Assembly: GCF_900100695.1 (NCBI RefSeq)
Contig: NZ_FNCF01000002.1
Coordinates: forward strand, 124,001-188,000
DNA length: 64,000 nt
Reading direction: 5' to 3'
DNA from: Klenkia brasiliensis
GTDB lineage: Bacteria; Actinomycetota; Actinomycetes; Mycobacteriales; Geodermatophilaceae
The translations under genes and the position numbers were made by a program. How positions within the stretch are numbered: the first letter of the stretch is position 1; each line of letters opens with the position of its first letter. The notes below the pieces were generated by a model. The model worked only from the letters and a program-made list of their open reading frames with translations, ran no database searches and was not told the DNA's origin. Positions 1 to 64,000 of this stretch are shown here, piece after piece.

Positions 1-1
1 G

Positions 2-832
2 GCCGACAAACAGGCCGAGGCGGCCGCCGCCACCGCCGCCGCCGACACCGCGGCCGCCGCGGTCACCGCGCTGCAGCCCCAGGTGGACGCGATCGTGCGC
101 AGCGGCTTCGTCGACGGCGTGCCGTCGGGCCTGGAGACCATGCTCAGCAGCGACTCGGCCGACGACGTGCTGCAGCGCGTCTCCACCATCAACCAGCTCA
201 CCGACCACACCGACGCCGTCCTCGGGCAGCTGGCCGCCGCGCAGCAGGCGGCGGAGCAGGCCCGCGCCGACGCCGACGCCGCCACGGCCGCCGCGGCCAC
301 GGCGCTGGCCGACCTGCAGGCCCAGCAGGACCAGGTGCAGGCCCAGCTGGCGACCTACCGGGCCGACTACGCCCGGCTCTCCGGTCCGGAGCAGGCGCAG
401 GTCGACCGCGCCGTGGCCGGCCCGGAGCTGTCGGCCGCGTCGATGGCCGACGCGGCCGCGGCGGCGCCGGCGGCCGCGCCGACCGCGGCGGCGGGGGTCG
501 CCATCGAGGCCGCGCTGGCGCAGCTCGGCAAGCCCTACGTCTGGGGCTCGTCGGGTCCCGCCGGCTTCGACTGCTCGGGCCTCATGCAGTACGCCTACGC
601 CGCGGCCGGGATCTCGCTCCCGCACTCCAGCCGCGCGCAGTCCGGTCTGGGCACCCCGGTGTCGCGTGCCGACCTGCAGCCCGGTGACCTGGTGTTCTTC
701 TACTCACCGGTGAGCCACGTCGGGATGTACATCGGCAACGGGCAGATGGTCCACGCCAGCGTCACCGGCCGGCCGGTCGCGGTCACCAGTGTCGACCAGC
801 GGGGGTACGTCGGCGCGCGCCGCGTCGCCTGA
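2..832 (+). CDS. NlpC/P60 cell-wall endopeptidase, 5'-truncated
   Basis: Cell-wall hydrolase of the NlpC/P60 (C40) family, expected to cut peptide bonds in peptidoglycan outside the membrane. The frame is open from the window edge, so the N terminus and any signal peptide are missing. The visible part has an Ala/Gln/Asp-rich, heptad-like stretch (probable coiled coil, roughly the first 140 residues), an Ala-Pro linker, and a C-terminal NlpC domain. FDCSGL carries the nucleophile Cys (codon 572-574); SHVGMYIG (His codon 716-718) and MVHAS (His codon 752-754) complete a Cys-His-His triad. The coiled coil plus NlpC layout is like RipA/RipC-type actinobacterial proteins involved in cell separation; that role is inferred. 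The 3' end overlaps the facing DedA gene by 129 bp. Confidence 0.85.
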   Translation, partial: ADKQAEAAAATAAADTAAAAVTALQPQVDAIVRSGFVDGVPSGLETMLSSDSADDVLQRVSTINQLTDHTDAVLGQLAAAQQAAEQARADADAATAAAATALADLQAQQDQVQAQLATYRADYARLSGPEQAQVDRAVAGPELSAASMADAAAAAPAAAPTAAAGVAIEAALAQLGKPYVWGSSGPAGFDCSGLMQYAYAAAGISLPHSSRAQSGLGTPVSRADLQPGDLVFFYSPVSHVGMYIGNGQMVHASVTGRPVAVTSVDQRGYVGARRVA

Positions 833-1438
833 GCCCGTCCGGGACCGCCGCCGGCGCACCCGGTACGCGACGACGACGGCGACCACCACGACGGCGGCGA
901 CCACCGCGCCGGTGGTGCCGACCTTGGACGCCACCGTCTCCCAGGACGCCCCGGCCAGGTAGCCGATGAGCACCGCACCCACGCCCCAGACCAGGCCGCC
1001 GAGGGCGTTCCAGACCAGGAAGGTGCGGTAGCGCATCCGGGCGACGCCGGCCAGCGCCGGGGTGACCGCACGCAGGAACGCGGTGAGCCGGGCGAGGAAC
1101 ACCGCCGGACCGCCGCGCCGGGCCAGGGTGTCCCGCGCCGAGTCGATGCCGTCCTGGTGCCGGTGCGCGATGCGGGTGGCGAGCAGGCGCGGCCCGGCCC
1201 GGCGGCCGACCTCGTAGCCCAGGCTGTCGCCGATGACCGCCGCGGCGACCACCAGCGCGCCGAGCAGCCACACGTCGACCCGGCCCTGGGAGGCGGCCAC
1301 ACCGCCCAGCACGACCGCGGTCTCGGCGGGCACCACGAAGCCGACGAACAGCGCGTCCTCGACGACGACCAGGGCCACGACCACGACGTAGACCCAGATC
1401 GGCGGGATCGACAGCAGGCGTTCCAGCAGCGCGGTCAT
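704..1438 (-). CDS. DedA family membrane protein
   Basis: Integral membrane protein of the DedA/VTT (SNARE-associated) family, 244 aa; relatives are linked to lipid scrambling and membrane homeostasis. Visible features are the hydrophobic N-terminal segment, the acidic motif VVEDALFVGFVVPAET, the DSLGYEVGRRAG block, the FLRAVTPALAGVARM re-entrant region and two C-terminal membrane segments ending near residue 195. The last 43 codons, a charged tail rich in Asp/Pro/Ala, lie entirely opposite the end of the NlpC/P60 gene. DedA proteins usually end soon after the Arg cluster that precedes this tail, so the tail may be a late acquired read-through rather than functional sequence. ATG start at 1438. 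Confidence 0.85.
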   Translation of the reverse strand: MTALLERLLSIPPIWVYVVVVALVVVEDALFVGFVVPAETAVVLGGVAASQGRVDVWLLGALVVAAAVIGDSLGYEVGRRAGPRLLATRIAHRHQDGIDSARDTLARRGGPAVFLARLTAFLRAVTPALAGVARMRYRTFLVWNALGGLVWGVGAVLIGYLAGASWETVASKVGTTGAVVAAVVVVAVVVAYRVRRRRSRTGSGDAARADVPPLVDTGDRDRPAGDAGVDHLPVADVHPDVAHR

Positions 1439-1499
1439 GGGGTCGGTCGTGCCCCACCGACTGGGTGCAGGCTGTCGGTCCCCTGTGGGCTCCCTGGGA

Positions 1500-2711
1500 T
1501 CAGCCGCCCTCGCGCATGCCCCACGGGGAGCCGTAGGCGGTCAGCAGCTCCAGGAACGGCACGGCGTCGAACGCCTCCGGGCCGAGCACGCCCGAGCCCG
1601 ACCAGGTGCCCTCGGCGAGCAGCTCCAGCGCCACCACCGGGTTCACCGCGGTCTGCCAGACCACGGCCTGGTGGCCGTACTCCCGCATGGACCACTCGTT
1701 GTCGACCACGTGGTACAGGTAGACCTGCCGGGGCCCGCCGTCGGTCCCCGTGCCGGTGACCCACAGCCCCGCGCAGGTCTTGCCCGACATGCGGTCACCC
1801 AGCCGGGCCGGGTCGGGCAGGCACGCCGCGACCACGTCCCGCGGGCTGACCTGCACGCCCTTGACCGTCACCGGGTCGGTGCGGTCCAGACCGACCTTGT
1901 GCAGCGCCTTGAGCACGTCGATGAACTCGGTGCCCAGCCCGTACTTGAAGGTGACCCGGCCGGCGTCCACCCAGCGCGGCATGAGGAGCACCTCCTCGTG
2001 CTCCACGTTGACGCACTCGACCGGCCCGATGCCCTCGGGGAAGTCGAAGACCTCGGGCTCGCTGAAGGGCGGGGTGGTGAAGAAGCCGCGGCCGGCCTCG
2101 TAGACCACCGGCGGGTTCAGGCACTCCTCGATCGTGGTCCAGATGCTGAACGACGGCGCGAAGTCGTAGCCGGCGACCTCGAGGTTCGCCCCGTCGCGCA
2201 CGCCGAGCTCGTCGATGGAGGAGAACAGGTGGTCGGCGGCGTACCGGGCGAACACGTCGGACAGGCCCGGCTCCACGCCCATGCCCACCAGCGCCAGCTG
2301 CCCGGCGGCCTCCCACTCCCCGGCCATCGCGAACTGCTCGTCGCCCAGCTTGACGCCGGTCTCGGCGTAGGGGTTCTCCGGGTGCGGGCGGGACAGCGAC
2401 ATGGCCATGTCCACGTAGGTGGCGCCGCCGGCCAGCGCCGCGCGGAACAGGGGCATGACGAAGCGCGGGTCGACGGCGTTCATCAGCACGTCGCAGCGGT
2501 GCTCGGCGAGCAGGGCGGCCACCGCGTCGGCGTCCCCGGCGTCCACCGACCCCGCCGAGGTGAACCGGGCGTCGCCCACGGCCTCCGCGGTGGCCCGTGC
2601 CCGGTCGCCGTCGTAGTCGGTGACCACGACCGCCTCGGGGAAGGAGCGGCGGGCGGCGATGGCGGCGAAGGCGCTGCCGACGCCGCCGGCACCGACCAGG
2701 AGGATGCGCAT
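1500..2711 (-). CDS. Saccharopine dehydrogenase family oxidoreductase
   Basis: NAD(P)-dependent oxidoreductase, 403 aa, with an N-terminal Rossmann motif GAGGVGSAFAAIAARR and the conserved VDMAM... and GMGVEPGLSDVFA blocks of the saccharopine-dehydrogenase/homospermidine-synthase fold. The exact substrate is not visible; relatives join or split amino-acid/amine-type substrates. I use the ATG at 2711, preceded by AGAAGG, because it starts directly at the Rossmann strand; a longer in-frame extension upstream lacks family sequence and crosses the divergent promoter. The facing APC permease (from 2872) and the aminotransferase at 4949-6337 suggest an amino-acid or amine catabolic set, which is inference. 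The 160-bp divergent gap holds a small inverted repeat, ACCTT-N6-AAGGT (2811-2826). Confidence 0.75.
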   Translation of the reverse strand: MRILLVGAGGVGSAFAAIAARRSFPEAVVVTDYDGDRARATAEAVGDARFTSAGSVDAGDADAVAALLAEHRCDVLMNAVDPRFVMPLFRAALAGGATYVDMAMSLSRPHPENPYAETGVKLGDEQFAMAGEWEAAGQLALVGMGVEPGLSDVFARYAADHLFSSIDELGVRDGANLEVAGYDFAPSFSIWTTIEECLNPPVVYEAGRGFFTTPPFSEPEVFDFPEGIGPVECVNVEHEEVLLMPRWVDAGRVTFKYGLGTEFIDVLKALHKVGLDRTDPVTVKGVQVSPRDVVAACLPDPARLGDRMSGKTCAGLWVTGTGTDGGPRQVYLYHVVDNEWSMREYGHQAVVWQTAVNPVVALELLAEGTWSGSGVLGPEAFDAVPFLELLTAYGSPWGMREGG

Positions 2712-2871
2712 GGGGACCTTCTTCTGTCGCGGACGGGTGGCCGGAGCGTAGGGGAGGACGCGCTGATCGGCGACGGCTTCCGTCGCTGCACCAAGTCGTA
2801 ACACGCGAAAACCTTGTGGAGAAGGTCTCAACCTGCGATAACCGTGGGATGACGGACAGTCTGTGCGCCTC

Positions 2872-4392
2872 ATGAGCACCCCCGCCCCGGAGCCGCAGCT
2901 CAAGCAGGGCGCGATCGGCTTCGTCGACGCGCTCGTCATCGGCCTGGCCTCCACCTCGCCGGCGTACTCGCTGGCGGCGGTGGTGGGCGCCGTGGTCGCC
3001 CTGGTCGGCGTCTACGCGCCGGGGGTCTTCCTGGCCTCCTTCGTCCCGATGCTGCTCATCGCCTCGGCCTTCTACTACCTGAACAAGGCCGACCAGGACT
3101 GCGGGACGACGTTCTCCTGGGTCACCCGGGCCATGGGTCCGTGGGTGGGCTGGATGGGCGGGTGGGCCATCTCGATGACCGGCGTGCTGGTCATCGGGTC
3201 GCTGGCCGACACCGGCGTCCGGTTCGGCCTGCTGGCCCTGCAGCTGGACGGCCTGGCCGAGAACACCTTCCTGGTGCGCACGCTGACCGTGCTGCTCATC
3301 TTCGCGATGACCTGGATCTGCGTGATCGGCACCGAGACCAGCGCCAAGCTGCAGAACGGGCTGATCATCGCCCAGGTCGGCGCGCTGCTGGTGTTCGCCG
3401 TCGTCGCGCTGGTCGCGGGGCTCTCGGGCAACGGCGAGTCCGACGGCGGCAACCTGACCCCGTCGATCGACTGGCTGAACCCCTTCGGCGCCGGCGGTGC
3501 CGCCCTCACCGGTGGGTTGCTGCTCGGCGTGTTCATCTACTGGGGCTGGGAGTCCGCGGTCAACCTGACCGAGGAGACCTCGGACGCCGAGTCCACCCCC
3601 GGCAAGGCGGCGATCGTGTCCACCGTCGTCCTGCTGATCACCTACCTCGGCGTCACGATCGCGATCCTCAGCTACTTCGGCACCGACTTCCTCGCCTCGC
3701 GCGAGGACGAGGCCGAGACGATCTTCGCCACCATGGCCACCGAGGTGCTCGGTGGCTGGGACTGGGTGCTGCTGCTGGCCGTGGCCACGTCGGCGATCGC
3801 CTCGACGCAGACCACGATCCTGCCCGCGTCGCGCACCGGCCTGTCGATGGCCCGCCGGCACGCGATGCCGCAGTCGCTGGCCCGCATCCACCCCCGCTTC
3901 CGCACCCCGGACGTCTCCACCTGGCTGGTCGCGGTCATCGCCGCCGCCTGGTACGTGGTGGTGAACCTGATCAGCGAGAACGCGCTGTTCGACTCGCTGA
4001 CCGCGCTGTCGCTGCTGATCGCCTTCTACTACTCCCTCACGGGCATCGCCTGCGCGGTGTTCCACCGCCGCCAGCTGACCCGCAGCGCCAAGGACTTCCT
4101 GCTCATCGGCGTCGGCCCGCTGGTCGGGTCCGCGCTGCTGATCTGGCTGCTGGTGGAGTCCATCGGCGACCTCGCCGACCCGGCCAACTCCGACCTCGGC
4201 ACCGCCTGGTTCGGTCTGGGCCCGCCGCTGGTGATGGGCATCGCGATCTTCCTGGTCGGCGTCGTCTTCATGCTCTTCTGGCGGGTGCGGGACCGCCGGT
4301 TCTGGGCGGAGCAGACGACCACCTCCGACCGCATGCAGGCCGACATCGCCGCGGGCCGGTCCGCCGCCTCGGTCGAGGACCCCGCCCCGTGA
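2872..4392 (+). CDS. APC family amino-acid/amine permease
   Basis: Secondary transporter of the amino acid-polyamine-organocation superfamily, 506 aa, with about 12 membrane segments. The first helix carries the family signature ALVIGLASTSPAYSL, and the protein ends in a hydrophilic tail. The substrate cannot be read from the sequence; the divergent saccharopine-dehydrogenase-like gene and the nearby class III aminotransferase make an amino acid or polyamine likely. I choose ATG 2872 over an in-frame GTG 9 bases upstream because MSTPAPEPQLKQGAIGF matches the usual short cytoplasmic N terminus. No clear ribosome site precedes it, so leaderless translation is possible. A UspA gene follows after 25 bp and is probably co-transcribed. 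Confidence 0.85.
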   Translation: MSTPAPEPQLKQGAIGFVDALVIGLASTSPAYSLAAVVGAVVALVGVYAPGVFLASFVPMLLIASAFYYLNKADQDCGTTFSWVTRAMGPWVGWMGGWAISMTGVLVIGSLADTGVRFGLLALQLDGLAENTFLVRTLTVLLIFAMTWICVIGTETSAKLQNGLIIAQVGALLVFAVVALVAGLSGNGESDGGNLTPSIDWLNPFGAGGAALTGGLLLGVFIYWGWESAVNLTEETSDAESTPGKAAIVSTVVLLITYLGVTIAILSYFGTDFLASREDEAETIFATMATEVLGGWDWVLLLAVATSAIASTQTTILPASRTGLSMARRHAMPQSLARIHPRFRTPDVSTWLVAVIAAAWYVVVNLISENALFDSLTALSLLIAFYYSLTGIACAVFHRRQLTRSAKDFLLIGVGPLVGSALLIWLLVESIGDLADPANSDLGTAWFGLGPPLVMGIAIFLVGVVFMLFWRVRDRRFWAEQTTTSDRMQADIAAGRSAASVEDPAP

Positions 4393-4417
4393 CCGCCCCG
4401 CGTACTGGAGAGCAGCG

Positions 4418-4834
4418 ATGAGCATCGTGCTGGGCTACGACGAGTCCCCGGGCGCCCGCCGGGCGCTGTCCCTGGCCATCGACCTGGCCGGCCGGCTGGA
4501 CGAGGAGCTGGTGCTGGTCTTCGGCGCGGCGCCGCCCGGCACCGTGGGCGAGGAGGCCGGCGCCCACGCGCAGGCGCTGGCCGAGATCGGGGGGACGGCG
4601 GTCGCCCACGCGGTGGAGGCCGCCGACGCCGCCGGGGTGCGCACCGTGGTGGAGGTGCTGCCGGCCAAGCCGGTGGACGCCCTCCTGGACGCGGCCGAGC
4701 GGCACGACGCCCGGGTGGTCGTGGTCGGCACCTACGGCGAGACCCCGCTGCGCGGCGCCATCCTGGGGTCGGTGCCGCACAAGCTGCTGCACCTGTCCCC
4801 GCGCCCGGTTCTCTGCGTCCCCGCCGAGGCCTGA
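4418..4834 (+). CDS. Universal stress protein (UspA family)
   Basis: Single-domain cytoplasmic nucleotide-binding protein of the universal stress family, 138 aa. The N-terminal strand SIVLGYDESPGARRAL holds the conserved Asp, and the C-terminal G-x2-G-x8-G-S motif of ATP-binding members is visible in GTYGETPLRGAILGS. GGAGAG precedes the ATG. It follows the APC permease by 25 bp and may tune or respond to that transporter, as permease-Usp pairs are common in actinobacteria. Two strong palindromes follow the stop codon. Confidence 0.85.
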   Translation: MSIVLGYDESPGARRALSLAIDLAGRLDEELVLVFGAAPPGTVGEEAGAHAQALAEIGGTAVAHAVEAADAAGVRTVVEVLPAKPVDALLDAAERHDARVVVVGTYGETPLRGAILGSVPHKLLHLSPRPVLCVPAEA

Positions 4835-4843
4835 GCCCGGGTC

Positions 4844-4874
4844 GCACGGTGATCAGGTGACCTGATCACCGTGC
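4844..4874. terminator. Perfect palindrome 1 between convergent genes
   Basis: A 15-bp arm, one central base and a perfect 15-bp return arm: GCACGGTGATCAGGT, G, then the reverse complement. It lies 9 bp after the uspA stop, between convergent genes. It shares the core GTGATCAGGT-N-ACCTGATCAC with the next palindrome. It could be a bidirectional terminator or a member of a dispersed palindrome family. Confidence 0.65.
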
Positions 4875-4903
4875 GTCCACCCGCACGGACGTTCGTGTGG
4901 TCG

Positions 4904-4940
4904 GCCGGACAGTGATCAGGTCACCTGATCACTGTCCGGC
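4904..4940. terminator. Perfect palindrome 2 between convergent genes
   Basis: Arms of 18 bp (GCCGGACAGTGATCAGGT and its complement) around a single C at 4922, ending 8 bp before the stop of the facing aminotransferase gene. The inner 21 bp equal those of palindrome 1 except for the central base; the outer arms differ but still pair, so the pairing has been kept while the sequence changed. Confidence 0.65.
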
Positions 4941-4948
4941 GGGCGACG

Positions 4949-6337
4949 TCAGAGGCGGGACCAGGCCTCGGTGAGGACGCCGCGCAGGATCTGCTCGATC
5001 TCGTCGAACTCGGCCTGGCCGGCGACCAGCGGCGGGGCCAGCTGCACGACCGGGTCGCCGCGGTCGTCGGCGCGGCAGTAGAGGCCGGCGTCGAACAGCG
5101 CCGCGGAGAGGAACCCGCGCAGCAGCCGCTCGCTCTCGGCGTCGTCGAAGGTCTCCTTGGTCGCCTTGTCCTTGACCAGCTCGATCCCGTAGAAGAACCC
5201 GTCACCGCGGACGTCGCCCACGATCGGCAGGTCGTGCAGCTTCTCCAGGGTGCGGCGGAAGTCGTGCTCGGTGTCCAGCACGTGCTGGTTGAGGCCCTCC
5301 CGGTCGAAGATGTCCAGGTTGGCCAGCCCGACGGCGGCCGACACCGGGTGCCCGCCGAAGGTGTAGCCGTGCGGGAAGGAGACGCCCGGGCGCAGGAAGG
5401 GCTCCATCACCCGGTCGCTGGCGATCATCGCGCCGATGGGGGAGTAGCCCGAGGTCATCCCCTTGGCGCAGGTGATCATGTCCGGCACGTAGCCGAACTT
5501 CTCGCAGGCGAACGTGGTGCCCAGCCGCCCGAAGGCGCAGATGACCTCGTCGGAGACCAGCAGCACGTCGTGCCGGTCGCAGATCTCGCGCACCCGGTCG
5601 AAGTAGCCGGGCGGCGGCGGGAAGCAGCCGCCGGCGTTCTGCACCGGCTCCAGGAACACCGCGGCGACGGTGTCGGGGCCCTCGAACAGGATGGCCTGCT
5701 CGATCTGGTCGGCCGCCCACTGGCCGAAGGCCTTCGGGTCGTCGCCGAAGTAGGGCGCCCGGTAGATGTTGGTGTTGGCCGCGCGGAAGGCGCCGGGCAC
5801 CAGCGGCTCGAAGTCCTGCTTGAGGGCCGGCAGACCGGTGATCGACAGCGCCCCCTGGGTGGTGCCGTGGTAGGCGATGGCCCGGCTGATCACCTTGTGC
5901 TTGGCCGGCTTGCCGATCAGCTTGAAGTACTGCTTGGCCGCCTTCCACGCCGTCTCGACGGCCTCGCCGCCGCCGGTGGTGAAGAAGACCCGGTTCAGGT
6001 CGCCCGGTGCGGCGGCGGCCAGCCGCTGGGACAGCTCGATGGCCGCGGGGTGCGCGTAGGACCAGATCGGGAAGAAGGCCAGCTGCTCGGCCTGCTTCGC
6101 GGCGGCCTGGGCGAGCTCCCGGCGGCCGTGCCCGGCCTGGACGACGAACAGCCCGGCCAGCCCGTCGAGGTACTTCCGGCCGCGGTCGTCCCAGATATGG
6201 GCGCCCTCGCCCTTGACGATGACCGGCGGGGCCTGCTGGCGGTAGCCGCCCATGCGGGAGAAGTGCAGCCAAAGGTTGTCGACGTCGGCCGGGCCGTAGT
6301 GCCCGGGTTCGGTGACCGGCTGCTCGGTGGTGGTCAT
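4949..6337 (-). CDS. Class III PLP-dependent aminotransferase
   Basis: Cytoplasmic aminotransferase of fold type I, class III (omega-aminotransferase group), 462 aa. The PLP-binding Lys lies in CAKGMTSGYSPIGAM, the cofactor-binding Asp in VLLVSDEVICAFGRLG, and the phosphate-binding region in TTGGGEAVETAWK. The N terminus LWLHFSRMGGY is typical of putrescine, beta-alanine or GABA-type enzymes that use pyruvate or 2-oxoglutarate as acceptor. ATG 6337 is chosen because the upstream extension has no family sequence. The nearby APC permease and saccharopine-dehydrogenase-like gene suggest amine or omega-amino-acid breakdown; the substrate is not resolved. An inverted repeat at 6417-6436 sits upstream of the likely promoter. 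Confidence 0.85.
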   Translation of the reverse strand: MTTTEQPVTEPGHYGPADVDNLWLHFSRMGGYRQQAPPVIVKGEGAHIWDDRGRKYLDGLAGLFVVQAGHGRRELAQAAAKQAEQLAFFPIWSYAHPAAIELSQRLAAAAPGDLNRVFFTTGGGEAVETAWKAAKQYFKLIGKPAKHKVISRAIAYHGTTQGALSITGLPALKQDFEPLVPGAFRAANTNIYRAPYFGDDPKAFGQWAADQIEQAILFEGPDTVAAVFLEPVQNAGGCFPPPPGYFDRVREICDRHDVLLVSDEVICAFGRLGTTFACEKFGYVPDMITCAKGMTSGYSPIGAMIASDRVMEPFLRPGVSFPHGYTFGGHPVSAAVGLANLDIFDREGLNQHVLDTEHDFRRTLEKLHDLPIVGDVRGDGFFYGIELVKDKATKETFDDAESERLLRGFLSAALFDAGLYCRADDRGDPVVQLAPPLVAGQAEFDEIEQILRGVLTEAWSRL

Positions 6338-6416
6338 GCTGGGACTCCATCCCGCTGCGGATTCCGTCGTCGGAAGACGGCTCGACGATCCGGAGCGTAG
6401 CGAGAACACCCCCTGG

Positions 6417-6436
6417 CTGACGAGACCGTTCGTCAG
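6417..6436 (-). promoter_or_regulatory. Inverted repeat upstream of the aminotransferase gene
   Basis: CTGACGA-N6-TCGTCAG, perfect 7-bp arms, about 80 bp upstream of the aminotransferase ATG and partly inside the last codons of the YdeI-like gene. A possible -10 (TACGCT on the minus strand, near 6396-6401) lies downstream, so the repeat would sit around the -35 region as an operator. No regulator gene is adjacent. Confidence 0.35.
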
Positions 6437-7002
6437 ATCGGTGTGCCCGAGGCCAGTCGGTCGACCAGGTCGGCGATCGTGGACGCCCGGCCGGCGGCGG
6501 TGCGCTTGGTGTGCACCCGGTGCAGCACCGAGTAGCGCCCCGCGGCGCCGAGGGCGTCGAAGGCGGCCTGTGCACCGGGTGCTGCGGCCAGCGCCGCCGC
6601 CAGGTCGTCGGGGACCGGCATGGCCGCCGACCCCGGGTAGGCCGCGGCCCACCGGCCGTCGGCCTGCGCCGCCTCGACCTGGGCGAGCCCGGCCGGGCGC
6701 ATCCGGCCCTGCTCGACCAGCCGGGCCACCGTGGCCACGTTCTTGGCCGACCAGATGCTGCGCGGACGGCGGGGGGTGACCCGGATCGTCCAGCTCTCGT
6801 CGTCGAACCGGTTGGCCCGGCCGTCGATCCAGCCGTGGCACAGCAGCCCCTCCACCAGCTCCTCCCAGGTCACCGACGCGAACCCGGCGCCCTTCCTGGC
6901 CAGCCGGACGTAGAGGCCCGGCGCGGACCCCGCGTGCTCGGTCAGCCAGGCGTCCAGCTCCGCCCCGTCGGCGAAGCTGCGCACCTCGAACTCCCGCTCC
7001 AC
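6433..7002 (-). CDS. YdeI/OmpD-associated family protein
   Basis: Soluble 189-aa protein of the YdeI family, whose biochemical role is poorly known. Recognisable parts are the N-terminal FADGAELDAWLTEHAGSA region, the motif GLLCHGWIDGRANRFDD, and TPRRPRSIWSAKNVATVARL, which defines this family; the C terminus has the YSVLHRVHTKRTAAGRASTI block. It lies between the aminotransferase gene downstream (same strand, 95 bp) and a divergent phosphatase gene 50 bp upstream, so it probably has its own promoter. Assignment rests on the motifs, not on context. Confidence 0.8.
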   Translation of the reverse strand: MEREFEVRSFADGAELDAWLTEHAGSAPGLYVRLARKGAGFASVTWEELVEGLLCHGWIDGRANRFDDESWTIRVTPRRPRSIWSAKNVATVARLVEQGRMRPAGLAQVEAAQADGRWAAAYPGSAAMPVPDDLAAALAAAPGAQAAFDALGAAGRYSVLHRVHTKRTAAGRASTIADLVDRLASGTPI

Positions 7003-7052
7003 CCCGACCCCTCCCGCGTTTCGGAACCCCTCCGGACGGTCACGGGTCGACG

Positions 7053-7775
7053 GTGACCCGACGACCTCCCGGCCCGGAGCAACTGTGGCTGGTCCGGCAC
7101 GGGGAGAGCCAGGGCAACCTCGCCGACGCCCGCGCGCACGAGCTCGGCGTCGACCGCCTCGACCTGGACGTGCGCGACCCCGACGTCCCGCTGTCGCCCG
7201 CCGGGGAGCGGCAGGCCGACGCGCTCGGTGCCCACCTGACGGGCCTGCCCGAGCGGCCCACGGCCGTGCTGTCCTCGCCCTTCACCCGGGCGGCTGACAC
7301 CGCCCGCCGGGCCGCGGCGGCGCTGGACCTGCCGGTCCGGTTCGACGAGCGGCTGCGCGAGCGCGACTTCGGCGCCTTCGACGGGATGACCGCCCGGGGC
7401 ATCCGGGAGCGTTACCCGGAGGAGGCCGACCGCCGGCAGCTGCTCGGCAAGTTCTGGTACCGCCCGCCCGGGGGCGAGAGCTGGGCCGACGTCGCCCTGC
7501 GGGTGCGCAGCGTGCTGGCCACCGAGGCGCTCCGGCACGACGGCGAGCGGCTGCTGGTGGTCAGCCACCAGGCCGTCGTCATGGTGTTCCGGTACGTGCT
7601 CGAGGAGCTGTCGGAGCAGCAGCTGCTCGAGGTGGACCGCCACCAGCAGGTCGCCAACGCCTCCCTCACCCGCTACCGCGCCGGCGCCGCCGGCTGGGAG
7701 CTGCAGGAGTTCAACACCGTCGAGCACCTGGCGGACGCACCCGTCACCGAGGAGCCCGATGTCCCCCACCCCTGA
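7053..7775 (+). CDS. Histidine phosphatase family protein
   Basis: Branch-1 histidine phosphatase (phosphoglycerate-mutase-like fold), 240 aa. The catalytic motif is LVRHGESQGNLADARAHE at residues 13-30, with the second conserved Arg in SSPFTRAADTA, the acidic LRERDFGAFDGM and the second catalytic His in LLVVSHQAVVM. The substrate is not evident. GTG start at 7053. The last 17 bp overlap the start of the NAD(P)HX dehydratase gene, which suggests coupled translation and perhaps a shared metabolite-repair role, though that link is only contextual. Confidence 0.85.
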   Translation: MTRRPPGPEQLWLVRHGESQGNLADARAHELGVDRLDLDVRDPDVPLSPAGERQADALGAHLTGLPERPTAVLSSPFTRAADTARRAAAALDLPVRFDERLRERDFGAFDGMTARGIRERYPEEADRRQLLGKFWYRPPGGESWADVALRVRSVLATEALRHDGERLLVVSHQAVVMVFRYVLEELSEQQLLEVDRHQQVANASLTRYRAGAAGWELQEFNTVEHLADAPVTEEPDVPHP

Positions 7776-8631
7776 CCTGGTCACCCCGCAGCTGCTGCGC
7801 GGTTGGCGGCTGCCCGAACCCACCGGCGGCAAGGAGGCCCGCGGCTCGGTCCTGGTCGTCGGCGGCAGCACCGAGACGCTCGGGGCGGTGCTGCTGGCCG
7901 CGGAGGCCGCACTGCGCTCGGGGGCCGGGAAGCTGCAGGTCGCCGTCCCCCGCAGCCTCGCGCCGGTGACGTCGTCGGCCCTGCCGGAGGCGCTGGTGCG
8001 CGGGCTGGCCGAGACCGACGACGGCGCGGTGCGGGCCGACGCGGCCGAGCGCGTGCTGGACCTGGCCCGGCAGGCCGCCGCCGTGCTGGTCGGGCCCGGC
8101 ATGGTCGACGAGCCGCAGACCCGGGAGCTGGTCCAGCGGCTGCTCCCCGAGCTGTCCGGCCCGCTGGCGCTCGACGCGCTCGGGCTGGCCGCGGTCACCG
8201 CCGACCCGAGCTGCCTGCACCACCTCGGTGGCCGGGTGGTGCTCACGCCCAACCCGACGGAGCTGGCCTTCGGCCTGCACGTGGACCAGGTGGACGACGC
8301 CCCGGCCGCCGCGGTGGAGATGGCCGCCCGGGCGCAGGCCGTCGTGGCGCTGGGCGGCGCGACGAGCTGGGTGGCCGCCCCCGACGGCCGGCTCTGGCAG
8401 GACGAGAGCGGCGGGGCCGGCCTGGGGGTGTCGGGCTCCGGCGACGTCCGGGCCGGGGTGGTCGCCGGGCTGCTGGCCCGCGGCGCGGACCCGGTGCAGG
8501 CCGCGGTCTGGGCCGGCCACCTGCACGGCCGGGCGGGCGAGCGGTTGGCCGCCTCGGTGGGCCGGCTGGGGTTCCTCGCGCGCGAGCTGCCGGCGCAGCT
8601 GCCCCGGGTGCTCAGCGAGGTGGACCTGTAG
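7759..8631 (+). CDS. nnrD: ADP/ATP-dependent NAD(P)H-hydrate dehydratase
   Basis: Metabolite-repair enzyme that dehydrates damaged NAD(P)H hydrates with ATP or ADP; 290 aa, equal to the C-terminal ribokinase-like domain of YjeF proteins without the epimerase half. Visible are GGKEARGSVLVVGGS near residue 25, LRSGAGKLQVAVP, VLVGPGM, LTPNPTELAFG and the catalytic anion-hole/Asp motif GSGDVRAGVVAGLLARG (family form G[TS]GD-x-LAG). ATG 7759 has GAGGAG upstream inside the phosphatase gene. The stand-alone epimerase is not in the window. Confidence 0.8.
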   Translation: MSPTPDLVTPQLLRGWRLPEPTGGKEARGSVLVVGGSTETLGAVLLAAEAALRSGAGKLQVAVPRSLAPVTSSALPEALVRGLAETDDGAVRADAAERVLDLARQAAAVLVGPGMVDEPQTRELVQRLLPELSGPLALDALGLAAVTADPSCLHHLGGRVVLTPNPTELAFGLHVDQVDDAPAAAVEMAARAQAVVALGGATSWVAAPDGRLWQDESGGAGLGVSGSGDVRAGVVAGLLARGADPVQAAVWAGHLHGRAGERLAASVGRLGFLARELPAQLPRVLSEVDL

Positions 8632-8642
8632 GTCGGCAGACC

Positions 8643-8658
8643 ATAAGCTACCGCTTAT
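8643..8658. promoter_or_regulatory. Probable ArsR operator overlapping the SRPBCC start codon
   Basis: ATAAGC-TACC-GCTTAT, a perfect 6-bp inverted repeat with a 4-bp spacer, 11 bp after the nnrD stop codon. Its right arm includes the first two bases of the SRPBCC ATG at 8657. The form is that of ArsR-family operators (TAAGC-N4-GCTTA), and the ArsR gene is the next but one, so autoregulation of the pair is likely. It also implies a promoter immediately upstream and a very short or absent leader. Confidence 0.6.
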
Positions 8659-9298
8659 GCTCACCGACCCCGTCGCCACTGCCGGCCTCGTCGTCCGGGA
8701 GGTGCGCACCGGCTCCCGGGACGGCGCCACCACCCGGCTGGTCGTCGCCCGCCGCCGCTACCGCACCGACCGCGCCGACCTCTGGCAGGCCGTCACCGAC
8801 CCCGAGCGGATCCCCCGCTGGTTCCTGCCGGTGACCGGCGACCTGCACGAGGGCGGCCGCTACCTGCTGCAGGGGAACGCCGGCGGCGTCGTGCAGCGCT
8901 GCACCCCGCCGGAGTCGTTCACGGTGACCTGGGAGATGGGCCCGATGGTCTCCTGGCTGAGCGTCTCCCTCGCCGAGGCCGACGGCGGCACCGACCTGGA
9001 GCTGGTGCACGAGGCGCCGGTCGACCCGCAGCTGTGGGACACCTACGGCCCCGGCGCGGTCGGCGTCGGCTGGGACCTGGGCCTCATGGGGCTCGGCCTG
9101 CACGTGGACTCCGGTGCCCCGGTCGACCCCGAGGAGGGCCTGGCCTTCGCGACCACGCCCGAGGGTCGGGCGTTCGTGGGTGCCAGCGCGGCCGGGTGGG
9201 CCGACGCCGCGACGGCGGACGGCGACGCCCCGGACGCCGCCCGGTCGGCCGCGGAGCGGACCACCGCCTTCTACACCGGCGCCGCGCCGGCGCAGTGA
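8657..9298 (+). CDS. SRPBCC (AHSA1-like) ligand-binding protein
   Basis: Soluble 213-aa protein with an SRPBCC/AHSA1 helix-grip fold: VVARRRYRTDRADLWQAVTD, PERIPRWFLPVTGDLHEGG and FTVTWEMGPMVSWLSVSL are the classic strands and first helices. These proteins bind hydrophobic ligands; the ligand here is unknown. The gene overlaps the following arsR gene by 4 bp (GTGA), the common actinobacterial pairing of an ArsR repressor with an AHSA1 protein. ATG 8657 overlaps the operator-like repeat at 8643-8658, so the mRNA is probably leaderless. Confidence 0.8.
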   Translation: MLTDPVATAGLVVREVRTGSRDGATTRLVVARRRYRTDRADLWQAVTDPERIPRWFLPVTGDLHEGGRYLLQGNAGGVVQRCTPPESFTVTWEMGPMVSWLSVSLAEADGGTDLELVHEAPVDPQLWDTYGPGAVGVGWDLGLMGLGLHVDSGAPVDPEEGLAFATTPEGRAFVGASAAGWADAATADGDAPDAARSAAERTTAFYTGAAPAQ

Positions 9299-9657
9299 CC
9301 ACCGACCCCTTCGACGCGCTCGGCGACCCCACCCGCCGGCGGATCCTGGAGCTGCTGGCCGGCACGGAGCGGACCGTCGGGGAGGTGGTCGGCGCGCTCG
9401 GCCGGATGTCCCAGCCGGCGGTCTCCCAGCACCTGGCCGTGCTGCGGGACGCCGGTCTGGTGCGGGTCCGCGCCGAGGGCACCCGCCGTTTCCACGCGGT
9501 CGACGAGGCCGCCGTCGCGGCCGCGGGCGACTGGCTCGCCCGTCTCCTCGACCCGTTCGGGCAGCCGCTGGACGCCCTGGCCACCGAGGTCGCCCGTGGC
9601 CGGCGGGCGCGGGCCCGGGCCGCTCAGCCCGCGGAGGAGGCCCGGCGGGCGCGGTAG
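9295..9657 (+). CDS. ArsR family transcriptional regulator
   Basis: Small winged-helix DNA-binding repressor, 120 aa, cytoplasmic. The start FDALGDPTRRRILELLAG and the recognition region QPAVSQHLAVLRDAGLVR are textbook ArsR/SmtB sequence, followed by the wing RAEGTRRFHAVD. No metal-binding CxC motif is seen, so it probably belongs to the non-metal, AHSA1-linked group. GTG 9295 overlaps the SRPBCC stop codon (GTGA). The likely target is the repeat at 8643-8658. The 3' end overlaps the facing CGNR gene by 34 bp. Confidence 0.85.
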   Translation: MTTDPFDALGDPTRRRILELLAGTERTVGEVVGALGRMSQPAVSQHLAVLRDAGLVRVRAEGTRRFHAVDEAAVAAAGDWLARLLDPFGQPLDALATEVARGRRARARAAQPAEEARRAR

Positions 9658-10178
9658 GCGGCGGCGTGCGTCCGGTTGGCGCAGCTGGAGTCGCAGAAGC
9701 GGCGCGACCTGTTCTTGGTGAGGTCCACCAGCGCGGCCCCGCACCCCTCGGCCTCGCACCGCCCGAGCCGGTCCAGCTCCTCGGCGCGCACCAGGTCGGC
9801 GACCGCCATCGCGGCCTCGACCGCCATCCGGTGCGCCAGCGGCGCGTGCGGCTCGGTGGCGTGGATGTGCCAGCCCCACTCGCCGTGCCGGACCAGCTGC
9901 GGCTGGGCGTCGCCGTCGCGCAGCAGCCGGTTCACCGTGCCGACGACGGCGTCGGACTCGTCGTCCCACATCTCGCCCAGCCGCGCCCGCAGCCGGTGCA
10001 CGGCGGCGAGCTCGGCGGCGTCGCCGGCGCGGTCGCCGGTGAAGCCCCAGGTGTCCAGGAACGCGTCCAGCGCGGCCGGGTCGGGCAGCAGCTCGGTGCC
10101 GGTCCCCGACCCGCTGGCGGTGTTCACCAGGGCGGCCGCAGCCTGCAGCGCCACCTCGGTGTCATGGGCGAAGAGCAT
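9624..10178 (-). CDS. CGNR zinc-finger (ABATE-type) regulator
   Basis: Putative stress-response transcription regulator, 184 aa, with an N-terminal ABATE-like ligand domain and a C-terminal CGNR zinc finger. The finger is C-x4-C (CEAEGC) and C-x3-C (CDSSC), followed by ANRTHAAAYRARR; the usual CGNR tetrad reads CANR here. ATG 10178 starts MLFAHDTEVALQAAAALVN, the normal family start; an upstream in-frame ATG adds only unrelated residues. It faces an EamA exporter gene across about 80 bp that contains repeated TCCTGA motifs, suggesting that it controls itself and the exporter. Confidence 0.8.
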   Translation of the reverse strand: MLFAHDTEVALQAAAALVNTASGSGTGTELLPDPAALDAFLDTWGFTGDRAGDAAELAAVHRLRARLGEMWDDESDAVVGTVNRLLRDGDAQPQLVRHGEWGWHIHATEPHAPLAHRMAVEAAMAVADLVRAEELDRLGRCEAEGCGAALVDLTKNRSRRFCDSSCANRTHAAAYRARRASSAG

Positions 10179-10183
10179 GTTGC

Positions 10184-10240
10184 TCCTGACGTCTGCTACG
10201 GTCCCGCACATCAGGATCGTACGTCCCTTCGGTCCTGACG
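10184..10240. promoter_or_regulatory. TCCTGACG repeats in the CGNR/EamA divergent promoter
   Basis: TCCTGACG occurs at 10184-10191 and 10233-10240 in direct order, and TCAGGA, the inverted core, at 10211-10216. The second and third copies form an inverted pair TCAGGA-N16-TCCTGA. The region lies between divergent start codons and is a plausible operator for the CGNR regulator. Confidence 0.4.
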
Positions 10241-10258
10241 GGTCTCGAGGAGGACGCC

Positions 10259-11227
10259 GTGCTGGACCGACGCGCCGGGTGGACCGGCCTGCTGCTCGCC
10301 CTGGCCTCGGCGGCCGCCTTCGGGACGTCGGGCGTCTTCGCCTCCGCGCTGCTGGACGCCGGGTGGAGCGCCGCGGCGGCGGTGACCGTCCGGGTCGGGC
10401 TGGCCGCGGTGGCGCTCACCGTCCCCGCACTGCTGCAGCTGCGCGGCCGCTGGCACCTGCTGCGGGCCAACGCGGGCTCCGTGCTCGCCTTCGGCCTGCT
10501 CGCCGTCGCCGGCTGCCAGCTCGCCTACTTCCTGGCCATCGGCCGGCTGTCGGTGGGCGTCGCGCTGCTGCTCGAGTACTCCGGCGTCGTCCTCGTCGTG
10601 CTGTGGACCTGGCTGCGGCACGGCCAGCGGCCCAGCCCCGTCACCGCGGCCGGCGTCGTGGTCGCCGTGGCCGGCCTCGTGCTGGTCCTCGACGTGCTCT
10701 CCGGCGCCGAGATCGACCTGCTCGGGGTGTTCTGGGGGTTGCTGGCCGCCGTCGGCCTGGCCGTGTACTTCGTCGTCTCCGGCCGCACCGACGACGCGCT
10801 GCCACCGCTGGTCAGCGCCTGGGGCGGTCTCGCGGTGGGGGCCCTCGCCCTGGGCGTCGCCGCCGCCGTGGGCGTCGTGCCGTGGCGCACCACCGCGGCG
10901 CCGGTGCAGCTGGCCGGCCACGGGGTGAGCTGGCTGGTGCCGGTGCTCGGCCTCGCGCTGCTGGCCGCCGCGTTCGCCTACGCCACCGGGGTCGCGGCGA
11001 TCCGCCGGCTCGGCTCGCGGACCAGCTCCTTCGTCGGCCTCACCGAGGTCCTGTTCGCCGTCGGGTTCGCCTGGCTGGCGCTGGGCCAGCAGCCGGGGCC
11101 GGTGCAGCTGGTCGGCGGTCTGGTCGTGCTGGCCGGGATCGTGCTGGTCCGGGTGGGGGAGGAGCGCCCGGTGCCGGCCGGCGAGCCGCTGCCCGAGCCC
11201 GCCGGGGCGCCCGCACCCGGCCGTTGA
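10259..11227 (+). CDS. EamA/DMT family transporter
   Basis: Inner-membrane transporter of the drug/metabolite superfamily, 322 aa, with ten membrane segments arranged as two EamA repeats (about residues 7-140 and 150-295). The first repeat begins GLLLALASAAAFGTSGVF and the second contains LGVFWGLLAAVGLAVYFVVSG. Such proteins export metabolites or amino acids; the substrate is unknown. GTG 10259 has GAGGAGGAC upstream. A possible terminator hairpin follows at 11236-11257. The divergent CGNR regulator is a likely controller. Confidence 0.85.
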   Translation: MLDRRAGWTGLLLALASAAAFGTSGVFASALLDAGWSAAAAVTVRVGLAAVALTVPALLQLRGRWHLLRANAGSVLAFGLLAVAGCQLAYFLAIGRLSVGVALLLEYSGVVLVVLWTWLRHGQRPSPVTAAGVVVAVAGLVLVLDVLSGAEIDLLGVFWGLLAAVGLAVYFVVSGRTDDALPPLVSAWGGLAVGALALGVAAAVGVVPWRTTAAPVQLAGHGVSWLVPVLGLALLAAAFAYATGVAAIRRLGSRTSSFVGLTEVLFAVGFAWLALGQQPGPVQLVGGLVVLAGIVLVRVGEERPVPAGEPLPEPAGAPAPGR

Positions 11228-11235
11228 CCACCACA

Positions 11236-11257
11236 ACGGGGCTGGTCACGGCCCCGT
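11236..11257 (+). terminator. Hairpin after the EamA gene
   Basis: ACGGGGC-N8-GCCCCGT, a 7-bp GC-rich stem beginning 8 bp after the EamA stop codon, without a T run, as usual in GC-rich actinobacteria. Confidence 0.45.
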
Positions 11258-11297
11258 CGGACCCCCCAGGTCTGCTGTGAGCGCCTATCGTGGGGTG

Positions 11298-11579
11298 ATG
11301 ACCGGCAGCCAGGACACAGCCAAGGACGCCGCCGTGCAGGCCATCCGGGCCGCCGACGCCGAGCGTCAGGCCGCCCAGGCAGCGGCCCGCGAGGCGCAGC
11401 GGCGCTGGGAGGCCGCACTGGTGGCGGCCGTCGAGGCCGGCCACGCACCCTCCGCCGTGGCCCGCGAGGCGGGGGTCACCCGCAACCGGGTCTCCCAGCT
11501 GGTCTCCGCGCGCCGGGCCGCCGAGGCCGAGGGGCGCGCCCACCGCACCCCGCGGATCGTGCCGAGCCCGTTCGGCTGA
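11298..11579 (+). CDS. Small helix-turn-helix protein
   Basis: Cytoplasmic 93-aa protein of unknown role. Residues about 5-45 form an Ala/Arg/Glu-rich amphipathic helix (possible coiled coil), followed by a predicted helix-turn-helix: APSAVAREAGVTRNRVSQLV. ATG 11298 is chosen because TATCGT, a plausible -10, lies at 11286-11291, just upstream; an in-frame GTG at 11277 would lie upstream of that promoter. It may regulate a neighbour or simply itself. Confidence 0.6.
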   Translation: MTGSQDTAKDAAVQAIRAADAERQAAQAAAREAQRRWEAALVAAVEAGHAPSAVAREAGVTRNRVSQLVSARRAAEAEGRAHRTPRIVPSPFG

Positions 11580-11654
11580 CCCTCCCCGCTGCGTAAACGC
11601 AGTTTGCAGATCGGCGTACGGTGGTAGCCAGAACGCGCCGACGAGGAGGCTGCC

Positions 11655-12053
11655 GTGCCCGACAACCTGCGCGGCTCCCGCATGGGGGCCACGAGCCTGG
11701 AGACCGTCCGCGGGGCCGTGCTCGCGGAGTCCACCACCCACACCTACGTGTGCGAACGCGACCACGACGTGCAGGTGACCTTCGCCGCCGACGCCGTCCC
11801 GCCCGCCGTCTGGACCTGCCCCCGGCACGGCGCCCCGGCCGCCCTGGTGGTCACCCCCGACACCCCGGTGGCCCCGCCCGTCGGTGAGGACGAGGAGCAG
11901 CCGCGCCGTGGCCGCGCCCGCAAGACCGGTCCGCCCCGAGTGAGCAAGACCCCGTGGGAGATGCTGCTCGAGCGCCGCGACATCGCCGACCTCGACGACC
12001 TGCTCGCCGAGCGGCTCGAGGTGCTCCGCGCCCGGCGGACCCGCGCCTCCTGA
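11655..12053 (+). CDS. rbpA: RNA polymerase-binding protein RbpA
   Basis: Actinobacterial RNA polymerase-binding protein, 132 aa, which contacts the sigma factor and the beta subunit and stabilises the open promoter complex. The N terminus LRGSRMGATSLET matches the family core, the central domain has the CERDH...CPRH zinc-binding-type residues, and the C-terminal sigma-interaction domain is WEMLLERRDIADLDDLLAERL. The 10-20 residues between the domains are Pro/Arg-rich. GTG 11655 has GAGGAGG upstream. It is convergent with a DUF1905 gene that starts its stop codon 3 bp later. Confidence 0.9.
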   Translation: MPDNLRGSRMGATSLETVRGAVLAESTTHTYVCERDHDVQVTFAADAVPPAVWTCPRHGAPAALVVTPDTPVAPPVGEDEEQPRRGRARKTGPPRVSKTPWEMLLERRDIADLDDLLAERLEVLRARRTRAS

Positions 12054-12055
12054 CC

Positions 12056-12319
12056 TCAGCGGTCGGGGTCGACCACCAGCTCGACCTCGACCTCGTCGCC
12101 CGCCCCCCGGCCGGTGCGCTTGCGGGTCTCGGCGTTGAAGGACACCAGGTACCGGCCGCCCATGACGCCGATGGTGGTGGCGTAGGTGTGGTCGCCGTCG
12201 ATCGTCACGACGACCGGTACGCGCTTGCCGCGGCCGAAGCCGAGGACGACGTCCTCGGGCACCACGATGCCGACGTTGTTGCCGCCGGTCGCCTCCAGGG
12301 TGGTCCGGAACGTGGTCAC
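12056..12319 (-). CDS. DUF1905 domain protein
   Basis: Small 87-aa beta-rich protein consisting of only a DUF1905 domain: TTFRTTLEATGGNNVGIVVP, the GKRVPVVVTI strand, and VMGGRYLVSFNAETRK. Function is unknown; in many bacteria this domain is fused to a YdeI-type segment, so it might be a stand-alone half. GTG 12319 is the start that gives the usual domain border. Divergent from the hexapeptide-repeat gene by 48 bp. Confidence 0.8.
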   Translation of the reverse strand: MTTFRTTLEATGGNNVGIVVPEDVVLGFGRGKRVPVVVTIDGDHTYATTIGVMGGRYLVSFNAETRKRTGRGAGDEVEVELVVDPDR

Positions 12320-12367
12320 GGGCGCCGATGATGCCGGGTCCGGGGCCGGTGCGGTAGGCAGGTGCGC

Positions 12368-12913
12368 ATGACCGGACCGCTCATCGCCGCCCTGGGGGAC
12401 CGCGTCCCCGCCGTCGACCCCACCGCCTTCGTCGCGCCCTCCGCCGTGGTGGTGGGCGACGTCGTCCTCGGTCCGCGCGCCTCGGTCTGGTACGGCGCGG
12501 TGGTCCGGGCCGACGCCGAGTCCATCCGGATCGGCGCGGACTCCAACGTGCAGGACGGCTCCACCCTGCACAGCGACCCCGGCTTCCCGCTGGTCCTCGG
12601 CGACCGGGTGACCGTCGGGCACCGGGTGGTGCTGCACGGCGCCCGGGTCGACGACGACGTCCTGGTCGGCATGGGTGCGGTGGTGATGAACGGCGCGCAC
12701 ATCGGGTCCGGCTCGATCGTGGCCGCCGGCGCGGTGGTGACGGAGAACGCCGAGGTGCCGGCGGGCTCGCTGGTCGCCGGGGTGCCCGCGAAGGTGGTGC
12801 GCGACCTGGGCGACGCCGCCGTCGAGCGGATCCGGGCCAACGCGGTCAGCTACACCGACCGGCTGGACCAGCACCGCGGCCTCAGGCGAGTTGAGCAGCC
12901 ACCAACGGCGTGA
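12368..12913 (+). CDS. Gamma-carbonic anhydrase family protein
   Basis: Left-handed beta-helix protein of the gamma-carbonic-anhydrase/PaaY group, 181 aa, with hexapeptide repeats from about residue 18 to 150. The three zinc ligands are seen as His in STLHSD and the two in VGHRVVLHG, and the RADAESIRIG and NVQD motifs are conserved. Activity as a carbonic anhydrase is unproven in many such proteins. ATG 12368 lies 6 bp inside an alternative GTG. The 3' end overlaps prfC by 32 bp in convergent orientation. Confidence 0.85.
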   Translation: MTGPLIAALGDRVPAVDPTAFVAPSAVVVGDVVLGPRASVWYGAVVRADAESIRIGADSNVQDGSTLHSDPGFPLVLGDRVTVGHRVVLHGARVDDDVLVGMGAVVMNGAHIGSGSIVAAGAVVTENAEVPAGSLVAGVPAKVVRDLGDAAVERIRANAVSYTDRLDQHRGLRRVEQPPTA

Positions 12914-14462
12914 GGGTCAGGTGCGGCTTGTTCTGCTCCAGCGTGCGCAGCGCCCACTTGTCGGTGAACAGCGCCAGCAGCTCGCCGTCCGGGCGGGTCA
13001 TCACCTCGGCGCCGCGGGCCTTGGCGACCTCCGGTGCGGACTCCGCGTCGGTCACCCGGGCCACGGTGTAGGGCAGGTGGTCCAGGCTGATCCGTGAGCC
13101 GAACTCGTGCTCCATGCGGTGGCTGGCCACCTCGAACTGCATGGGGCCGACGACGGCGAGGACCGGTGCGCCGTCGCCGCGGCGCTCGGAGATCAGCACC
13201 TGGACGACGCCCTCACCGGCCAGGGTGTCCATGCCCTTGCGGAACTGCTTGTACTTGCTGGTGTCGGCGGCACGGGCCACGGCGAAGTGCTCCGGCGCGA
13301 ACGTGGTGATCGGCGGGTAGACGACCGGGGAGTCGGTGTAGAGGGTGTCGCCGACGCCGAGCGCGCTGGCGTTCACCAGGCCGACGACGTCGCCGGGGTA
13401 GGCGGTCTCGATCGTCTCGCGGTCGCGGCCGAACACCTGCTGGGCGTACTTGGTGGCGAAGGGCCGGCCGTTGGCGGCGTTGGTGACCACCATGCCGCGC
13501 TCGAAGACGCCGGTGCAGACCCGGATGTAGGCCAGCCGGTCGCGGTGGCCGGTGTCCATGCCGGCCTGCACCTTGAACACGAACGCGCTGAACGGGTCGT
13601 CCAGGGCGCGGGGCTTGCCGTCGGCGTCGGGCCGGTCGGCCGGGGCGGGCGCGAGGTCGACGAGGGTGTCCAGCAGCGCGGCGACGCCGAAGTTCGACAC
13701 CGCCGAGGCGAACAGCACCGGGGTGGTGGCGCCGGCGAGGAAGAGCTCCTGGTCGTGCTGGGCGCCGGTCTCCTCGAGCAGCTCGCTCTCCTCGAGCGCG
13801 GTGGTCCAGGCGTCGCCCTCCTGGGCGAGCGCGGAGTCGGCGTCCATCACCCGCTCCGGGGCGATGGTCGCGCCGCCGGCGGTGCGGGTGAAGTGCCGGT
13901 AGCTGCCGTCGCGGCGGTCCAGCACGCCGCGGAAGTCACCGGCGATGCCGACCGGCCAGGTCAGCGGGGTGGGCTGCAGGCCGGTGCGCTCGGCGATCTC
14001 GTCCATCAGGGCCAGCGCCTCGTTGCCGGGCCGGTCCCACTTGTTGATCACCGTGATGATCGGGATGCCGCGGTGCTTGCAGACCGCGAACAGCTTCATG
14101 GTCTGGGTCTCCAGGCCCTTGGCCGCGTCGACCAGCATCACCGCGGCGTCGACGGCGGTGAGCACCCGGTAGGTGTCCTCGGAGAAGTCTGCGTGGCCCG
14201 GGGTGTCCAGCAGGTTGACCACCGCGTCGCGGTAGGCGAACTGCAGCGCCGCGGAGGTGATGGAGATGCCGCGTGCCTTCTCCATGTCCATCCAGTCCGA
14301 CACGGTGGCGCCCCGGCCGGCCTTGCCGTGCACCGCGCCGGCCCGGCCGATCACGTGCGCGTGCAGCGCCAGCGCCTCGGTCAGGGTGGACTTCCCGGCG
14401 TCGGGGTGGCTGATGACGGCGAAGGTCCGACGGCGCGCGGCCTCGCCGGCGGCGGTGCTCAT
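12882..14462 (-). CDS. prfC: Peptide chain release factor 3
   Basis: Translational GTPase that recycles class I release factors from the ribosome after termination; 526 aa, the normal length. G1 is SHPDAGKSTLTEAL, the switch region SDWMDMEKARGISI, G3 DTPGHADFSEDT, and G4 NKWDRPG, followed by the second domain and the C-terminal domain ending QNKPHLTLTPLVAAQL. ATG 14462 matches the family start. Upstream lies the long control region of the divergent chemotaxis operon. Confidence 0.95.
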   Translation of the reverse strand: MSTAAGEAARRRTFAVISHPDAGKSTLTEALALHAHVIGRAGAVHGKAGRGATVSDWMDMEKARGISITSAALQFAYRDAVVNLLDTPGHADFSEDTYRVLTAVDAAVMLVDAAKGLETQTMKLFAVCKHRGIPIITVINKWDRPGNEALALMDEIAERTGLQPTPLTWPVGIAGDFRGVLDRRDGSYRHFTRTAGGATIAPERVMDADSALAQEGDAWTTALEESELLEETGAQHDQELFLAGATTPVLFASAVSNFGVAALLDTLVDLAPAPADRPDADGKPRALDDPFSAFVFKVQAGMDTGHRDRLAYIRVCTGVFERGMVVTNAANGRPFATKYAQQVFGRDRETIETAYPGDVVGLVNASALGVGDTLYTDSPVVYPPITTFAPEHFAVARAADTSKYKQFRKGMDTLAGEGVVQVLISERRGDGAPVLAVVGPMQFEVASHRMEHEFGSRISLDHLPYTVARVTDAESAPEVAKARGAEVMTRPDGELLALFTDKWALRTLEQNKPHLTLTPLVAAQLA

Positions 14463-14848
14463 TCCCGCGAGTCTACGACCGCGACCGCGACCACCCGCCG
14501 CTGTGATGCGCACCGCCCGGCCAGGAATGGTCGGCGAACCCGTGTCGACACCGCGGACGGTCACCGCTCCCGGTGGTGTCGACACGTCGACGCGGAATGG
14601 TGCCGACCATTCGTGTTGATAGCGCACAACCGACCCTGAACTGGCCTTTCACCCCTCCGAGGGGGGTCGGTCCACCAGGTCGCCGAATGGTGAGGGAACG
14701 GCCTTCGGAATGGCGGCCGGAACGGGTCGCGCACATCGGCAGAAATGGCCCGGAACTGGAGAGGTTCGAGTGGAGGACGTGGCGGTCCTGCCGTAATCGG
14801 TCCTGACGACGCGGGGCGGACGGTGTCCCGCAGCAGGGGAGGACGAGC
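14463..14848. promoter_or_regulatory. prfC/cheA divergent control region with repeated palindromes
   Basis: No gene fits this 386-bp gap. It contains GTGTCGACAC palindromes at 14542-14551 and 14576-14585; GAATGGT at 14525-14531, 14595-14601 and 14695-14701, plus GAATGG at 14718-14723; and a perfect inverted pair GAATGGT-N4-ACCATTC at 14595-14612. A short G/C hairpin lies near 14651-14667. GGGAGGA at 14837-14843 is the ribosome site of cheA. I could not place a convincing -10/-35 pair or a flagellar-sigma promoter. Confidence 0.55.
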
Positions 14849-17215
14849 GTGGACGGCTTGGACGACATCGTCGAGGACTTCCTCGTCGAGAGCCACGAGA
14901 ACCTGGACCAGCTCGACCGCGACCTGGTGGCGCTGGAGCAGGACCCGGGATCGCGGGAGCGGCTGTCGAGCATCTTCCGCACGATCCACACGATCAAGGG
15001 CACCAGCGGCTTCCTCGCCTTCGGCAAGCTCGAGCAGGTCGCCCACGTCGGGGAGAACATGCTGTCGCGGCTGCGCGACGGGGTGATGGAGCTGACCCCG
15101 CACCGCACCGACGCGCTGCTGGCCATGGTGGACACGGTGCGCGAGCTGCTGGGGTCGATCGAGACCACGGGCGGCGAGGGCTCGGTGGACGTGACCCGCG
15201 CGGTCGAGCTGATCAGCGCCGCGATGGACGACGAGCCGGCCGCCGAGGCCCCCGCCGCCGTCGAGGTCGCGGAGGTCGCGGAGGTCGCCGAGGTCGCCGA
15301 GGTCGTCGTCCCCGCGGAGGTGGTCGTCCCCGAGGCGCCCGCACCGGTCGCGGTCCCGGCCCCCGTCGCGGTCCCGGCCCCGGTCGCCACGGCCCCCGTC
15401 GCCCCGGCCGCCGCCCCGGCCGCCGCCCCGGCCGCCGCCCCGGCCGCCGCCCCGGCCGCCGCCGCGCCGGCCGAGGACGAGCAGGCGCCCCGCCGCGCGG
15501 TCGCCGACTCCACCATCCGGGTGGACGTCGACCTGCTGGACGCGCTCATGCAGCTGGTCGGCGAGCTGGTGCTCACCCGCAACCAGATCGTGCAGTACGT
15601 CTCCCGGCAGACCGACACCGACCTGGTGCGCGCCGGCCAGCGGCTCAACCTCATCGCCAGCGAGCTGCAGGAGGGCGTCATGAAGACGCGCATGCAGCCC
15701 ATCGACCACATCTGGTCCAAGCTGCCCCGCGTCGTCCGCGACCTGGGCCAGCAGTGCGGCAAGTCCGTGCGGCTGGCGATGGAGGGCAACGAGACGGAGC
15801 TGGACAAGACGCTGCTGGAGGCGGTGAAGGACCCGCTGACCCACCTGGTCCGCAACTCCGTCGACCACGGCATCGAGACCCCGGAGGCCCGCCGCGCCGC
15901 CGGGAAGCCGGCCGAGGGCGTGCTCAGCCTGCGGGCCCGGCACGAGTCCGGCCAGGTCGTCGTGGAGGTCATCGACGACGGCGCGGGCATCGACCCGGCG
16001 CGGATCGGCGAGAGCGCCGTCCGCAAGGGCCTGGTCACCCCCGACGCGCTGGCCCGGATGGCGACCGCGGACATCCTGCAGCTGATCTTCGCGCCCGGGT
16101 TCTCCACCGCCGCCGCGGTCACCAACGTCTCCGGCCGCGGGGTCGGCATGGACGTGGTCAAGACCAACATCGAGGCCATCGGCGGCACCATCGAGATCGA
16201 GTCCGAGCCGGGCACCGGCACCTGCACCCGGCTGCGCATCCCGCTGACCCTGGCCATCGTGCCGGCGCTGACCGTGGAGTGCGCCGGCGACCGCTACGCC
16301 ATCCCGCAGGTCAGCCTGCAGGAGCTGGTCAGCCTGGACGCCGAGAAGGCCGCCGCCGCGGTCGAGGAGATCGGCGGCGCGCAGGTCTACCGGCTGCGCG
16401 GCGAGCTGCTGCCGCTGGTGCGGCTGGCCGACGTGTTCGGGCTGAGCTCCGACCGGCACGACGGGCACGTGGTCATCGCCGTCCTGCGGTCGGAGGGCCG
16501 CCGCTTCGGCCTGGTCGTGGACCGGGTCATCAACACCGAGGAGATCGTGGTGAAGGCAGTCGGTGCGCAGTTGAAGTCCATCGGCCTCTACTCCGGGGCC
16601 ACCGTCCTCGGCGACGGCACCGTCGCCCTGATCCTCGACGTGCAGGCCCTCGCCCGCCGGGCGCTGCGGGCCGAGACCGTCGAGCGGGCCGAGCAGCGCA
16701 CCGCGGCCAGCGTCGCGGCGGCCACCGCCCGGGCCGGCACCGAGCGGCAGCGGATGCTGCTGGCCTCGATCGGCGGCGGACGCCGGGTGGCGATCCCGCT
16801 GGACACCGTCACCCGCCTGGAGCAGATCAGGAGCGGCACGGTGGAGCGGGTCGGCTCGCGGGAGGTGGTGCAGTACCGCGGCGCGATCCTGCCGATCGTC
16901 CGGCTGGACCGGCACCTGGGCGCGACGTCGTCCTACGGCTACGACGAGCCGGCCCCCGAGACGCTCGAGGTCATCGTCTACGCCGACCGCGACCGCAGCG
17001 TCGCCATCGTGGTCGAGGAGATCCTCGACATCATCGACGACAGCGAGGCCAAGCACTCCGACATCGACGACATGGGCCTGCTCGGCTCGGCGGTGTTCGG
17101 CGACAAGGTCACCGAGCTGCTCGACGTGCGCGCGGCGATCCTCGCCGCCGACCCCGGCTTCTACGCCTTCGACACCGCCGGTGCGCCGGCCCGCGACGAC
17201 CTGATGGTGGTCTGA
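14849..17215 (+). CDS. cheA: Chemotaxis histidine kinase CheA with two CheW domains
   Basis: Cytoplasmic sensor kinase that phosphorylates CheY and CheB, 788 aa. The Hpt domain (1-105) has the phospho-acceptor His47 in IFRTIHTIKGTSGF. Residues 130-215 are a low-complexity linker with VAE and APAA repeats in place of a recognisable P2 domain. The dimerisation helices begin at 221 (STIRVDVDLLDALMQLVGEL), and the ATP-binding domain has HLVRNSVDHGIE, IDDGAGID and GRGVGMDVVKTN (about 330-460). A first CheW-like regulatory domain follows (about 465-600), then a second (about 635-775, starting RMLLASIGGGRRVAIPLDTV). Most CheA proteins have one. GTG start; cheW follows after 1 bp. Confidence 0.93.
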   Translation: MDGLDDIVEDFLVESHENLDQLDRDLVALEQDPGSRERLSSIFRTIHTIKGTSGFLAFGKLEQVAHVGENMLSRLRDGVMELTPHRTDALLAMVDTVRELLGSIETTGGEGSVDVTRAVELISAAMDDEPAAEAPAAVEVAEVAEVAEVAEVVVPAEVVVPEAPAPVAVPAPVAVPAPVATAPVAPAAAPAAAPAAAPAAAPAAAAPAEDEQAPRRAVADSTIRVDVDLLDALMQLVGELVLTRNQIVQYVSRQTDTDLVRAGQRLNLIASELQEGVMKTRMQPIDHIWSKLPRVVRDLGQQCGKSVRLAMEGNETELDKTLLEAVKDPLTHLVRNSVDHGIETPEARRAAGKPAEGVLSLRARHESGQVVVEVIDDGAGIDPARIGESAVRKGLVTPDALARMATADILQLIFAPGFSTAAAVTNVSGRGVGMDVVKTNIEAIGGTIEIESEPGTGTCTRLRIPLTLAIVPALTVECAGDRYAIPQVSLQELVSLDAEKAAAAVEEIGGAQVYRLRGELLPLVRLADVFGLSSDRHDGHVVIAVLRSEGRRFGLVVDRVINTEEIVVKAVGAQLKSIGLYSGATVLGDGTVALILDVQALARRALRAETVERAEQRTAASVAAATARAGTERQRMLLASIGGGRRVAIPLDTVTRLEQIRSGTVERVGSREVVQYRGAILPIVRLDRHLGATSSYGYDEPAPETLEVIVYADRDRSVAIVVEEILDIIDDSEAKHSDIDDMGLLGSAVFGDKVTELLDVRAAILAADPGFYAFDTAGAPARDDLMVV

Positions 17216-17216
17216 C

Positions 17217-17663
17217 ATGACTACGGCAACCGCCCCCCGCACCGGCACCGCCCAGCTGGCGACCTTCTGGCTGGACGGCGACCTCTACGGCGTCGAGGTC
17301 GAGCACGTCCAGGAGGTGCTCCGGGCGCAGAAGCTCACCCGGGTGCCGCTGGCCCCCCCGGCCGTCGCCGGCCTGATCAACCTGCGCGGCCAGGTGGTCA
17401 CCGCCATCGAGCTGCGCGAGCGGCTGGGCCGTCCGGCCCGCGCCGCGGACGCCGAGTCCGTGGTCATCGTGGTCCGGATGCACGGCGAGGCCGTCAGCTT
17501 CCTGGTCGACGGGATCGCCGACGTCGTGCACGTGGACGCCGCTGACTTCGAGCAGCCGCCGGACACCCTCGACGGCCGGGCCCGCGAGCTGATCCTCGGC
17601 GCCTACAAGCTCGACGGCCGGCTGCTGCTGGCCCTGGACGTCTCCCGCGCCGTCGCGGCCTGA
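17217..17663 (+). CDS. cheW: Chemotaxis coupling protein CheW
   Basis: Adaptor that links the chemoreceptors to CheA in the signalling array; 148 aa, a single CheW domain with FWLDGDLYGVEVEHVQEVLR at residues 14-33, VAGLINLRGQVVTAIELRERLG, and VSFLVDGIADVV. ATG 17217 lies 1 bp after the cheA stop codon, so the two are translationally coupled. The next gene is an MCP, 90 bp downstream, with a small hairpin between them. Confidence 0.93.
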   Translation: MTTATAPRTGTAQLATFWLDGDLYGVEVEHVQEVLRAQKLTRVPLAPPAVAGLINLRGQVVTAIELRERLGRPARAADAESVVIVVRMHGEAVSFLVDGIADVVHVDAADFEQPPDTLDGRARELILGAYKLDGRLLLALDVSRAVAA

Positions 17664-17698
17664 CGCCGGACCAGCCCCACCCCCTCCCGCACCGGACC

Positions 17699-17719
17699 GC
17701 CGGCGACCTCGTCGCCGGC
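17699..17719 (+). other. Hairpin between cheW and the first MCP
   Basis: GCCGGCGAC-CTC-GTCGCCGGC, a perfect 9-bp stem with a 3-base loop, 35 bp before the MCP start. Inside an operon it could attenuate transcription or protect the 3' end of the cheA-cheW segment. Confidence 0.5.
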
Positions 17720-17753
17720 GACCCGGCCCCACCCCTGCCCGGAAGGCCCTCCC

Positions 17754-19382
17754 GTGAGAACACCCGGACGCCGCCTCGCCGACCTCGGCCTGCGGACCCG
17801 CCTCGGACTCGCCTTCGGCGTCGTCGCCCTCGTCGTGCTGGGCTGCGCCGGCGGCGGCGTGGCCGCCGTCGCCCAGCAGCGCGAGCTCGCCGGCCAGGTC
17901 CGCGCCGTGGACGGCGTGCTCCGCGACGCGGAGACCATGCGCTTCCAGATCGCCGACGCCACCGGCTGGCAGGGGTTCGTCCTGGCCGACGTCGCGGCCT
18001 TCGGGCCGGAGGAGTCGCTGCGGGACGACTCCTACAACCGGGCCGGCTTCCTGGCCAGCAAGGCCTCGATCTACGCCTGGCTGGACGACGTCGACACCTC
18101 GGCGATGGACGCCACCGAGCGGGAGGCCTTCGACCAGCTGCGGCCGGCGTGGGACGACTACTACCGCTGGGACGACCAGGTGGTGGAGTGGGTCCGCCCC
18201 GGCACGCAGGCCGGGCTCGCGCAGGCGCAGACCTCGATCAACGGCGGGGAGGCCGGCGCGGCCTACACCGTGGTGCTGGGCATCGCCGACACCATCGCCG
18301 GCTCCGCGCAGGACCGGCTCGACGCCCTGGCCGACCGCCAGTCGGCCGCGCAGACCCGGGCGACCTGGCTGCTGGTGGCCGCGGGCCTGCTCGGTCTCCT
18401 GCTGGCCGGCGGCCTGGCCTGGCACCTGACCCGCTCGCTGGTCGGGCCGCTGCACCGGATCCGGGACGTCGCCGAGGGCATCGGCGCCGGGGACCTGACC
18501 CGCCGCACCGGGCTGACCGGGGCCGGTGAGATGGGCCGGGCCGGGACCGCGCTGGACCGGGCCACCGAGCAGCTGGCCGGGGTGGTCGGCGCGGTGACCG
18601 GCTCCGCCGACGCGGTGGCCGCCGCCAGCACCCAGCTGTCGGCGTCCTCCGGGCGGATCGCGGCCTCGGCGGAGGAGACCAGCGCGCAGTCCGGCCTGGT
18701 CTCCGGTGCCGCCGACGAGGTGTCCCGCTCGGTCGCCACCGTCGCCGCGGGTGCCGAGCAGATGAGCGCCTCGATCCGGGAGATCGCGCAGAACGCCAAC
18801 GAGGCCGCCCGCGTCGCCGCCGAGGCCGTCTCCGAGGCCGACGCCACCAACGCCACCATCCAGAAGCTGGGCCAGTCGTCCAAGGAGATCGGCGACGTGG
18901 TCAAGGTGATCACCTCGATCGCGGAGCAGACCAACCTGCTGGCCCTGAACGCGACCATCGAGGCCGCCCGCGCAGGCGAGGCCGGCAAGGGCTTCGCCGT
19001 CGTGGCCAACGAGGTCAAGGAGCTCGCCCAGGAGACCGCCCGGGCCACCGAGGACATCGCCCGCCGGGTCGAGGCCATCCAGGCCGACACCACCGGCGCG
19101 ACCGAGGCGATCGGCCGGATCGGCGAGGTCATCGGCCAGATCAACGACTACCAGCTCACCATCGCCTCGGCCGTCGAGGAGCAGACGGCGACCACCAACG
19201 AGATGTCCCGGTCGGTCGCCGAGGCCGCCGCGGGCACCACCGAGATCGCCGCCAACACCGCCGGCGTCTCCGGCGCCGCGTCGGCCACCACCCAGGCCCT
19301 CGGCCAGACGCGGGTGGCCGTCGACGAGCTCTCCCGCATGGCCACCGACCTCCGCGCCACCGTCGGCCGCTTCACCACCTGA
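17754..19382 (+). CDS. Methyl-accepting chemotaxis protein 1
   Basis: Membrane chemoreceptor, 542 aa. TM1 lies at about residues 15-38, an outside four-helix-type sensor from 40 to 195 with the segment [17 protein letters not shown]2 at about 203-223, a HAMP domain to about 275, then the signalling coiled coil. The hairpin tip [23 protein letters not shown] is the CheA/CheW contact. The C terminus ends RFTT without an NWETF-type CheR/CheB tether. Long DNA blocks of the signalling half are identical or nearly so in MCP 2. GTG start; the ligand is unknown. Confidence 0.92.
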
Positions 19383-19422
19383 CCCGACCGACCGACGTCC
19401 TGCCTTCTCCCTGGAGCCCACC

Positions 19423-21033
19423 GTGACCACCCTCCGCCGCCGCCTCACCTCCCTCGGGGTTCGCGCCCAGGTCCTCGCCGCCGTCCTCGTCGCCGCCCTC
19501 GTCGCCGGGGTGGTGGGCCTGGCCGGGCTGACCGCGCTGTCGGCCTCCGCCGGCCGCACCCAGACCGTCTACGCCGACGACGTCCGCGGGGTGCAGCTGG
19601 CCCAGGAGATGCGCTTCCAGCTCGTCTCCATCCGGTTCGCCCAGTCCAGCCGGACCAACGCCGCCCGCGCCGGCGACGCCGAGTCCCTCGCCACGTGGAC
19701 GACCACCCGCTCGGACGCCGTGGACGGCCTCACCTCGGCCGGCCAGGAGCTGCTCGGCACGGTCGCGCTGACCTCGGCGAACCGGGACGCCGTGCAGGGC
19801 GCGATCGACGGCGTGGGGGAGTACATCGACCTGACCGGCCAGCTGGACGCGCTCACCGCCGCCGGGGACACCGCCGGCTGGACCCGGCTGCGCGACGGGC
19901 AGGTGACCCCGCTGATGACCGGCCTGGTCGACTCCCTCGACGGCCTGGTGCAGGACCGCGCCGCGGCCGCGGCCGACGACGCCGCCGCGGCGGCGGCCGC
20001 CTACCGGTCGACCCGGGTGGAGCTGGCGGTGGTGCTCGTGCTGGGCATCGGCCTGGCCCTGGGCATCGGCTACGCCGTCGCCCGCTCCTTCGTGCGCCGG
20101 CTGAACCGGCTGCAGGCCACCGCGACCGCGCTGGCCGGCGGCGACCTGACCGTGCAGACCGGCATCACCAGCAGCGACGAGGTCGGGCAGACCGCCGCGC
20201 TGCTGGACAGCGCCCTGGTCGACCTGCGCGCCCTGATGTCCACCGTCGCGGGCTCCGCCGACGCGGTCGCCACCTCCAGCGAGGAGCTGTCGGCCTCGGC
20301 GTCGCAGATCTCGGCGTCGGCCGAGCAGACCAGCGCGCAGTCCGGCGCGGTCTCCGGCGCCGCCGACGAGGTGTCCCGCTCGGTCGCCACCGTCGCCGCG
20401 GGTGCCGAGCAGATGAGCGCCTCGATCCGGGAGATCGCGCAGAACGCCAACGAGGCCGCCCGGGTCGCCGCCGAGGCGGTCGCGGAGGCCGACGCCACCA
20501 ACGCCACGATCACCAAGCTCGGTGTCTCCTCGAAGGAGATCGGCGACGTCGTCAAGGTCATCACGAGCATCGCGGAGCAGACCAACCTGCTGGCCCTCAA
20601 CGCCACCATCGAGGCCGCCCGCGCCGGGGAGGCCGGCAAGGGCTTCGCCGTGGTCGCCAACGAGGTCAAGGAGCTGGCGCAGGAGACCGCCCGGGCCACC
20701 GAGGACATCGCCCGCCGGGTGGAGGCCATCCAGGCCGACACGACCGGGGCCACCGAGGCGATCGGCCGCATCGGGTCGGTGATCGGCCAGATCAACGACT
20801 ACCAGCTCACCATCGCCTCGGCCGTCGAGGAGCAGACGGCGACCACCAACGAGATGTCCCGGTCGGTGGCCGAGGCCGCCGGCGGCACCACCGAGATCGC
20901 CGCCACCATCACCGGCGTCTCGACCGCCGCCGACTCCACCACCCAGGCCCTGGGGCAGACCCGGGTGGCCGTCGACGAGCTGTCGCGGATGGCCAGCGAC
21001 CTGCGCACCACCGTCGGCCGCTTCACCCACTGA
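19423..21033 (+). CDS. Methyl-accepting chemotaxis protein 2
   Basis: Second of three tandem chemoreceptors, 536 aa. TM1 about residues 17-38, outside sensor domain about 40-190 unlike that of MCP 1 and 3 in sequence ([20 protein letters not shown] near its start), TM2 about 200-220, HAMP, then a signalling domain almost the same as in MCP 1, including the [14 protein letters not shown] tip. It ends RFTH with no pentapeptide tether. The divergent sensor and conserved signalling half suggest a different ligand feeding the same CheA array. GTG start 40 bp after MCP 1. Confidence 0.92.
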
Positions 21034-21074
21034 CCGCCCGCCCGACCCGCACCCGACCACCCCAGGAGGACCCC

Positions 21075-22694
21075 GTGAGCACCACGAGCGGCCGCCGGAC
21101 CGGCATCCGCACCCAGGTCCTCGCCGTCGGCGCGGCCGGCATCCTCGCCGCCGCGGCGGTCGGGGCGGTGGCCCTGACCGGTCTGGCCGAGGTCGGCCAC
21201 CGGGTGGCCGACCTCGACCGGCTGCAGGACGCCGTGTCGATCACCCAGAGCATCGAGACCGCCAACTCCGACGTCAGCGGCTGGCAGGTCGCCTACGCCT
21301 GGGACGTGCGGCGGATCGGCGCCGCCGAGGCGATCGCCCCGGACGCCGGTAACCGGGCCGGCTTCCTGGCCTCGGCGCAGGACCTGCGGGACACCCTGGC
21401 CACGATGCCGCTGGGCACCCTGACCACCGACGAGCGGGCCACCTTCGACGAGATCGGGCAGCAGTGGGACGCCTACTTCGCCGCCGACGACGACGCGGTC
21501 GCGCAGTACGCGGAGGGCACCCCGGAGAGCATCGACGCCGGTGACGCCCTCGTGCTGGGTGCCGGCTACGACGCCTACTTCCAGCTGATCACCCTCACCC
21601 AGGACCTGCGGGCCTCCCTGGACGACCGGATGGACGCCGAGTCCGCCGCGGCCGCGGCCGACCGCACCCGCGCCACCTGGTGGGTGGCCGGCGCGGTGGC
21701 CCTGGGCCTGGCCGTCGTGGTCGGGCTGGCGCTGCACGTCTCGGGCCGGGTGGTGCGGGGGCTGCGGGCGCTGCGCGACACCGCGGTGGCCATGGCCGGC
21801 GGGGACCTGACCCGCAGCACCGGTGTCCGCCGGGCCGACGAGGTCGGCGACACCGCGGTCGCGCTCGACGAGGCGCTGGGCACCCTGCGCGCCACGATGG
21901 CGTCGGTCGTGGGCTCGGCCGACGCGGTGGCGGCCTCCAGCGAGCAGCTCGCGGGGTCGGCCGGGCGGATCGCGGCGTCGGCCGAGCAGACCAGCGCGCA
22001 GTCCGGCGCGGTGTCCGGCGCGGCCGACGAGGTCTCGCGCAGCGTCGCCACGGTGGCGGCGGGCGCGGAGGAGATGTCGGCGTCGATCCGGGAGATCGCG
22101 CAGAACGCCAACCAGGCGGCCCGGGTCGCCGCCGAGGCGGTGGCGGAGGCCGAGGCCACCAACGCCACGATCACCAAGCTGGGTGTCTCGTCGAAGGAGA
22201 TCGGCGACGTGGTCAAGGTGATCACGTCGATCGCGGAGCAGACGAACCTGCTGGCGCTGAACGCGACGATCGAGGCGGCGCGGGCGGGTGAGGCGGGCAA
22301 GGGCTTCGCGGTGGTGGCCAACGAGGTCAAGGAGCTGGCGCAGGAGACGGCGCGGGCGACGGAGGACATCGCGCGGCGGGTGGAGGCGATCCAGGCCGAC
22401 ACCGGTGGTGCGGTGGCCGCGATCGGGCGGATCGGTGAGGTGATCGGGCAGATCAACGACTACCAGCTGACCATCGCCTCGGCCGTGGAGGAGCAGACCG
22501 CGACCACGAACGAGATGTCGCGCAGCGTGGCCGAGGCCGCGGGCGGGGCGACGGAGATCGCCGCGACCATCACCGGTGTGTCATCCGCGGCGGGGACGAC
22601 GACGCAGGCGCTCGGGCAGACCCGGGTGGCCGTCGACGAGCTGGCCCGGATGGCGGGCGACCTGCACGGCACCGTCCGCCGGTTCACCTTCTAG
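21075..22694 (+). CDS. Methyl-accepting chemotaxis protein 3
   Basis: Third tandem chemoreceptor, 539 aa, with the same plan: TM1 about 15-36, outside helical sensor to about 195, TM2, HAMP and signalling domain ending RFTF. The sensor shares the pattern NRAGFLAS with MCP 1, so these two may be more closely related there. The signalling protein sequence is nearly that of the others, but its synonymous codons (many GCG and CGG) differ from the blocks shared by MCP 1 and 2. GTG 21075 has AGGAGGA upstream; a longer open frame upstream of it is an out-of-frame shadow of MCP 2. Confidence 0.92.
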
Positions 22695-22703
22695 GCGCCC
22701 GCC

Positions 22704-23609
22704 GTGCCCTACTCCCTGGTCAGCGCCGCCACCATCGGCTTCGACCTGGTCCGTCTCCCCGGCGGGCCCGACGTCGCCACCGTGCTGCTGGCCGGCCTCG
22801 GCGCCGCACCCGACCACCTGCAGGGGTGGGCGGCCGCGCACCCGGTGGTGTCCGGCAGCGCCGCCCAGCGCCTCCGCTGGACCGAGCGGTCCGGTCGGGT
22901 GCGGGAGCTGGCCGGCGCCGGCGTGCCCGCGCTGCGCGACGTCCGGGCCGAGCACACCCGCAGCGAGGCGCTGGTGGCGCTGCTCGAGCAGGGCATGCTC
23001 GGCGACGCCGCCGCCGTCGAGCGGGTGCTGCGCGACGACGTGCTCGGGCCCGAGTCGGCCGCGGTGGCCGCGGTGACCCCCGAGGTCGCCCAGCTGGCCG
23101 CGGACGTGCTCGCCGACGCCGCGGTGGCCGGCTGGGCCGCCGCCACGGTGCCCGACCGCGACCGGCGGGCGCTCGCCCAGGCCGTCGAGCGGGTCGGCCC
23201 CGTGCCGCTGCCCGACCTCGGCCCGGCCACGACCGCCCTGCTCGGCATGCTCGACCACCTCGCCGCCGCCGACCCCGTGGTGCTCGGCCGGTGGCGGGTG
23301 GCCGTCGACGAGGTCCGCGACACCCGCCAGGACTGGGCCGCGGCGATGCACGGCGCCTCCTGGGCCGCGCACGTGTCGGGCCGCACCCGGGCCCTGGCCG
23401 CGGCCCTGCTGGCCGCCGTCCGGGCGTTCCGGGCCGCCGGCTTCACCCCCGGGGACGGCGCCCGCGGGGTCTGGAACGCCGTGGCCGGCTGCGTGCAGGG
23501 CGTGGCCATGGCCGACCTGGTCGACGGCGCCGCGCTGGACCAGCTGCTGCTGCCCTGGCTGCTCGCCGAGGGCGACCACCCCTCGGGGGTGCTGCCGCCG
23601 GCCCGATGA
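22704..23609 (+). CDS. Unknown protein inside the chemotaxis operon
   Basis: I do not recognise this 301-aa soluble protein. It is Ala/Val/Leu-rich, apparently all alpha-helical, with no membrane segment, signal peptide, zinc motif or nucleotide-binding loop that I can see. The only Cys lies in the conserved-looking stretch NAVAGCVQGVAMADLVDGAA near the C terminus. GTG 22704 lies 9 bp after the MCP 3 stop, and cheB follows, so it is embedded in the operon and likely works with the receptors or with CheB/CheR. Codon use matches the neighbours. Possible roles are an array scaffold or a receptor accessory; this is inference. Confidence 0.7.
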   Translation: MPYSLVSAATIGFDLVRLPGGPDVATVLLAGLGAAPDHLQGWAAAHPVVSGSAAQRLRWTERSGRVRELAGAGVPALRDVRAEHTRSEALVALLEQGMLGDAAAVERVLRDDVLGPESAAVAAVTPEVAQLAADVLADAAVAGWAAATVPDRDRRALAQAVERVGPVPLPDLGPATTALLGMLDHLAAADPVVLGRWRVAVDEVRDTRQDWAAAMHGASWAAHVSGRTRALAAALLAAVRAFRAAGFTPGDGARGVWNAVAGCVQGVAMADLVDGAALDQLLLPWLLAEGDHPSGVLPPAR

Positions 23610-23691
23610 GCTCCCCGGCTCAACTGACGACGATCCCGTGCCGAAACCAACCCCACGGCCGAACCCCGGCCCCAGCAGAGAGCAGGACACC

Positions 23692-24780
23692 GTGCCCCCG
23701 ATCCGCGTGATGGTGGTCGACGACTCGATCGTCGTCCGCAAGATCGTCACCGACGTGCTCGGCGCGGACCCCGCCATCGAGGTGGTGGGCACCGCCGTCA
23801 ACGGCAAGGTGGCCCTGGCCAAGGTCGACCAGCTGCGGCCCGACCTGATCACCATGGACATCGAGATGCCGGAGATGGACGGCATCGCCGCGGTCCGGGC
23901 GCTGCGCGCCGCCGGCCGCCGCACGCCGATCATCATGTTCTCCACGCTCACCGAGCGCGGCGCCACCGCCACCTTCGACGCGCTGGCCGCCGGGGCCGAC
24001 GACTACGTCACCAAGCCGGCCAACGTCGGCAGCGTGCAGCAGTCGATGGAGAGCGTCCGGGCCCAGCTGATCCCCCGGATCAAGGTGCTCACCGGCCGCC
24101 CCGCCGGGCTGCCGCCCGCCCCCGCGGCACCGCGGCCGGCCACCCCGCCGCCCGCGCCGGCCCCCCGCGGCGTCCGCAAGGCCCCCGCCGTCCTGGTCAT
24201 CGGGTCCTCCACCGGCGGCCCCGACGCGCTGACCAAGGTGCTGCCCCGGCTGCCCCGGGACTTCCCGCTCCCGGTGCTCGTCGTGCAGCACATGCCGCCG
24301 GTGTTCACCACGCAGTTCGCCGCCCGGCTGGACCGGCTCAGCGCGCTGACCGTCGTCGAGGCGGGCGCCGGCACGCCGGTCGCCCCGGGCACCGTGCACA
24401 TCGCCCCGGGCGACTTCCACCTCACCGTGGCCGCCGGCGCCGGCCCCCGGCGCACCGCGCTGGACCAGGGCGCCCCGGAGAACTTCTGCCGCCCCGCCGT
24501 CGACGTGCTCTTCCGCTCGGCCGTGGCCGCCTACGACGGCGCGGTGCTGGCCGTCGTCCTCACCGGCATGGGCTCGGACGGCAAGCTCGGCGCCGGCCAG
24601 GTCCGCGCGGCCGGCGGCACCGTCGTCGCCCAGGACCAGGCCACCTCCGTCGTCTGGGGCATGCCCGGCGCGGTCACCCAGGCCGGCCACGCCGACGAGG
24701 TCGTCCCGCTCGAGCGGGTCGCCGACACGGTCCTCCGCCTCACCACCCGATCCCCGTCCCTGGTCGGAGCCCGCCCATGA
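23692..24780 (+). CDS. cheB: Protein-glutamate methylesterase CheB
   Basis: Response-regulator-controlled methylesterase/deamidase that demethylates chemoreceptors for adaptation, 362 aa. The receiver domain (about 1-120) has VVDDS, the phospho-Asp in LITMDIEMPEMDG and the Lys in DDYVTKPAN. A Pro/Ala linker leads to the catalytic domain with Ser in VIGSSTGGPDAL, His in VVQHMPPVF and Asp in TGMGSDGKLG. I use GTG 23692 because the protein then starts at the receiver strand; an in-frame GTG at 23638 would add 18 Pro-rich residues. It overlaps cheR by 4 bp (ATGA). Confidence 0.92.
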   Translation: MPPIRVMVVDDSIVVRKIVTDVLGADPAIEVVGTAVNGKVALAKVDQLRPDLITMDIEMPEMDGIAAVRALRAAGRRTPIIMFSTLTERGATATFDALAAGADDYVTKPANVGSVQQSMESVRAQLIPRIKVLTGRPAGLPPAPAAPRPATPPPAPAPRGVRKAPAVLVIGSSTGGPDALTKVLPRLPRDFPLPVLVVQHMPPVFTTQFAARLDRLSALTVVEAGAGTPVAPGTVHIAPGDFHLTVAAGAGPRRTALDQGAPENFCRPAVDVLFRSAVAAYDGAVLAVVLTGMGSDGKLGAGQVRAAGGTVVAQDQATSVVWGMPGAVTQAGHADEVVPLERVADTVLRLTTRSPSLVGARP

Positions 24781-25607
24781 CCACCGCCCTCGCCACGTCC
24801 GGGTTCGACTGGGTCTGCCAGCTCGTCCGCCGGGAGTCGGCCATCGTCCTCGCGCCCGGCAAGGAGTACCTGGTCGAGGCCAGGCTCATGCCGCTGGCCC
24901 GCCAGCTCGGCCTGCCCGGCGTCGCCGAGCTCGTCGAGCGCGTCCGCGCCCGGCCGGAGCCCGCGCTGGTCCGCAGCATCGTCGAGGCGCTCACCACCAA
25001 CGAGACCTCGTGGTTCCGCGACGGTGACCCGTTCACCGCGCTCACCGGCACCGTCGTCCCCGCCCTGCAGGCCGCACGGCGACCCGGGGAGCCGATCTCC
25101 ATCTGGTCGGCCGCCTGCTCCAGCGGGCAGGAGGCCTACACGATCGCGATGCTGCTGGCCGACTCGCTCCCCAACGCGACCAGCCGGGTGCGGATCACCG
25201 CCACCGACCTGTCCCGCGCGATGGTCGACCGCACCCGGGCCGGCCGGTTCAGCCAGCTCGAGGTCAACCGGGGCCTGCCGGCCCCCATGCTCGTCCGGCA
25301 CTTCAGCCGGGTGGGCGCGGAGTGGGAGATCTCGCCCGCCCTGCGCCAGATGGTGACCGCCAGCGAGCTCAACCTCGCTGGGCCCCTGCCCCGGCTGGGT
25401 CCCTTCGACGTGGTGTACCTGCGCAACGTCCTCATCTACTTCGACCCGCCCACCAAGCGCGAGGTGCTGCGCAAGGTGCGACAGGTCATGCGCCCGGACG
25501 GCTGGCTGTTCCTGGGTGCCGCCGAGACGACGCTGGGCGTCGACGACTCCTGGGAGCGGGTCCCCTGCGGCCGCGGCTCCGCCTACCGACCGATGAAGGG
25601 GAAGTGA
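24777..25607 (+). CDS. cheR: Chemotaxis protein methyltransferase CheR
   Basis: SAM-dependent methyltransferase that methylates receptor glutamates; 276 aa. An N-terminal helical domain is followed by the catalytic domain with TTNETSWFRDGDPFTAL, the SAM-binding motif IWSAACSSGQEAYTIAM, ITATDLSRAMVDR and the substrate-site DVVYLRNVLIYFDPPTK. ATG 24777 overlaps the cheB stop, and cheY begins 1 bp after its own stop. The MCPs here lack the C-terminal pentapeptide that tethers some CheR proteins. Confidence 0.92.
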   Translation: MTTALATSGFDWVCQLVRRESAIVLAPGKEYLVEARLMPLARQLGLPGVAELVERVRARPEPALVRSIVEALTTNETSWFRDGDPFTALTGTVVPALQAARRPGEPISIWSAACSSGQEAYTIAMLLADSLPNATSRVRITATDLSRAMVDRTRAGRFSQLEVNRGLPAPMLVRHFSRVGAEWEISPALRQMVTASELNLAGPLPRLGPFDVVYLRNVLIYFDPPTKREVLRKVRQVMRPDGWLFLGAAETTLGVDDSWERVPCGRGSAYRPMKGK

Positions 25608-25608
25608 C

Positions 25609-26004
25609 ATGCGAGCGCTGGTGATCGACGACTCGCGCGCGATGCGCCGGATCGTCGCCTCCATCCTGGAGGGGTTCGGGTACGAGACCCGGCCCGCCGG
25701 GCACGGCCGAGAGGCCCTCGACGTCCTCGAGGAGGGCTGGGTCCCCGACCTGGCCTGCATCGACTGGAACATGCCGGTGATGGACGGGCTGCAGTTCGTC
25801 TCCGCCGTCCGGGCCAACCCGGCGTGGCGGCAGGTGACGCTGATGATGGTCACCACCGAGAGCGAGCACGGCCAGATCGTCAAGGCGCTGGCCGCCGGCG
25901 CCCACGAGTACGTCATCAAGCCCTTCACCGCCGACGCGATCGCCGACAAGCTGTCCCTGCTCGGCCTCATGCCCGCGGCGTCGTCCCCCGGGGTGCCGGC
26001 GTGA
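25609..26004 (+). CDS. cheY: Response regulator, CheY-type (first copy)
   Basis: Single receiver domain, 131 aa, without an output domain. The acidic pocket is VIDDSRAMRR, the phospho-acceptor Asp is in LACIDWNMPVMDGL, the Thr in MMVTTESEH and the Lys in EYVIKPFTADA. It would be phosphorylated by CheA and act on a motor or pilus target that is not encoded in the window. The gene overlaps the following cheX by 4 bp, so the pair is probably made together. Confidence 0.9.
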   Translation: MRALVIDDSRAMRRIVASILEGFGYETRPAGHGREALDVLEEGWVPDLACIDWNMPVMDGLQFVSAVRANPAWRQVTLMMVTTESEHGQIVKALAAGAHEYVIKPFTADAIADKLSLLGLMPAASSPGVPA

Positions 26005-26483
26005 GCGCGCCGATCACCGCCCTCATCGACGGCGAGACCGTGACCGCGGTCGCCGGCGAGGTGTGGAGCGCGCTGGTCGGCGAGGAGGAGCTCCTCCTGC
26101 CCCGGGCCGTGCCCGTCGACGGGCCCAGCTCCTGGGTCACCGTCACCGGCCCCTGGGACGGCGTCGTCGTGCTCACCTGCGCCGCGTCCGGCACCGCCGA
26201 CCTCGCCCGGTCGGTGCTGCAGCTGGACGACGACGAGCAGCCCACCGCCGAGGACGTCGACGACGTGCTCCGCGAGCTGGCCAACATCCTCGGCGGCAAC
26301 GTCAAGTCGCTGCTCCCCGGACCGTCGGCCCTCGGGTTGCCGGAGACCGGACCGGCCCCGCTGCGCGCCGAGGACGAGGACACCTGCCGCGTGTCCGCGA
26401 GCTGGCGGGGCCACGACCTCGCCATCACCATCCAGGGCGCCTCGGAGGCGCCCGCCACCACCACCACGGAGGTCCCGAAGTGA
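26001..26483 (+). CDS. cheX: CheX-type CheY-P phosphatase (first copy)
   Basis: Probable CheX/CheC-family phosphatase that dephosphorylates CheY, 160 aa. The family helix with conserved Glu and Asn is seen in VDDVLRELANILGGNVKSLL (about residues 83-102), followed by the usual turn and the DTCRVSASWRGHDLAITIQG strands. Sequence outside the helix is weakly conserved, so the assignment rests on this motif and on the tight coupling to cheY genes on both sides (GTGA overlaps at 26001 and 26480). Confidence 0.7.
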   Translation: MSAPITALIDGETVTAVAGEVWSALVGEEELLLPRAVPVDGPSSWVTVTGPWDGVVVLTCAASGTADLARSVLQLDDDEQPTAEDVDDVLRELANILGGNVKSLLPGPSALGLPETGPAPLRAEDEDTCRVSASWRGHDLAITIQGASEAPATTTTEVPK

Positions 26484-26842
26484 AGATCCTGGTCGCCGAC
26501 GACAGCCGGGTGATGCGGCAGATCGTCATCCGCACCCTCCGCCAGGCCGGCTACGACGACGTGGACGTCGTCGAGGCCGAGGACGGCGCCGACTGCCTGG
26601 CCAAGGTGGGCAGCGAGTCGCCGGACCTGGTCCTGTCGGACTGGAACATGCCGAACATGACCGGCATCGAGTGCCTGCGCGCGCTGCGCGCCCAGGGCTC
26701 GTCCGTGCCGTTCGGGTTCGTCACCTCGGAGGGGTCGCCGGAGATGCGGGAGACCGCCTCCGACGCCGGCGCGCTGTTCCTCATCGCCAAGCCGTTCACG
26801 CCGGACACCTTCCGCGACGCGCTCGACGCGGTGCTGGCGTGA
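26480..26842 (+). CDS. cheY: Response regulator, CheY-type (second copy)
   Basis: Second stand-alone receiver domain, 120 aa. Acidic pocket VADDSRVMRQ, phospho-acceptor Asp in LVLSDWNMPNMTGI, Thr in FVTSEGSPE and Lys in LIAKPFTPDT. It is clearly different in sequence from the first CheY, so the two are old duplicates or have separate targets; one may serve as a phosphate sink. Overlaps its neighbours by 4 bp at both ends. GTG start. Confidence 0.9.
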   Translation: MKILVADDSRVMRQIVIRTLRQAGYDDVDVVEAEDGADCLAKVGSESPDLVLSDWNMPNMTGIECLRALRAQGSSVPFGFVTSEGSPEMRETASDAGALFLIAKPFTPDTFRDALDAVLA

Positions 26843-27327
26843 CCGCCCCCGCGAAGACCGGGCTGCCCAGCAACAAGGCCGTCCGCGACCTGCTGGAGGG
26901 CCTGCTCGGCCGTGACGTCACCGTCGGCCCGGGCGCGCCGGTCACCCCGAACCCGTCCCGCCCGGCGGCCGTGGCCGCCTACGTGGACCCGACCTCGCGG
27001 CTGAACGCGATCATCCTCATCGACCTGCCGCTGTCGGCCTGGTGCGCCGGTGCCCTCGCGCTGCTGCCCAAGGGCGGTTGCGAGGACTCCGTCGAGGAGG
27101 GCGAGCTCACCGACATGCAGGTCGAGGTGCTGCACGAGGTGGTCAACGTCGCCGCGTCGCTGTTCAACGCCGGCGGGGTGACCCACTCCAAGCTGGACCG
27201 GCTGTACGCGCCGGGCGAGGCGCTGCCCGGCGACATCGCCGGGCTGACCGCCTCGACCAACCGGGTGGACATCGACGTGTCGGTGGCCGGCTACGGCAGC
27301 GGCTCGCTGTCGGTCGTGCTGGCCTAG
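26839..27327 (+). CDS. CheX-like protein (second copy)
   Basis: Soluble 162-aa protein ending the chemotaxis operon. The segment LTDMQVEVLHEVVNVAASLF has the Glu and Asn positions of the CheC/CheX phosphatase helix, and the flanking strand pattern (VAAYVDPTSRLNAIILIDLP) also fits. It is more diverged than the first CheX, so it may have lost activity or act on the second CheY. GTG 26839 overlaps the preceding stop. It ends only 3 bp from the facing metX stop, with no terminator visible in between. Confidence 0.6.
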   Translation: MTAPAKTGLPSNKAVRDLLEGLLGRDVTVGPGAPVTPNPSRPAAVAAYVDPTSRLNAIILIDLPLSAWCAGALALLPKGGCEDSVEEGELTDMQVEVLHEVVNVAASLFNAGGVTHSKLDRLYAPGEALPGDIAGLTASTNRVDIDVSVAGYGSGSLSVVLA

Positions 27328-27330
27328 GGG

Positions 27331-28341
27331 TCAGCCCAGCAGTTCGCGGAGGAGGGCCCCCACGGCCGCGGTCTCGACGAGGAAGCCGTCGTGGCCGTAG
27401 GGGCTCTCCACCACCCGCAGCGGGACGCCGAGCGCGTCGGCCACCCGCTGCTGCTCGCCGATCCGGTACAGCCGGTCGGAGTCGATGCCGGCCACCAGGC
27501 TGCGCGCGGTGACCCGCGCCAGCGCCGCCTCCACCCCGCCGCGGCCGCGGCCGACGTCCCAGGTGTTCATGGCCTGGGTGAGCACGACGTAGCTGTGCGG
27601 GTCGAACCGGCCGGCCAGCTTGGTGCCGTGGTGCTCCAGGTAGCTGGCCACGGCGAACCTGCCGTCGGCCTGCACCTCGTTGCCGAAGCGGGTCTGCAGC
27701 TCGAAGGCGCTGCGGTAGGTCAGGTGCGCGATGCGCCGGGCCACCTCGAGCCCGCCCACCGGGTCGAGGGTGACCGCGGCCTGCTGGGTGGTCTGGGTGC
27801 CGATCTGGTCGGCCGTGGCCACCGCCCCCGAGGCCAGGAAGAACAGCTGCGCCACCCGCTCGGGGTGCGCGACCGCCCACTCCAGCGCCCGCATCCCGCC
27901 CATCGAGCCGCCGATGACCGCGGCCCACCGGTCGATGCCCAGCGCGTCGGCCAGCGCGACCTCCACGGCCACCTGGTCGGCGATGGTGACCTCGGGGAAC
28001 CGGGCGCCCCACGGACCGCCGTCGGGTGCGGCCGAGGCCGGCCCCGTCGTCCCCTGGCAGCCGCCGAGGACGTTCGCGCACACGACGAAGTACCCGCTCA
28101 CCTGCTCCTCGAGCGCCGCCCACCACCCGGGGGTGGGGTGGCCGGGGCCCGCCGCGCCGAACAGGTGGCTGTCGCCGGTGAGCGCGTGCTCCACCAGCAC
28201 GGGCGGGTCGGCCGGGTCGCCCCAGGTCTCGTAGGCGACCCGGACCCCGGGCAGCGACCCGCCGAGCTCGAGCTGCCGCGGACCGAGGTCCAGGAACTGC
28301 CGGGCGCCCGACGGGTCCCCCTCCCGCCAGGCGCCCGCCAC
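27331..28341 (-). CDS. metX: Homoserine O-acetyltransferase
   Basis: Alpha/beta-hydrolase-fold enzyme that transfers an acetyl group from acetyl-CoA to homoserine in methionine synthesis, 336 aa. The nucleophile is Ser in [13 protein letters not shown]; the [12 protein letters not shown] and [10 protein letters not shown] motifs are typical, and the Asp and His of the triad fit GIDSDRLY and [15 protein letters not shown] 28341 gives [16 protein letters not shown], close to the usual start; it lies 1 bp after the metY stop codon, so the genes are coupled. Control is through the riboswitch upstream of metY. Confidence 0.92.
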
Positions 28342-28342
28342 C

Positions 28343-29629
28343 TCAGGCGCCCTTCGCGGCGCGGAAGCCCGCGTCGAGGTCGGCGAGGATGTCCTCGATG
28401 CCCTCCAGGCCGACCGCGAGGCGGACCAGGCCCGGGGTGACACCGGTGGTCAGCTGCTCCTCGGGGGTCAGCTGGGAGTGCGTGGTCGAGGCGGGGTGGA
28501 TGACCAGGCTGCGCACGTCGCCGATGTTGGCCACGTGGCTGTGCAGCTCGAGGGCCTCCACGAACGCCTTGCCGGCCTCGACGCCGCCGGCGATCTCGAA
28601 CGCCAGCACCGCGCCGGGGCCCTTCGGGGCGTACTTCTGGGCGGCGGCGTGCCACGGCGAGGAGGGCAGGCCGGCGTAGTGCACCGACTCGACCTCGTCG
28701 CGGGCCTCGAGCCACTCGGCCACGGCCTGCGCGTTGGCCACGTGCCGGTCCAGCCGCAGCGACAGCGTCTCGATGCCCTGCACGACGAGGAAGGCGTTGA
28801 ACGGGCTGATCGCCGGGCCGAGGTCGCGCAGCAGCTGCACCCGGGCCTTGAGCGCGTAGGCGGGCGCGCCCAGGTCGGCGTAGACCACGCCGTGGTAGGT
28901 CGGGTCGGCGGTGGTGAACATCGGGTGCTTGCCCTGCGTCCAGTCGAAGTTGCCGCTGTCGACGATGATCCCGGCGACGGCGGTGCCGTGGCCGCCGAGG
29001 TACTTGGTCGCCGAGTGCACGACGACGTCGGCGCCGAACTCGATGGGGCGGATCAGGTAGGGCGTGGCGATGGTGTTGTCCACGATCAGCGGGACGCCGT
29101 TGCGGTGCGCGACCTCGCTGACCGCGGCGATGTCGAGGACGTCGCCCTTGGGGTTGCCGATGGTCTCGGCGTAGAACGCCCGGGTGTTGTCCTGGACCAG
29201 CGCCTGCCAGGCCTGCGGGTCGTCGGGGTCCTCGACGAAGGACACCGTGATGCCGAGCTTGGGCAGCGAGTGGTGCAGCAGGTTGTAGGTGCCGCCGTAG
29301 AGGCTGGCCGAGGCCACCACGTGGTCGCCGGCCTCGGCCAGGTTGAGGATCGAGAGGGTCTCCGCGGCCTGGCCGCTGGCCACCGCGAGGGCGGCGACGC
29401 CGCCCTCGAGCGAGGCCACGCGCTGCTCGAGCGCGTCCTGCGTCGGGTTCATGATCCGGGTGTAGATGTTGCCCATCTCGGCGAGGGCGAACAGGTCCGC
29501 GGCGTGCTGGGAGTCGCGGAACTGGTAGCTGGTGGTCGCGTAGATCGGCAGCGCGCGGGCCCCGGTCGTGGGGTCGGGGCTGGTGCCGGCGTGGATCTGC
29601 CGGGTCTCGAAGCTCCAGGAACCGCTCAT
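28343..29629 (-). CDS. metY: O-acetylhomoserine aminocarboxypropyltransferase (sulfhydrylase)
   Basis: PLP enzyme of the Cys/Met metabolism family that makes homocysteine (or methionine) from O-acetylhomoserine and sulfide (or methanethiol), 428 aa. The PLP Lys is in [16 protein letters not shown], with [27 protein letters not shown] and [16 protein letters not shown] as family marks. ATG 29629 has GAGGAGG upstream. It is the first gene of the metY-metX operon and sits behind a SAM riboswitch, so it should be switched off when S-adenosylmethionine is plentiful. Confidence 0.93.
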
Positions 29630-29706
29630 CGCGCCGTCCTCCTCGGTGTCGGGAGGGCCCGCGGCGCGCGGGCACTCCGTCGGTTGCTCCCCCGGCGGGC
29701 GCCGGG

Positions 29707-29797
29707 CGGCCGGCTCTTCCCCTGGGAGCACCGCAGACGGAGTAGCGGTTGCCGGGCAGCAAGCCAGGTGCTTGTCGCTGCCTCTCGTGAGCCGCCC
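29707..29797 (-). ncRNA. SAM riboswitch (SAM-IV-like) upstream of metY
   Basis: On the minus strand the leader has the SAM-I/SAM-IV core: GGCTCACGAG (about 29784-29793) at the 5' side, an AGCGACAAGC...GGCTTGCTGCCCGGCAACC segment split over P2, and a closing GAGCC (near 29712-29716) that can pair with GGCTC. The pattern CACGAG...GACAAGC...GCTTGCTG...CGGCAACC is that of actinobacterial SAM-IV aptamers. A GC hairpin, GCCCGCG-CGC-CGCGGGC (29657-29673), between the aptamer and the ribosome site may be the expression platform. About 78 bases separate the aptamer from the metY ATG. Confidence 0.8.
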
Positions 29798-29818
29798 CGA
29801 TCCTAGGCGATGCCCGGA

Positions 29819-31603
29819 TCAGGCCGCGAGGGCCACCGCACCCGCCAGGGCCGCGTACCGGCCGCCGGCGGCGACCAGCTCGTCGTGGGTGCCCTGCTCC
29901 ACGACCCGGCCGTGGTCCAGGACGGCGATGGTGTCGGCGTGCCGCACGGTCGACAGCCGGTGGGCGATGGTGATCGTCGTCCGGCCCCGGGCGACCTCGT
30001 CGAGGGCGGCCTGCACGGCGCGCTCGGTCTCGTTGTCCAGCGCGCTGGTGGCCTCGTCCAGGACCAGCACCCTCGGGTCGCGCAGCAGCGTGCGGGCGAT
30101 GGCCAGCCGCTGCTTCTCCCCGCCGGAGAACCGGTGCCCGCGGGCGCCGACGAGGGTGTCGTAGCCGTCGGGCAGCCCCGCGACGACGTCGTGCACCTGG
30201 GCCCGGCGGGCGGCCTGCTCGATCTCGGCGTCGGTGGCGTCGGGCTTGGCGTACCGGAGGTTCTCCCGGATGGTGGTGTGCAGCAGGTAGGTCTCCTGGC
30301 TGACCACGCCGACCACCTGCGCGAGCTCGGCGAGCGGCAGGTCCCGCACGTCGACGCCGTCCACGGTCACCCGGCCGGTCGTCACGTCGTTGAGCCGGCT
30401 GACCAGCGAGGCGAGGGTGGACTTGCCCGAGCCGGTCTCGCCGACCAGGGCCAGCGTCGTGCCGGCCGGGACCACGAGGTCGACGTCGGTGAGCGCGGGC
30501 CGGTCCCCGTAGGAGAACCCGACGTGCTCCAGCCGGACCTCGCCGCGGACGTGCGGCAGCGCGACCGGCTCAGCGGGGTCGTCGATGTCCACGGGCAGGT
30601 CGAGGTACTCGAACACCCGGCTGAACAGGGCCATCGACGTGATCAGCTGCCCGCCCACGTCGAGCAGGCCCATCAGCGGGCGGAACAGCGTGCCCTGCAG
30701 CGCGGTGAAGGCGACCAGGGTGCCGATGGTCATCCCGCCCGAGGTCGCCGGGAGGCCGGCGAACAGGTAGATCAGCGCCGGGATGCCGGCGAACACGATG
30801 CTCATCGAGGCCATCCGCCAGCGGCCGGCCAGCTGCGAGCGCACCTCGAGGGCGACCAGCTCCTGGGAGGTCTGCGCGAACCGCAGCGACTGCGCCGGGC
30901 CGGTGCCCAGGGTCTTGCCCAGCTGGACGCCGGAGATGGACAGGCCCTCCTCGACCTGGGTCTGCATGTCGGCCATCCGGCGCTGCCGCTCCCCGGTCAC
31001 CTCGCGGCGCATCAGGGCGACCTTGCGGGTCAGCCACACGGCCGGCGGCAGGACGACGAGGGACAGCAGCGACAGCCGCCAGCTCAGCGCGGCCATGGCG
31101 ACCGCGGTGCCGACGACGGTGGTGGCGTTGGAGGCCAGGCTGGTGGCGGTGGTGGTGACCACCGACTGCATGGAGCCGATGTCGTTGGTCAGGCGGGACT
31201 GCACCTCGCCGCCGCGGGTGCGGGTGAAGAAGCCCAGCGACTGGCGCTGCAGGTGGGTGAAGACGGCGGTGCGCAGGCCGTGCATGACGCGCTGGCCCAC
31301 GGTGGTGGAGATCCAGGTCTGCACGACGCCGAGCAGGGCGGTGGCCGCGGCGACGGCGACCATGCCGGCGACGGCCCAGGCCAGCAGCCGGACGTCGGCG
31401 TGCGGGAGGGCGTCGTCGATGACGGTGCGCACCAGGAAGGGGGTGGCGAGGGCGATCAGCGAGCTGGCCACGATCAGCGCCATCACCGTGCCCACCTGGA
31501 GGCGGAAGGGTCGGAAGAGCGCGACCACCCGGCGCAGCGGCACGGGGGAGCGCTCGAGCTGGGTGCGGTCGGCGGGGTCGGTCCGGGTCTCGGGGCGTGG
31601 CAT
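29819..31603 (-). CDS. ABC exporter, fused permease and ATPase
   Basis: Half-size ABC exporter of the ABCB/MDR type, 594 aa, acting as a dimer in the membrane. The transmembrane domain (about 20-320) has six segments; the ATPase domain has Walker A GETGSGKST, signature FSGGEKQR, Walker B VLVLDEATSALD and the switch IAHRLSTV. The substrate is unknown; drugs, lipids or peptides are possible. ATG 31603. A divergent marR gene starts 76 bp away, and marR-exporter pairs usually mean the regulator represses the exporter until a toxic ligand is present. Confidence 0.9.
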   Translation of the reverse strand: MPRPETRTDPADRTQLERSPVPLRRVVALFRPFRLQVGTVMALIVASSLIALATPFLVRTVIDDALPHADVRLLAWAVAGMVAVAAATALLGVVQTWISTTVGQRVMHGLRTAVFTHLQRQSLGFFTRTRGGEVQSRLTNDIGSMQSVVTTTATSLASNATTVVGTAVAMAALSWRLSLLSLVVLPPAVWLTRKVALMRREVTGERQRRMADMQTQVEEGLSISGVQLGKTLGTGPAQSLRFAQTSQELVALEVRSQLAGRWRMASMSIVFAGIPALIYLFAGLPATSGGMTIGTLVAFTALQGTLFRPLMGLLDVGGQLITSMALFSRVFEYLDLPVDIDDPAEPVALPHVRGEVRLEHVGFSYGDRPALTDVDLVVPAGTTLALVGETGSGKSTLASLVSRLNDVTTGRVTVDGVDVRDLPLAELAQVVGVVSQETYLLHTTIRENLRYAKPDATDAEIEQAARRAQVHDVVAGLPDGYDTLVGARGHRFSGGEKQRLAIARTLLRDPRVLVLDEATSALDNETERAVQAALDEVARGRTTITIAHRLSTVRHADTIAVLDHGRVVEQGTHDELVAAGGRYAALAGAVALAA

Positions 31604-31635
31604 GCACGTCCCCCTCTCTGTCGGTTGCTGTGGTT

Positions 31636-31657
31636 ACCTCACTATGCATGAACCTCA
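31636..31657. promoter_or_regulatory. Possible MarR site in the exporter/marR gap
   Basis: ACCTCA occurs twice, at 31636-31641 and 31652-31657, a 16-bp period, with the palindrome ATGCAT at 31644-31649 between the copies. The site is central in the 76-bp divergent gap and spaced about one and a half helical turns. Confidence 0.4.
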
Positions 31658-31679
31658 GCGATCGCGCTAGCATTCCGCC

Positions 31680-32093
31680 GTGTCGACCGACGACGACCTG
31701 GGCGAGCTCATCGTCCGCGCGGCCCGCTCGCTGCGCGGCCGGTGGCAGGCGGTGCTGGAGCCGTGGGACCTGTCCCCGCACCAGGTCAGGGCACTGATGG
31801 TGGCCGGGCGGGTCGACGGCCTGCGGCTGTCCGGGCTGGCCGAGCGGTTGCACATCGCGCCCCGGTCGGCCACCGAGGTGGTCGACGGCCTGGCCGGGCG
31901 CGGCCTGGTCGAGCGGGTGCCCGACCCCACCGACCGGCGGGCCGTGCTCGTGCAGCTCACGCCCGAGGGGGTGCGGGTGCGCGACGAGGTGTCCGCGGCG
32001 CGGGCGGCCGACGCCCGGGCCGCGCTGTCCCGGCTGCCCGCCGACGACCGCGCCGAGCTCGCCCGGCTGCTGCGCAGGTTCCTCGACAGCTGA
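31680..32093 (+). CDS. MarR family transcriptional regulator
   Basis: Winged-helix repressor, 137 aa, dimeric and cytoplasmic. The DNA-binding part is [31 protein letters not shown] and the wing [16 protein letters not shown], both classical. It is divergent from the ABC exporter and likely controls it in response to an exported compound. GTG 31680 is the start matching family length. A tatA gene follows 29 bp later. Confidence 0.9.
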
Positions 32094-32122
32094 CCCCCAG
32101 GTTCGCGGGCCACGCTGGCGCC

Positions 32123-32416
32123 ATGGACCTGGGCGTACCCGAGATCGGGCTGATCCTGCTCGCCGTCTTCGTGCTGTTCGGCTACAAGAAGCTGCCCGAC
32201 GCGACCCGCTCCCTGGGCCGGTCGCTGCGCATCTTCAAGGGCGAGATGAACGGCATGAAGGACGACGACGTCCGGGCCGCGGCGCCGGCCCCGGCGCCGT
32301 CCTCGCCGGAGGAGCTGGAGGCCGCGGCCGCGGAGGCGGAGGCGGTGGCCCTGGAGGCCAGGGCCCGCGCGGCCCGCGCCCGGGCGGACGCCGAACGGCC
32401 CTCGATCACCTCCTGA
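32123..32416 (+). CDS. tatA: Sec-independent translocase subunit TatA
   Basis: Pore-forming subunit of the twin-arginine protein export system, 97 aa. A short hydrophobic helix (residues about 4-20, with [22 protein letters not shown]) is followed by an amphipathic helix ([18 protein letters not shown]) and an acidic/Ala-rich tail with a long charged helix. ATG 32123. No tatC is nearby, so this may be an extra TatA/TatE copy. The hairpin at 32419-32438 follows the stop directly. Confidence 0.85.
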
Positions 32417-32418
32417 GG

Positions 32419-32438
32419 CCCCGCCGGTGCCGGCGGGG
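32419..32438 (+). terminator. Hairpin after tatA
   Basis: CCCCGCCGG-TG-CCGGCGGGG, a perfect 9-bp GC stem starting 2 bp after the tatA stop; likely terminator of the marR-tatA unit, just before the MalY-like gene. Confidence 0.65.
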
Positions 32439-32454
32439 TGGCACGGTCGGGTGC

Positions 32455-33591
32455 GTGGAGCCCGTGTTCCTGACCCTCGCCGACACGGTCGGTGCCGCCC
32501 GCCGGCGCAGCGCCAAGTGGGCCGCCGACGACCCCGACGTGCTGCCGCTGACGGTGGCCGAGCTCGACGTCGCGCTGGCCCCGCCGGTGGCCGACGCGCT
32601 GGCCGCGGCGGTCGCGGCGTCGGACACCGGCTACTCCTGGGCGGTCCCCGGGCTGGGCCGCGCGTGGGCGGGGTTCGCCGCGCGCCGGTGGGGCTGGGCG
32701 GTGGACCCGGCCGCGGTCACCGCCGTCCCCGACGTGGAGGTCGGCGTGGTCGAGGTGCTGCGCGCCCTCGGTGCGCGCGGGCGGCCGGTCGCGTTCAGCC
32801 CGCCGGTCTACCCGCCCTTCTGGGCCTGGGTCGCCGTGGTCGGGGCCGTGGCCTGCGAGGTGCCGCTGGCCCGTGACCCGTGGCGGCTGGACCTGGCCGC
32901 GCTGGACCGGGCGTTCGCCGAGCACCGGCCGGCGGCCTACCTGCTGTGCTCGCCGCAGAACCCGGTCGGCCGCGTGCACGAGGCGGCCGAGCTCGCCGAG
33001 CTGGTGGCGCTGGCCGGCCGGCACGGCGTCCCGCTGGTCGTGGACGAGATCCACTCGCCGCTCACCCTGCCTGGTGCCGTGCACACCCCGCTGCTCACCG
33101 TGCCCGGCGCGGCCGACGTCGCGGTGTCGGTGCTGTCGGCCAGCAAGGCGTTCAACCTGTCCGGGCTCACGTGCGCCGCGGTGGTCAGCGGGTCACCGGC
33201 GGGCCGGGCGGTGGTCGACCGGCTGCCGCCGGACCTCACCTCGCGGACCGGCCACCTCGGCGTGCTCGCCTCGGTGGCGGCCCTGGAGCACGGCGACGCC
33301 TGGCTCGACGGGCTGCTCGCCGCGCTGGCGGCCCGGTTCGACCAACTGGGCGACCTGCTGGCACGGCACCTGCCCGAGGTGGGGTGGACCCGGCCCGAGG
33401 CCACCTACCTGGCCTGGCTGGACGTCTCCGCGCTGCCCGGGGACCCGGTCGAGGCGTTCCTGCGCCGCGGCCGGGTCGCCCTGCAGGACGGCGCCCGGTT
33501 CGGCGGCCCCGGTTTCGCCCGCTTGAACGCCGGCACCGGGCCCGACGTGCTGGCCGAGGCCGTGGCGCGGATGGCGGCGGCGCTGCGCTGA
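32455..33591 (+). CDS. MalY/PatB-type PLP C-S lyase or aminotransferase
   Basis: Fold-type I PLP enzyme of the MalY/PatB subgroup, 378 aa, which usually cleaves cystathionine or other beta-C-S bonds. The start FLTLADTVGAARRRSAKWA resembles the RxxxKW motif of this group, YSWAVPGLGRAW is a variant of its substrate loop, and the PLP Lys lies in VSVLSASKAFNLSGL after the cofactor motif VVDEIHSPLTL. GTG 32455. A link to the methionine genes further left is possible but is only inference. Confidence 0.85.
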   Translation: MEPVFLTLADTVGAARRRSAKWAADDPDVLPLTVAELDVALAPPVADALAAAVAASDTGYSWAVPGLGRAWAGFAARRWGWAVDPAAVTAVPDVEVGVVEVLRALGARGRPVAFSPPVYPPFWAWVAVVGAVACEVPLARDPWRLDLAALDRAFAEHRPAAYLLCSPQNPVGRVHEAAELAELVALAGRHGVPLVVDEIHSPLTLPGAVHTPLLTVPGAADVAVSVLSASKAFNLSGLTCAAVVSGSPAGRAVVDRLPPDLTSRTGHLGVLASVAALEHGDAWLDGLLAALAARFDQLGDLLARHLPEVGWTRPEATYLAWLDVSALPGDPVEAFLRRGRVALQDGARFGGPGFARLNAGTGPDVLAEAVARMAAALR

Positions 33592-33613
33592 CCCGGTCGG
33601 GCAGGCTGGCGGC

Positions 33614-34630
33614 GTGCGCGCCCTGGTGTTCGAGGAGTTCGGCGGACCGCTGACCGTGCGGGAGGTGCCCGACCCGGCGCCCGCGCCCGACGGTGTGGTG
33701 GTGGAGGTGGGGGCCAGCGGCGTGTGCCGCAGCGACTGGCACGCCTGGTCCGGCCACGACGACGACGTCGTCCTGCCGCACGTGCCCGGGCACGAGCTGG
33801 CCGGGACGGTGGCCGCCGTCGGGGCCCGGGTGCGCGGCTGGTCGGTGGGCGACCGGGTGACCGTGCCGTTCGTGTGCGCCTGCGGCACCTGCCCGCCGTG
33901 CCGGGACGGCGACGGCCAGGTGTGCCTGCGGCAGACGCAGCCCGGCTTCACGCACTGGGGCTCCTTCGCGCAGTACGTCGCCCTCGACGCCGCCGACGTC
34001 AACCTGGTCGCCCTGCCCGACGACCTGGCCTTCCCCGTCGCGGCGTCGCTGGGCTGCCGGTTCGCCACCGCCTTCCGCGCGGTCACCGGGGTCGGGCGGG
34101 CCGCGCCGGGGGAGTGGGTCGCGGTCGTGGGCTGCGGCGGCGTCGGGCTCTCGGCCGTGCAGGTCGCGGTCGGCACCGGTGCCCGGGTGGTCGCCGTCGA
34201 CCCCTCGCCCGGGGCGCGCGACCTGGCGGCGGCGATGGGGGCCGAGCACGTGCTGCCCTCGACGGACGGCGTGCTCGAGCTGACCGGCGGCGGGGCGCAC
34301 GTCGCGCTGGACTGCCTGGGCTCGCCGGCCACCTGCGAGGCCTCGATCCGGTCGCTGCGCCCGCGCGGCCGGCACGTGCAGGTCGGCCTGCTGCCGCCCT
34401 CGGCGGGCCGGGCCGTGGTGCCGATGGAGCTGGTGGTGGCCCGGGAGCTGGCCGTGCTGGGCAGCCACGGCATGGCCGCGCACGACTACCCGGCGATGCT
34501 CTCGATGATCACCGCCGGCCGGCTGCGCCCGCAGGACCTGGTCACCCGCGAGCTGCCGCTCACCGAGGCGGGTCCCGCGCTGGTCGAGGTCGGCCGCACC
34601 CCCGGCGTCACGGTGCTCACCTCGTTCTGA
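33614..34630 (+). CDS. Zinc-dependent medium-chain alcohol dehydrogenase
   Basis: NAD(P)-dependent oxidoreductase, 338 aa. The catalytic zinc site is GVCRSDWHAW with GHELAGTV, and the structural zinc lobe has four Cys in CACGTCPPCRDGDGQVC. The Rossmann motif is VVGCGGVGLSAVQVAVGTG. It likely acts on a small alcohol or aldehyde; the substrate is not known. GTG 33614, 22 bp after the MalY-like gene, so possibly the same operon. A long hairpin follows. Confidence 0.85.
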   Translation: MRALVFEEFGGPLTVREVPDPAPAPDGVVVEVGASGVCRSDWHAWSGHDDDVVLPHVPGHELAGTVAAVGARVRGWSVGDRVTVPFVCACGTCPPCRDGDGQVCLRQTQPGFTHWGSFAQYVALDAADVNLVALPDDLAFPVAASLGCRFATAFRAVTGVGRAAPGEWVAVVGCGGVGLSAVQVAVGTGARVVAVDPSPGARDLAAAMGAEHVLPSTDGVLELTGGGAHVALDCLGSPATCEASIRSLRPRGRHVQVGLLPPSAGRAVVPMELVVARELAVLGSHGMAAHDYPAMLSMITAGRLRPQDLVTRELPLTEAGPALVEVGRTPGVTVLTSF

Positions 34631-34648
34631 CCCGCCCCGCCGGCCCCT

Positions 34649-34727
34649 CGCGTTGATCTTGCAGAACCGCAACGGTGGCGCGCCGCCCACCGGCGTGGCG
34701 GCGTTGTCGTCCTGCAAGGTCGACGCG
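34649..34727. terminator. Long imperfect hairpin between convergent genes
   Basis: Two 26-bp arms, 34649-34674 and 34702-34727, pair at 21 of 26 positions (several mismatches are G-U compatible), around a 27-base GC-rich loop. The arm core is CTTGCAG. It lies between the alcohol dehydrogenase stop and the facing Thr-rich protein stop, so a bidirectional terminator is likely; the length is beyond that needed for termination. Confidence 0.6.
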
Positions 34728-34755
34728 CGCCGCGGCCCGGCAGCTGGCGGAGGAG

Positions 34756-35232
34756 TCAGCCGGTGGGGGCGACCGAGGTGTCGGGGGCCGTGGTCGTCGC
34801 CGGGGCCGGCGTGGTGGTGGCCGGGGCTGACGTCGTCGGGGGCGCCGTCGTGGTGGGGTCGGCGTCCTCGGTGGTCGTGCTGGGCGCCGTCGTGGTCGGC
34901 CGGGACGTCGTGGTCGGGGCCGACGACGGCGACGGGTCCTCGGTCGTCGTCGTGGCCGGCGCCTCGGTGGTCGTCGTGGGTGCCGGGGCCTCGGTGGTGG
35001 GCGCGGGTGCCTCGGTGGTCGAGGCCGGCACCGGGCTGGTGAACGACGCCGACATCGCCGAGGGGTCCCAGGCGAAGAACAGCGCCACGAACAGCACCAC
35101 CAGGACCAGCGTGGAGGTGCGGGCCGGTCCGATCCGGGCAGGCACCCGCTTGGGCAGCAGGCGGGGACGGCGACGCGTGGCCGGCTCGGCGGTGACGGTC
35201 GGCACCGGGGTGGTGGGGCGGCGGTCGGTCAC
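34756..35232 (-). CDS. Single-pass membrane protein with Thr/Pro/Ala-rich tail
   Basis: Unrecognised 158-aa protein. Residues 1-38 are Arg/Pro-rich and cytoplasmic by charge; one membrane helix spans about 39-55 (TSTLVLVVLFVALFFAW), and residues 70-158 are an outside-facing low-complexity tail of TTT, TTEAPAP and related repeats. Such tails span the cell wall and can be O-mannosylated in actinobacteria. ATG 35232 overlaps the stop of the MscS gene by 4 bp, so it is made with that channel and may anchor or shield it. Function is otherwise unknown. Confidence 0.75.
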   Translation of the reverse strand: MTDRRPTTPVPTVTAEPATRRRPRLLPKRVPARIGPARTSTLVLVVLFVALFFAWDPSAMSASFTSPVPASTTEAPAPTTEAPAPTTTTEAPATTTTEDPSPSSAPTTTSRPTTTAPSTTTEDADPTTTAPPTTSAPATTTPAPATTTAPDTSVAPTG

Positions 35233-36134
35233 GAGGTCACCTCACGGGGGTCGTGGCTGGTCACCGGCTCGTCGGGGCTCTGCGGGCGCACCACGATGCC
35301 CTCCCGGCGGAAGGCGAGCGCGATGCGGGAGCGCAGGTCGCGGCCGACGTCGAACTGCTTGCCGGGCAGCGTCCGCGCGACGATCCGCACGTTCACCTCG
35401 TCCAGGCCCAGGCTGGTCACGCCCATGACGCTCGGGGCGTCCAGCAGCAGCTTGGCCAGCTGCTCGTCGGCGAAGGCCTGCTCGCCGACCTCGCGCAGCA
35501 CGTCCTGCACATGGCTGACGTCGGTGGTCGCGGGCACCGGGACGTCGATCACCGCGCGGGCCCAGTCGCGGGACAGGTTGATCACCTTCACGATCTGGCC
35601 GTTCGGGATGATCACCACCTCGCCGTTCATCGACCGCATCCGGGTGATCCGCAGCGTGACGTCCTCGACGGTGCCCTCGGCCGGGTCGCCGCCGCCGACC
35701 ACCGCGATCGAGACCACGTCGCCGAACCCGTACTGCCGCTCGGTGATCAGGAAGAACCCGGCCAGCACGTCCTGCACGACCCGCTGCGCGCCGAACCCGA
35801 GCCCGACGCCGAGCACGGTGGCCGGCGCGACCAGGCTGGTCACCGGCAGGCCCAGCGTCGACAGCACCGTGACCGTGGCGACGGTGTAGATCACCACGAC
35901 GGCGACCCACTGCAGCACCTGGGTCAGCGAGTGCCGGTGCTTGGCCGCCTCCGAGCGCACCAGGGCGTCGCCGCCGCCGGCGCTGGCGTCGATCCGGGAG
36001 GTGACCTTGCCGCCCACCCAGGTGACCAGGCGGGCTAGCAGCACGGCGCCGATGACGATGAGCAGCACCGCCAGGCCCCGGCCCCGGACCCAGTCGGTCA
36101 AGCCGGACAGCGGTGCGAGAGCGACGACGTCCAT
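35229..36134 (-). CDS. Small-conductance mechanosensitive channel (MscS family)
   Basis: Membrane channel that opens under membrane tension to release osmolytes, 301 aa. Three N-terminal helices are visible, with the pore helix in LVAPATVLGVGLGFGAQRVV followed by LAGFFLITERQYGFGD; the beta domain has VTLRITRMRSMNGEVVIIPNGQI, the MscS signature. ATG 36134 gives MDVVALAPLSGL; a longer in-frame extension has no family sequence. Coupled by a 4-bp overlap to the Thr-rich protein gene, which is unusual. Confidence 0.88.
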   Translation of the reverse strand: MDVVALAPLSGLTDWVRGRGLAVLLIVIGAVLLARLVTWVGGKVTSRIDASAGGGDALVRSEAAKHRHSLTQVLQWVAVVVIYTVATVTVLSTLGLPVTSLVAPATVLGVGLGFGAQRVVQDVLAGFFLITERQYGFGDVVSIAVVGGGDPAEGTVEDVTLRITRMRSMNGEVVIIPNGQIVKVINLSRDWARAVIDVPVPATTDVSHVQDVLREVGEQAFADEQLAKLLLDAPSVMGVTSLGLDEVNVRIVARTLPGKQFDVGRDLRSRIALAFRREGIVVRPQSPDEPVTSHDPREVTS

Positions 36135-36177
36135 CCACCCCAGTGTGCCGCCGCCCGGACCGGGGCAGCATGTCCGG

Positions 36178-37164
36178 GTGCCCGACGTCGTCGCCCGTGC
36201 CCGCTCCCTCGCCGACGAGCTGCTGTTCCCGCAGGCCGGAGCGGTGGACGCCGCCGGCGCCGTCCCCCGGGTGACCCTGGACACCCTGGCCGCCGAGGGC
36301 CTCTACGGCCTGACCGGACCGGTCTCGCACGGCGGCCTGGCCGCCGACCCGGGCACGGTGCACGCGGTCGCCGAGGCCGTCGCCGGCGGCGACCTGTCCG
36401 CAGCCTTCATCTGGCTGCAGCACCTCACCGTGCCCGCGATGGTGACCGGCTCCTCGCTGGCCGACGAGTGGCTCGCCGACCTGTGCGCCGGGCGCCGCCG
36501 GTCGGGCATCGCGCTGCTCGCGGCCACCCGGCCGCAGCCGGTCGCCATCACCGCCCGCCGCGAGCGCGACGCCTTCGTGCTGGACGGCGGGGTCCCCTGG
36601 GTCACCGGCTGGGGGCAGGTGGACGTCGTCCTGGTGGCCGCGCGGGACGCCGACGACGTCGTGCACTTCCTGCTGGTCGACGCGGAGGAGGGCCCCACGC
36701 TCACCGCGGTGCCGCAGCAGCTGGTCGCGGTGCAGGCCAGCGCCACGGTGGAGTTCCGGGTGTCCGGGCACGTCGTCCCGGCCTCCAGGCTGGTCCGGTC
36801 GGTGCCGCTGGCGGCGTGGCAGGCCCGCGACCCCGGCAACCTGCGGGCCAACGGGTCGCTGGCCCTGGGTCTGGCCGCCCGCTGCGCCCGGCTCGCGCAG
36901 CTGCCCGGGCTGGACGCCGACCTGGCCACCGCCCGGGCCCGGCTGGACGCCGCCGGACCCGAGCAGCTGCCCGACGCCCGGGCCGCGGCCGCCGCGCTGG
37001 CGCACCGGGCGGCCGGCCTGCTGGCGGTCGCCGCCGGGAGCGGCTCGGTCTCCCGCGGCCACCCGGCCGAGCGGCTGTCCCGCGAGGCCCTGTTCCTGCT
37101 CGTCTTCGGCTCCCGGCCGGCGATCAAGGCGGCCCTGCTGCACCGGCTCGGCGCGGCCGGCTGA
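36178..37164 (+). CDS. Acyl-CoA dehydrogenase-like protein, short
   Basis: Flavoprotein-like member of the acyl-CoA dehydrogenase superfamily, 328 aa against a usual 370-390. The N-terminal helical part (LDTLAAEGLYGLTGPVSHGG, FIWLQHLTVPAMV) and the middle beta domain (RRERDAFVLDGGVPWVTGWG) are recognisable, but the C-terminal domain is reduced and I see no clear catalytic Glu. It resembles acyl-CoA-dehydrogenase-related proteins of unknown substrate. GTG 36178 is the first in-frame start after the divergent MscS gene, 43 bp away. Confidence 0.75.
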   Translation: MPDVVARARSLADELLFPQAGAVDAAGAVPRVTLDTLAAEGLYGLTGPVSHGGLAADPGTVHAVAEAVAGGDLSAAFIWLQHLTVPAMVTGSSLADEWLADLCAGRRRSGIALLAATRPQPVAITARRERDAFVLDGGVPWVTGWGQVDVVLVAARDADDVVHFLLVDAEEGPTLTAVPQQLVAVQASATVEFRVSGHVVPASRLVRSVPLAAWQARDPGNLRANGSLALGLAARCARLAQLPGLDADLATARARLDAAGPEQLPDARAAAAALAHRAAGLLAVAAGSGSVSRGHPAERLSREALFLLVFGSRPAIKAALLHRLGAAG

Positions 37165-37212
37165 TCACGATCCGGTCTCGGCGGACGGGAGGACCTGGTC
37201 GCACCGGCCAGA

Positions 37213-37231
37213 TCAGGTGAGGCTAGCCTTA
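37213..37231. promoter_or_regulatory. IdeR/DtxR iron box upstream of the first siderophore-binding protein
   Basis: TCAGGTGAGGCTAGCCTTA matches 15 of 19 positions of the IdeR/DtxR consensus TTAGGTTAGGCTAACCTAA. It lies 24 bp before the GTG of the first iron-binding lipoprotein, so iron-loaded repressor should block this promoter. Confidence 0.8.
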
Positions 37232-37254
37232 CCGCCTCACCACCAAGGAGTCCC

Positions 37255-38256
37255 GTGCCCCGCCGCACCGCCCTGGCCGCGCTCGCCGCCGTCACCGCCC
37301 TCGCCCTGACCGCCTGCGGCGGCTCCACCGAGGGGACCGACCCCGCAGCCGGCCCGACGGCGTCCGACGGCGCCTTCCCGGTCACCGTCGAGCACATCTG
37401 GGGCGAGACCACCGTCCCCGACCGGCCCGAGCGGGTGGTGGCGCTGGGCGTGACCGACACCGACCCCCTGCTCGCGCTGGGCGTGGTGCCCGTCGCGGTC
37501 ACCCCGTTCGTCTTCTACGCCGACTCGAAGGGCGTCGGACCCTGGGCCGAGGACCTCTTCGGCGACGTCGAGCCCGAGGTGTTCACCTCCGCCGAGGTCG
37601 ACGTCGAGGCGGTCGCCGCGCTGGCCCCGGACCTGATCGTGGGCGTCTCCGCCGGCTTCGACGAGGCCGTCTACGCGCAGCTGTCGGAGATCGCGCCCAC
37701 GCTGGTGCGCCCCGAGGGCACGGTGGCCTACGGCGTGGACCGGGACACCGCCACCCGGATGATCGCCCAGGCGGTCGGTGAGGAGGCCCGCGGCGAGGAG
37801 CTGATCGCCGACGCCGACCAGGCCTTCGCCGACGCCCTGGCCGAGCACCCCGAGCTCGAGGGCGCCACCGGCACCGCCGCGCTCTACTCCGGCGGCACCT
37901 ACTACGCCTTCCTGCCCGCCGACGCGCGCGGCCGGGTGCTCGGCGACCTCGGCATCACCGCGCCGGAGGCCGTGCTCGCCGAGGACGCCGGCGACAGCTT
38001 CTACGTCGAGCTGTCCACCGAGCGGCTGGACCTGCTCGACGGCGACGTCCTCGTCGTCCTCACCGACCCCGAGTCGGTGGCCACCGTGGAGGCCGACGCC
38101 CTGCTCGCCCAGGTACCCGTCGTCGCCGACGGCGGCCTGCTCGTCGACGCCGGCGACGTCCGCGGCGCCATGTCCTACAACACCGTGCTCTCCGCGCCCT
38201 ACCTGGCGCAGAACCTGACCCCGCTGCTGGCCACCGCGCTGGCTGCGACCGCCTGA
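37255..38256 (+). CDS. Iron-siderophore ABC transporter, substrate-binding lipoprotein 1
   Basis: Extracytoplasmic binding protein of the FecB/FhuD/BtuF class, 333 aa. The lipoprotein signal peptide ends LALTACGGS, with lipidated Cys at residue 22. The mature domain shows two Rossmann-like lobes around a long helix, with PERVVALGVTDTDPLLALGVVPVAV and SYNTVLSAPYLAQNLTPLL near the end. GTG 37255 has AAGGAG upstream. It is preceded by an iron box and followed 17 bp later by a related lipoprotein, so two SBPs share one promoter. Confidence 0.88.
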   Translation: MPRRTALAALAAVTALALTACGGSTEGTDPAAGPTASDGAFPVTVEHIWGETTVPDRPERVVALGVTDTDPLLALGVVPVAVTPFVFYADSKGVGPWAEDLFGDVEPEVFTSAEVDVEAVAALAPDLIVGVSAGFDEAVYAQLSEIAPTLVRPEGTVAYGVDRDTATRMIAQAVGEEARGEELIADADQAFADALAEHPELEGATGTAALYSGGTYYAFLPADARGRVLGDLGITAPEAVLAEDAGDSFYVELSTERLDLLDGDVLVVLTDPESVATVEADALLAQVPVVADGGLLVDAGDVRGAMSYNTVLSAPYLAQNLTPLLATALAATA

Positions 38257-38273
38257 CCGGAGGAAGACCGACC

Positions 38274-39308
38274 ATGTCCCGCCGTACCACCCTGGCCGCA
38301 CTCGCGGCCGTCACCGCGCTCGCCCTGTCCGCCTGCGGCGGCTCCACCGGCGGTGGCTCGTCCGAGGAGACCGGCGGGTCGGCCGCGGCCGACGGCGCCT
38401 TCCCGGTGACCATCCCCAACGCCTTCGGCGAGACCACCATCGACGCCGAGCCCGAGCGCATCGTCGTGATCGGCTACACCGAGGTCGACACCCTCCTGGC
38501 CCTGGGCGTGCAGCCCGTCGCCTTCCAGGAGTTCGTCACCTTCCCCGACGCCTCGGTCCCGGGCCTGGGTCCGTGGGCGGAGGACCTCGCCGGCGAGGCC
38601 GAGATGCAGGTCTTCCCCGTCTCCTCCCCGCCCGGGGTCGAGGAGGTCCTGGCGCTGCGGCCCGACCTCGTCGTCGCCGTGGGCAGCGGGATCGAGCAGG
38701 ACGAGTACGACCAGCTGTCGGCCGTCGTCCCCGTGCTCGCCCGGCCCGAGGGCTCCACGGCCTACCTGGTCGACCGGGACGACGCCACCCTGGCGATCGG
38801 CCAGGCGCTCGGCAAGGAGGACCAGGCGCAGGAGCTCGTGGACGGCGTGGACGCCGACTTCAGCGCGGCCCGCGACGCCAACCCCGACTTCGCCGGCAAG
38901 ACCGTCGTGGTGACCCTGCCGGCCACCGACGGCAGCGGCGGCTACTCCGCCTACGTCACCGGTGACACCCGCGTGTCCTTCTTCGAGGACCTGGGCTTCG
39001 AGCTCACCCCCGGCATCGCCGACATCGACGCCGAGGGCGGCTTCTTCGTCACCATCTCCGCCGAGCAGGTGCAGCTGCTGGACGCCGACCTGGTGGTCGT
39101 GCTGGCGCTGAGCAGCGTCGAGGAGACCCGCAGCCAGCTCGAGGCCGACCCGGTGTTCGCCACCGTCCCCGCCGTGCAGGCCGGCCGGGTCATCTACACC
39201 GACCCGCTGTCCGGCGGCGGCGCAATCAGCTACAACGACGTGCTCAGCGTGCCGTTCGCGCTCGACCAGCTGGTGCCCCAGATCCAGGACGCCCTCGCCG
39301 GCAGCTGA
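38274..39308 (+). CDS. Iron-siderophore ABC transporter, substrate-binding lipoprotein 2
   Basis: Second binding lipoprotein, 344 aa, homologous to the first (ALAAVTALALSACGGS lipobox, PERIVVIGYTEVDTLLALGVQ, SYNDVLSVPFALDQLVPQI) but with clearly different loops, so ligand range probably differs. ATG 38274 with GGAGGA upstream. Likely tandem duplication with later divergence. Permeases and the ATPase are in the facing operon at 40168-43206, also iron controlled. Confidence 0.88.
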   Translation: MSRRTTLAALAAVTALALSACGGSTGGGSSEETGGSAAADGAFPVTIPNAFGETTIDAEPERIVVIGYTEVDTLLALGVQPVAFQEFVTFPDASVPGLGPWAEDLAGEAEMQVFPVSSPPGVEEVLALRPDLVVAVGSGIEQDEYDQLSAVVPVLARPEGSTAYLVDRDDATLAIGQALGKEDQAQELVDGVDADFSAARDANPDFAGKTVVVTLPATDGSGGYSAYVTGDTRVSFFEDLGFELTPGIADIDAEGGFFVTISAEQVQLLDADLVVVLALSSVEETRSQLEADPVFATVPAVQAGRVIYTDPLSGGGAISYNDVLSVPFALDQLVPQIQDALAGS

Positions 39309-39329
39309 CCATCGACAGGACGGGTGGGG

Positions 39330-39348
39330 CGAGGTTAGCCTTGCCTCA
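39330..39348. promoter_or_regulatory. IdeR/DtxR iron box upstream of the 140-aa gene
   Basis: CGAGGTTAGCCTTGCCTCA; its central 15 bp agree with the consensus at 12 positions (AGGTTAG and CCT ends). It lies 19 bp before the GTG at 39368, giving the small gene its own iron-controlled promoter. Confidence 0.65.
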
Positions 39349-39367
39349 TCCGTCCTGGAGGTCCCGC

Positions 39368-39790
39368 GTGTCCCTGAAGCTGCCCGTCGCGTCCGTCGTC
39401 GTCCTGCTCGGCCCCGCCCCCGTGCGGTCGGCCGTGTGCGGCGCGCTCGACGAGGGCAGCGCCCGCTGCGCCGACGGCCACGGCGGTCTCGGCGCCGTCC
39501 GGCTGACCGCCCCGGCCCACGAGCCGCTGGCCGACCGGCTGGCCCGGGTGGCCGCGGCCGACGCACCGGTGGTGCTGGTGCAGCGGCTCACCGACGGCCT
39601 GCCCGCGGCGCAGCGGCGCACCCTGCTGAGTGCCCTGCGTGGGCTGGCCGCGCACGGCGCGACCGTGCTGGTGGACGACGTCGACCCGGTGGCCGCGCTG
39701 TCGGTCGCCGACACGTCGCTGCGCGCGCACGCCGACGGCCGCGTCGAGCTGGAGCCGCTGCCCGACGTGGCGGCGCTGCTGGCCTCCTAG
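39368..39790 (+). CDS. Iron-box-controlled small protein resembling half of an ABC ATPase
   Basis: Unrecognised 140-aa soluble protein. The part from about residue 65 (VVLVQRLTDGLPAAQRRTLL, then LAAHGATVLVDDVDPVAAL and VADTSLRAHADGRVELEPL) follows the pattern of the region after Walker B in ABC ATPases, including the switch position and the final GRV strand, but Asp/Glu of Walker B are replaced (VLVQR) and there is no Walker A or signature motif. It cannot be an ordinary ATPase. GTG 39368; an iron box precedes it. It may be a degenerate remnant or a regulatory subunit of the uptake system. Confidence 0.6.
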   Translation: MSLKLPVASVVVLLGPAPVRSAVCGALDEGSARCADGHGGLGAVRLTAPAHEPLADRLARVAAADAPVVLVQRLTDGLPAAQRRTLLSALRGLAAHGATVLVDDVDPVAALSVADTSLRAHADGRVELEPLPDVAALLAS

Positions 39791-39797
39791 GCCGGGG

Positions 39798-40088
39798 TCA
39801 GCGGGCGGAGTAGGTCAGGCAGTCGGCCTGGTCCGAGGCGGACCCGACCTGCACGGCCGACGCGGTGCACTCGAGCTTCTCGTTGTGCCGGCAGTCGGTG
39901 CGGTGGCAGGCGCCGACGACGCCGGTGCGCTCGAGCCCGGCGCGGAACGAGATCTCCACGAACGTGCCGCAGTGCGCGTGGTCGCCGCCGATGGTGATGG
40001 CGCCGGCGTGGCAGCCCGAGTCGGCGTTGTAGGAGCAGGCGCTCACCGAGCAGTCCTGGACCTGGGGCATCTCCTGGGTGCTGGTCAT
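39798..40088 (-). CDS. DUF1540 domain protein, two Cys-rich repeats
   Basis: Small cytoplasmic 96-aa protein with two copies of the DUF1540 Cys motif: CSVSACSYNADSGCHAGAI followed by HCGTF, and CHRTDCRHNEKLECTASAV followed by DCLTY. Each has four Cys, a layout suited to binding a metal; function is unknown. It lies downstream of the iron-uptake ATPase gene on the same strand (79 bp) and may be a metal-handling partner. ATG 40088. Convergent with the 140-aa gene, 7 bp apart. Confidence 0.8.
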   Translation of the reverse strand: MTSTQEMPQVQDCSVSACSYNADSGCHAGAITIGGDHAHCGTFVEISFRAGLERTGVVGACHRTDCRHNEKLECTASAVQVGSASDQADCLTYSAR

Positions 40089-40167
40089 GGGGAGACGGTG
40101 ACAGAGGTCCGGGCGCCCCGCCACCGAGCCAAGCCTGCCCTGACCTGCGGTTGCGCGGTTGTGGAGG

Positions 40168-41001
40168 TCAACGGAGCCGGCGGACCGGGACCACCATGGG
40201 GGTCCCCGAGACCGGGTCGGTGACGACCCGCGCCTCGAGGTCGAACACGTCGGCCAGCAGCTGCTCGGTGAGCACCTCGGCCGGGGTGCCGGAGGCGACG
40301 ACCACGCCGTGCTTCATGGCGACCAGGCGGTGGGCGTAGCGGGCGGCCAGGTTGAGGTCGTGCAGCACGACGGCGACGGTGCGGCCGCGCTCGGCGTGCA
40401 GCCGGGCGATCAGCTCCAGCACGTCGATCTGGTGCGAGAGGTCCAGGTAGGTGGTGGGCTCGTCGAGCAGCAGCAGGTCGGTGCCCTGCGCCAGCGCCAT
40501 CGAGATCCAGGCCCGCTGCCGCTGGCCGCCCGACAGCGCGTCCACCGGCCGGTCGGCGAACCCGTCCATGTCGGTCCAGCGCAGCGCCTCGGCCACGACG
40601 TCCTCGTCGTCGCGGGACCACTGCCGCAGCCAGGACTGGTGCGGGTGCCGCCCACGGGCGACCAGGTCGGCCACGGTCAGCCCCTCGGGCGCGATCGGGG
40701 TCTGCGGCAGCATGCCCAGCACCCGGGCGACCTCGCGGGTGGGGGTCCGGGCGATCGGCTTGCCGTCGAGCACGACCTGGCCCGACGTGGGGCGCAGCAG
40801 CCGGCCCAGGGCGCGCAGCAGGGTGGACTTGCCGCAGCCGTTGGGGCCGACGATCGCGGTGAACGAGCCGTCGGTGAGCTCGAGGTCCAGGCCGTCGACG
40901 ACGACGTTCTCCCCGTAGGCCAGGCGCACCTGCTCGGCGGCCAGCCGCACCCGGGGCCGGGCGGCGGCGCGCAGGTCGGGGTGGGCCAGCGTCGCGGTCA
41001 T
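40168..41001 (-). CDS. Iron-siderophore ABC transporter, ATPase
   Basis: ATP-binding subunit of a FecE/FhuC/FepC-type importer, 277 aa. Walker A GPNGCGKSTLLRALG, Q-loop GMLPQTP, signature LSGGQRQRAWISMAL, Walker B LLLLDEPTTYLDLSHQ and switch HDLNLAARYAHR are complete. ATG 41001 has GAGGAGA upstream; the start overlaps nothing and is 14 bp after the preceding permease stop. It should energise the two permeases for ferric-siderophore uptake. Confidence 0.92.
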   Translation of the reverse strand: MTATLAHPDLRAAARPRVRLAAEQVRLAYGENVVVDGLDLELTDGSFTAIVGPNGCGKSTLLRALGRLLRPTSGQVVLDGKPIARTPTREVARVLGMLPQTPIAPEGLTVADLVARGRHPHQSWLRQWSRDDEDVVAEALRWTDMDGFADRPVDALSGGQRQRAWISMALAQGTDLLLLDEPTTYLDLSHQIDVLELIARLHAERGRTVAVVLHDLNLAARYAHRLVAMKHGVVVASGTPAEVLTEQLLADVFDLEARVVTDPVSGTPMVVPVRRLR

Positions 41002-41015
41002 CGGGTCTCCTCGCC

Positions 41016-42110
41016 TCATGCGGTGATCGATCGGCGGCCGCGGACGAGCAGCCAGAGCAGGTAGGGGGCCCCGACGACGGCGGTGACGATGCCGACGGGC
41101 AGGGCGACGGGCAGCACGGTGCGGGCCAGCAGGTCGGCCCCGACGACGAGGACGGCGCCCAGCAGCGCCGAGGCCAGCAGCGGCGGCCGGGACCCACCGG
41201 CGAGCCGGACGGCGACCTGGGGCACGACCAGCGCGACGAACTGGACCGGCCCGGCCGCGGCGACGGCGACGGCGGCCAGCGCGACGGCGACCAGCACGAC
41301 GACGGCCTGGGTGGCGCCGACCCGGACGCCGAGGGCACGCGCGGTGTCGTCACCGAACTGCAGTACGCCCAGCTGGCGGGACAGCGCCAGCGCCACGGGC
41401 AGCAGCACGGCCAGCGCGAGCCCGAGCGGCCAGGCCTGGTCCCAGGTGCGGGCGTTGAGCGAGCCGGTGAGCCAGACGGTGGCGGCCGCGGCGTCCTGGA
41501 TGTCGGAGCGGGTGAGCAGCCAGTCGACCAGCGCGAACCCCACGGCGGACAGGCCCACGCCGACCAGCACCAGCCGGTAGCCGTCGACGCCCTGCCGCCA
41601 GGCCAGCGCGAAGATCAGCAGAGCCACCAGCAGGCCGCCCAGCAGGGCCGCCACCGGCAGGCCGAGCCCGCCGAGCAGACCCGCCGCGGCGCCGGAGCCA
41701 CCGCCGAGCACGATGACGCCGACCGCGGCGGCCGAGGCGCCGGCGTTGATGCCCAGGGTGTCGGGGGAGGCCAGCGGGTTGCGGGCGAAGGTCTGGATGA
41801 GCGCGCCGGACAGGCCGAGCGCCAGGCCGACCAGGACGCCGACGACGATCCGCGGCGCGCGCAGCTCGGTGACGATGAACTGCTGGGTGGGGTCACCGAG
41901 GCCGACCAGCGTGCGCAGCACGTCGCCCAGGCCGATCGGGTAGTCACCGCGCCCCAGGCTGACCGCGCTGACCAGCACGAGGGCGGCGAGCGCCACGACC
42001 GGCAGCAGCAGCTGGCGGGTGCGCACGACGCCGGAGAAGGGCCCGACGCGGACGGTGCGCCGGCGGTCGGTGCGCACGCCCGGGCCGCGGGTGGTGATCG
42101 TCGAGGTCAT
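41016..42110 (-). CDS. Iron-siderophore ABC transporter, permease 2 (FecCD family)
   Basis: Integral membrane permease of the BtuC/FecCD family, 364 aa, about ten helices. The family start LRAPRIVVGVLVGLALGLSGA, the FARNPLASPDTLGINAGAS motif and the gate-region LTGSLNARTWDQAWPLGL are present; the ATPase-coupling loop lies near AVRLAGGSRPPLLASALLGA. It forms a heterodimer with the permease encoded upstream. ATG 42110; 10 bp from the previous stop. Confidence 0.92.
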   Translation of the reverse strand: MTSTITTRGPGVRTDRRRTVRVGPFSGVVRTRQLLLPVVALAALVLVSAVSLGRGDYPIGLGDVLRTLVGLGDPTQQFIVTELRAPRIVVGVLVGLALGLSGALIQTFARNPLASPDTLGINAGASAAAVGVIVLGGGSGAAAGLLGGLGLPVAALLGGLLVALLIFALAWRQGVDGYRLVLVGVGLSAVGFALVDWLLTRSDIQDAAAATVWLTGSLNARTWDQAWPLGLALAVLLPVALALSRQLGVLQFGDDTARALGVRVGATQAVVVLVAVALAAVAVAAAGPVQFVALVVPQVAVRLAGGSRPPLLASALLGAVLVVGADLLARTVLPVALPVGIVTAVVGAPYLLWLLVRGRRSITA

Positions 42111-42120
42111 CGCGGCACCG

Positions 42121-43206
42121 TCACAGCGCGACCAGCCGGCGGCGGCGGACCAGGGCGATGAAGAACGGCGCGCCGACCAGGGCCAGCACGATGCCCACCT
42201 GCAGCTCGCCGGGGCGGACGACGACCCGGCCCACCACGTCGGCGACCAGCAGCAGCACGACGCCGAGCAGGCCGGAGTAGGGCACCAGCCAGCGGTGGTC
42301 GGGGCCGGTGATCGCGCGGGCGACGTGCGGGACGACCAGGCCGACGAAACCGATCGGCCCGCAGGCCGCGGTGGCCGCGCCGGTGAGCAGGGTGATGGCG
42401 GCGATGCCGGTGACCCGGGCGAGCAGCACGTGCTGGCCCAGCCCGCGGGCGACGTCCTCGCCCATGCCCAGCAGGTTCAGCGCCGGGGCGTTGACCATCG
42501 CCAGCACCAGGCCGACGACGACGAAGGGCAGCACCTGCCACGCGACGGCGGCGTCGCGGCCGGCCAGCGAGCCGACCACCCAGAACCGGAAGCTGTCCAG
42601 GGTCTGCTGGTCGGTGATGAGCACGGTGCGGATGAGCGCGTAGAGCAGCGCGCTGAGCGCGGCACCGGCCAGCGCCAGGCTGACCGGGGTGGCGCCGCCG
42701 CGGCCGCTGGAGCCGATGAGGAAGACCGCGACCGAGCCGAGCAGCGCGCCGAGGAAGGCGAACCAGACGTAGCCCGAGGGCGTGGTGATGCCGAGCAGGA
42801 AGATCGCGCCGACGACGGCGGCGGACGCGCCGGCGGCGACGCCGAGCAGGCCGGGGTCGCCGAGCGGGTTGCGGGTGTGGCCCTGCATGAGCGCGCCGGC
42901 CACGCCGAGGGAGAGCCCGACGAGGATGCCGAGGACCGTGCGCGGCGCCCGCAGCTCGCGGATGACCACGACGTCGTCACCGGTGGCGGCCGGGTCGGTC
43001 AGCGCGTGCCAGACGGTGCCCAGGTCGACCGCGCGGGTGCCGACGGCGACGCTGAGCCCGGCGGCGACGACGACCAGGGCCAGCAGCAGCCACAGCCCGC
43101 CGATGCGGGTGGCCGGACCGCGCAGCAGGCCGCGCCGCTCGGGGCGGGTCCCCGTGGCCGGGTCGCCGGGTGCCGTGCGCGGCGCGGGGCGCACGGCGGG
43201 GGCCAC
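42121..43206 (-). CDS. Iron-siderophore ABC transporter, permease 1 (FecCD family)
   Basis: First gene of the importer operon, FecCD permease, 361 aa from GTG 43206. Motifs LRAPRTVLGILVGLSLGVAG, HTRNPLGDPGLLGVAAGASA and GSLAGRDAAVAW mark the family; about ten helices follow a Pro/Arg-rich cytoplasmic N terminus. The earlier ATG at 43248 touches the iron box (43250-43268), so transcripts would probably not include it; GTG 43206 has CAGGAGAT upstream and is preferred. If the longer form is used the protein gains 14 residues. Confidence 0.88.
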   Translation of the reverse strand: MAPAVRPAPRTAPGDPATGTRPERRGLLRGPATRIGGLWLLLALVVVAAGLSVAVGTRAVDLGTVWHALTDPAATGDDVVVIRELRAPRTVLGILVGLSLGVAGALMQGHTRNPLGDPGLLGVAAGASAAVVGAIFLLGITTPSGYVWFAFLGALLGSVAVFLIGSSGRGGATPVSLALAGAALSALLYALIRTVLITDQQTLDSFRFWVVGSLAGRDAAVAWQVLPFVVVGLVLAMVNAPALNLLGMGEDVARGLGQHVLLARVTGIAAITLLTGAATAACGPIGFVGLVVPHVARAITGPDHRWLVPYSGLLGVVLLLVADVVGRVVVRPGELQVGIVLALVGAPFFIALVRRRRLVAL

Positions 43207-43249
43207 GGCATCTCCTGGCACGGTCGCGGGGTGGCCCGGACGGACCATG

Positions 43250-43268
43250 GTCGGTAAGCCTCACCTTA
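43250..43268. promoter_or_regulatory. IdeR/DtxR iron box upstream of the importer operon
   Basis: On the minus strand TAAGGTGAGGCTTACCGAC matches 14 of 19 positions of the IdeR/DtxR consensus. It lies 43 bp before the preferred start of the permease operon. Together with the boxes at 37213 and 39330 it ties both operons to iron status. Confidence 0.75.
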
Positions 43269-43293
43269 CCCACGCGACCCGCGGGGTCAAGGT

Positions 43294-43881
43294 TCAGCTG
43301 CGGTGCAGCCCCGCGACGACGAGGGCCGCGAGCTCGGCGTAGGCCGCGGCGTCGTCCAGGTCGGTGGCCGCGGCGATCCGCCCGGCGTGGATGGCGGCCA
43401 TCACCTCGGTCACCGCGGCACCCACGAAGGAGGCGTGCGCCGGGCGCAGCTCGCCGGCCGCCACCCCGGCGCTGACCAGCTGCTGCACCCGCCGGGCCGC
43501 CGTCCGGGTGTTGGCCGCGTACACCTCGGCCGCGGGCGGGAACGCGGCCAGGTCGGCGAAGAAGGCGGCCGAGGCCGGGCGCAGCTGCTCGCTGACCGCC
43601 AGGAGGTAGGCCTCGATCCGCCCGCCGGCGTCGGCCGGGGCGGCGGCGCGCTCCTCGACCGCGACGGTGGCCCGGGCGAAGAACCGGCGGACGGCGGCCA
43701 CGACCAGCTGCTCCTTGCTGCCGGCGACCGCGTACAGCGTGGACTTCGAGCAGTGCAGCCGGCGGGCCAGCTCGTCGAGGGTGAACGCGGCGAACCCCTC
43801 GGCGAGGACCACGTCGACCAGCTGGTCGAGCAGCTCGGCACGGCGCGCGGGACCCCGGGTGGCGGTCCTGGCGGCGGTCAT
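43294..43881 (-). CDS. TetR family transcriptional regulator
   Basis: Repressor with an N-terminal helix-turn-helix, 195 aa. The DNA-binding part is AAFTLDELARRLHCSKSTLYAVAGSKEQLV (about residues 31-60); the rest is a helical ligand-binding/dimer domain. It is divergent from an acyl-CoA dehydrogenase gene across 61 bp that contain a 24-bp inverted repeat, so it probably senses an acyl-CoA or related ligand. ATG 43881. Confidence 0.88.
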   Translation of the reverse strand: MTAARTATRGPARRAELLDQLVDVVLAEGFAAFTLDELARRLHCSKSTLYAVAGSKEQLVVAAVRRFFARATVAVEERAAAPADAGGRIEAYLLAVSEQLRPASAAFFADLAAFPPAAEVYAANTRTAARRVQQLVSAGVAAGELRPAHASFVGAAVTEVMAAIHAGRIAAATDLDDAAAYAELAALVVAGLHRS

Positions 43882-43900
43882 GGCATCCAGGCTATCTTCG

Positions 43901-43924
43901 GTACTGCGAAGCGTCCTGCAGTAC
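43901..43924. promoter_or_regulatory. TetR operator between the regulator and acyl-CoA dehydrogenase
   Basis: GTACTGC-N10-GCAGTAC, perfect 7-bp arms and 24 bp overall. It sits 20 bp from the TetR start and 18 bp from the acyl-CoA dehydrogenase ATG, the usual place for a divergent TetR operator. Confidence 0.65.
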
Positions 43925-43942
43925 TGATGAGAGGTGCCCGCC

Positions 43943-45115
43943 ATGCCGGTCCAGCGTCTGGTCCCCACCCAGGAGGCCGCCGACCTGCTCGAGCTCACCC
44001 GCGAGCTCGCCCGGGAGGAGCTGGCGCCCCGGGTGGCGCAGGCCGAGGCCGAGGAGCAGTTCCCCCGGGAGGTGTTCCGCACGCTGGGCAAGGCCGGGCT
44101 GCTGGGGCTGCCCTACGCCGAGGAGCTCGGCGGCGGCGGGCAGCCCTACGAGGTCTACCTGCAGGTCCTCGAGGAGATCGCCGCGGTGTGGGCCAGCGTC
44201 GGCGTCGGGGTGAGCGTGCACGGGCTGTCCTGCTTCGGGCTGGCCACGGCGGGCACCCGGGAGCAGCAGGAGCGCTGGCTGCCCGAGATGCTCGGCGGTG
44301 AGCTGCTGGGCGCGTACTGCCTGTCCGAGCCGCACGCCGGGTCCGACCCGGCCGCGATGCGCACGAAGGCCGTCCGGGACGGCGACGCGTACGTGATCAC
44401 CGGCGAGAAGGCCTGGACCACGCACGGCGGGCAGGCCGACTTCTACAAGGTGATGGTCCGGACGTCGGAGCACCGCTCCCGCGGCATCTCCTGCTTCCTG
44501 GTGCCCGGTGACGCCGCGGGCCTGTCCGCCGACCCGGCCGAGCGGAAGATGGGGCTGACCGGCTCGACCACCGCGCTGATGCGGTTCGAGGGCGTCCGGG
44601 TCGACGCCGACCGCCGGCTGGGCGCGGAGGGCGAGGGTCTGCCGATCGCGCTGTCGGGTCTGGACGCCGGCCGGCTGGGCATCGCCGCGGTCGCGGTCGG
44701 CCTGGCGCAGGGCGCGCTGGACGACGCGCTGGCCTACGCCAAGGAGCGCGAGACCTTCGGCGTCCCGATCATCGACCACCAGGGCCTGGCGTTCCTGCTG
44801 GCCGACATGGCCGCCGGCACCGAGACCGCCCGGGCGATGACCCTGCACGCCGCCCGGCTCAAGGACGCCGGCCTGCCCTACTCGCGGCAGGCCTCCATCG
44901 CCAAGCTGGTCGCCACCGACAACGCGATGAAGGTGACCACCGACGCCGTCCAGGTGCTCGGCGGGTACGGCTACACCCGCGACTTCCCGGTCGAGCGCTA
45001 CATGCGCGAGGCGAAGGTCATGCAGATCTTCGAGGGCACCAACCAGATCCAGCGGCTGGTCGTCAGCCGGGCGCTGGCGAAGGGTGTCCCGGCGCAGACC
45101 GCCGTCCTAGCCTGA
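43943..45115 (+). CDS. Acyl-CoA dehydrogenase
   Basis: FAD-dependent acyl-CoA dehydrogenase of beta-oxidation type, 390 aa, the full family length. Signature 1 YCLSEPHAGSDPAAMRTKA, the flavin-binding FHT-like region WTTHGGQADFYKVMV, and signature 2 QVLGGYGYTRDFPVERYMRE with the final RDAK-like ...YMREAKVMQIFEGTNQIQR are clear; a Glu is present in the IFEGTNQ segment, as in short/medium-chain types. ATG 43943 follows GAGAGG; an in-frame GTG 9 bp upstream is less likely. Controlled by the TetR gene. Confidence 0.93.
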   Translation: MPVQRLVPTQEAADLLELTRELAREELAPRVAQAEAEEQFPREVFRTLGKAGLLGLPYAEELGGGGQPYEVYLQVLEEIAAVWASVGVGVSVHGLSCFGLATAGTREQQERWLPEMLGGELLGAYCLSEPHAGSDPAAMRTKAVRDGDAYVITGEKAWTTHGGQADFYKVMVRTSEHRSRGISCFLVPGDAAGLSADPAERKMGLTGSTTALMRFEGVRVDADRRLGAEGEGLPIALSGLDAGRLGIAAVAVGLAQGALDDALAYAKERETFGVPIIDHQGLAFLLADMAAGTETARAMTLHAARLKDAGLPYSRQASIAKLVATDNAMKVTTDAVQVLGGYGYTRDFPVERYMREAKVMQIFEGTNQIQRLVVSRALAKGVPAQTAVLA

Positions 45116-45120
45116 TCGGC

Positions 45121-45390
45121 ATGTGCCGCAACATCCGCGTCCTGCACAACCTCGAGCCGGCCACCACGCCCGACGAGGTCGACGCCGCCGCGCTGCAGTT
45201 CGTCCGGAAGGTCAGCGGGTCGGTGAAGCCGTCCCAGGCCAACCAGGAGGCGTTCGACCGGGCGGTGGCCGAGATCGCGCACGCCACCCGGCACCTGCTC
45301 GAGGACCTGGTCACCAGCGCACCGCCGCGCGACCGCGAGGTGCTGGCCGCCCGGGCACGCGAGAAGGCCGCCGCCCGCTACGCGAGGTAG
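45121..45390 (+). CDS. DUF2277 domain protein
   Basis: Small 89-aa protein of the DUF2277 family; the start MCRNIRVLHNLEPATTPDEV is the hallmark and FVRKVSGSVKPSQANQEAFD the helical core. Function is unknown. ATG 45121 lies 5 bp after the acyl-CoA dehydrogenase stop, so it is co-transcribed and may work with that enzyme. Confidence 0.85.
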   Translation: MCRNIRVLHNLEPATTPDEVDAAALQFVRKVSGSVKPSQANQEAFDRAVAEIAHATRHLLEDLVTSAPPRDREVLAARAREKAAARYAR

Positions 45391-45423
45391 CGGACGGCGG
45401 CCAGGTGACTCGCTGGAACGGCG

Positions 45424-45476
45424 CCCTCGCAGGGACCCGCGGCGGGCGGAGCGCGTCGTGGGGGGCGAGGGGGTCC
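45424..45476. other. Interleaved inverted repeats between convergent genes
   Basis: Two 6-bp repeat pairs are interleaved: CCTCGC (45425-45430) with GCGAGG (45465-45470), and GGACCC (45433-45438) with GGGTCC (45471-45476). The order a, b, a', b' cannot form two nested hairpins but could form a pseudoknot. It lies in the 90-bp gap between the DUF2277 gene and the facing alcohol dehydrogenase, so a terminator role is possible. Confidence 0.4.
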
Positions 45477-45480
45477 TTCT

Positions 45481-46602
45481 TCAGTCGAAGACGATGACGC
45501 CGCGGATGTTCGTGCCCTCGTGCATGTCCTGGTAGGCCTCGGTGACCTGGTCCAGGGTGTACTCCTTGGTGATCAGCTCGTCGAGCTTGAGGTGACCGGC
45601 CTGGTACATGCGCAGCAGCTTCGGGATGTCCGAGTGCGGCGACTGCGCGCCGATGATCGCGCCCTGCAGCCGCTTCTGCATGAGGGTGAGGTCGAAGGCC
45701 GAGATCGGCGTGGTCTCGGTCATGTTGCCCAGCCCGGTGACGACGACGGTGCCGCCCTTGCGGATCGAGGCCAGGCCCTGCGCCGGGTGCTCGGGCTTGA
45801 GCACGCCCACGGTGATGAGGGCGACGTCGGCGCCCTGCCCCTCGGTGATCGACTGGGCGAACTCGGTGGCCTTCTCCATGTCCTCGAACACGTCGGTGGC
45901 GCCGAACTCCTGCGCCATCTCGCGCTTGAACGGCACGGGGTCGACCGCGATGACCCGGGTGGCGCCGGCGTGGGCCGCGCCCTGGACGGCGTTGATGCCG
46001 ATGCCGCCGATGCCCATGACGATGACGACGTCACCGGGCTTGACCCCGCCGGCCTTGACCGCGGTGCCGAAGCCGGTGGGCACGCCGCAGCCGACGAGGG
46101 CGGCGGACTTCAGCGGGATGTCCTTGTCGATCTTGATGACCGAGGCGACGTTCGCGGTGGTGTACTCCGAGAAGGTCGAGATGCCGCACATCTGGCCCAC
46201 GTTCTGGCCGTCCAGGTGCATCCGGAAGTCCTCCGGGTCGTCCGGGCGGGAGCCGACCAGCAGCAGCGCACCGGTGTCGCAGAGGTTGAAGTCGCCGCGG
46301 CGACAGGCGGAGCACTGGCCGCAGGAGGGCACGAAGGAGAAGACGACGTGGTCGCCCTCCTCGAAGCCGGGGGTGTCGGGGCCGACCTTGGTGATGACGC
46401 CGGAGCCCTCGTGGCCGCCGCAGAACGGGTAGGTCATGACCTGGAGGTCGCCGGTCTGCAGGTGGTCGTCGGAGTGGCACAGCCCCGAAGCGGCCAGCTT
46501 GACCTGGACCTCGCCCTTCTTCGGGTCGTCGAGGTCGAGGGTGACGGTCTCGTACTCGCCGGGGGACTGGCGGATGATGGCGGCGCGGGTGGTGGTGGGC
46601 AT
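45481..46602 (-). CDS. NDMA-dependent alcohol dehydrogenase
   Basis: Zinc, nicotinoprotein-type alcohol dehydrogenase of actinobacteria, 373 aa. MPTTTRAAIIRQSPGEYETV starts the protein; the catalytic zinc site is GLCHSDDHLQTGD and GHEGSGVI, and the structural zinc Cys are in CGQCSACRRGDFNLC. Rossmann motif GIGGIGINAVQGAAHAGA. These enzymes keep a bound NAD(H) and use an unknown in vivo acceptor, possibly linked to mycofactocin; mycofactocin genes are not in this window. ATG 46602. Confidence 0.88.
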   Translation of the reverse strand: MPTTTRAAIIRQSPGEYETVTLDLDDPKKGEVQVKLAASGLCHSDDHLQTGDLQVMTYPFCGGHEGSGVITKVGPDTPGFEEGDHVVFSFVPSCGQCSACRRGDFNLCDTGALLLVGSRPDDPEDFRMHLDGQNVGQMCGISTFSEYTTANVASVIKIDKDIPLKSAALVGCGVPTGFGTAVKAGGVKPGDVVIVMGIGGIGINAVQGAAHAGATRVIAVDPVPFKREMAQEFGATDVFEDMEKATEFAQSITEGQGADVALITVGVLKPEHPAQGLASIRKGGTVVVTGLGNMTETTPISAFDLTLMQKRLQGAIIGAQSPHSDIPKLLRMYQAGHLKLDELITKEYTLDQVTEAYQDMHEGTNIRGVIVFD

Positions 46603-46731
46603 CGTTGCTCCTGCTTCGCTCGGCCTGGCGGCACTTGGTGTCACGTGCCGGTGTGACCATAAACGCATTCGTCAGACGATGGTGACGGCGGTCACGGCCC
46701 ACCTGCCGGGCTGCAACCCGTTGCAACCGGC

Positions 46732-47475
46732 CTACAGCCCGCCGGCCACCCGCAGCACCGTCCCGGTGACGTAACCGGCGTCCGGGCCCAGCAGCCAGAC
46801 CACGGCGGGGGCGACCTCGTCGGGTTCGCCGGGACGGCCCATCGGGACCCGGGCGGTCACCCGGTCCAGCCGCCCGGGGTCGCCCGCGCCGGCGTGGATG
46901 CCGGTGCGCACCAGGCCCGGGGCGACGCCGTTGACCCGCACGCCGGACGTCGCGAGCTCCTTCGCCAGCCCCACGACGAGCGCGTCGACGCCGGCCTTGG
47001 CGGCGGCGTAGTGCACGTACTCGTGCGGCGAGCCGAGGGTGGCCGCCGACGAGGAGACGCACACGACGGCGCCGCCGGCCCCGCCGCGGTCGGTCGCCAT
47101 CACCTGGGCGGCGCGGCGGCAGCACAGCACGGCGCCGAGCAGGTTCACGTCCAGCACGTGCCGGACGACGTCCACCGGGGTGTCGGCCAGGTCGCCGAGG
47201 TGGGCGGTGAGCCCCGCGTTGGCGACCAGCCCGGTCGGCGTCCCCAGCGGGGTGCCGAACAGCCGGTCGACGTCGTCGGGGTCGGTGACGTCGGCCCGCA
47301 CCGCGACCGCCCGGACGCCGACGGACTCCGCGTCGGCCACGACCGCGGCCGCCTCGGTCTCCCCGGTGCGGTGGCCGACGACGACGTCGTGGCCGGCGCG
47401 GGCGAGCGCGGCGACGGTGGCCGCCCCGATGCCGCGGCTCCCCCCGGTGACGACGGTCAGGGGCCGGGTGTGCAT
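46732..47475 (-). CDS. SDR family oxidoreductase
   Basis: Short-chain dehydrogenase/reductase, 247 aa. Cofactor motif TGGSRGIGAATVA, NAG motif VANAGLT, and catalytic Ser-Tyr-Lys as VCVSSSAATLGSPHEYVHYAAAKAGVDAL (Tyr in YAAAK). Closest in style to FabG-type reductases; substrate unknown. ATG 47475 is used because an upstream in-frame start lies within the stem of the terminator at 47499-47535. A 129-bp gap with GTTGCAAC (46720-46727) and other repeats separates it from the NDMA alcohol dehydrogenase. Confidence 0.88.
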   Translation of the reverse strand: MHTRPLTVVTGGSRGIGAATVAALARAGHDVVVGHRTGETEAAAVVADAESVGVRAVAVRADVTDPDDVDRLFGTPLGTPTGLVANAGLTAHLGDLADTPVDVVRHVLDVNLLGAVLCCRRAAQVMATDRGGAGGAVVCVSSSAATLGSPHEYVHYAAAKAGVDALVVGLAKELATSGVRVNGVAPGLVRTGIHAGAGDPGRLDRVTARVPMGRPGEPDEVAPAVVWLLGPDAGYVTGTVLRVAGGL

Positions 47476-47498
47476 GCGGGCATCCTGCCCCGGACGCA

Positions 47499-47535
47499 CA
47501 GCGGCCCCGGTCCCACGAGGGGACCGGGGCCGCTG
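47499..47535 (-). terminator. Terminator after the PTS gene
   Basis: CAGCGGCCCCGGTCCC-N5-GGGACCGGGGCCGCTG, perfect 16-bp stem with a 5-base loop, 11 bp after the PTS stop on the minus strand, and upstream of the SDR start. Confidence 0.8.
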
Positions 47536-47545
47536 CGGTGACGCG

Positions 47546-49549
47546 TCAGGCGGGCTGCATGGCCCCCAGGACGGCGAGGACGTCGTCCTCGGTGCGGGCC
47601 TGCTCCAGGCGGGCGACCTGGGAGCTGTCGCTGAACACCTCGGCGATGCGGGCGAGCAGCGCGAGGTGGTCGTCGCCGGCGCCGGCGATGCCGATCACGA
47701 AGCGCACCTCCGAGCCGTTCCAGTCGACCCCGCCCGGGAAGCGGACGAAGGAGATCGCCGAGCGGTGGATCGCCGACTTCGCCTCGTTCGTGCCGTGCGG
47801 GATGGCAAGCAGGTTGCCCATGTAGGTCGACACCGAGGTCTCCCGCTCGTGCATGGCCCGCACGTAGGAGGAGTCCACGGCGCCGGCCGCGACGAGCAGC
47901 TCGCCGGCCTGCTGGATGGCGGCGGCACGGTCACCGCTGGCGTCCAGGACGATCGACTCGCGGGCCAGCAGCCCGCTCGCCCCGCCGACGGCCGGGGCCG
48001 CGGCGGCACCGGCACCCGCGCCGGAGCCGTTGCGCTCGCGGAGCAGCTCGACGATCTCGTCGTAGCGCGGGCTGCCCATGAAGTTGTCGACCGAGACGTG
48101 CGCGGCCGAGGGGGACTTCGAGCGGGCCCGGTCGGTGAGGTCGCGGTGGGTGACCACCAGGTCGACGTCGTCGCTCAGGTTGGAGATGGCCTTGTTGACC
48201 ACGGTGACGTCGGAGAACCCGGCGCCCTGCACCTTCTTGCGCAGCACCGAGGCGCCCATGGCCGAGGAGCCCATGCCGGCGTCGCAGGCGAACACGATCG
48301 AGTGGATCGGGCCGGTCGAGGCCGCGGCCGAGCCGCCGAGCATGCCCGCGACCGAGGACTTCTTGCCCTTGTTGGCCTCCATCTGCGCGGTGGCGGCGGC
48401 CAGGTCGCCGTCGTCGGCGCTCTTGTCGATCTTCAGCAGGAAGGCCGCGACGACGAAGCAGACACCGGCCGCGACGACCACCGAGGCGGTGACGCCCAGC
48501 AGGCTGCTCGGCGGCGAGGACGCCCAGACGGCGATGATCGAGCCGGGCGAGGCCGGGGAGCGCAGGCCCGAGCCGAAGGCCACGTTGGTGGCCACGCCGG
48601 CCATGCCGCCGAGGATCACCGCGGCGATCAGCTTCGGCTTGGCGAGCACGTACGGGAAGTAGATCTCGTGGATGCCGCCGATGAACTGGATGAGGATCGC
48701 GCCGGGGGCCGAGGACTTCGCCGCGCCCTTGCCGAACAGCGCGAAGGCCAGCAGCAGGCCCAGGCCCGGGCCGGGGTTGGCCTCGAGCAGGAACAGGATC
48801 GACTGGCCGGCGCTGGCGGCCTGGTTGGTGCCCAGCGGGGTCAGGATGCCCTGGTTGATCGCGTTGTTGAGGAACAGGATCTTGGCCGGCTCGATGAAGA
48901 TCGAGGTCAGCGGCAGCAGGTTGCGCTCGACCAGGAAGTCGACGACGTTCCCGGCGACGGTGCTGAAGGCCTGCACGAACGGGCCGGCGAGCACGAAGCC
49001 GATGACGGCGAGGAACCCGCCCCAGATGCCGGCGGAGAAGTTGTTGACCAGCATCTCGAAGCCGGGGCGGATCTTGTGCGCCCACAGCGCGTCGAGCTTC
49101 TTCATCGACCAGCCGCCGAGCGGGCCCATGATCATCGCGCCCAGGAACATCGGGACGCTGGCGCCGGCGATGGCGCCCATGGTGGCGATGGCGCCGACGA
49201 CGCCGCCGCGGAGGTTGTCGTTGTAGGTCATCCGGCCGCCGGTGTAGCCGATGAGCAGCGGCAGGAGGTACGTGATCATCGGGCCGACGATCCCGGTGCC
49301 CTCGTGCATGGGCGTGCCGTCGGCGTTGGTCCAGGCGCCGAGCTGGGAGACGAAGCCGTAGCCGCCGTCGTAGCCGAAGGCGTCGCCGATCAGCTTGATC
49401 CAGCCGGTCTGGATGAACAGGGCCGTGATCAGGCCCCAGGCGATGAACGCGCCGATGTTGGGCAGGACCATGTTCGACAGGAACGTGCCGAACCGCTGCA
49501 CGCGCAGCCGGGCCGATCCCCGCTGCGCGGTGTCGGTGCTTGTGGCCAT
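47546..49549 (-). CDS. Fused mannitol-type PTS permease EIICBA
   Basis: Phosphotransferase permease that imports and phosphorylates a hexitol, 667 aa, with all three domains fused. EIIC (about 1-375) is a membrane domain with NNAINQGILTPLG and GGIHEIYFPYVLAKP, conserved in MtlA proteins. EIIB has the phospho-Cys in VFACDAGMGSSAMGASVL (about 422-438). EIIA has the phospho-His in LLAIPHGTNEAKSAIHRS (near residue 595). By motif the substrate is probably mannitol. EI and HPr must be elsewhere. The divergent dehydrogenase at 49808 is the likely partner. Confidence 0.9.
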   Translation of the reverse strand: MATSTDTAQRGSARLRVQRFGTFLSNMVLPNIGAFIAWGLITALFIQTGWIKLIGDAFGYDGGYGFVSQLGAWTNADGTPMHEGTGIVGPMITYLLPLLIGYTGGRMTYNDNLRGGVVGAIATMGAIAGASVPMFLGAMIMGPLGGWSMKKLDALWAHKIRPGFEMLVNNFSAGIWGGFLAVIGFVLAGPFVQAFSTVAGNVVDFLVERNLLPLTSIFIEPAKILFLNNAINQGILTPLGTNQAASAGQSILFLLEANPGPGLGLLLAFALFGKGAAKSSAPGAILIQFIGGIHEIYFPYVLAKPKLIAAVILGGMAGVATNVAFGSGLRSPASPGSIIAVWASSPPSSLLGVTASVVVAAGVCFVVAAFLLKIDKSADDGDLAAATAQMEANKGKKSSVAGMLGGSAAASTGPIHSIVFACDAGMGSSAMGASVLRKKVQGAGFSDVTVVNKAISNLSDDVDLVVTHRDLTDRARSKSPSAAHVSVDNFMGSPRYDEIVELLRERNGSGAGAGAAAAPAVGGASGLLARESIVLDASGDRAAAIQQAGELLVAAGAVDSSYVRAMHERETSVSTYMGNLLAIPHGTNEAKSAIHRSAISFVRFPGGVDWNGSEVRFVIGIAGAGDDHLALLARIAEVFSDSSQVARLEQARTEDDVLAVLGAMQPA

Positions 49550-49627
49550 CGATGACCTTCTTCTCGAGAGGGCGCAGCCGGGGCGAGAGCCCGCGGACGG
49601 CGGTGGATCGGATCGTAGGCACAGTCT

Positions 49628-49641
49628 GTGACAGCTGTCAC
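49628..49641. promoter_or_regulatory. Palindrome upstream of the PTS gene
   Basis: GTGACAGCTGTCAC, a perfect 14-bp palindrome about 79 bp upstream of the PTS ATG. A second palindrome, TTGTACAA, lies at 49658-49665 in AGTTTGTACAAGCC. Both are in the 258-bp divergent gap and are candidate operators for a sugar-alcohol regulator, which is not in this window. Confidence 0.45.
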
Positions 49642-49807
49642 GGATCTGCGTTTGAGTTTGTACAAGCCGTTTCGGGCCCGGTCAAGGGGTCCGGGCCGAA
49701 CGAGTCGGGCCGACCCGGGGCCCGGATGCGTACGATCCGATGCGAGGAGCCCCGTCACTACAGTGATCGCGGGCACATCCGCGCGATCGCACCCCTGTGG
49801 AGGACAC

Positions 49808-50866
49808 ATGAAGGCCCTGCGTTTCTACGCCCCGGAGGACGTCCGCCTCGAGGACGTGCCGGAGCCGGAGTGCGGTCCGCGCGAGGTGAAGATCAAGGTG
49901 CGCAACTGCTCGACCTGCGGCACCGACGTCAAGATCTTCCACAACGGGCACCAGAACCTCAGCCCGCCGCGCACCATCGGGCACGAGATCGCCGGCGAGG
50001 TCGTCGAGGTCGGCGCCGAGGTGGAGAGCGCCTTCGGCGCCAGCTGGGCCCCGGGCGACCGGGTGCAGGTCATCGCCGCCGTGCCGTGCGGGGAGTGCCA
50101 CGAGTGCCGCAAGGGCTGGATGGCCGTCTGCGAGAACCAGACCTCCGTCGGCTACCAGTACGACGGCGGCTTCGCCGAGTACATGGTCGTGCCCGAGCAG
50201 GTGCTCAAGGTCGACGGTCTCAACCGCATCCCCGAGGGCGTCGGCTTCGACGAGGCCTCGGCCGCGGAGCCCTTCGCCTGCGCCATCAACGCCCAGGAGC
50301 TGCTCGGCATCGAGGAGGGCGACACCCTCGTCGTCTTCGGCGCCGGCCCGATCGGCTGCATGCACATCCGCATCGCCCGCGGCGTGCACAAGGTGGGCAA
50401 GGTCTTCCTCGTGGACGTCAACGCCGAGCGGCTGCAGATGAGCGCCGACGCCGTGCAGCCCGACGAGGTCATCAACGGCGCCGAGGTCGACGTCGTCGAG
50501 CGGGTCATGGAGCTGACCGGCGGCCGCGGCGCCGACGTCGTCATCACCGCCACCGCCGCGAACGTCACCCAGGAGCAGGCCATCGCGATGGCCGCCCGCA
50601 ACGGCCGGATCTCCTTCTTCGGCGGGCTGCCCAAGACCAACCCGACGATCACCTGCGACTCCAACGTGGTGCACTACCGGCAGCTGCACATCCACGGCGC
50701 CAACGGCTCGGCCCCCGAGCACAACAAGCGGGCGCTGGAGTACATCGCCTCCGGGCAGGTGCCGGTCAAGGACCTCATCACCGAGCGCATCCCGCTGGAG
50801 CGTGCGCTGGAGGCCTTCGACATCGTCAAGAGCGGCAAGGCCATCAAGGTCACCGTCGAACCCTGA
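49808..50866 (+). CDS. Zinc-dependent polyol(-phosphate)-type dehydrogenase
   Basis: Medium-chain dehydrogenase of the sorbitol/galactitol-phosphate group, 352 aa. Catalytic zinc motif CSTCGTDVKIFHNGH and GHEIAGEVVEVG; structural zinc Cys in CGECHECRKGWMAVC; Rossmann FGAGPIGCMHIRIARG. ATG 49808 with GGAGGA upstream. Being divergent from the mannitol-type PTS gene, it likely oxidises the imported polyol phosphate (or a related polyol), which is inference. A palindrome-like TCACT-AC-AGTGA (49755-49766) lies upstream. Confidence 0.85.
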   Translation: MKALRFYAPEDVRLEDVPEPECGPREVKIKVRNCSTCGTDVKIFHNGHQNLSPPRTIGHEIAGEVVEVGAEVESAFGASWAPGDRVQVIAAVPCGECHECRKGWMAVCENQTSVGYQYDGGFAEYMVVPEQVLKVDGLNRIPEGVGFDEASAAEPFACAINAQELLGIEEGDTLVVFGAGPIGCMHIRIARGVHKVGKVFLVDVNAERLQMSADAVQPDEVINGAEVDVVERVMELTGGRGADVVITATAANVTQEQAIAMAARNGRISFFGGLPKTNPTITCDSNVVHYRQLHIHGANGSAPEHNKRALEYIASGQVPVKDLITERIPLERALEAFDIVKSGKAIKVTVEP

Positions 50867-50874
50867 GCCACCCG

Positions 50875-50912
50875 CGACGGGGCCCCGGGTGCGTGCACCC
50901 GGGGCCCCGTCG
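50875..50912. terminator. Bidirectional terminator
   Basis: Perfect 18-bp stem CGACGGGGCCCCGGGTGC with a 2-base loop, located between the convergent dehydrogenase (stop 50866) and flavin monooxygenase (stop 50918) genes. Confidence 0.85.
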
Positions 50913-50917
50913 TCGTC

Positions 50918-52117
50918 TCAGTGCCGGATGCCGGCCTGCTGCATGAGCGGCAGGATGTCGCTCTCGAACACGTCGAGCTCCTGCACCGGGTCGATCAGGC
51001 CCATGATCATGCCGTCCATGCCGGCCTGGTTGAGCTTCACCAGCTCCTCGGTGACCTGCTCCGGGGTGCCGACGATCGGGTAGCCGCCCCACCCGGCGAT
51101 GAAGCGCTCCTGGTACTCCTTGACCACGTGGTCGAAGGACTGCGACGCGCCCGAGCCGGCGATCTTGATGACGTTGCCGGCGGCGCCCCAGTCGCCCTCG
51201 TCGATCACGTTCTGGAAGGCGGCCTTGGCCTCGGCCTCGGTGTCGCGGCAGACGATGAGCCCGTAGGTCATGGTCTGGATGTCGCGCTGGTGCTCGGTGC
51301 GGGCCTTCTCCTTCAGCGTCGAGGTGTAGGTCTGCACGTTCTCCAGGGTGTCCAGCGAGGCGAAGTTGACGTCGACGTTGCGGGCGGAGAACTCGATGCC
51401 GGCCTTGGAGTTGCCCGCGTTGATCAGCGCCGGCCGGGGCCCCTGGACGGGCTTCGGGTAGGCCTCGACGTCCATGCCGTTGAAGTACTTCCCGTCGACG
51501 TCGAAGCTGCCCTCCTCGGTCCACAGCTTGACCGCGTAGTCGATCCACTCCTGGCCGAAGGCGTAGCGCTCGTCGTGCTCGCGCTGCTCCCGGCCGAACA
51601 TCTCCATCTCCGGGGTCACCCAGCCCATGACCAGGTTGAGCACGAACCGCCCGCCCGAGATGTGGTCGATGGTCATGGCCTGCTTGGCCGAGACGATCGG
51701 GTGCATGGTCGGCAGGTGCGAGGTCGCGGCGATCGCGATGTTCTCGGTCGCCTCGGCCAGCCCCGCGGCCCAGGTGTAGGTCTCGAAGCAGTTGCCGTTG
51801 AAGTTGGTCGAGCCGCCGAAGCCCTTCCAGCGCGCGACCGGCACCATCGCCTCGAAGCCCAGCCGGTCGGCCTTCTGCGCGATCGCCTTGGTGTGCTCCC
51901 AGGTGATCTCGTAGCTGCTGGCCGCGTGGCTCATGATCAGCCCGTAGGAGCAGTTGGTGCCGAACAGGCCCAGCTTCATGCCCTGGTCGTTGAACAGCGG
52001 GTTGGTCGTGGTGCGGTCCGCGCGCGGCTGGGTCTCGGCCGGCGGACGCGGGTCGGTGGGGGCCAGGTCCAGACGCTCGTTGGCGCGCTGGGTGGGACGG
52101 TCGTCGGTGGTCGTCAC
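50918..52117 (-). CDS. RutA-like flavin-dependent monooxygenase (LLM class)
   Basis: Luciferase-like flavin monooxygenase, 399 aa, of the RutA type (relatives use a flavin-N5-peroxide to attack amide, sulfone or aryl-halide carbons). Marks: ALINAGNSKAGIEFSARN, ISGGRFVLNLVMGWVTPEM and RWKGFGGSTNFNGNCFE. It needs reduced FMN from a partner, present at 53531-54013. GTG 52117 with GAGGAG upstream; residues 1-45 are a Pro/Thr-rich extension. It lies after ribBA with a 154-bp gap that has its own likely -10 (TAGCGT on the minus strand, near 52180-52185). Substrate is unknown. Confidence 0.85.
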   Translation of the reverse strand: MTTTDDRPTQRANERLDLAPTDPRPPAETQPRADRTTTNPLFNDQGMKLGLFGTNCSYGLIMSHAASSYEITWEHTKAIAQKADRLGFEAMVPVARWKGFGGSTNFNGNCFETYTWAAGLAEATENIAIAATSHLPTMHPIVSAKQAMTIDHISGGRFVLNLVMGWVTPEMEMFGREQREHDERYAFGQEWIDYAVKLWTEEGSFDVDGKYFNGMDVEAYPKPVQGPRPALINAGNSKAGIEFSARNVDVNFASLDTLENVQTYTSTLKEKARTEHQRDIQTMTYGLIVCRDTEAEAKAAFQNVIDEGDWGAAGNVIKIAGSGASQSFDHVVKEYQERFIAGWGGYPIVGTPEQVTEELVKLNQAGMDGMIMGLIDPVQELDVFESDILPLMQQAGIRH

Positions 52118-52271
52118 GCGGGGCTCCTCGGCAGGTCGGCGGGCCGGGCGCGGTGTGCGCTGGGCCACGTTCAGCACCGACGCTAGGAGCCGTGGGCGGC
52201 GCCGGACAGCCGCCCAGCGCACCCGCCTGACCGTTCGCCGCAGACCTCGCGACGGTCCCCTGACCTGCGCG

Positions 52272-53534
52272 TCAGGTGCCGGCGACGGGCAGGTCGACGA
52301 CGGCGGACAGCCCGGGCGCCGGCGCCCCCGCGTGGCCCATCCGCTCCCGCTTCGTGCGGAGGTAGCGGAGGTTGTGCGGGGTCTCCACGGTGGGCAGGTG
52401 GACCCGGCCGGTGATGGTGAGGCCGTAGCCCTCCAGGCCGCCGTACTTGGCCGGGTTGTTGGTGATCAACCGGATCCGGGTGGCGCCGAGGTCACCGAGG
52501 ATCTGCGCGCCGACGCCGTAGGAGCGGGAGTCCACCGGCAGGCCCTGGGCGGTGTTGGCGTCCACGGTGTCCAGGCCCTGCTCCTGCAGGGCGTAGGCGC
52601 GGATCTTGTGGCCCAGGCCGATGCCGCGGCCCTCGTGGCCGCGCAGGTAGACCACCGCACCGGTGCCCTCGGCGGCGATGGTGGCCAGGGCGGTCTCCAG
52701 CTGGCTGCCGCAGTCGCAGCGCAGCGAGCCCAGGATGTCCCCGGTCAGGCACTCCGAGTGCACCCGCACCAGCGCGCCGGCACCGGTGCGCGAGGCCGCG
52801 GCCAGGTCGCCCATGACCAGCGCGAGGTGCTCGGTGCCGTCGAGGGTGCTGCGGTAGGCCAGGGCCCGGAACTCGCCGAACTCGGTGGGCATCTGCGCGG
52901 ACCCGACCAGCTCGACGAGGGTCTCGGTGGCCCGGCGGTGCCGCACCAGGTCCGCGATCGCCAGCACCGGCAACCCGTGCTCGGTGGCGAACGCCGTCAG
53001 GGAGGCCCCGGCGCGCATGGACCCGTCCTCGTCGACGACCTCCCCGATCACCCCGACCCCGGACAGGCCCGCCATCCGGGTGAGGTCGACGGCGGCCTCG
53101 GTGTGCCCGGCGCGCACCAGCACCCCGCCCTCCCGGGCGATGAGCGGGAACACGTGCCCCGGACGCCGGAACTCCTCCGCCGGCGCGGAGGTCAGCGAGC
53201 GGACGGTGAGCGCCCGGTCGGCCGCCGACACCCCGGTGGAGGTGCCGAGGTGGTCCACGGTGACGGTGAACGCCGTCCCGTGGGCGTCGGTGTTGTCGGT
53301 GACCATCAGCGGCAGCTGCAGCTCGCGGGCCCGTGCGGCGGGCATGGGCGCGCAGACGATGCCGGTCGTGTGCCGGACGACGAAGGCCATCTGCTCAGGG
53401 GTGCACAGCTCGGCGGCGACGACGAGGTCGCCCTCGTTCTCCCGGTCCTCGTCGTCGACCACCACGACCATGCCGCCGGCGGCGAGCGCGGCGACGGCGG
53501 TCTGCACGGCCTCGGTGGGGGTCCTGCGGGTCAT
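52272..53534 (-). CDS. ribBA: Bifunctional RibBA: DHBP synthase / GTP cyclohydrolase II
   Basis: Makes the two precursors of riboflavin, 420 aa. The N-terminal DHBP synthase domain has VDDEDRENEGDLVVAAE and HTTGIVCAPM; the C-terminal cyclohydrolase domain has VHSECLTGDILGSLRCDCG with the zinc Cys, and YLRGHEGRGIGLGHKI. ATG 53534 overlaps the flavin reductase stop by 4 bp. No FMN riboswitch is seen upstream. The rest of the riboflavin pathway is not nearby, so this copy appears dedicated to the flavin-dependent cluster, an inference from context. Confidence 0.92.
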   Translation of the reverse strand: MTRRTPTEAVQTAVAALAAGGMVVVVDDEDRENEGDLVVAAELCTPEQMAFVVRHTTGIVCAPMPAARARELQLPLMVTDNTDAHGTAFTVTVDHLGTSTGVSAADRALTVRSLTSAPAEEFRRPGHVFPLIAREGGVLVRAGHTEAAVDLTRMAGLSGVGVIGEVVDEDGSMRAGASLTAFATEHGLPVLAIADLVRHRRATETLVELVGSAQMPTEFGEFRALAYRSTLDGTEHLALVMGDLAAASRTGAGALVRVHSECLTGDILGSLRCDCGSQLETALATIAAEGTGAVVYLRGHEGRGIGLGHKIRAYALQEQGLDTVDANTAQGLPVDSRSYGVGAQILGDLGATRIRLITNNPAKYGGLEGYGLTITGRVHLPTVETPHNLRYLRTKRERMGHAGAPAPGLSAVVDLPVAGT

Positions 53535-54013
53535 GCGGTCACCTCGAGGGCCGTGTGGGTGCCGAACACCCGGGAGTGGTAGGTCAGCGGCTGTCCGTCG
53601 ACGGTGGCCGCGGCCCGGACGAGGCCGAGGGCGACGACGTGGTCACCGCCCTCGACCAGGGACTCCACGTCGCAGGCCAGCCACCCGGGTGCGCCGGGCA
53701 GGCGGGGCAGGCCGGAGTCGGGCACCCAGTCGACGGCGGCGAACTTGTCCGGGCCCTTGCGGGCGAAGGACAGCGCCAGCGCCGACTGGGTGGAGCCGAG
53801 GACGTTCACGCCGAACCGGCCGGTGTCCCGGACCAGGGCCAGCAGGTCCGAGCCGCGGTCCAGGGAGACCAGCACCATCGGCGGGTCCATCGACAGCGAC
53901 GCGAACGCCGACACCGTCGTCCCGTGCGGGACGCCGTCGGCCGACACCGCGGTGATGACCGAGACCGGGGTGGCGACCCCGGCCATCACCTCGCGGAACG
54001 CCTCCGCCAGCAC
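53531..54013 (-). CDS. Flavin reductase family protein (FMN-binding split barrel)
   Basis: Small NAD(P)H:flavin reductase of the HpaC/RutF/DIM6 family, 160 aa. The start AFREVMAGVATPVSVITAVS, DGVPHGTTVSAFASLSMDPP and PMVLVSLDRGSDLL are family signatures, with the usual CDVESLVEGGDHVVALG late segment. It would supply reduced FMN or FAD to the RutA-like monooxygenase. GTG 54013 lies 3 bp after the aldehyde dehydrogenase stop, and its own stop overlaps the ribBA start by 4 bp. Confidence 0.85.
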   Translation of the reverse strand: MLAEAFREVMAGVATPVSVITAVSADGVPHGTTVSAFASLSMDPPMVLVSLDRGSDLLALVRDTGRFGVNVLGSTQSALALSFARKGPDKFAAVDWVPDSGLPRLPGAPGWLACDVESLVEGGDHVVALGLVRAAATVDGQPLTYHSRVFGTHTALEVTA

Positions 54014-54016
54014 GGG

Positions 54017-55507
54017 TCAGCCCAGCTGGAACGGGTCGCGGGTCCCGCCGGTCAGCTCGATGAACACCGACTTGTTCTCGGTGTACTCGTTGACCGCGTC
54101 GACGCCGTTCTCCCGGCCGATGCCGGAGTTGCCGAAGCCGCCGAAGGGCATGTTCGGGGCGACCACCCGGTAGGCGTTCACCCAGACCGTGCCGGCCCGC
54201 AGCTTGGCCGCGACCCGGTGGGCGCGGTGCACGTCCTTGGTCCACACCGCCCCGGCCAGGCCGTAGGGGGTGTCGTTGGCCAGCTTGAGCGCCTCGTCCT
54301 CGTCGGTGAAGGTGTAGGCGGCCAGCACCGGGCCGAAGACCTCCTCGCGGACGATGGTGTTCTCCGGGGTCACGTTGGTGACCACGGTCGGCTTGACGAA
54401 CAGCCCACCGAGCTCGGCGGCCGGCTCGCCGCCGCAGGCGAAGGTGGCGCCCTCGGCCGCGGCGCCCTCGAGGTAGCCGAGCACCTTCTCGTACTGCGGC
54501 CGGTTGGCCACCGGGCCCATCTCGGTGTCGGCGTCGTTGGGGTCGCCGAGCACGATCTCGTTGGCCCGGGCGGCGATCTTCTCGACCAGGGCGTCGTGCA
54601 CGTCGGCGTGCACGATCAGCCGGGAGCCGGCCATGCAGGTCTGCCCGGTGGCCGCGAAGACACCGGCGACCAGGCCGTTGGCGGCGGCGTCGAGGTCGGC
54701 GTCGGGGAAGACGATCTGCGGGCTCTTGCCGCCCAGCTCGAGGGTGACCCGGTTGAGGTTGCTCACCGCGGCCCGGGCGACGGCGGCACCGGTGGCGGTG
54801 GAGCCGGTGAAGGCGACCTTGTCCACGCCCTGGTGCGACGCCAGCGCCTCACCGGTGGAGCGGTCCCAGCCGGTGACCACGTTGAGCACGCCCGCGGGCA
54901 GCCCGGCCTCGTGGAGCACCTGGGCGAAGGCGACGGTGGAGGCGGGGGAGTGCTCGGAGGGCTTGACCACGCAGGTGTTGCCGGCGGCCAGCAGCGGGGC
55001 GAGCTTGAAGGTCAGGAGCAGCAGCGGGGAGTTCCACGGCGTGATGGCGCCGACGACGCCGACCGGCTCGCGCACGGTGTAGCCGAAGTAGTTCGGGTTG
55101 ACCGGCGGGACGGTGCGGCCCTCGATCTTGTCGGCCAGCCCGGCGAAGTAGTAGTACCAGTTCGGCAGCCCCTTGAGCTGGCCGAGCATCTCGCGCATCA
55201 GCTTGCCGGAGTCGTTGACCTCGAGCTGGGCCAGCCGCTCGGCGTTGGCGAGGATCGCGTCCCCGCACTTCCGCATGATCGCGCTGCGCTGGAACCCGGT
55301 CATCTGCCCCCACTCGCCCTCGAAGGCGGTGCGGGCCGAGGCCACGGCCTCGTCGACGTCCTCGGGGGCGCCGTCGGCGAGCACCGCCCAGGCCTGGCCG
55401 GTGTAGGGGTTCTGCGACTCGAAGGTCTTGCCCGAGCGGGCGTCGACGGTCTTGCCGCCGATGAACAGCCCGAAGGACTCGAGCTCGGTGGACGTCGCGG
55501 TCGTCAT
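54017..55507 (-). CDS. Aldehyde dehydrogenase
   Basis: NAD(P)-dependent aldehyde dehydrogenase, 496 aa. Catalytic Cys in FAATGQTCMAGSRLIV, catalytic Glu in VTLELGGKSPQIVF, cofactor loop FTGSTATGAAVARAA, and C-terminal PFGGFGNSGIGRENG. Close to hydroxymuconic-semialdehyde or betaine-aldehyde types by eye, but the substrate is not resolved. ATG 55507 with AGAAGGAG upstream. First gene of the aldehyde dehydrogenase-flavin reductase-ribBA unit; a 38-bp element shared with the CoA-transferase unit lies 61 bp upstream. Confidence 0.9.
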   Translation of the reverse strand: MTTATSTELESFGLFIGGKTVDARSGKTFESQNPYTGQAWAVLADGAPEDVDEAVASARTAFEGEWGQMTGFQRSAIMRKCGDAILANAERLAQLEVNDSGKLMREMLGQLKGLPNWYYYFAGLADKIEGRTVPPVNPNYFGYTVREPVGVVGAITPWNSPLLLLTFKLAPLLAAGNTCVVKPSEHSPASTVAFAQVLHEAGLPAGVLNVVTGWDRSTGEALASHQGVDKVAFTGSTATGAAVARAAVSNLNRVTLELGGKSPQIVFPDADLDAAANGLVAGVFAATGQTCMAGSRLIVHADVHDALVEKIAARANEIVLGDPNDADTEMGPVANRPQYEKVLGYLEGAAAEGATFACGGEPAAELGGLFVKPTVVTNVTPENTIVREEVFGPVLAAYTFTDEDEALKLANDTPYGLAGAVWTKDVHRAHRVAAKLRAGTVWVNAYRVVAPNMPFGGFGNSGIGRENGVDAVNEYTENKSVFIELTGGTRDPFQLG

Positions 55508-55568
55508 CGACTGCTCCTTCTCGGTGTGGTGCCGGTCACGGCAACGGTAGGGAGGCGTGCGGGTCGGC

Positions 55569-55606
55569 GACCATCCGTTGTCCGCCGACCTGTGTCCGCA
55601 GAGCGC
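55569..55606. promoter_or_regulatory. Shared 38-bp element, copy A (upstream of aldehyde dehydrogenase)
   Basis: Reads GACCATCCG-N8-CGACCTG-TG-TCCGCAGAGCGC on the plus strand. The same elements in the same spacing occur at 58319-58356. It lies 61 bp before the aldehyde dehydrogenase ATG, abutting the stop codon of the FMN reductase gene, upstream of a possible -10 (TACCGT on the minus strand near 55542-55547). Position fits an activator site. Confidence 0.65.
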
Positions 55607-56139
55607 TAGACCTGCGGGTGCAGTGCGCGGATGGCCGCCGACCCCTGGACGGCGCGGGTCAGGTCGACCAGCGCGCGGCCGTGGGCGGCGGCCAGCTCGG
55701 CGGCGTCGGCGGTCAGGCCGTCGCCGTCGAAGTGCGGGTGGGAGAGCACCAGGCCCGGGCTGAGCACCTGGCAGCCGTAGAACCCGGCGAGCAGGCTGCG
55801 CAGCGAGTCCTGCGCCAGGAAGTGCTCCGGGGCGTTGTTGGTCATCACGATCGCGGCCGTGGTGCCGGCCAGGTGCGCCGTCGTCTCGGTCGTGTACCGG
55901 CCGCGCTCGGCGTTCTCGAACAGGCTGCGCAGCAGGGCCGAGAACGACGCCCGGTAGGTGGGGCTGCCGAAGACGACGGCGTCGGCGGCCTCCACCGCGT
56001 CGAGCACGGTCGCCACGTCGGTGTCGGCCAGGCTCAGCTTGATCACCTCGGCGCCCGCGCAGCCGGCCAGGATGCCCGCCACCCCCGCGTCGGTGCGGCC
56101 GCCCACCGACGGGCTGCCGACGACCCCGACGACCTTCAC
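55606..56139 (-). CDS. NADPH-dependent FMN reductase-like flavodoxin protein
   Basis: Flavodoxin-fold reductase of the SsuE/ArsH type, 177 aa. The phosphate loop GSPSVGGRTDAG follows the first strand VVGVVG, and the FGSPTYRASFSALLRSLFE and IVMTNNAPEHFLAQDSL segments are typical. It would reduce FMN with NAD(P)H; with the split-barrel reductase it gives the cluster two kinds of flavin reductase. GTG 56139 overlaps the lyase stop codon (GTGA). Stop is TAG at 55606-55608, next to element copy A. Confidence 0.85.
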   Translation of the reverse strand: MKVVGVVGSPSVGGRTDAGVAGILAGCAGAEVIKLSLADTDVATVLDAVEAADAVVFGSPTYRASFSALLRSLFENAERGRYTTETTAHLAGTTAAIVMTNNAPEHFLAQDSLRSLLAGFYGCQVLSPGLVLSHPHFDGDGLTADAAELAAAHGRALVDLTRAVQGSAAIRALHPQV

Positions 56140-57056
56140 GGGCGGAACTCCCCGCGCGGCCTGCTGGCCCCGCCGGCCCGGTACAGCGAGCTGGGCAGCG
56201 GGTGCTCCACCGCCCGCTCGGTGACGGCGGCCGCGGCGAGCACGAGGTCCAGGTCGATGCCGGTCTCCACCCCGGAGTCGTCGAGCCAGTAGACGAGCTC
56301 CTCGGTGGCGATGTTGCCGCTGGCGCCCGGGGCGAACGGGCAGCCGCCGAGGCCGCCGACCGACGCGTCGAGCTGGGTGACCCCGGCCAGGACGGCGGCC
56401 AGCGCGTTGGCCTGGCCGGTGCCGCGCGTGTCGTGGAAGTGCGCGCCCAGCGGCAGGCCGGGTGCCGCCGCGCGGACGGCTTCGAGCAGGTCGACGGTGC
56501 GCCGCGGGGTGACCGTGCCGATCGTGTCGCCCAGGCAGAGCTGGTCGGCGCCGGCGGCGACCGCGGTGGCGACGACGTCCAGGGTGCGGGACGGATCGGT
56601 CCGTCCGTCGAACGGGCAGTCCCAGGCGGTCGCGATGATCACCTCGAGCGAGCCGCCGGCGGCGTGCGAGACCTCGGCGATGGCGCCGATCGCCTCGGCG
56701 GCCTCGGACGTGGGCCGGCCGGCGTTGGCCCGGGAGTGCGAGTCGGCGGCGCTGACCACGTACTCCAGGTGCGGGATGCCGGCGTCCACCGCGCGCTGCG
56801 CCCCGCGCAGGTTGGCCACCAGCGCGGAGAAGTGCACGCCCTCGTACCGGCCCAGCGCCGCCGCGACCTGGTCGGCGTCGGCCAGCGCCGGGACCGCCTT
56901 CGGGGAGACGAAGGAGGTCACCTCGATGCGCTGCACGCCGGTGGCGACCAGTGCCTCGAGCATCTCCAGCTTGGCCTCCAGCGGGACCGGGTCCTCCAGC
57001 TGCAGGCCGTCGCGCATGCCGACCTCGCGGACGTCGACCCTGGGTGGCAGCTGCAC
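56136..57056 (-). CDS. Hydroxymethylglutaryl-CoA lyase-like enzyme
   Basis: TIM-barrel lyase of the DRE/HMG-CoA lyase family, 306 aa. VREVGMRDGLQLEDP carries the catalytic Arg-Asp, GAHFHDTRGTGQANAL the metal-binding His pair, and GGLGGCPFAPGASGNIATEEL the catalytic Cys loop. The reaction would be cleavage of a 3-hydroxy-3-methyl or similar acyl-CoA into acetyl-CoA and a ketoacid; the exact acyl group is not known. GTG 57056 lies next to the CoA-transferase stop with no gap. Confidence 0.88.
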   Translation of the reverse strand: MQLPPRVDVREVGMRDGLQLEDPVPLEAKLEMLEALVATGVQRIEVTSFVSPKAVPALADADQVAAALGRYEGVHFSALVANLRGAQRAVDAGIPHLEYVVSAADSHSRANAGRPTSEAAEAIGAIAEVSHAAGGSLEVIIATAWDCPFDGRTDPSRTLDVVATAVAAGADQLCLGDTIGTVTPRRTVDLLEAVRAAAPGLPLGAHFHDTRGTGQANALAAVLAGVTQLDASVGGLGGCPFAPGASGNIATEELVYWLDDSGVETGIDLDLVLAAAAVTERAVEHPLPSSLYRAGGASRPRGEFRP

Positions 57057-58259
57057 TCAGATCACCCCTTCGGCGGCCAGTGCCGCCACGTCGGACTCGG
57101 TGAGGCCCAGCAGCTCGCCGTAGACCTCGGTGTTGTGCCACCCCGGCCTCGGCGGCCCGGCCCACTTCACCGCCCCGGGCGTGGCCGACAGCTGCGGCGT
57201 CACGCCCGGGCCGAGCACGTCGGCGTCCACCCCGAGGTCGTGGTGGTCCACCAGCATGCCCCGCGCCAGGAACTGCTCGTCGACCGCGACGTCGGCGACC
57301 GTCGCCACCGGGCCGACGACGACGCCGGCGCCGCTGCAGCGGGCCACCACCTCCTCGGGCGGGAGCTGCACCGCCCAGGCGCCGATGAGGTCGTCGAGCT
57401 CGTCCTGGTGCCGGGCGCGGGCGGTGTGCGTGGCGTAGCGCTCGTCGTCGGCGAGCTCGGGGCGCCCCATCGCGGCGCACAGCCGCCGGAACAGGGTGTC
57501 CTGGTTGGCCGCGATGATCACGAACGTGCCGTCGGCGGTCCGGTAGCTGTTGGACGGGGCGATCGCGTCCAGCCGGGTGCCGCTGGGCTGGCGCACCAGC
57601 CCGGCGCGGGAGTAGTCCGGGACCATCGACTCGGTCACCGCCAGGCAGGAGTCGGTGAGCGCGGCGTCGACCACCTGGCCCTGCCCGGTGCGGGCGCGGG
57701 CGACCAGCGCGGTGAGGATGCCCTGGCAGGCGAACATCCCGGCCAGCGAGTCGCCGATCGACAGCGCCATCCGCACCGGCGGCTGGCCGGGGAAGCCGGT
57801 GACGAACCGCAGCCCGGCTCGGGCCTCCGCGACGCTGGCGTAGCCGGGCTGGGCGGCCATCGGCCCGGTCTGGCCGTAGCCGGAGACCCGGGCCAGCACC
57901 AGGCCGGGGTTGGCCGCGGCCAGCCGGTCGTACCCCAGGCCCCAGCGCTCCATGGTGCCCGGGCGGAAGCTCTCCACCACGACGTCGGCGTCGGCGGCCA
58001 GGGCCAGGAACAGCTCCTGCCCCCGCTCGCCGCGCAGGTCCAGGGTGATGCAGCGCTTGTTGCGGGCGTGCACGGTCCAGAAGAAGCCGCGACCGTCCTC
58101 GTGGGCCTGGCCCCAGGTGCGCAGCGGGTCGGGCCGGTCGGGGGCCTCGACCTTGATGACGTCGGCGCCCTGGTCACCCAGCAGCCGCCCGGCGAACGGG
58201 CCGGCGATGAGGGTGCCGATCTCCAGCACGCGGATGCCCTCGAGCGCTCCGGCGGTCAT
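57057..58259 (-). CDS. CaiB/BaiF family CoA-transferase
   Basis: Class III CoA-transferase, 400 aa, moving CoA between acids. Family marks: GIRVLEIGTLIAGPFAGRLL near the start, GADVIKVEAPDRPDPLR, NKRCITLDLRGERGQE, FRPGTMERWGLGY and the Asp of ALTDSCLAVTE. It probably activates the acid that the HMG-CoA-lyase-like enzyme then cleaves. ATG 58259 has GGAGGAG upstream. First gene of the cluster; element copy B is 59 bp upstream. Confidence 0.9.
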   Translation of the reverse strand: MTAGALEGIRVLEIGTLIAGPFAGRLLGDQGADVIKVEAPDRPDPLRTWGQAHEDGRGFFWTVHARNKRCITLDLRGERGQELFLALAADADVVVESFRPGTMERWGLGYDRLAAANPGLVLARVSGYGQTGPMAAQPGYASVAEARAGLRFVTGFPGQPPVRMALSIGDSLAGMFACQGILTALVARARTGQGQVVDAALTDSCLAVTESMVPDYSRAGLVRQPSGTRLDAIAPSNSYRTADGTFVIIAANQDTLFRRLCAAMGRPELADDERYATHTARARHQDELDDLIGAWAVQLPPEEVVARCSGAGVVVGPVATVADVAVDEQFLARGMLVDHHDLGVDADVLGPGVTPQLSATPGAVKWAGPPRPGWHNTEVYGELLGLTESDVAALAAEGVI

Positions 58260-58318
58260 GCGGCTCCTCCACGTCGTCGTGCGGGACGGCCCGACGCTAG
58301 GGGCGCGGCGGGACCCGG

Positions 58319-58356
58319 GACCATCCGCGCCCGGCGGACCTGCATCCGCAGAGCGC
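58319..58356. promoter_or_regulatory. Shared 38-bp element, copy B (upstream of CoA-transferase)
   Basis: Reads GACCATCCG-N8-GGACCTG-CA-TCCGCAGAGCGC, matching copy A at 55569-55606 apart from the 8-base spacer and a few bases. It starts 59 bp upstream of the ATG and upstream of a possible -10 (TAGCGT on the minus strand, 58294-58299). Confidence 0.65.
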
Positions 58357-58450
58357 ACGCATCGCCGGGCCCTCTGGACCCGACATGCGTTGCGCCCTAC
58401 CTTTCCCCGTGACGCCGGGCACCGCAGCCCGGCCGGACGACGGGAGCACC

Positions 58451-58972
58451 ATGTCCGACATCGTCGAGACGCAGACGCGGATCGCCGACCGCACCCTGAC
58501 CGCCGTCGAGGAGCTGCTGCGCAGCATCGACGACGGCGACCTGCACGTGGCCGACCCCGGTGGCGGGTGGACCGGCGCCACGGTGGTCAGCCACATGACC
58601 CTGGCCGGGCTGCTGTGGGTGGCCGACATCGCCCGCCTGCAGGCCGACCCCGAGCTGGACTTCTTCTACCGGGAGGAGATCGGCCACGACACGATCGGGG
58701 CGATCCCGCCGACCGCGGCCGAGGCCGCGGACAAGATCGCCTCGCTGCGCCGGACGATGGTCACGACGCTGCCGATGCACACCCCGGAGATCCTCGAGCG
58801 GTCGGTGGAGATCACCACGCTGGGGCGGATGACCGTGGCCGAGTGGCTGCCCATCGTGGTCGGCCACGTGGTGCACCACCGCGACCAGCTGCACGCCGTC
58901 CTCGCCTCGCGCGGCAAGCTGCCCGAGCGGTTCGTCGTGCCCGAGGGCCACACCGGCGAGGACGCCGCGTGA
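58451..58972 (+). CDS. DinB-like four-helix-bundle protein
   Basis: Soluble 173-aa protein with the DinB/YfiT-type four-helix bundle pattern. The metal-ligand His residues fit VVSHMTLAGLLW and VVGHVVHHRDQLHAVL. Relatives include mycothiol-dependent S-transferases and isomerases in actinobacteria. ATG 58451; an upstream in-frame ATG adds residues of unlikely coding quality. It overlaps the following alcohol dehydrogenase by 4 bp (GTGA), so the two proteins likely act together. Confidence 0.75.
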   Translation: MSDIVETQTRIADRTLTAVEELLRSIDDGDLHVADPGGGWTGATVVSHMTLAGLLWVADIARLQADPELDFFYREEIGHDTIGAIPPTAAEAADKIASLRRTMVTTLPMHTPEILERSVEITTLGRMTVAEWLPIVVGHVVHHRDQLHAVLASRGKLPERFVVPEGHTGEDAA

Positions 58973-59988
58973 AGGCGGTCGTCCTCGCCGGCGTCGGCCA
59001 GGTCGAGGTCCAGGAGCGCCCGGACCCCACCGCCGACCCGCTGCACGTGGTGGTGCACGTCGACGTCGCCTCGCTGTGCGGCACCGACGCGCACCAGTTC
59101 GAGGGCCGCATCGACTCACCGTTCCCGCGGGTGCCCGGCCACGACTTCGCCGGCACCGTCGTCTCGGTGGGCGAGGGCGTGGACGAGTCGCTGGTCGGCC
59201 AGCAGTTCGCGGTCAAGCCGTCCCTGCCGTGCGGGGTCTGCGCGGCCTGCGTCGACGGGCCCTCGCTGGACTGCCCGAACAAGAAGCTCATCGGGCTGTG
59301 GAGCGACGGCTGCTTCGCCGAGCTGGTCGCCGTCCCGCGGGTGAACCTGGTGCCCATCCCCGACGGTGTGCCGATCTGGGGCGCGGCCCTGCTGGAGCCC
59401 TTCGCCGTCGCGCTGAACTGCATCGACCGGCTGCAGATCAAGCTCGGCGACTCGGTGCTGGTGCTCGGCCAGGGCCCGATCGGGCTGGCCGTGGCGCGGT
59501 TCGCGGCGCTCTCGGGCGCCGGCCGGCTGACCGTCACCGACGTCCGCGAGGAGGTCTTCGAGGTCTCCCGGGCGTTCGGGGCCACCGACTGCCTGGACAG
59601 CCGCACCGACGGCCTGGTGGACCGGGTGCTGGAGATGCACGGCGGGCGCGGGGCGGACATCGTCGTGGAGACCTCGGGTGCGCCCGCGGCGTCGGCGTCG
59701 GTGATCGACCTGGTGCGCAAGGAGGGCAAGGCGAGCTTCATCGGCTACGCCAACGACCTCCCGGGCATCCCCGTCGTCCCGATGATGCTCAAGACCGCGA
59801 CGGTGTTCGGGGTCGGCGGCAACGGCGGCCGCGGGCAGTACGAGCGGTCCCTGGAGCTCATCCGGGCCGGCCGGGTGGACCTGAGCCCGCTGGTCACGCA
59901 CCGGTTCTCCCTGGACGACGCCCCGGAGGCCTTCGAGGTCGCCAGCACCAAGCGGGACGGCGCCATCAAGGTCCTCCTGGAGCCCTGA
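58969..59988 (+). CDS. Zinc-binding medium-chain dehydrogenase
   Basis: Medium-chain dehydrogenase/reductase, 339 aa, of the threonine/sorbitol dehydrogenase style. Catalytic zinc motif LCGTDAHQFEG with GHDFAGTVV; structural zinc Cys in CGVCAACVDGPSLDC; Rossmann LGQGPIGLAVARFAA. GTG 58969 overlaps the DinB-like gene stop. The adjacent catabolic cluster is divergent, so a role in the same pathway is possible but unproven. A strong hairpin follows at 60007-60066. Confidence 0.85.
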   Translation: MKAVVLAGVGQVEVQERPDPTADPLHVVVHVDVASLCGTDAHQFEGRIDSPFPRVPGHDFAGTVVSVGEGVDESLVGQQFAVKPSLPCGVCAACVDGPSLDCPNKKLIGLWSDGCFAELVAVPRVNLVPIPDGVPIWGAALLEPFAVALNCIDRLQIKLGDSVLVLGQGPIGLAVARFAALSGAGRLTVTDVREEVFEVSRAFGATDCLDSRTDGLVDRVLEMHGGRGADIVVETSGAPAASASVIDLVRKEGKASFIGYANDLPGIPVVPMMLKTATVFGVGGNGGRGQYERSLELIRAGRVDLSPLVTHRFSLDDAPEAFEVASTKRDGAIKVLLEP

Positions 59989-60006
59989 CCCCCCGGCCCC
60001 CCTCGG

Positions 60007-60066
60007 GGTGCCGGAAGCTCCACCCCACCCGTCGAGCCGGAGGGGTGGGGTGGAGCTCCCGGTACC
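60007..60066. terminator. Bidirectional terminator
   Basis: Arms of 21 bp pair with two mismatches (core AGCTCCACCCCA against TGGGGTGGAGCT), between the convergent dehydrogenase (stop 59988) and SCO6745-like gene (stop 60075). Confidence 0.8.
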
Positions 60067-60074
60067 GGGGTGGG

Positions 60075-60989
60075 TCAGCCGCTGACGCGCTTGTACGGGT
60101 CCGACGGCGCCGCGCCGGCGGCGACGATGCGGTTGCTCCAGCCGTCCAGCTGCGCGGTCAGCGCCTCGATGTCGTCGCTGATCGGGGCCAGCACCCGGGT
60201 CATCGCCTCGTCGGTGACCTGCTCGATGCGGTCGCGCTCGGCCCGGCCGGTGCCGGTCAGCTCGCCGTCGGCCAGCCAGCCGCGCTCGCGCAGGTCGGCG
60301 TCGGCGGCGTCCATGACCTCCGGGGCCCAGGCGCGGGTGCCGGCGTAGGCGCGGGGCTCCCAGCCGATCCAGTACTCGGTCACCAGGTTCATCTGCACGC
60401 CCGAGAGCCCCGCGGCGACGTTGGCCGCCTGGTGGGTGTCGCCGCGGTACTCGCGCAGGATGTTCAGCGCGTGCCACAGCTGGCCCCACGGGTCGGTCGG
60501 CCACTCCAGCGACGCCAGGCCCGCCACCAGCGGCCGGCCGGTGACGTCGGCGACGGCCACGTCGGTGGCCCGGCGCAGCTGCGCGACGGCGGTCTCGACC
60601 TCACCGGTCGGGACGTCGCCGAGCACCTCGTGCAGCGAGTCCACCGCGCCCTTCTCCCGGGCGGCCAGCACGTCCTCCCGCGAGGCGATCCCGCGGGCCT
60701 GGTCGTACAGGGAGGCGATCAGCCCGGGCTCGAACACCCCGAAGGCGGCGACGACGACCGGTGGGGTGGGCTCGCCCATCGGCGCGGTGCGGCCCCACAC
60801 GTAGCCGGTGAGGAACTCCAGGCCCAGGGCCTCCATCGCGGCGTAGGCGGGCTTGCCCCAGAAGCCGATGGTGGCCAGCGGCTCGGCGGCGTCGCGCAGC
60901 GACCGGGCGGCCCCGGTGGGGATGCGCGGGGCGGGCCGGCCGGCGGAGGGCTCGGCGAGGAAGGCGGCCGACAGTTCGTCGTAGTCCAC
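60075..60989 (-). CDS. SCO6745 family helical protein
   Basis: Helical soluble protein, 304 aa, similar to the SCO6745 family of actinobacteria. The block GLEFLTGYVWGRTAPMG followed by PPVVVAAFGVFEPGLIASL is the recognisable core; the C-terminal half has ERDRIEQVTDEAMTRVLAPI with a long helix. Function unknown; some annotate the C-terminal part as helix-turn-helix-like. It lies 16 bp downstream of the AraC-type regulator on the same strand, so it may be its target. ATG 60989. Confidence 0.6.
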   Translation of the reverse strand: MDYDELSAAFLAEPSAGRPAPRIPTGAARSLRDAAEPLATIGFWGKPAYAAMEALGLEFLTGYVWGRTAPMGEPTPPVVVAAFGVFEPGLIASLYDQARGIASREDVLAAREKGAVDSLHEVLGDVPTGEVETAVAQLRRATDVAVADVTGRPLVAGLASLEWPTDPWGQLWHALNILREYRGDTHQAANVAAGLSGVQMNLVTEYWIGWEPRAYAGTRAWAPEVMDAADADLRERGWLADGELTGTGRAERDRIEQVTDEAMTRVLAPISDDIEALTAQLDGWSNRIVAAGAAPSDPYKRVSG

Positions 60990-61005
60990 GAGGGAGTCTC
61001 CCGGG

Positions 61006-61983
61006 TCAGTGGCGGAGGGTGGCGGACGGGAGCTCGCCGAAGCGGTCCCGGTACTGCTGGGCGAAGCGGCTCTGGTGGAAGAAGCCCCAGCGGACGGCGA
61101 CGTCGGTGACCCGCACGGTCGTGGGGTCGGCGTGCACGAGCTCGCCCCGCACCCGGTCCAGCCGGACCCGGCGCAGGTAGCTCATGGGGGACTCGCCGTA
61201 CTGCTGCTGGAAGGCCGCGTGCAGGGTGCGCACGCTCATGCAGCCCACCCGGGCCAGCTGCTGCGGGGTGAGCGCCTCGTCGGCGTGCTCCTCGAGGAAG
61301 GCGACCACCGGGGCGAGCCGGCCGTGCTCGAGGGCCCGGGCGGGGGCGGCGAGGGCGTCGGAGAACTGGTGCCGACCGGCGTGCAGCAGCTGGGTCATCA
61401 CGAACGCCTCGAGCTGCTCGCGGGCCAGCGGCATCTCGGCCAGCCCGCCGGGCCGGTCCAGCTCACGGGCGAGGAACTCCACCGAGTTCAGCAGCGACTG
61501 CCCGGCCGGCGCCGTGAGGTCCAGGCCGAAGTCGAAGTCGACCACGTCGGCGACCGACCGGCCGATGAGGTCGCCCAGGTGCGACTCCAGGCTGGCCCGG
61601 GGGATCTTGAGGATCAGCTGCTCGGCGTCGGGCGTCCAGCGCACCGTGTTGCGCTGCTTGGGGTTGAGCACCGCCCCGGACACCCGCGCCACGGTGCGGG
61701 TACGTGCGCCGTCGGACCGGTCGGCATCGGTGCTGCCCGCGGTGGTGAGGTTGACGTGGTAGCAGTCCTCGGTGGGCGGCATGACCAGCTCGGTCTGCGC
61801 ACCGTAGGTCAGGTAGCCGAGGGTGAAGTTCCGGTCGGTGACGGCGTTGAGCTGCATCGCCACCTGGTCTTCCCGCGCGGTGAGGTCGTGCTGCAGGTAG
61901 ACCCGGGTGACGGCGTCCTGCGCCTCCTCGAGGCTGCGCGTGCCGACCACGGGGAACCTCGACAGGGGCTGGCCCACGGTCAC
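61006..61983 (-). CDS. AraC family transcriptional regulator
   Basis: Regulator with an N-terminal sensor domain (about 1-210, AraC-binding-like type with strand motifs FTLGYLTYGAQTELVMPP) and a C-terminal double helix-turn-helix (about 225-325): LTPQQLARVGCMSVRTLHAAF, SPMSYLRRVRLDRVR and VTDVAVRWGFFHQSRFAQQY. It likely activates the SCO6745-like gene downstream and/or the divergent transketolase-like gene at 62167. ATG 61983. The 183-bp divergent gap includes the palindrome GTCGTGCACGAC (62045-62056). Confidence 0.85.
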   Translation of the reverse strand: MTVGQPLSRFPVVGTRSLEEAQDAVTRVYLQHDLTAREDQVAMQLNAVTDRNFTLGYLTYGAQTELVMPPTEDCYHVNLTTAGSTDADRSDGARTRTVARVSGAVLNPKQRNTVRWTPDAEQLILKIPRASLESHLGDLIGRSVADVVDFDFGLDLTAPAGQSLLNSVEFLARELDRPGGLAEMPLAREQLEAFVMTQLLHAGRHQFSDALAAPARALEHGRLAPVVAFLEEHADEALTPQQLARVGCMSVRTLHAAFQQQYGESPMSYLRRVRLDRVRGELVHADPTTVRVTDVAVRWGFFHQSRFAQQYRDRFGELPSATLRH

Positions 61984-62044
61984 CTCCGCGCGGACGACGT
62001 CGTCTCGGATGTGGCACGGGCCACAGCTGGCGACCGCAATCTAG

Positions 62045-62056
62045 GTCGTGCACGAC
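62045..62056. promoter_or_regulatory. Palindrome in the araC/transketolase-like divergent gap
   Basis: GTCGTGCACGAC, a perfect 12-bp palindrome, 62 bp from the AraC-type start and 110 bp from the transketolase-like ATG. A possible regulatory site; AraC-type regulators usually prefer direct repeats, so its regulator is unclear. Confidence 0.35.
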
Positions 62057-62166
62057 ACGAACGCCAGCCGATCAGTGCGCAGGGGCGTCCGCGCAGCGCA
62101 CGGGGCGGCTGCCGGGCTGCACCACGCGGCTGGCCGGGGGCCCGGACGGTCGGTCAAGCTGGGTGC

Positions 62167-64000
62167 ATGACCGCCACCCTCGGCAACGCTGCCGGCACCA
62201 GCACCGACGACGCCGCCCTCCGCGAGGTCGAGCAGCGGGTGCTCTGGCTGGCCAGCGCGATCGTCGACCACGCCAACCGGGTGCGGCCCAACCCGACCGG
62301 GCTCAAGGTGGGCGGCCACCAGGCGTCGTCGGCCTCGATCACCACGATCATGACCGCGCTGTGGCTGGAGACCCTGGGCCCGGAGGACCGGGTGTCGGTC
62401 AAGCCGCACGCCTCGCCGGTGCTGCACGCGCTGGAGTACCTGCTCGGCCAGCTGCCGGCGTCGGCGCTGACCACGCTGCGGGAGTTCGGCGGCCTGCAGT
62501 CCTACCCCTCGCGCCTGAAGGACCCGGTGCCGGCGGACTACTCCACCGGCTCGGTCGGCATCGGGGCCACCGCGCCGATCTGGGGCGCGATCGCCCGCCG
62601 CTACGTCAACACCCAGTTCGGCACCGGGGGTGCCGGCCGGCAGTGGTCGCTGGTGGGGGACGCCGAGCTCGACGAGGGCGCGGTGTGGGAGGCCGTGGTC
62701 GACCCGATGGTGGCCGAGCTGGGCGAGGTCTGCTGGGTCGTCGACCTCAACCGGCAGTCCCTGGACCGGGTGGTGCCGACCTTCGGGGCGACCCGGCTGC
62801 AGGGCATGTTCGCCGCGGCCGGCTGGCAGGTGCTCACCGTGAAGTACGGCGCGCTGCTGGAGGAGCTCTACACCCGCGAGGGCGGCCCCGAGCTGCGCGA
62901 CCGGATCGACGAGATGACCAACCCCGAGTACCAGCGGATGCTGCGCCGCTCGGCCGCCGAGCTGCGCGAGCACCTGCCCGGGGACGGCGCCGGGGCGGCC
63001 GCGATCGCCGGCCTGATCGCCGGGGTGGGCGACGAGGACCTGGTCGCCGCGGTGCGCAACCTCGGCGGGCACGACCTGGCGGCGCTGCGGACGGCGTTCG
63101 CCCAGATCGACGACACCCGCCCCACCGTCGTGCTGGCGTACACGCTCAAGGGCTACCGCCTGGCCATCGAGGGCCACCCGCAGAACCACTCCGCGCTGCT
63201 GACCGAGGCCCAGCTGCACGAGCTGGCCGACCGCGTGGGCGTGGACCCGGCCGACCCCTGGACCCGCTTCGACCCCGCCTCCGGCCCCGGCCGGCTGCTC
63301 GCCGCGGCCGCCGACCGGCTGCGCCGCACCCCGCACCAGGGCGCGCCGGCTCCCTCGGTCCCGGGCGACCTGGGCCGGACGCCGAACGGCACCGGCACCA
63401 CGCAGGCCGCGCTGGGCCGCACGCTGCTCGACCTCAACCGGGCCGCGCCCGAGGCCGGGGCGCGGGTCGTCACGGTCAGCCCCGACGTCTCCAGCTCCAC
63501 CAACCTGGGCGGCTGGGTCAACAAGGTCGGCGTCTGGGCGGCCGAGGACCGGCGCGACTGGTTCTCCGACGACCCCGAGACGATCCTGCACTGGCGGGAG
63601 CGGCCCAGCGGCCAGCACGTGGAGCTCGGCATCGCCGAGGTCAACCTGGTCGGGCTGATGGGCGAGCTGGGCGCGACGTGGAGCCGCTGGGAGCAGCCGC
63701 TGCTGCCGATCGGCGTCATGTACGACCCGTTCGTCTCCCGGGCGCTGGAGCCGTGGAGCTTCGGGGTCTACGCCGGGGGCCAGTCGATCCTGGTCGGCAC
63801 GCCGTCGGGGGTGACGCTGGCCGCCGAGGGCGGGGCGCACCAGTCGATCACCACGCCCTCCATCGGCCTGGAGCAGCCCGGCGTCGTCACCTACGAGCCG
63901 GCGTTCGCGCTGGACACCGAGTGGTGCCTGCTCGCCTCGCTGGGCCGGCTGGGCAAGCCCGGTGGCACCAGCGCCTACCTGCGGCTGTCGACCCGGCCGG
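62167..64000 (+). CDS. Transketolase/AceE-like thiamine-diphosphate enzyme, 3'-truncated
   Basis: Thiamine-diphosphate-dependent E1-type enzyme running off the window edge (611 codons seen without a stop). Visible features of the homodimeric pyruvate dehydrogenase E1/transketolase fold: PTGLKVGGHQASSAS near residue 45, the TPP motif VGDAELDEGAVWEAV...VDLNRQSL (about 162-198), GIAEVNLVGLMGELG (Glu equivalent, about 485), and YDPFVSRALEPWSFG. The segment PHASPVLHALEYLL resembles AceE. Its pathway is not clear because the dihydrolipoyl subunits are not nearby. ATG 62167; no other start fits better. Confidence 0.8.
   Translation, partial: MTATLGNAAGTSTDDAALREVEQRVLWLASAIVDHANRVRPNPTGLKVGGHQASSASITTIMTALWLETLGPEDRVSVKPHASPVLHALEYLLGQLPASALTTLREFGGLQSYPSRLKDPVPADYSTGSVGIGATAPIWGAIARRYVNTQFGTGGAGRQWSLVGDAELDEGAVWEAVVDPMVAELGEVCWVVDLNRQSLDRVVPTFGATRLQGMFAAAGWQVLTVKYGALLEELYTREGGPELRDRIDEMTNPEYQRMLRRSAAELREHLPGDGAGAAAIAGLIAGVGDEDLVAAVRNLGGHDLAALRTAFAQIDDTRPTVVLAYTLKGYRLAIEGHPQNHSALLTEAQLHELADRVGVDPADPWTRFDPASGPGRLLAAAADRLRRTPHQGAPAPSVPGDLGRTPNGTGTTQAALGRTLLDLNRAAPEAGARVVTVSPDVSSSTNLGGWVNKVGVWAAEDRRDWFSDDPETILHWRERPSGQHVELGIAEVNLVGLMGELGATWSRWEQPLLPIGVMYDPFVSRALEPWSFGVYAGGQSILVGTPSGVTLAAEGGAHQSITTPSIGLEQPGVVTYEPAFALDTEWCLLASLGRLGKPGGTSAYLRLSTRP

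Follow-up and report, generated by a model that had tools for sequence, protein, structure and literature searches.

A window of 64,000 nucleotides from the soil actinobacterium Klenkia brasiliensis very probably holds an inducible catabolic regulon that carries its own flavin supply and is run by one AraC-family activator, with co-expression of its genes predicted from operators. The system as a whole is probably an AraC-run, oxygenolytic catabolism with a dedicated flavin supply and, more tentatively, a lower route of alkyl-malate type, a reading that we hold with fair confidence. Seven minus-strand genes had been described here in a first-pass annotation; all are present, Pfam and NCBIfam profiles agree with their families, and counts over 35 related loci argue against chance. 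That list overlooked an AraC-family regulator, a PDH-E1-like gene, and a second monooxygenase (LLM2), which lies 0.6 kb beyond the window end. The genes discussed are as follows.

50918 to 52117, minus strand: LLM1, a RutA/SfnG-like luciferase-family two-component monooxygenase (PF00296, profile and structure; activity predicted)
52272 to 53534, minus strand: RibBA, DHBP synthase/GTP cyclohydrolase II of a cluster-specific lineage (profiles and tree)
53531 to 54013, minus strand: split-barrel flavin reductase (PF01613), HsaB/StyB-like but under the HsaB and StyB cut-offs
54017 to 55507, minus strand: aldehyde dehydrogenase (ALDH; PF00171), under the SSADH cut-offs in profile searches
55606 to 56139, minus strand: flavodoxin-fold FMN reductase-like protein (FMN_red, PF03358, 52 bits against a cut-off of 24), MsuE/SsuE-like, far under the MsuE and SsuE cut-offs
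56136 to 57056, minus strand: HMG-CoA-lyase-family enzyme (HMGL; NF004283)
57057 to 58259, minus strand: class III (CaiB) CoA-transferase (CoA_transf_3, PF02515)
60075 to 60989, minus strand: HTH_67 family protein, 16 bp behind the AraC gene
61006 to 61983, minus strand: AraC-family regulator (PF14525 and HTH_18), presumed activator of the set
62146 to 64000, plus strand, continuing beyond the window to about 64491: divergent PDH-E1 (AceE)-like ThDP enzyme (domains)

The original starts of LLM1 and CaiB were probably placed too far upstream. For LLM1, the GTG at 52117, near the start of homologues, is more likely than 52222; for CaiB, the ATG at 58259, preceded by a GGAGG-like site, is more likely than 58358. 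With these corrections, the junctions of the seven genes measure 0, -4, +98, +3, -4, and +154 bp: four of six touch or overlap, in keeping with the earlier observation that most do, and two are genuine gaps. Three transcription units are likely here rather than one, namely CaiB-HMGL-FMN reductase, ALDH-flavin reductase-RibBA, and LLM1 by itself. The HTH_67 gene is possibly co-transcribed with the AraC gene; among the loci examined, Klenkia and Modestobacter are the only genera to have its protein at an identity of at least 50%. A search for FMN riboswitches and other known RNAs over 46000 to 64000 returned none at E up to 0.5.

By sequence, all transcription units of the set share a predicted operator composed of two half-sites. 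A two-block matrix, learned on 24 ALDH promoters with Klenkia and Modestobacter left out, places predicted AraC operators in the window at these positions.

52187 to 52242, minus strand: before LLM1 (52187 to 52221, score 14.1; 52207 to 52242, score 12.4)
55572 to 55607, minus strand: before ALDH (score 13.4)
58322 to 58357, minus strand: before CaiB (score 17.7, top site of the window)
62065 to 62100, minus strand: before the AraC gene (score 12.2)
62097 to 62132, plus strand: before the PDH-E1-like gene (score 9.5, the weakest; 13 bp from the assumed start)

In Klenkia, all six unit starts have a predicted operator before them and the ten other starts have none, a result that 0 of 300 column-shuffled matrices matched. 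Across the loci, we set the threshold at the 99th percentile of 4808 background windows; it was exceeded by many unit-leading genes (CaiB 17/23, reductase 17/22, RibBA 10/14, LLM 11/21, AraC 26/35) and by none of the 65 genes inside units. Leaders without a site (RibBA 4/14, CaiB 6/23, reductase 5/22, LLM 10/21, AraC 9/35, AceE-like 4/7, ALDH 2/37) probably include some that are not true leaders. A stricter operator pattern matched 16 times in 14 of the 18 genomes searched, always inside LLM clusters, and its control gave no match. One weak site is no proof, since single scores in simulated 64-kb sequences reached 16.2 and twenty such sequences held 0 to 5 matches of at least 9 apiece. The window itself has eight sites of at least 9, six before genes of the set and two elsewhere (11.2 at 34345; 10.7 at 58776, plus strand, inside a DinB-like gene). 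Of the Mycobacterium-group loci scanned, L053 had no site and L055 had one, within its CaiB gene; scanning of L056 (Actinomycetospora, with HMGL, ALDH, and AceE-like genes) found none. Also considered as members, and excluded for lack of an operator, were the DinB-like gene, two zinc dehydrogenases, and two genes identified by eye, a PTS gene and a threonine-dehydratase-like one.

The comparison covers 35 loci of close LLM homologues from nine named genera and one unclassified MAG. They came from one scan of genome contigs, which gave only relatives of at least 65% identity, so the sample is biased; two loci (L014 and L025) have identical matches and 8 of the 35 are incomplete, which keeps the counts from being independent trials; the neighbor-gene thresholds are our own (only 30% identity for the reductase). 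ALDH adjoins the LLM gene in 35 of 35 loci and the AraC regulator is present in 31, followed by the reductase (24), RibBA (20), HMGL (20), CaiB (19), the FMN reductase (9), the PDH-E1-like gene (4), and a hydratase (3). Scattering of the homologues in relatives had been named as evidence against the cluster, and it is seen in part: AraC-ALDH-LLM alone forms a near-universal core, whereas RibBA, CaiB, and HMGL lie near LLM in slightly more than half of the 35. The gene order, which was to be sought in other genomes, and the strand both vary from genus to genus, while the linkage is kept. The monooxygenase is rare. With the own genome counted in both cases, it turned up in 9 of 60 genomes near that of the window (E<=1e-60, some matches being of 37-41%) and in 3 of 296 genomes sampled across the phylum (E<=1e-90). 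Relatives of ALDH also occur on plasmids; the three regions examined of 477 records (two Rhodococcus, one Rubrobacter) hold other gene sets.

On flavin supply, the earlier reading is supported. The separate lineage of RibBA and the predicted operators that connect it to LLM agree with a catabolic set that is centred on flavin and brings a RibBA of its own. RibBA scores 592.3 bits on NF006803 (cut-off 569) and contains both PF00926 and PF00925. Of 43 RibBA matches, 30 came with loci, and a length filter removed two short ones; in the resulting tree, cluster RibBA stands apart from housekeeping RibBA: 9 of the 11 rows in its clade come from LLM clusters (L064 and L088 come from elsewhere), and in the housekeeping clade of 16 rows one, L046, adjoins an LLM, a distant one (38%). 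Phylogeny and operators together argue that a catabolic regulon can include flavin synthesis of its own instead of leaving it to housekeeping.

The monooxygenase is, by curated cut-offs, neither RutA nor SfnG. LLM1 scores 171.3 bits on the RutA equivalog (TIGR03612, cut-off 498.3) and 187.6 on that of SfnG (TIGR04021, cut-off 382.95), its top NCBIfam and PDB match. Its predicted model (pLDDT 74) is structurally closest to SfnG (Z 30.8, rmsd 2.9, 310 aligned), with RutA 1.1 Z units lower (Z 29.7, rmsd 2.9, 302 aligned; identity about 28%). A predicted luciferase-type TIM barrel and a separate flavin reductase gene place it among the probable two-component (group C) flavin monooxygenases. The original label of RutA-like suits the residues for oxygen reactivity: Thr105, Asn134, Val136, Trp139, and Phe224 of RutA are kept in all aligned LLM1 orthologues of at least 60% identity, and LLM2 has Leu at position 224. 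The place of RutA Leu65 is taken by Val in LLM1 and by Val or Ile in the alignment, so the motif as published is incomplete (oxygen-reactivity motif from PMC8234197, pocket residues from PMC7662398, both in the portions available). RutA-like chemistry is thereby supported at the level of predicted O2-reactivity residues, with roles as given in excerpts of PMC10005588 and PMC7662398.

Two alternatives take their lead from these relatives. Were LLM1 a relative of SfnG acting in sulfone or sulfonate desulfurisation, C-S cleavage would yield an aldehyde for ALDH; the best profile, PDB, and structural matches all point that way, but the score lies far under the SfnG cut-off, SfnG carries Ala at the position held by Thr105 in RutA and in the LLM orthologues, and no sulfur-metabolism family occurs among the seven genes, which makes this reading quite improbable. 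A variant Rut pathway for pyrimidines is scarcely credible. The fold, the RutA-like residues, and the separate flavin reductase are shared with the RutA/RutF system of Escherichia coli; against this, LLM1 reaches 171 of the 498 bits for RutA and the reductase 62 of 255 for RutF, the downstream enzymes differ, and profile searches of the seven genes found no RutB, RutC, or RutD type gene or other Rut partner family, as had been noted at first. CaiB and HMGL have, to our knowledge, no role in the Rut pathway. We likewise found no evidence for a pyrimidine route, in agreement with the first reading that this is no standard pyrimidine pathway. It is also very unlikely that AraC-ALDH-LLM alone is one system, beside which the reductase, RibBA, CaiB, and HMGL are neighbors from other pathways. 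Outside Klenkia and Modestobacter, 8 of 30 loci do have AraC and ALDH alone, and one has ALDH alone; however, many loci have predicted operators in front of the units of RibBA, the reductase, and CaiB, the strict operator is without a match outside clusters in 18 genomes, and linkage persists despite shuffled gene orders.

The lower route invites a further alternative. HMGL scores 286.4 bits on NF004283 (HMG-CoA lyase family, PRK05692; cut-off 246), and alignment to the human and B. subtilis enzymes shows RDGLQ, HxHDT, GGCP, and GxSGN intact; we take these to be the catalytic motifs of HMG-CoA lyase, and they do not separate HMG-CoA from alkylmalyl-CoA. The nearest named relatives of CaiB are succinate--glutarate and HMG CoA-transferases. 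A genuine 3-hydroxy-3-methylglutarate route, in which an isoprenoid-like or branched compound would give HMG for a SUGCT-like CoA-transferase and a true HMG-CoA lyase, with acetoacetate and acetyl-CoA as products, draws on that subfamily score and those motifs, on the second-best PDB relative of CaiB (succinate--hydroxymethylglutarate CoA-transferase, 9br7), and on HMGL being the sole such match in its own genome at E<=1e-10. We nevertheless consider it unlikely. CaiB is far under the succinate--glutarate equivalog cut-off (NF052585, 260 of 750 bits), LeuCD- or aconitase-type genes adjoin the set in L027, L035, L036, L043, and a Peribacillus plasmid, and a Variovorax plasmid carries an ICL/PEPM-family lyase and LeuCD alongside LLM, RibBA, and reductase. 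Such hydratases and lyases fit alkyl-malates rather than HMG; dimethylmaleate hydratase and dimethylmalate lyase are known enzymes. Going by the hydratases of relatives, an acid of alkyl-malate type may be cleaved as its CoA ester, and we tentatively adopt an alkyl-malate route with a hydroxy-acid of this type as the likeliest central intermediate. No dedicated hydratase lies beside the Klenkia set; the genome has two aconitase-family matches, LeuC-like and Acn-like by length, on other contigs. The CaiB/HMGL step is not obligatory, since 8 of the 16 genomes searched have a closest HMGL of only 40-44% identity. The nearest HMGL-CaiB pair of three Mycobacterium-group genomes is on a different contig. 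The PDH-E1-like enzyme has PDH_E1_M and transketolase domains and scores 186.4 bits on the TIGR00759 equivalog (cut-off 859.9).

In the alkyl-malate scheme, an inducer compound would lead AraC to turn on the two LLM monooxygenases, the flavin reductase, and RibBA. The reductase would supply FMNH2 to the monooxygenases and RibBA would increase the flavin supply; the monooxygenases would break a bond of the substrate oxidatively, by RutA-type chemistry, and ALDH would convert the resulting aldehyde to an acid. This acid, hydrated in some relatives by a LeuCD/aconitase-type enzyme, would be activated by CaiB, and the HMGL-family lyase would split the CoA ester into an acyl-CoA and an oxo-acid, the latter possibly processed by the PDH-E1-like enzyme. 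The substrate might perhaps be a small substituted heterocycle, a suggestion to be taken as doubtful. More speculative still is the idea that LLM1 and LLM2, in turn or paired, open the ring of a common natural heterocycle and so give an acid of alkyl-maleate type. After hydration, an HMGL-family alkylmalyl-CoA lyase would cleave this acid, and the set as a whole would be a flavin-autonomous island with one AraC switch, re-assembled in several phyla.

The individual parts are familiar, and the known kind is two-component flavin catabolism. Ring opening of trigonelline (TgnAB/TgnC) and pyridine (PyrA/PyrE/PyrB) employs a luciferase-family oxygenase, a separate reductase, and then an aldehyde dehydrogenase, in clusters that also contain an amidohydrolase and a succinate-semialdehyde dehydrogenase. 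Neither an amidohydrolase nor a second semialdehyde dehydrogenase of this type is found among the seven Klenkia genes, which have CaiB and HMGL instead. The citramalyl-CoA lyase of the itaconate/citramalate route belongs to a different family from HMGL. That route pairs a CoA-transferase with its lyase and, as far as the available part of the source describes it (PMC9875883), works without an oxygenase, unlike the Klenkia set. TgnB is placed in the luciferase family in PMC11354265. A precedent for a dedicated flavin gene is the ipp cluster of Rhodococcus sp. D-6 (PMC12442392). There, a RibB-type gene sits between genes for an oxygenase and a reductase and shares with them one tabulated value, 4.46, which appears to be log2 induction; the oxygenase of this cluster is of HsaA type and serves a phenol pathway.

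A literature search, with most subscription papers outside its reach, turned up no account of this combination of genes, of how it is controlled, or of what it acts on. For an orphan catabolic pathway of at least nine genera of actinobacteria, the analysis offers a regulon precise enough to test, with its regulator, operator, promoters, and genes listed. The substrate, once found, would enlarge the small group of RutA-type oxygenases that have been characterised and could bring to light a lyase of the HMGL family with a new specificity.

The cross-phylum cases rest on plasmid records. Plasmids of Rhizobium, Variovorax, and Peribacillus combine an LLM of 43-50% identity and a flavin reductase with RibB, RibBA, or riboflavin kinase; they have GntR or other regulators and SDR or lactonase genes, with no AraC annotated in the stretches examined, and the Peribacillus cluster additionally has ALDH, CaiB, LeuCD, and HMGL. 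On a Ponticoccus plasmid, HMGL and CaiB accompany a tripartite tricarboxylate transporter in a stretch free of LLM. A Streptomyces plasmid carries CaiB, HMGL, and the AceE-like gene, again without LLM, together with an FAD hydroxylase, a VOC enzyme, and an AMP-binding enzyme, so the lower part (CaiB, HMGL, AceE-like) may serve several substrates.

The seven minus-strand genes that the first-pass annotation had grouped as one flavin-centered catabolic cluster are all present, with the families it named, in ORF and profile searches. Its limits were too narrow: the AraC gene, the set's constant partner, falls beyond them. The members in and next to the window, which is part of a Klenkia genome, are as follows.

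50918-58259, minus strand: genes for a luciferase-family flavin monooxygenase (LLM1), RibBA, flavin reductase, aldehyde dehydrogenase (ALDH), FMN reductase, an HMG-CoA-lyase-family enzyme (HMGL), and a class III CoA-transferase (CaiB)
61006-61983, minus strand: AraC gene
From 62146, plus strand: AceE-like (PDH-E1-like) gene
Start at about 65766, past the window end: second monooxygenase gene (LLM2), 60% identical to LLM1, with its own predicted operator

Sequence analysis predicts that this set is a real, conserved catabolic regulon with AraC control, a dedicated flavin supply, and RutA-type oxygenases. With starts corrected to 52117 (LLM1) and 58259 (CaiB), the close packing described earlier holds for 4 of 6 junctions, which touch or overlap, but 98 and 154 bp separate the genes at the other 2; the cluster is therefore likely to comprise 3 transcription units: CaiB-HMGL-FMN reductase, ALDH-flavin reductase-RibBA, and LLM1. 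In Klenkia and Modestobacter, two plus-strand genes (58451-59988), one of the DinB family and one for a zinc dehydrogenase, separate the CaiB unit from the HTH_67/AraC unit; neither has an operator upstream. Judging by the operator test, neither of the two genes flanking the cluster at 47546-50866 belongs to the regulon: one is by eye a PTS permease gene, and the other is a divergent zinc dehydrogenase gene resembling threonine dehydrogenase.

Linkage of these genes recurs in 35 close loci from an LLM scan of genome contigs (Klenkia, Modestobacter, Pseudonocardia, Streptomyces, Actinomycetospora, Mycolicibacterium, Mycobacterium, Nakamurella, Arthrobacter, and one unclassified MAG), but order and strand vary by genus. 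Counting members within about 10 kb at script-set thresholds, we found ALDH in 35/35, AraC in 31, flavin reductase in 24, RibBA and HMGL in 20 each, CaiB in 19, FMN reductase in 9, the AceE-like gene in 4, and a hydratase in 3. Without Klenkia and Modestobacter (n = 30), the counts are ALDH 30, AraC 29, reductase 19, and RibBA, CaiB, and HMGL 15 each. As counter-evidence, 8 of these 30 loci hold AraC and ALDH alone and 1 holds ALDH alone, and the best HMGL per genome (n = 16) reaches at least 54% identity in 6, 46% in 2, and only 40-44% in 8. Near a bare AraC-ALDH-LLM core, two Pseudonocardia loci (L017:15516-21163 and L037:8793-15261) carry purine/ureide-catabolism-like genes, by eye allantoinase, allantoicase, and glyoxylate carboligase, and also a DUF1116-like gene with carbamate kinase.

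The predicted AraC operator was learned from ALDH upstream regions of 24 loci, Klenkia and Modestobacter excluded. It consists of two half-sites, approximately TGCACKSARCGG and TGCNGTCCGCGGATA, spaced by nine bases (ten in three loci), and scores at least 24 in 23 of 24 training regions (L029, only 13.5). Among unit-leading genes absent from the learning step, sites above the 99th percentile of background precede CaiB (17/23), reductase (17/22), RibBA (10/14), LLM (11/21), AraC (26/35), and the AceE-like gene (3/7, one Klenkia gene counted twice); the AraC and ALDH rows are not independent, since both genes often have one promoter region in common. Unit-internal genes lack sites: HMGL 0/15, FMN reductase 0/10, RibBA 0/10, LLM 0/19, reductase 0/6, ALDH 0/2, and hydratase 0/3. 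Leading status was assigned mechanically throughout, and HMGL (0/6), FMN reductase (0/1), and hydratase (0/1) genes classed as leading lack sites as well. Klenkia unit starts score 17.7 (CaiB), 14.8 (LLM2), 14.1 (LLM1), 13.4 (ALDH), 12.2 (AraC), and 9.5 (AceE-like); ten other Klenkia gene starts all score below 0, and none of 300 column-shuffled matrices matches the six-start sum. Among 2417 random stretches, 2 score at least 9.5. Two window sites scoring at least 9 (34345 and 58776) precede no set gene.

In 18 genomes of 4.5-10.2 Mb, the strict operator has 16 matches (14 genomes matched, 4 without) and its reversed control 0. All 16 lie inside LLM clusters: judged by position, 11 lead ALDH, of which 9 are training-set members and so match by design, and 5 lead RibBA, AraC, or reductase units. 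The informative part is the absence of matches elsewhere in these genomes. A looser Klenkia form has 8 matches in its own genome, 5 in the set (by design), against 2 for the control. At the strict setting, the regulon appears self-contained; thus, no remote gene would betray the substrate.

The claim that the cluster has its own RibBA is supported by a tree of 37 rows, mostly from genomes of 16 loci, with some outer branches weak or long. The Klenkia genome has three DHBP-synthase genes. RibBA copies without set neighbors, one Klenkia copy included, form one clade (16 rows, 99/97) that broadly tracks genus; one of its rows, L046, does sit near a distant LLM. Cluster copies from Klenkia, Modestobacter, Pseudonocardia, Actinomycetospora, and genome G057 form a separate clade (11 rows, 100/99), 9 of 11 rows coming from LLM clusters. 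Mycobacterial cluster copies and the MAG copy form a third group (100/100), joined at 96/99 by a second Pseudonocardia oceani copy. That genome (G365) has seven RibBA-type matches, one in a second LLM (69%)-reductase-RibBA-SDR set (L076). PMC12442392 places a RibB-type gene of the ipp cluster between oxygenase and reductase genes, tabulated at a similar value (apparently induction), and RibB, RibBA, or riboflavin kinase also occurs in plasmid-borne LLM clusters of Rhizobium, Variovorax, and Peribacillus. The dedicated-flavin principle is therefore already known in outline; the actinobacterial set, wired to AraC, represents a variant of it. On the Peribacillus plasmid, two ArsC/Spx-like genes (L040:7500-7913 and 9230-9643; 93% identical to each other) each follow an LLM gene, and another LLM gene, the third, lies near them together with RibB and riboflavin kinase (L099).

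LLM1, 99% identical to the LLM of K. taihuensis DSM 45962, was first described as RutA-like. It keeps RutA residues Thr105, Asn134, Val136, Trp139, and Phe224, associated with oxygen reactivity, but Leu65 is Val. By profile it falls between RutA (171.3 bits against a cut-off of 498) and SfnG (187.6 against 383), below both cut-offs and a member of neither family. Thr105 and Asn134 are given as the dioxygen-binding pair in PMC10005588. PMC8234197, the source of the motif, states that SfnG conserves it incompletely; SfnG has Ala at the Thr105 place, whereas LLM1 keeps Thr. In structural comparison, the predicted LLM1 model (pLDDT 74) scores Z 30.8 with SfnG (rmsd 2.9, 310 aligned) and, 1.1 Z units lower, Z 29.7 with RutA (rmsd 2.9, 302 aligned).

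For the lower route, we favor a central intermediate of the alkyl-malate type, because a hydratase and a C-C lyase recur with LLM genes. HMGL conserves its lyase motifs, and the best two PDB matches of CaiB are an uncharacterized CaiB/BaiF protein and succinate--hydroxymethylglutarate CoA-transferase. Relatives add a LeuCD pair (Arthrobacter, Peribacillus) or an aconitase-like hydratase (Mycolicibacterium, L036, L043); the Variovorax plasmid has LeuCD and an ICL/PEPM-family lyase alongside LLM, RibBA, and reductase, and the AceE-like enzyme joins the set in Streptomyces and Klenkia. Citramalate cleavage via a CoA ester is established in other systems (PMC9875883). No dedicated hydratase was found beside the Klenkia set, so either its housekeeping LeuCD would need to fill in or the step is dispensable there. 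Past the window end, 10 kb from the set and without operator evidence, a minus-strand row (L042:13400-18085, about 74899-79584) comprises an FMN_red-family gene, MmgE/PrpD, an LLM (29% to LLM1), and a PEP-mutase/ICL-family lyase, facing a GntR-type gene (by eye); it makes up a further set of LLM, hydratase, and lyase. On a Streptomyces sp. NBC_01450 plasmid (L100:3706-14930), genes for an AceE-like enzyme, an FAD hydroxylase, a VOC protein, an AMP-binding enzyme, CaiB, and HMGL form a single row that contains no LLM.
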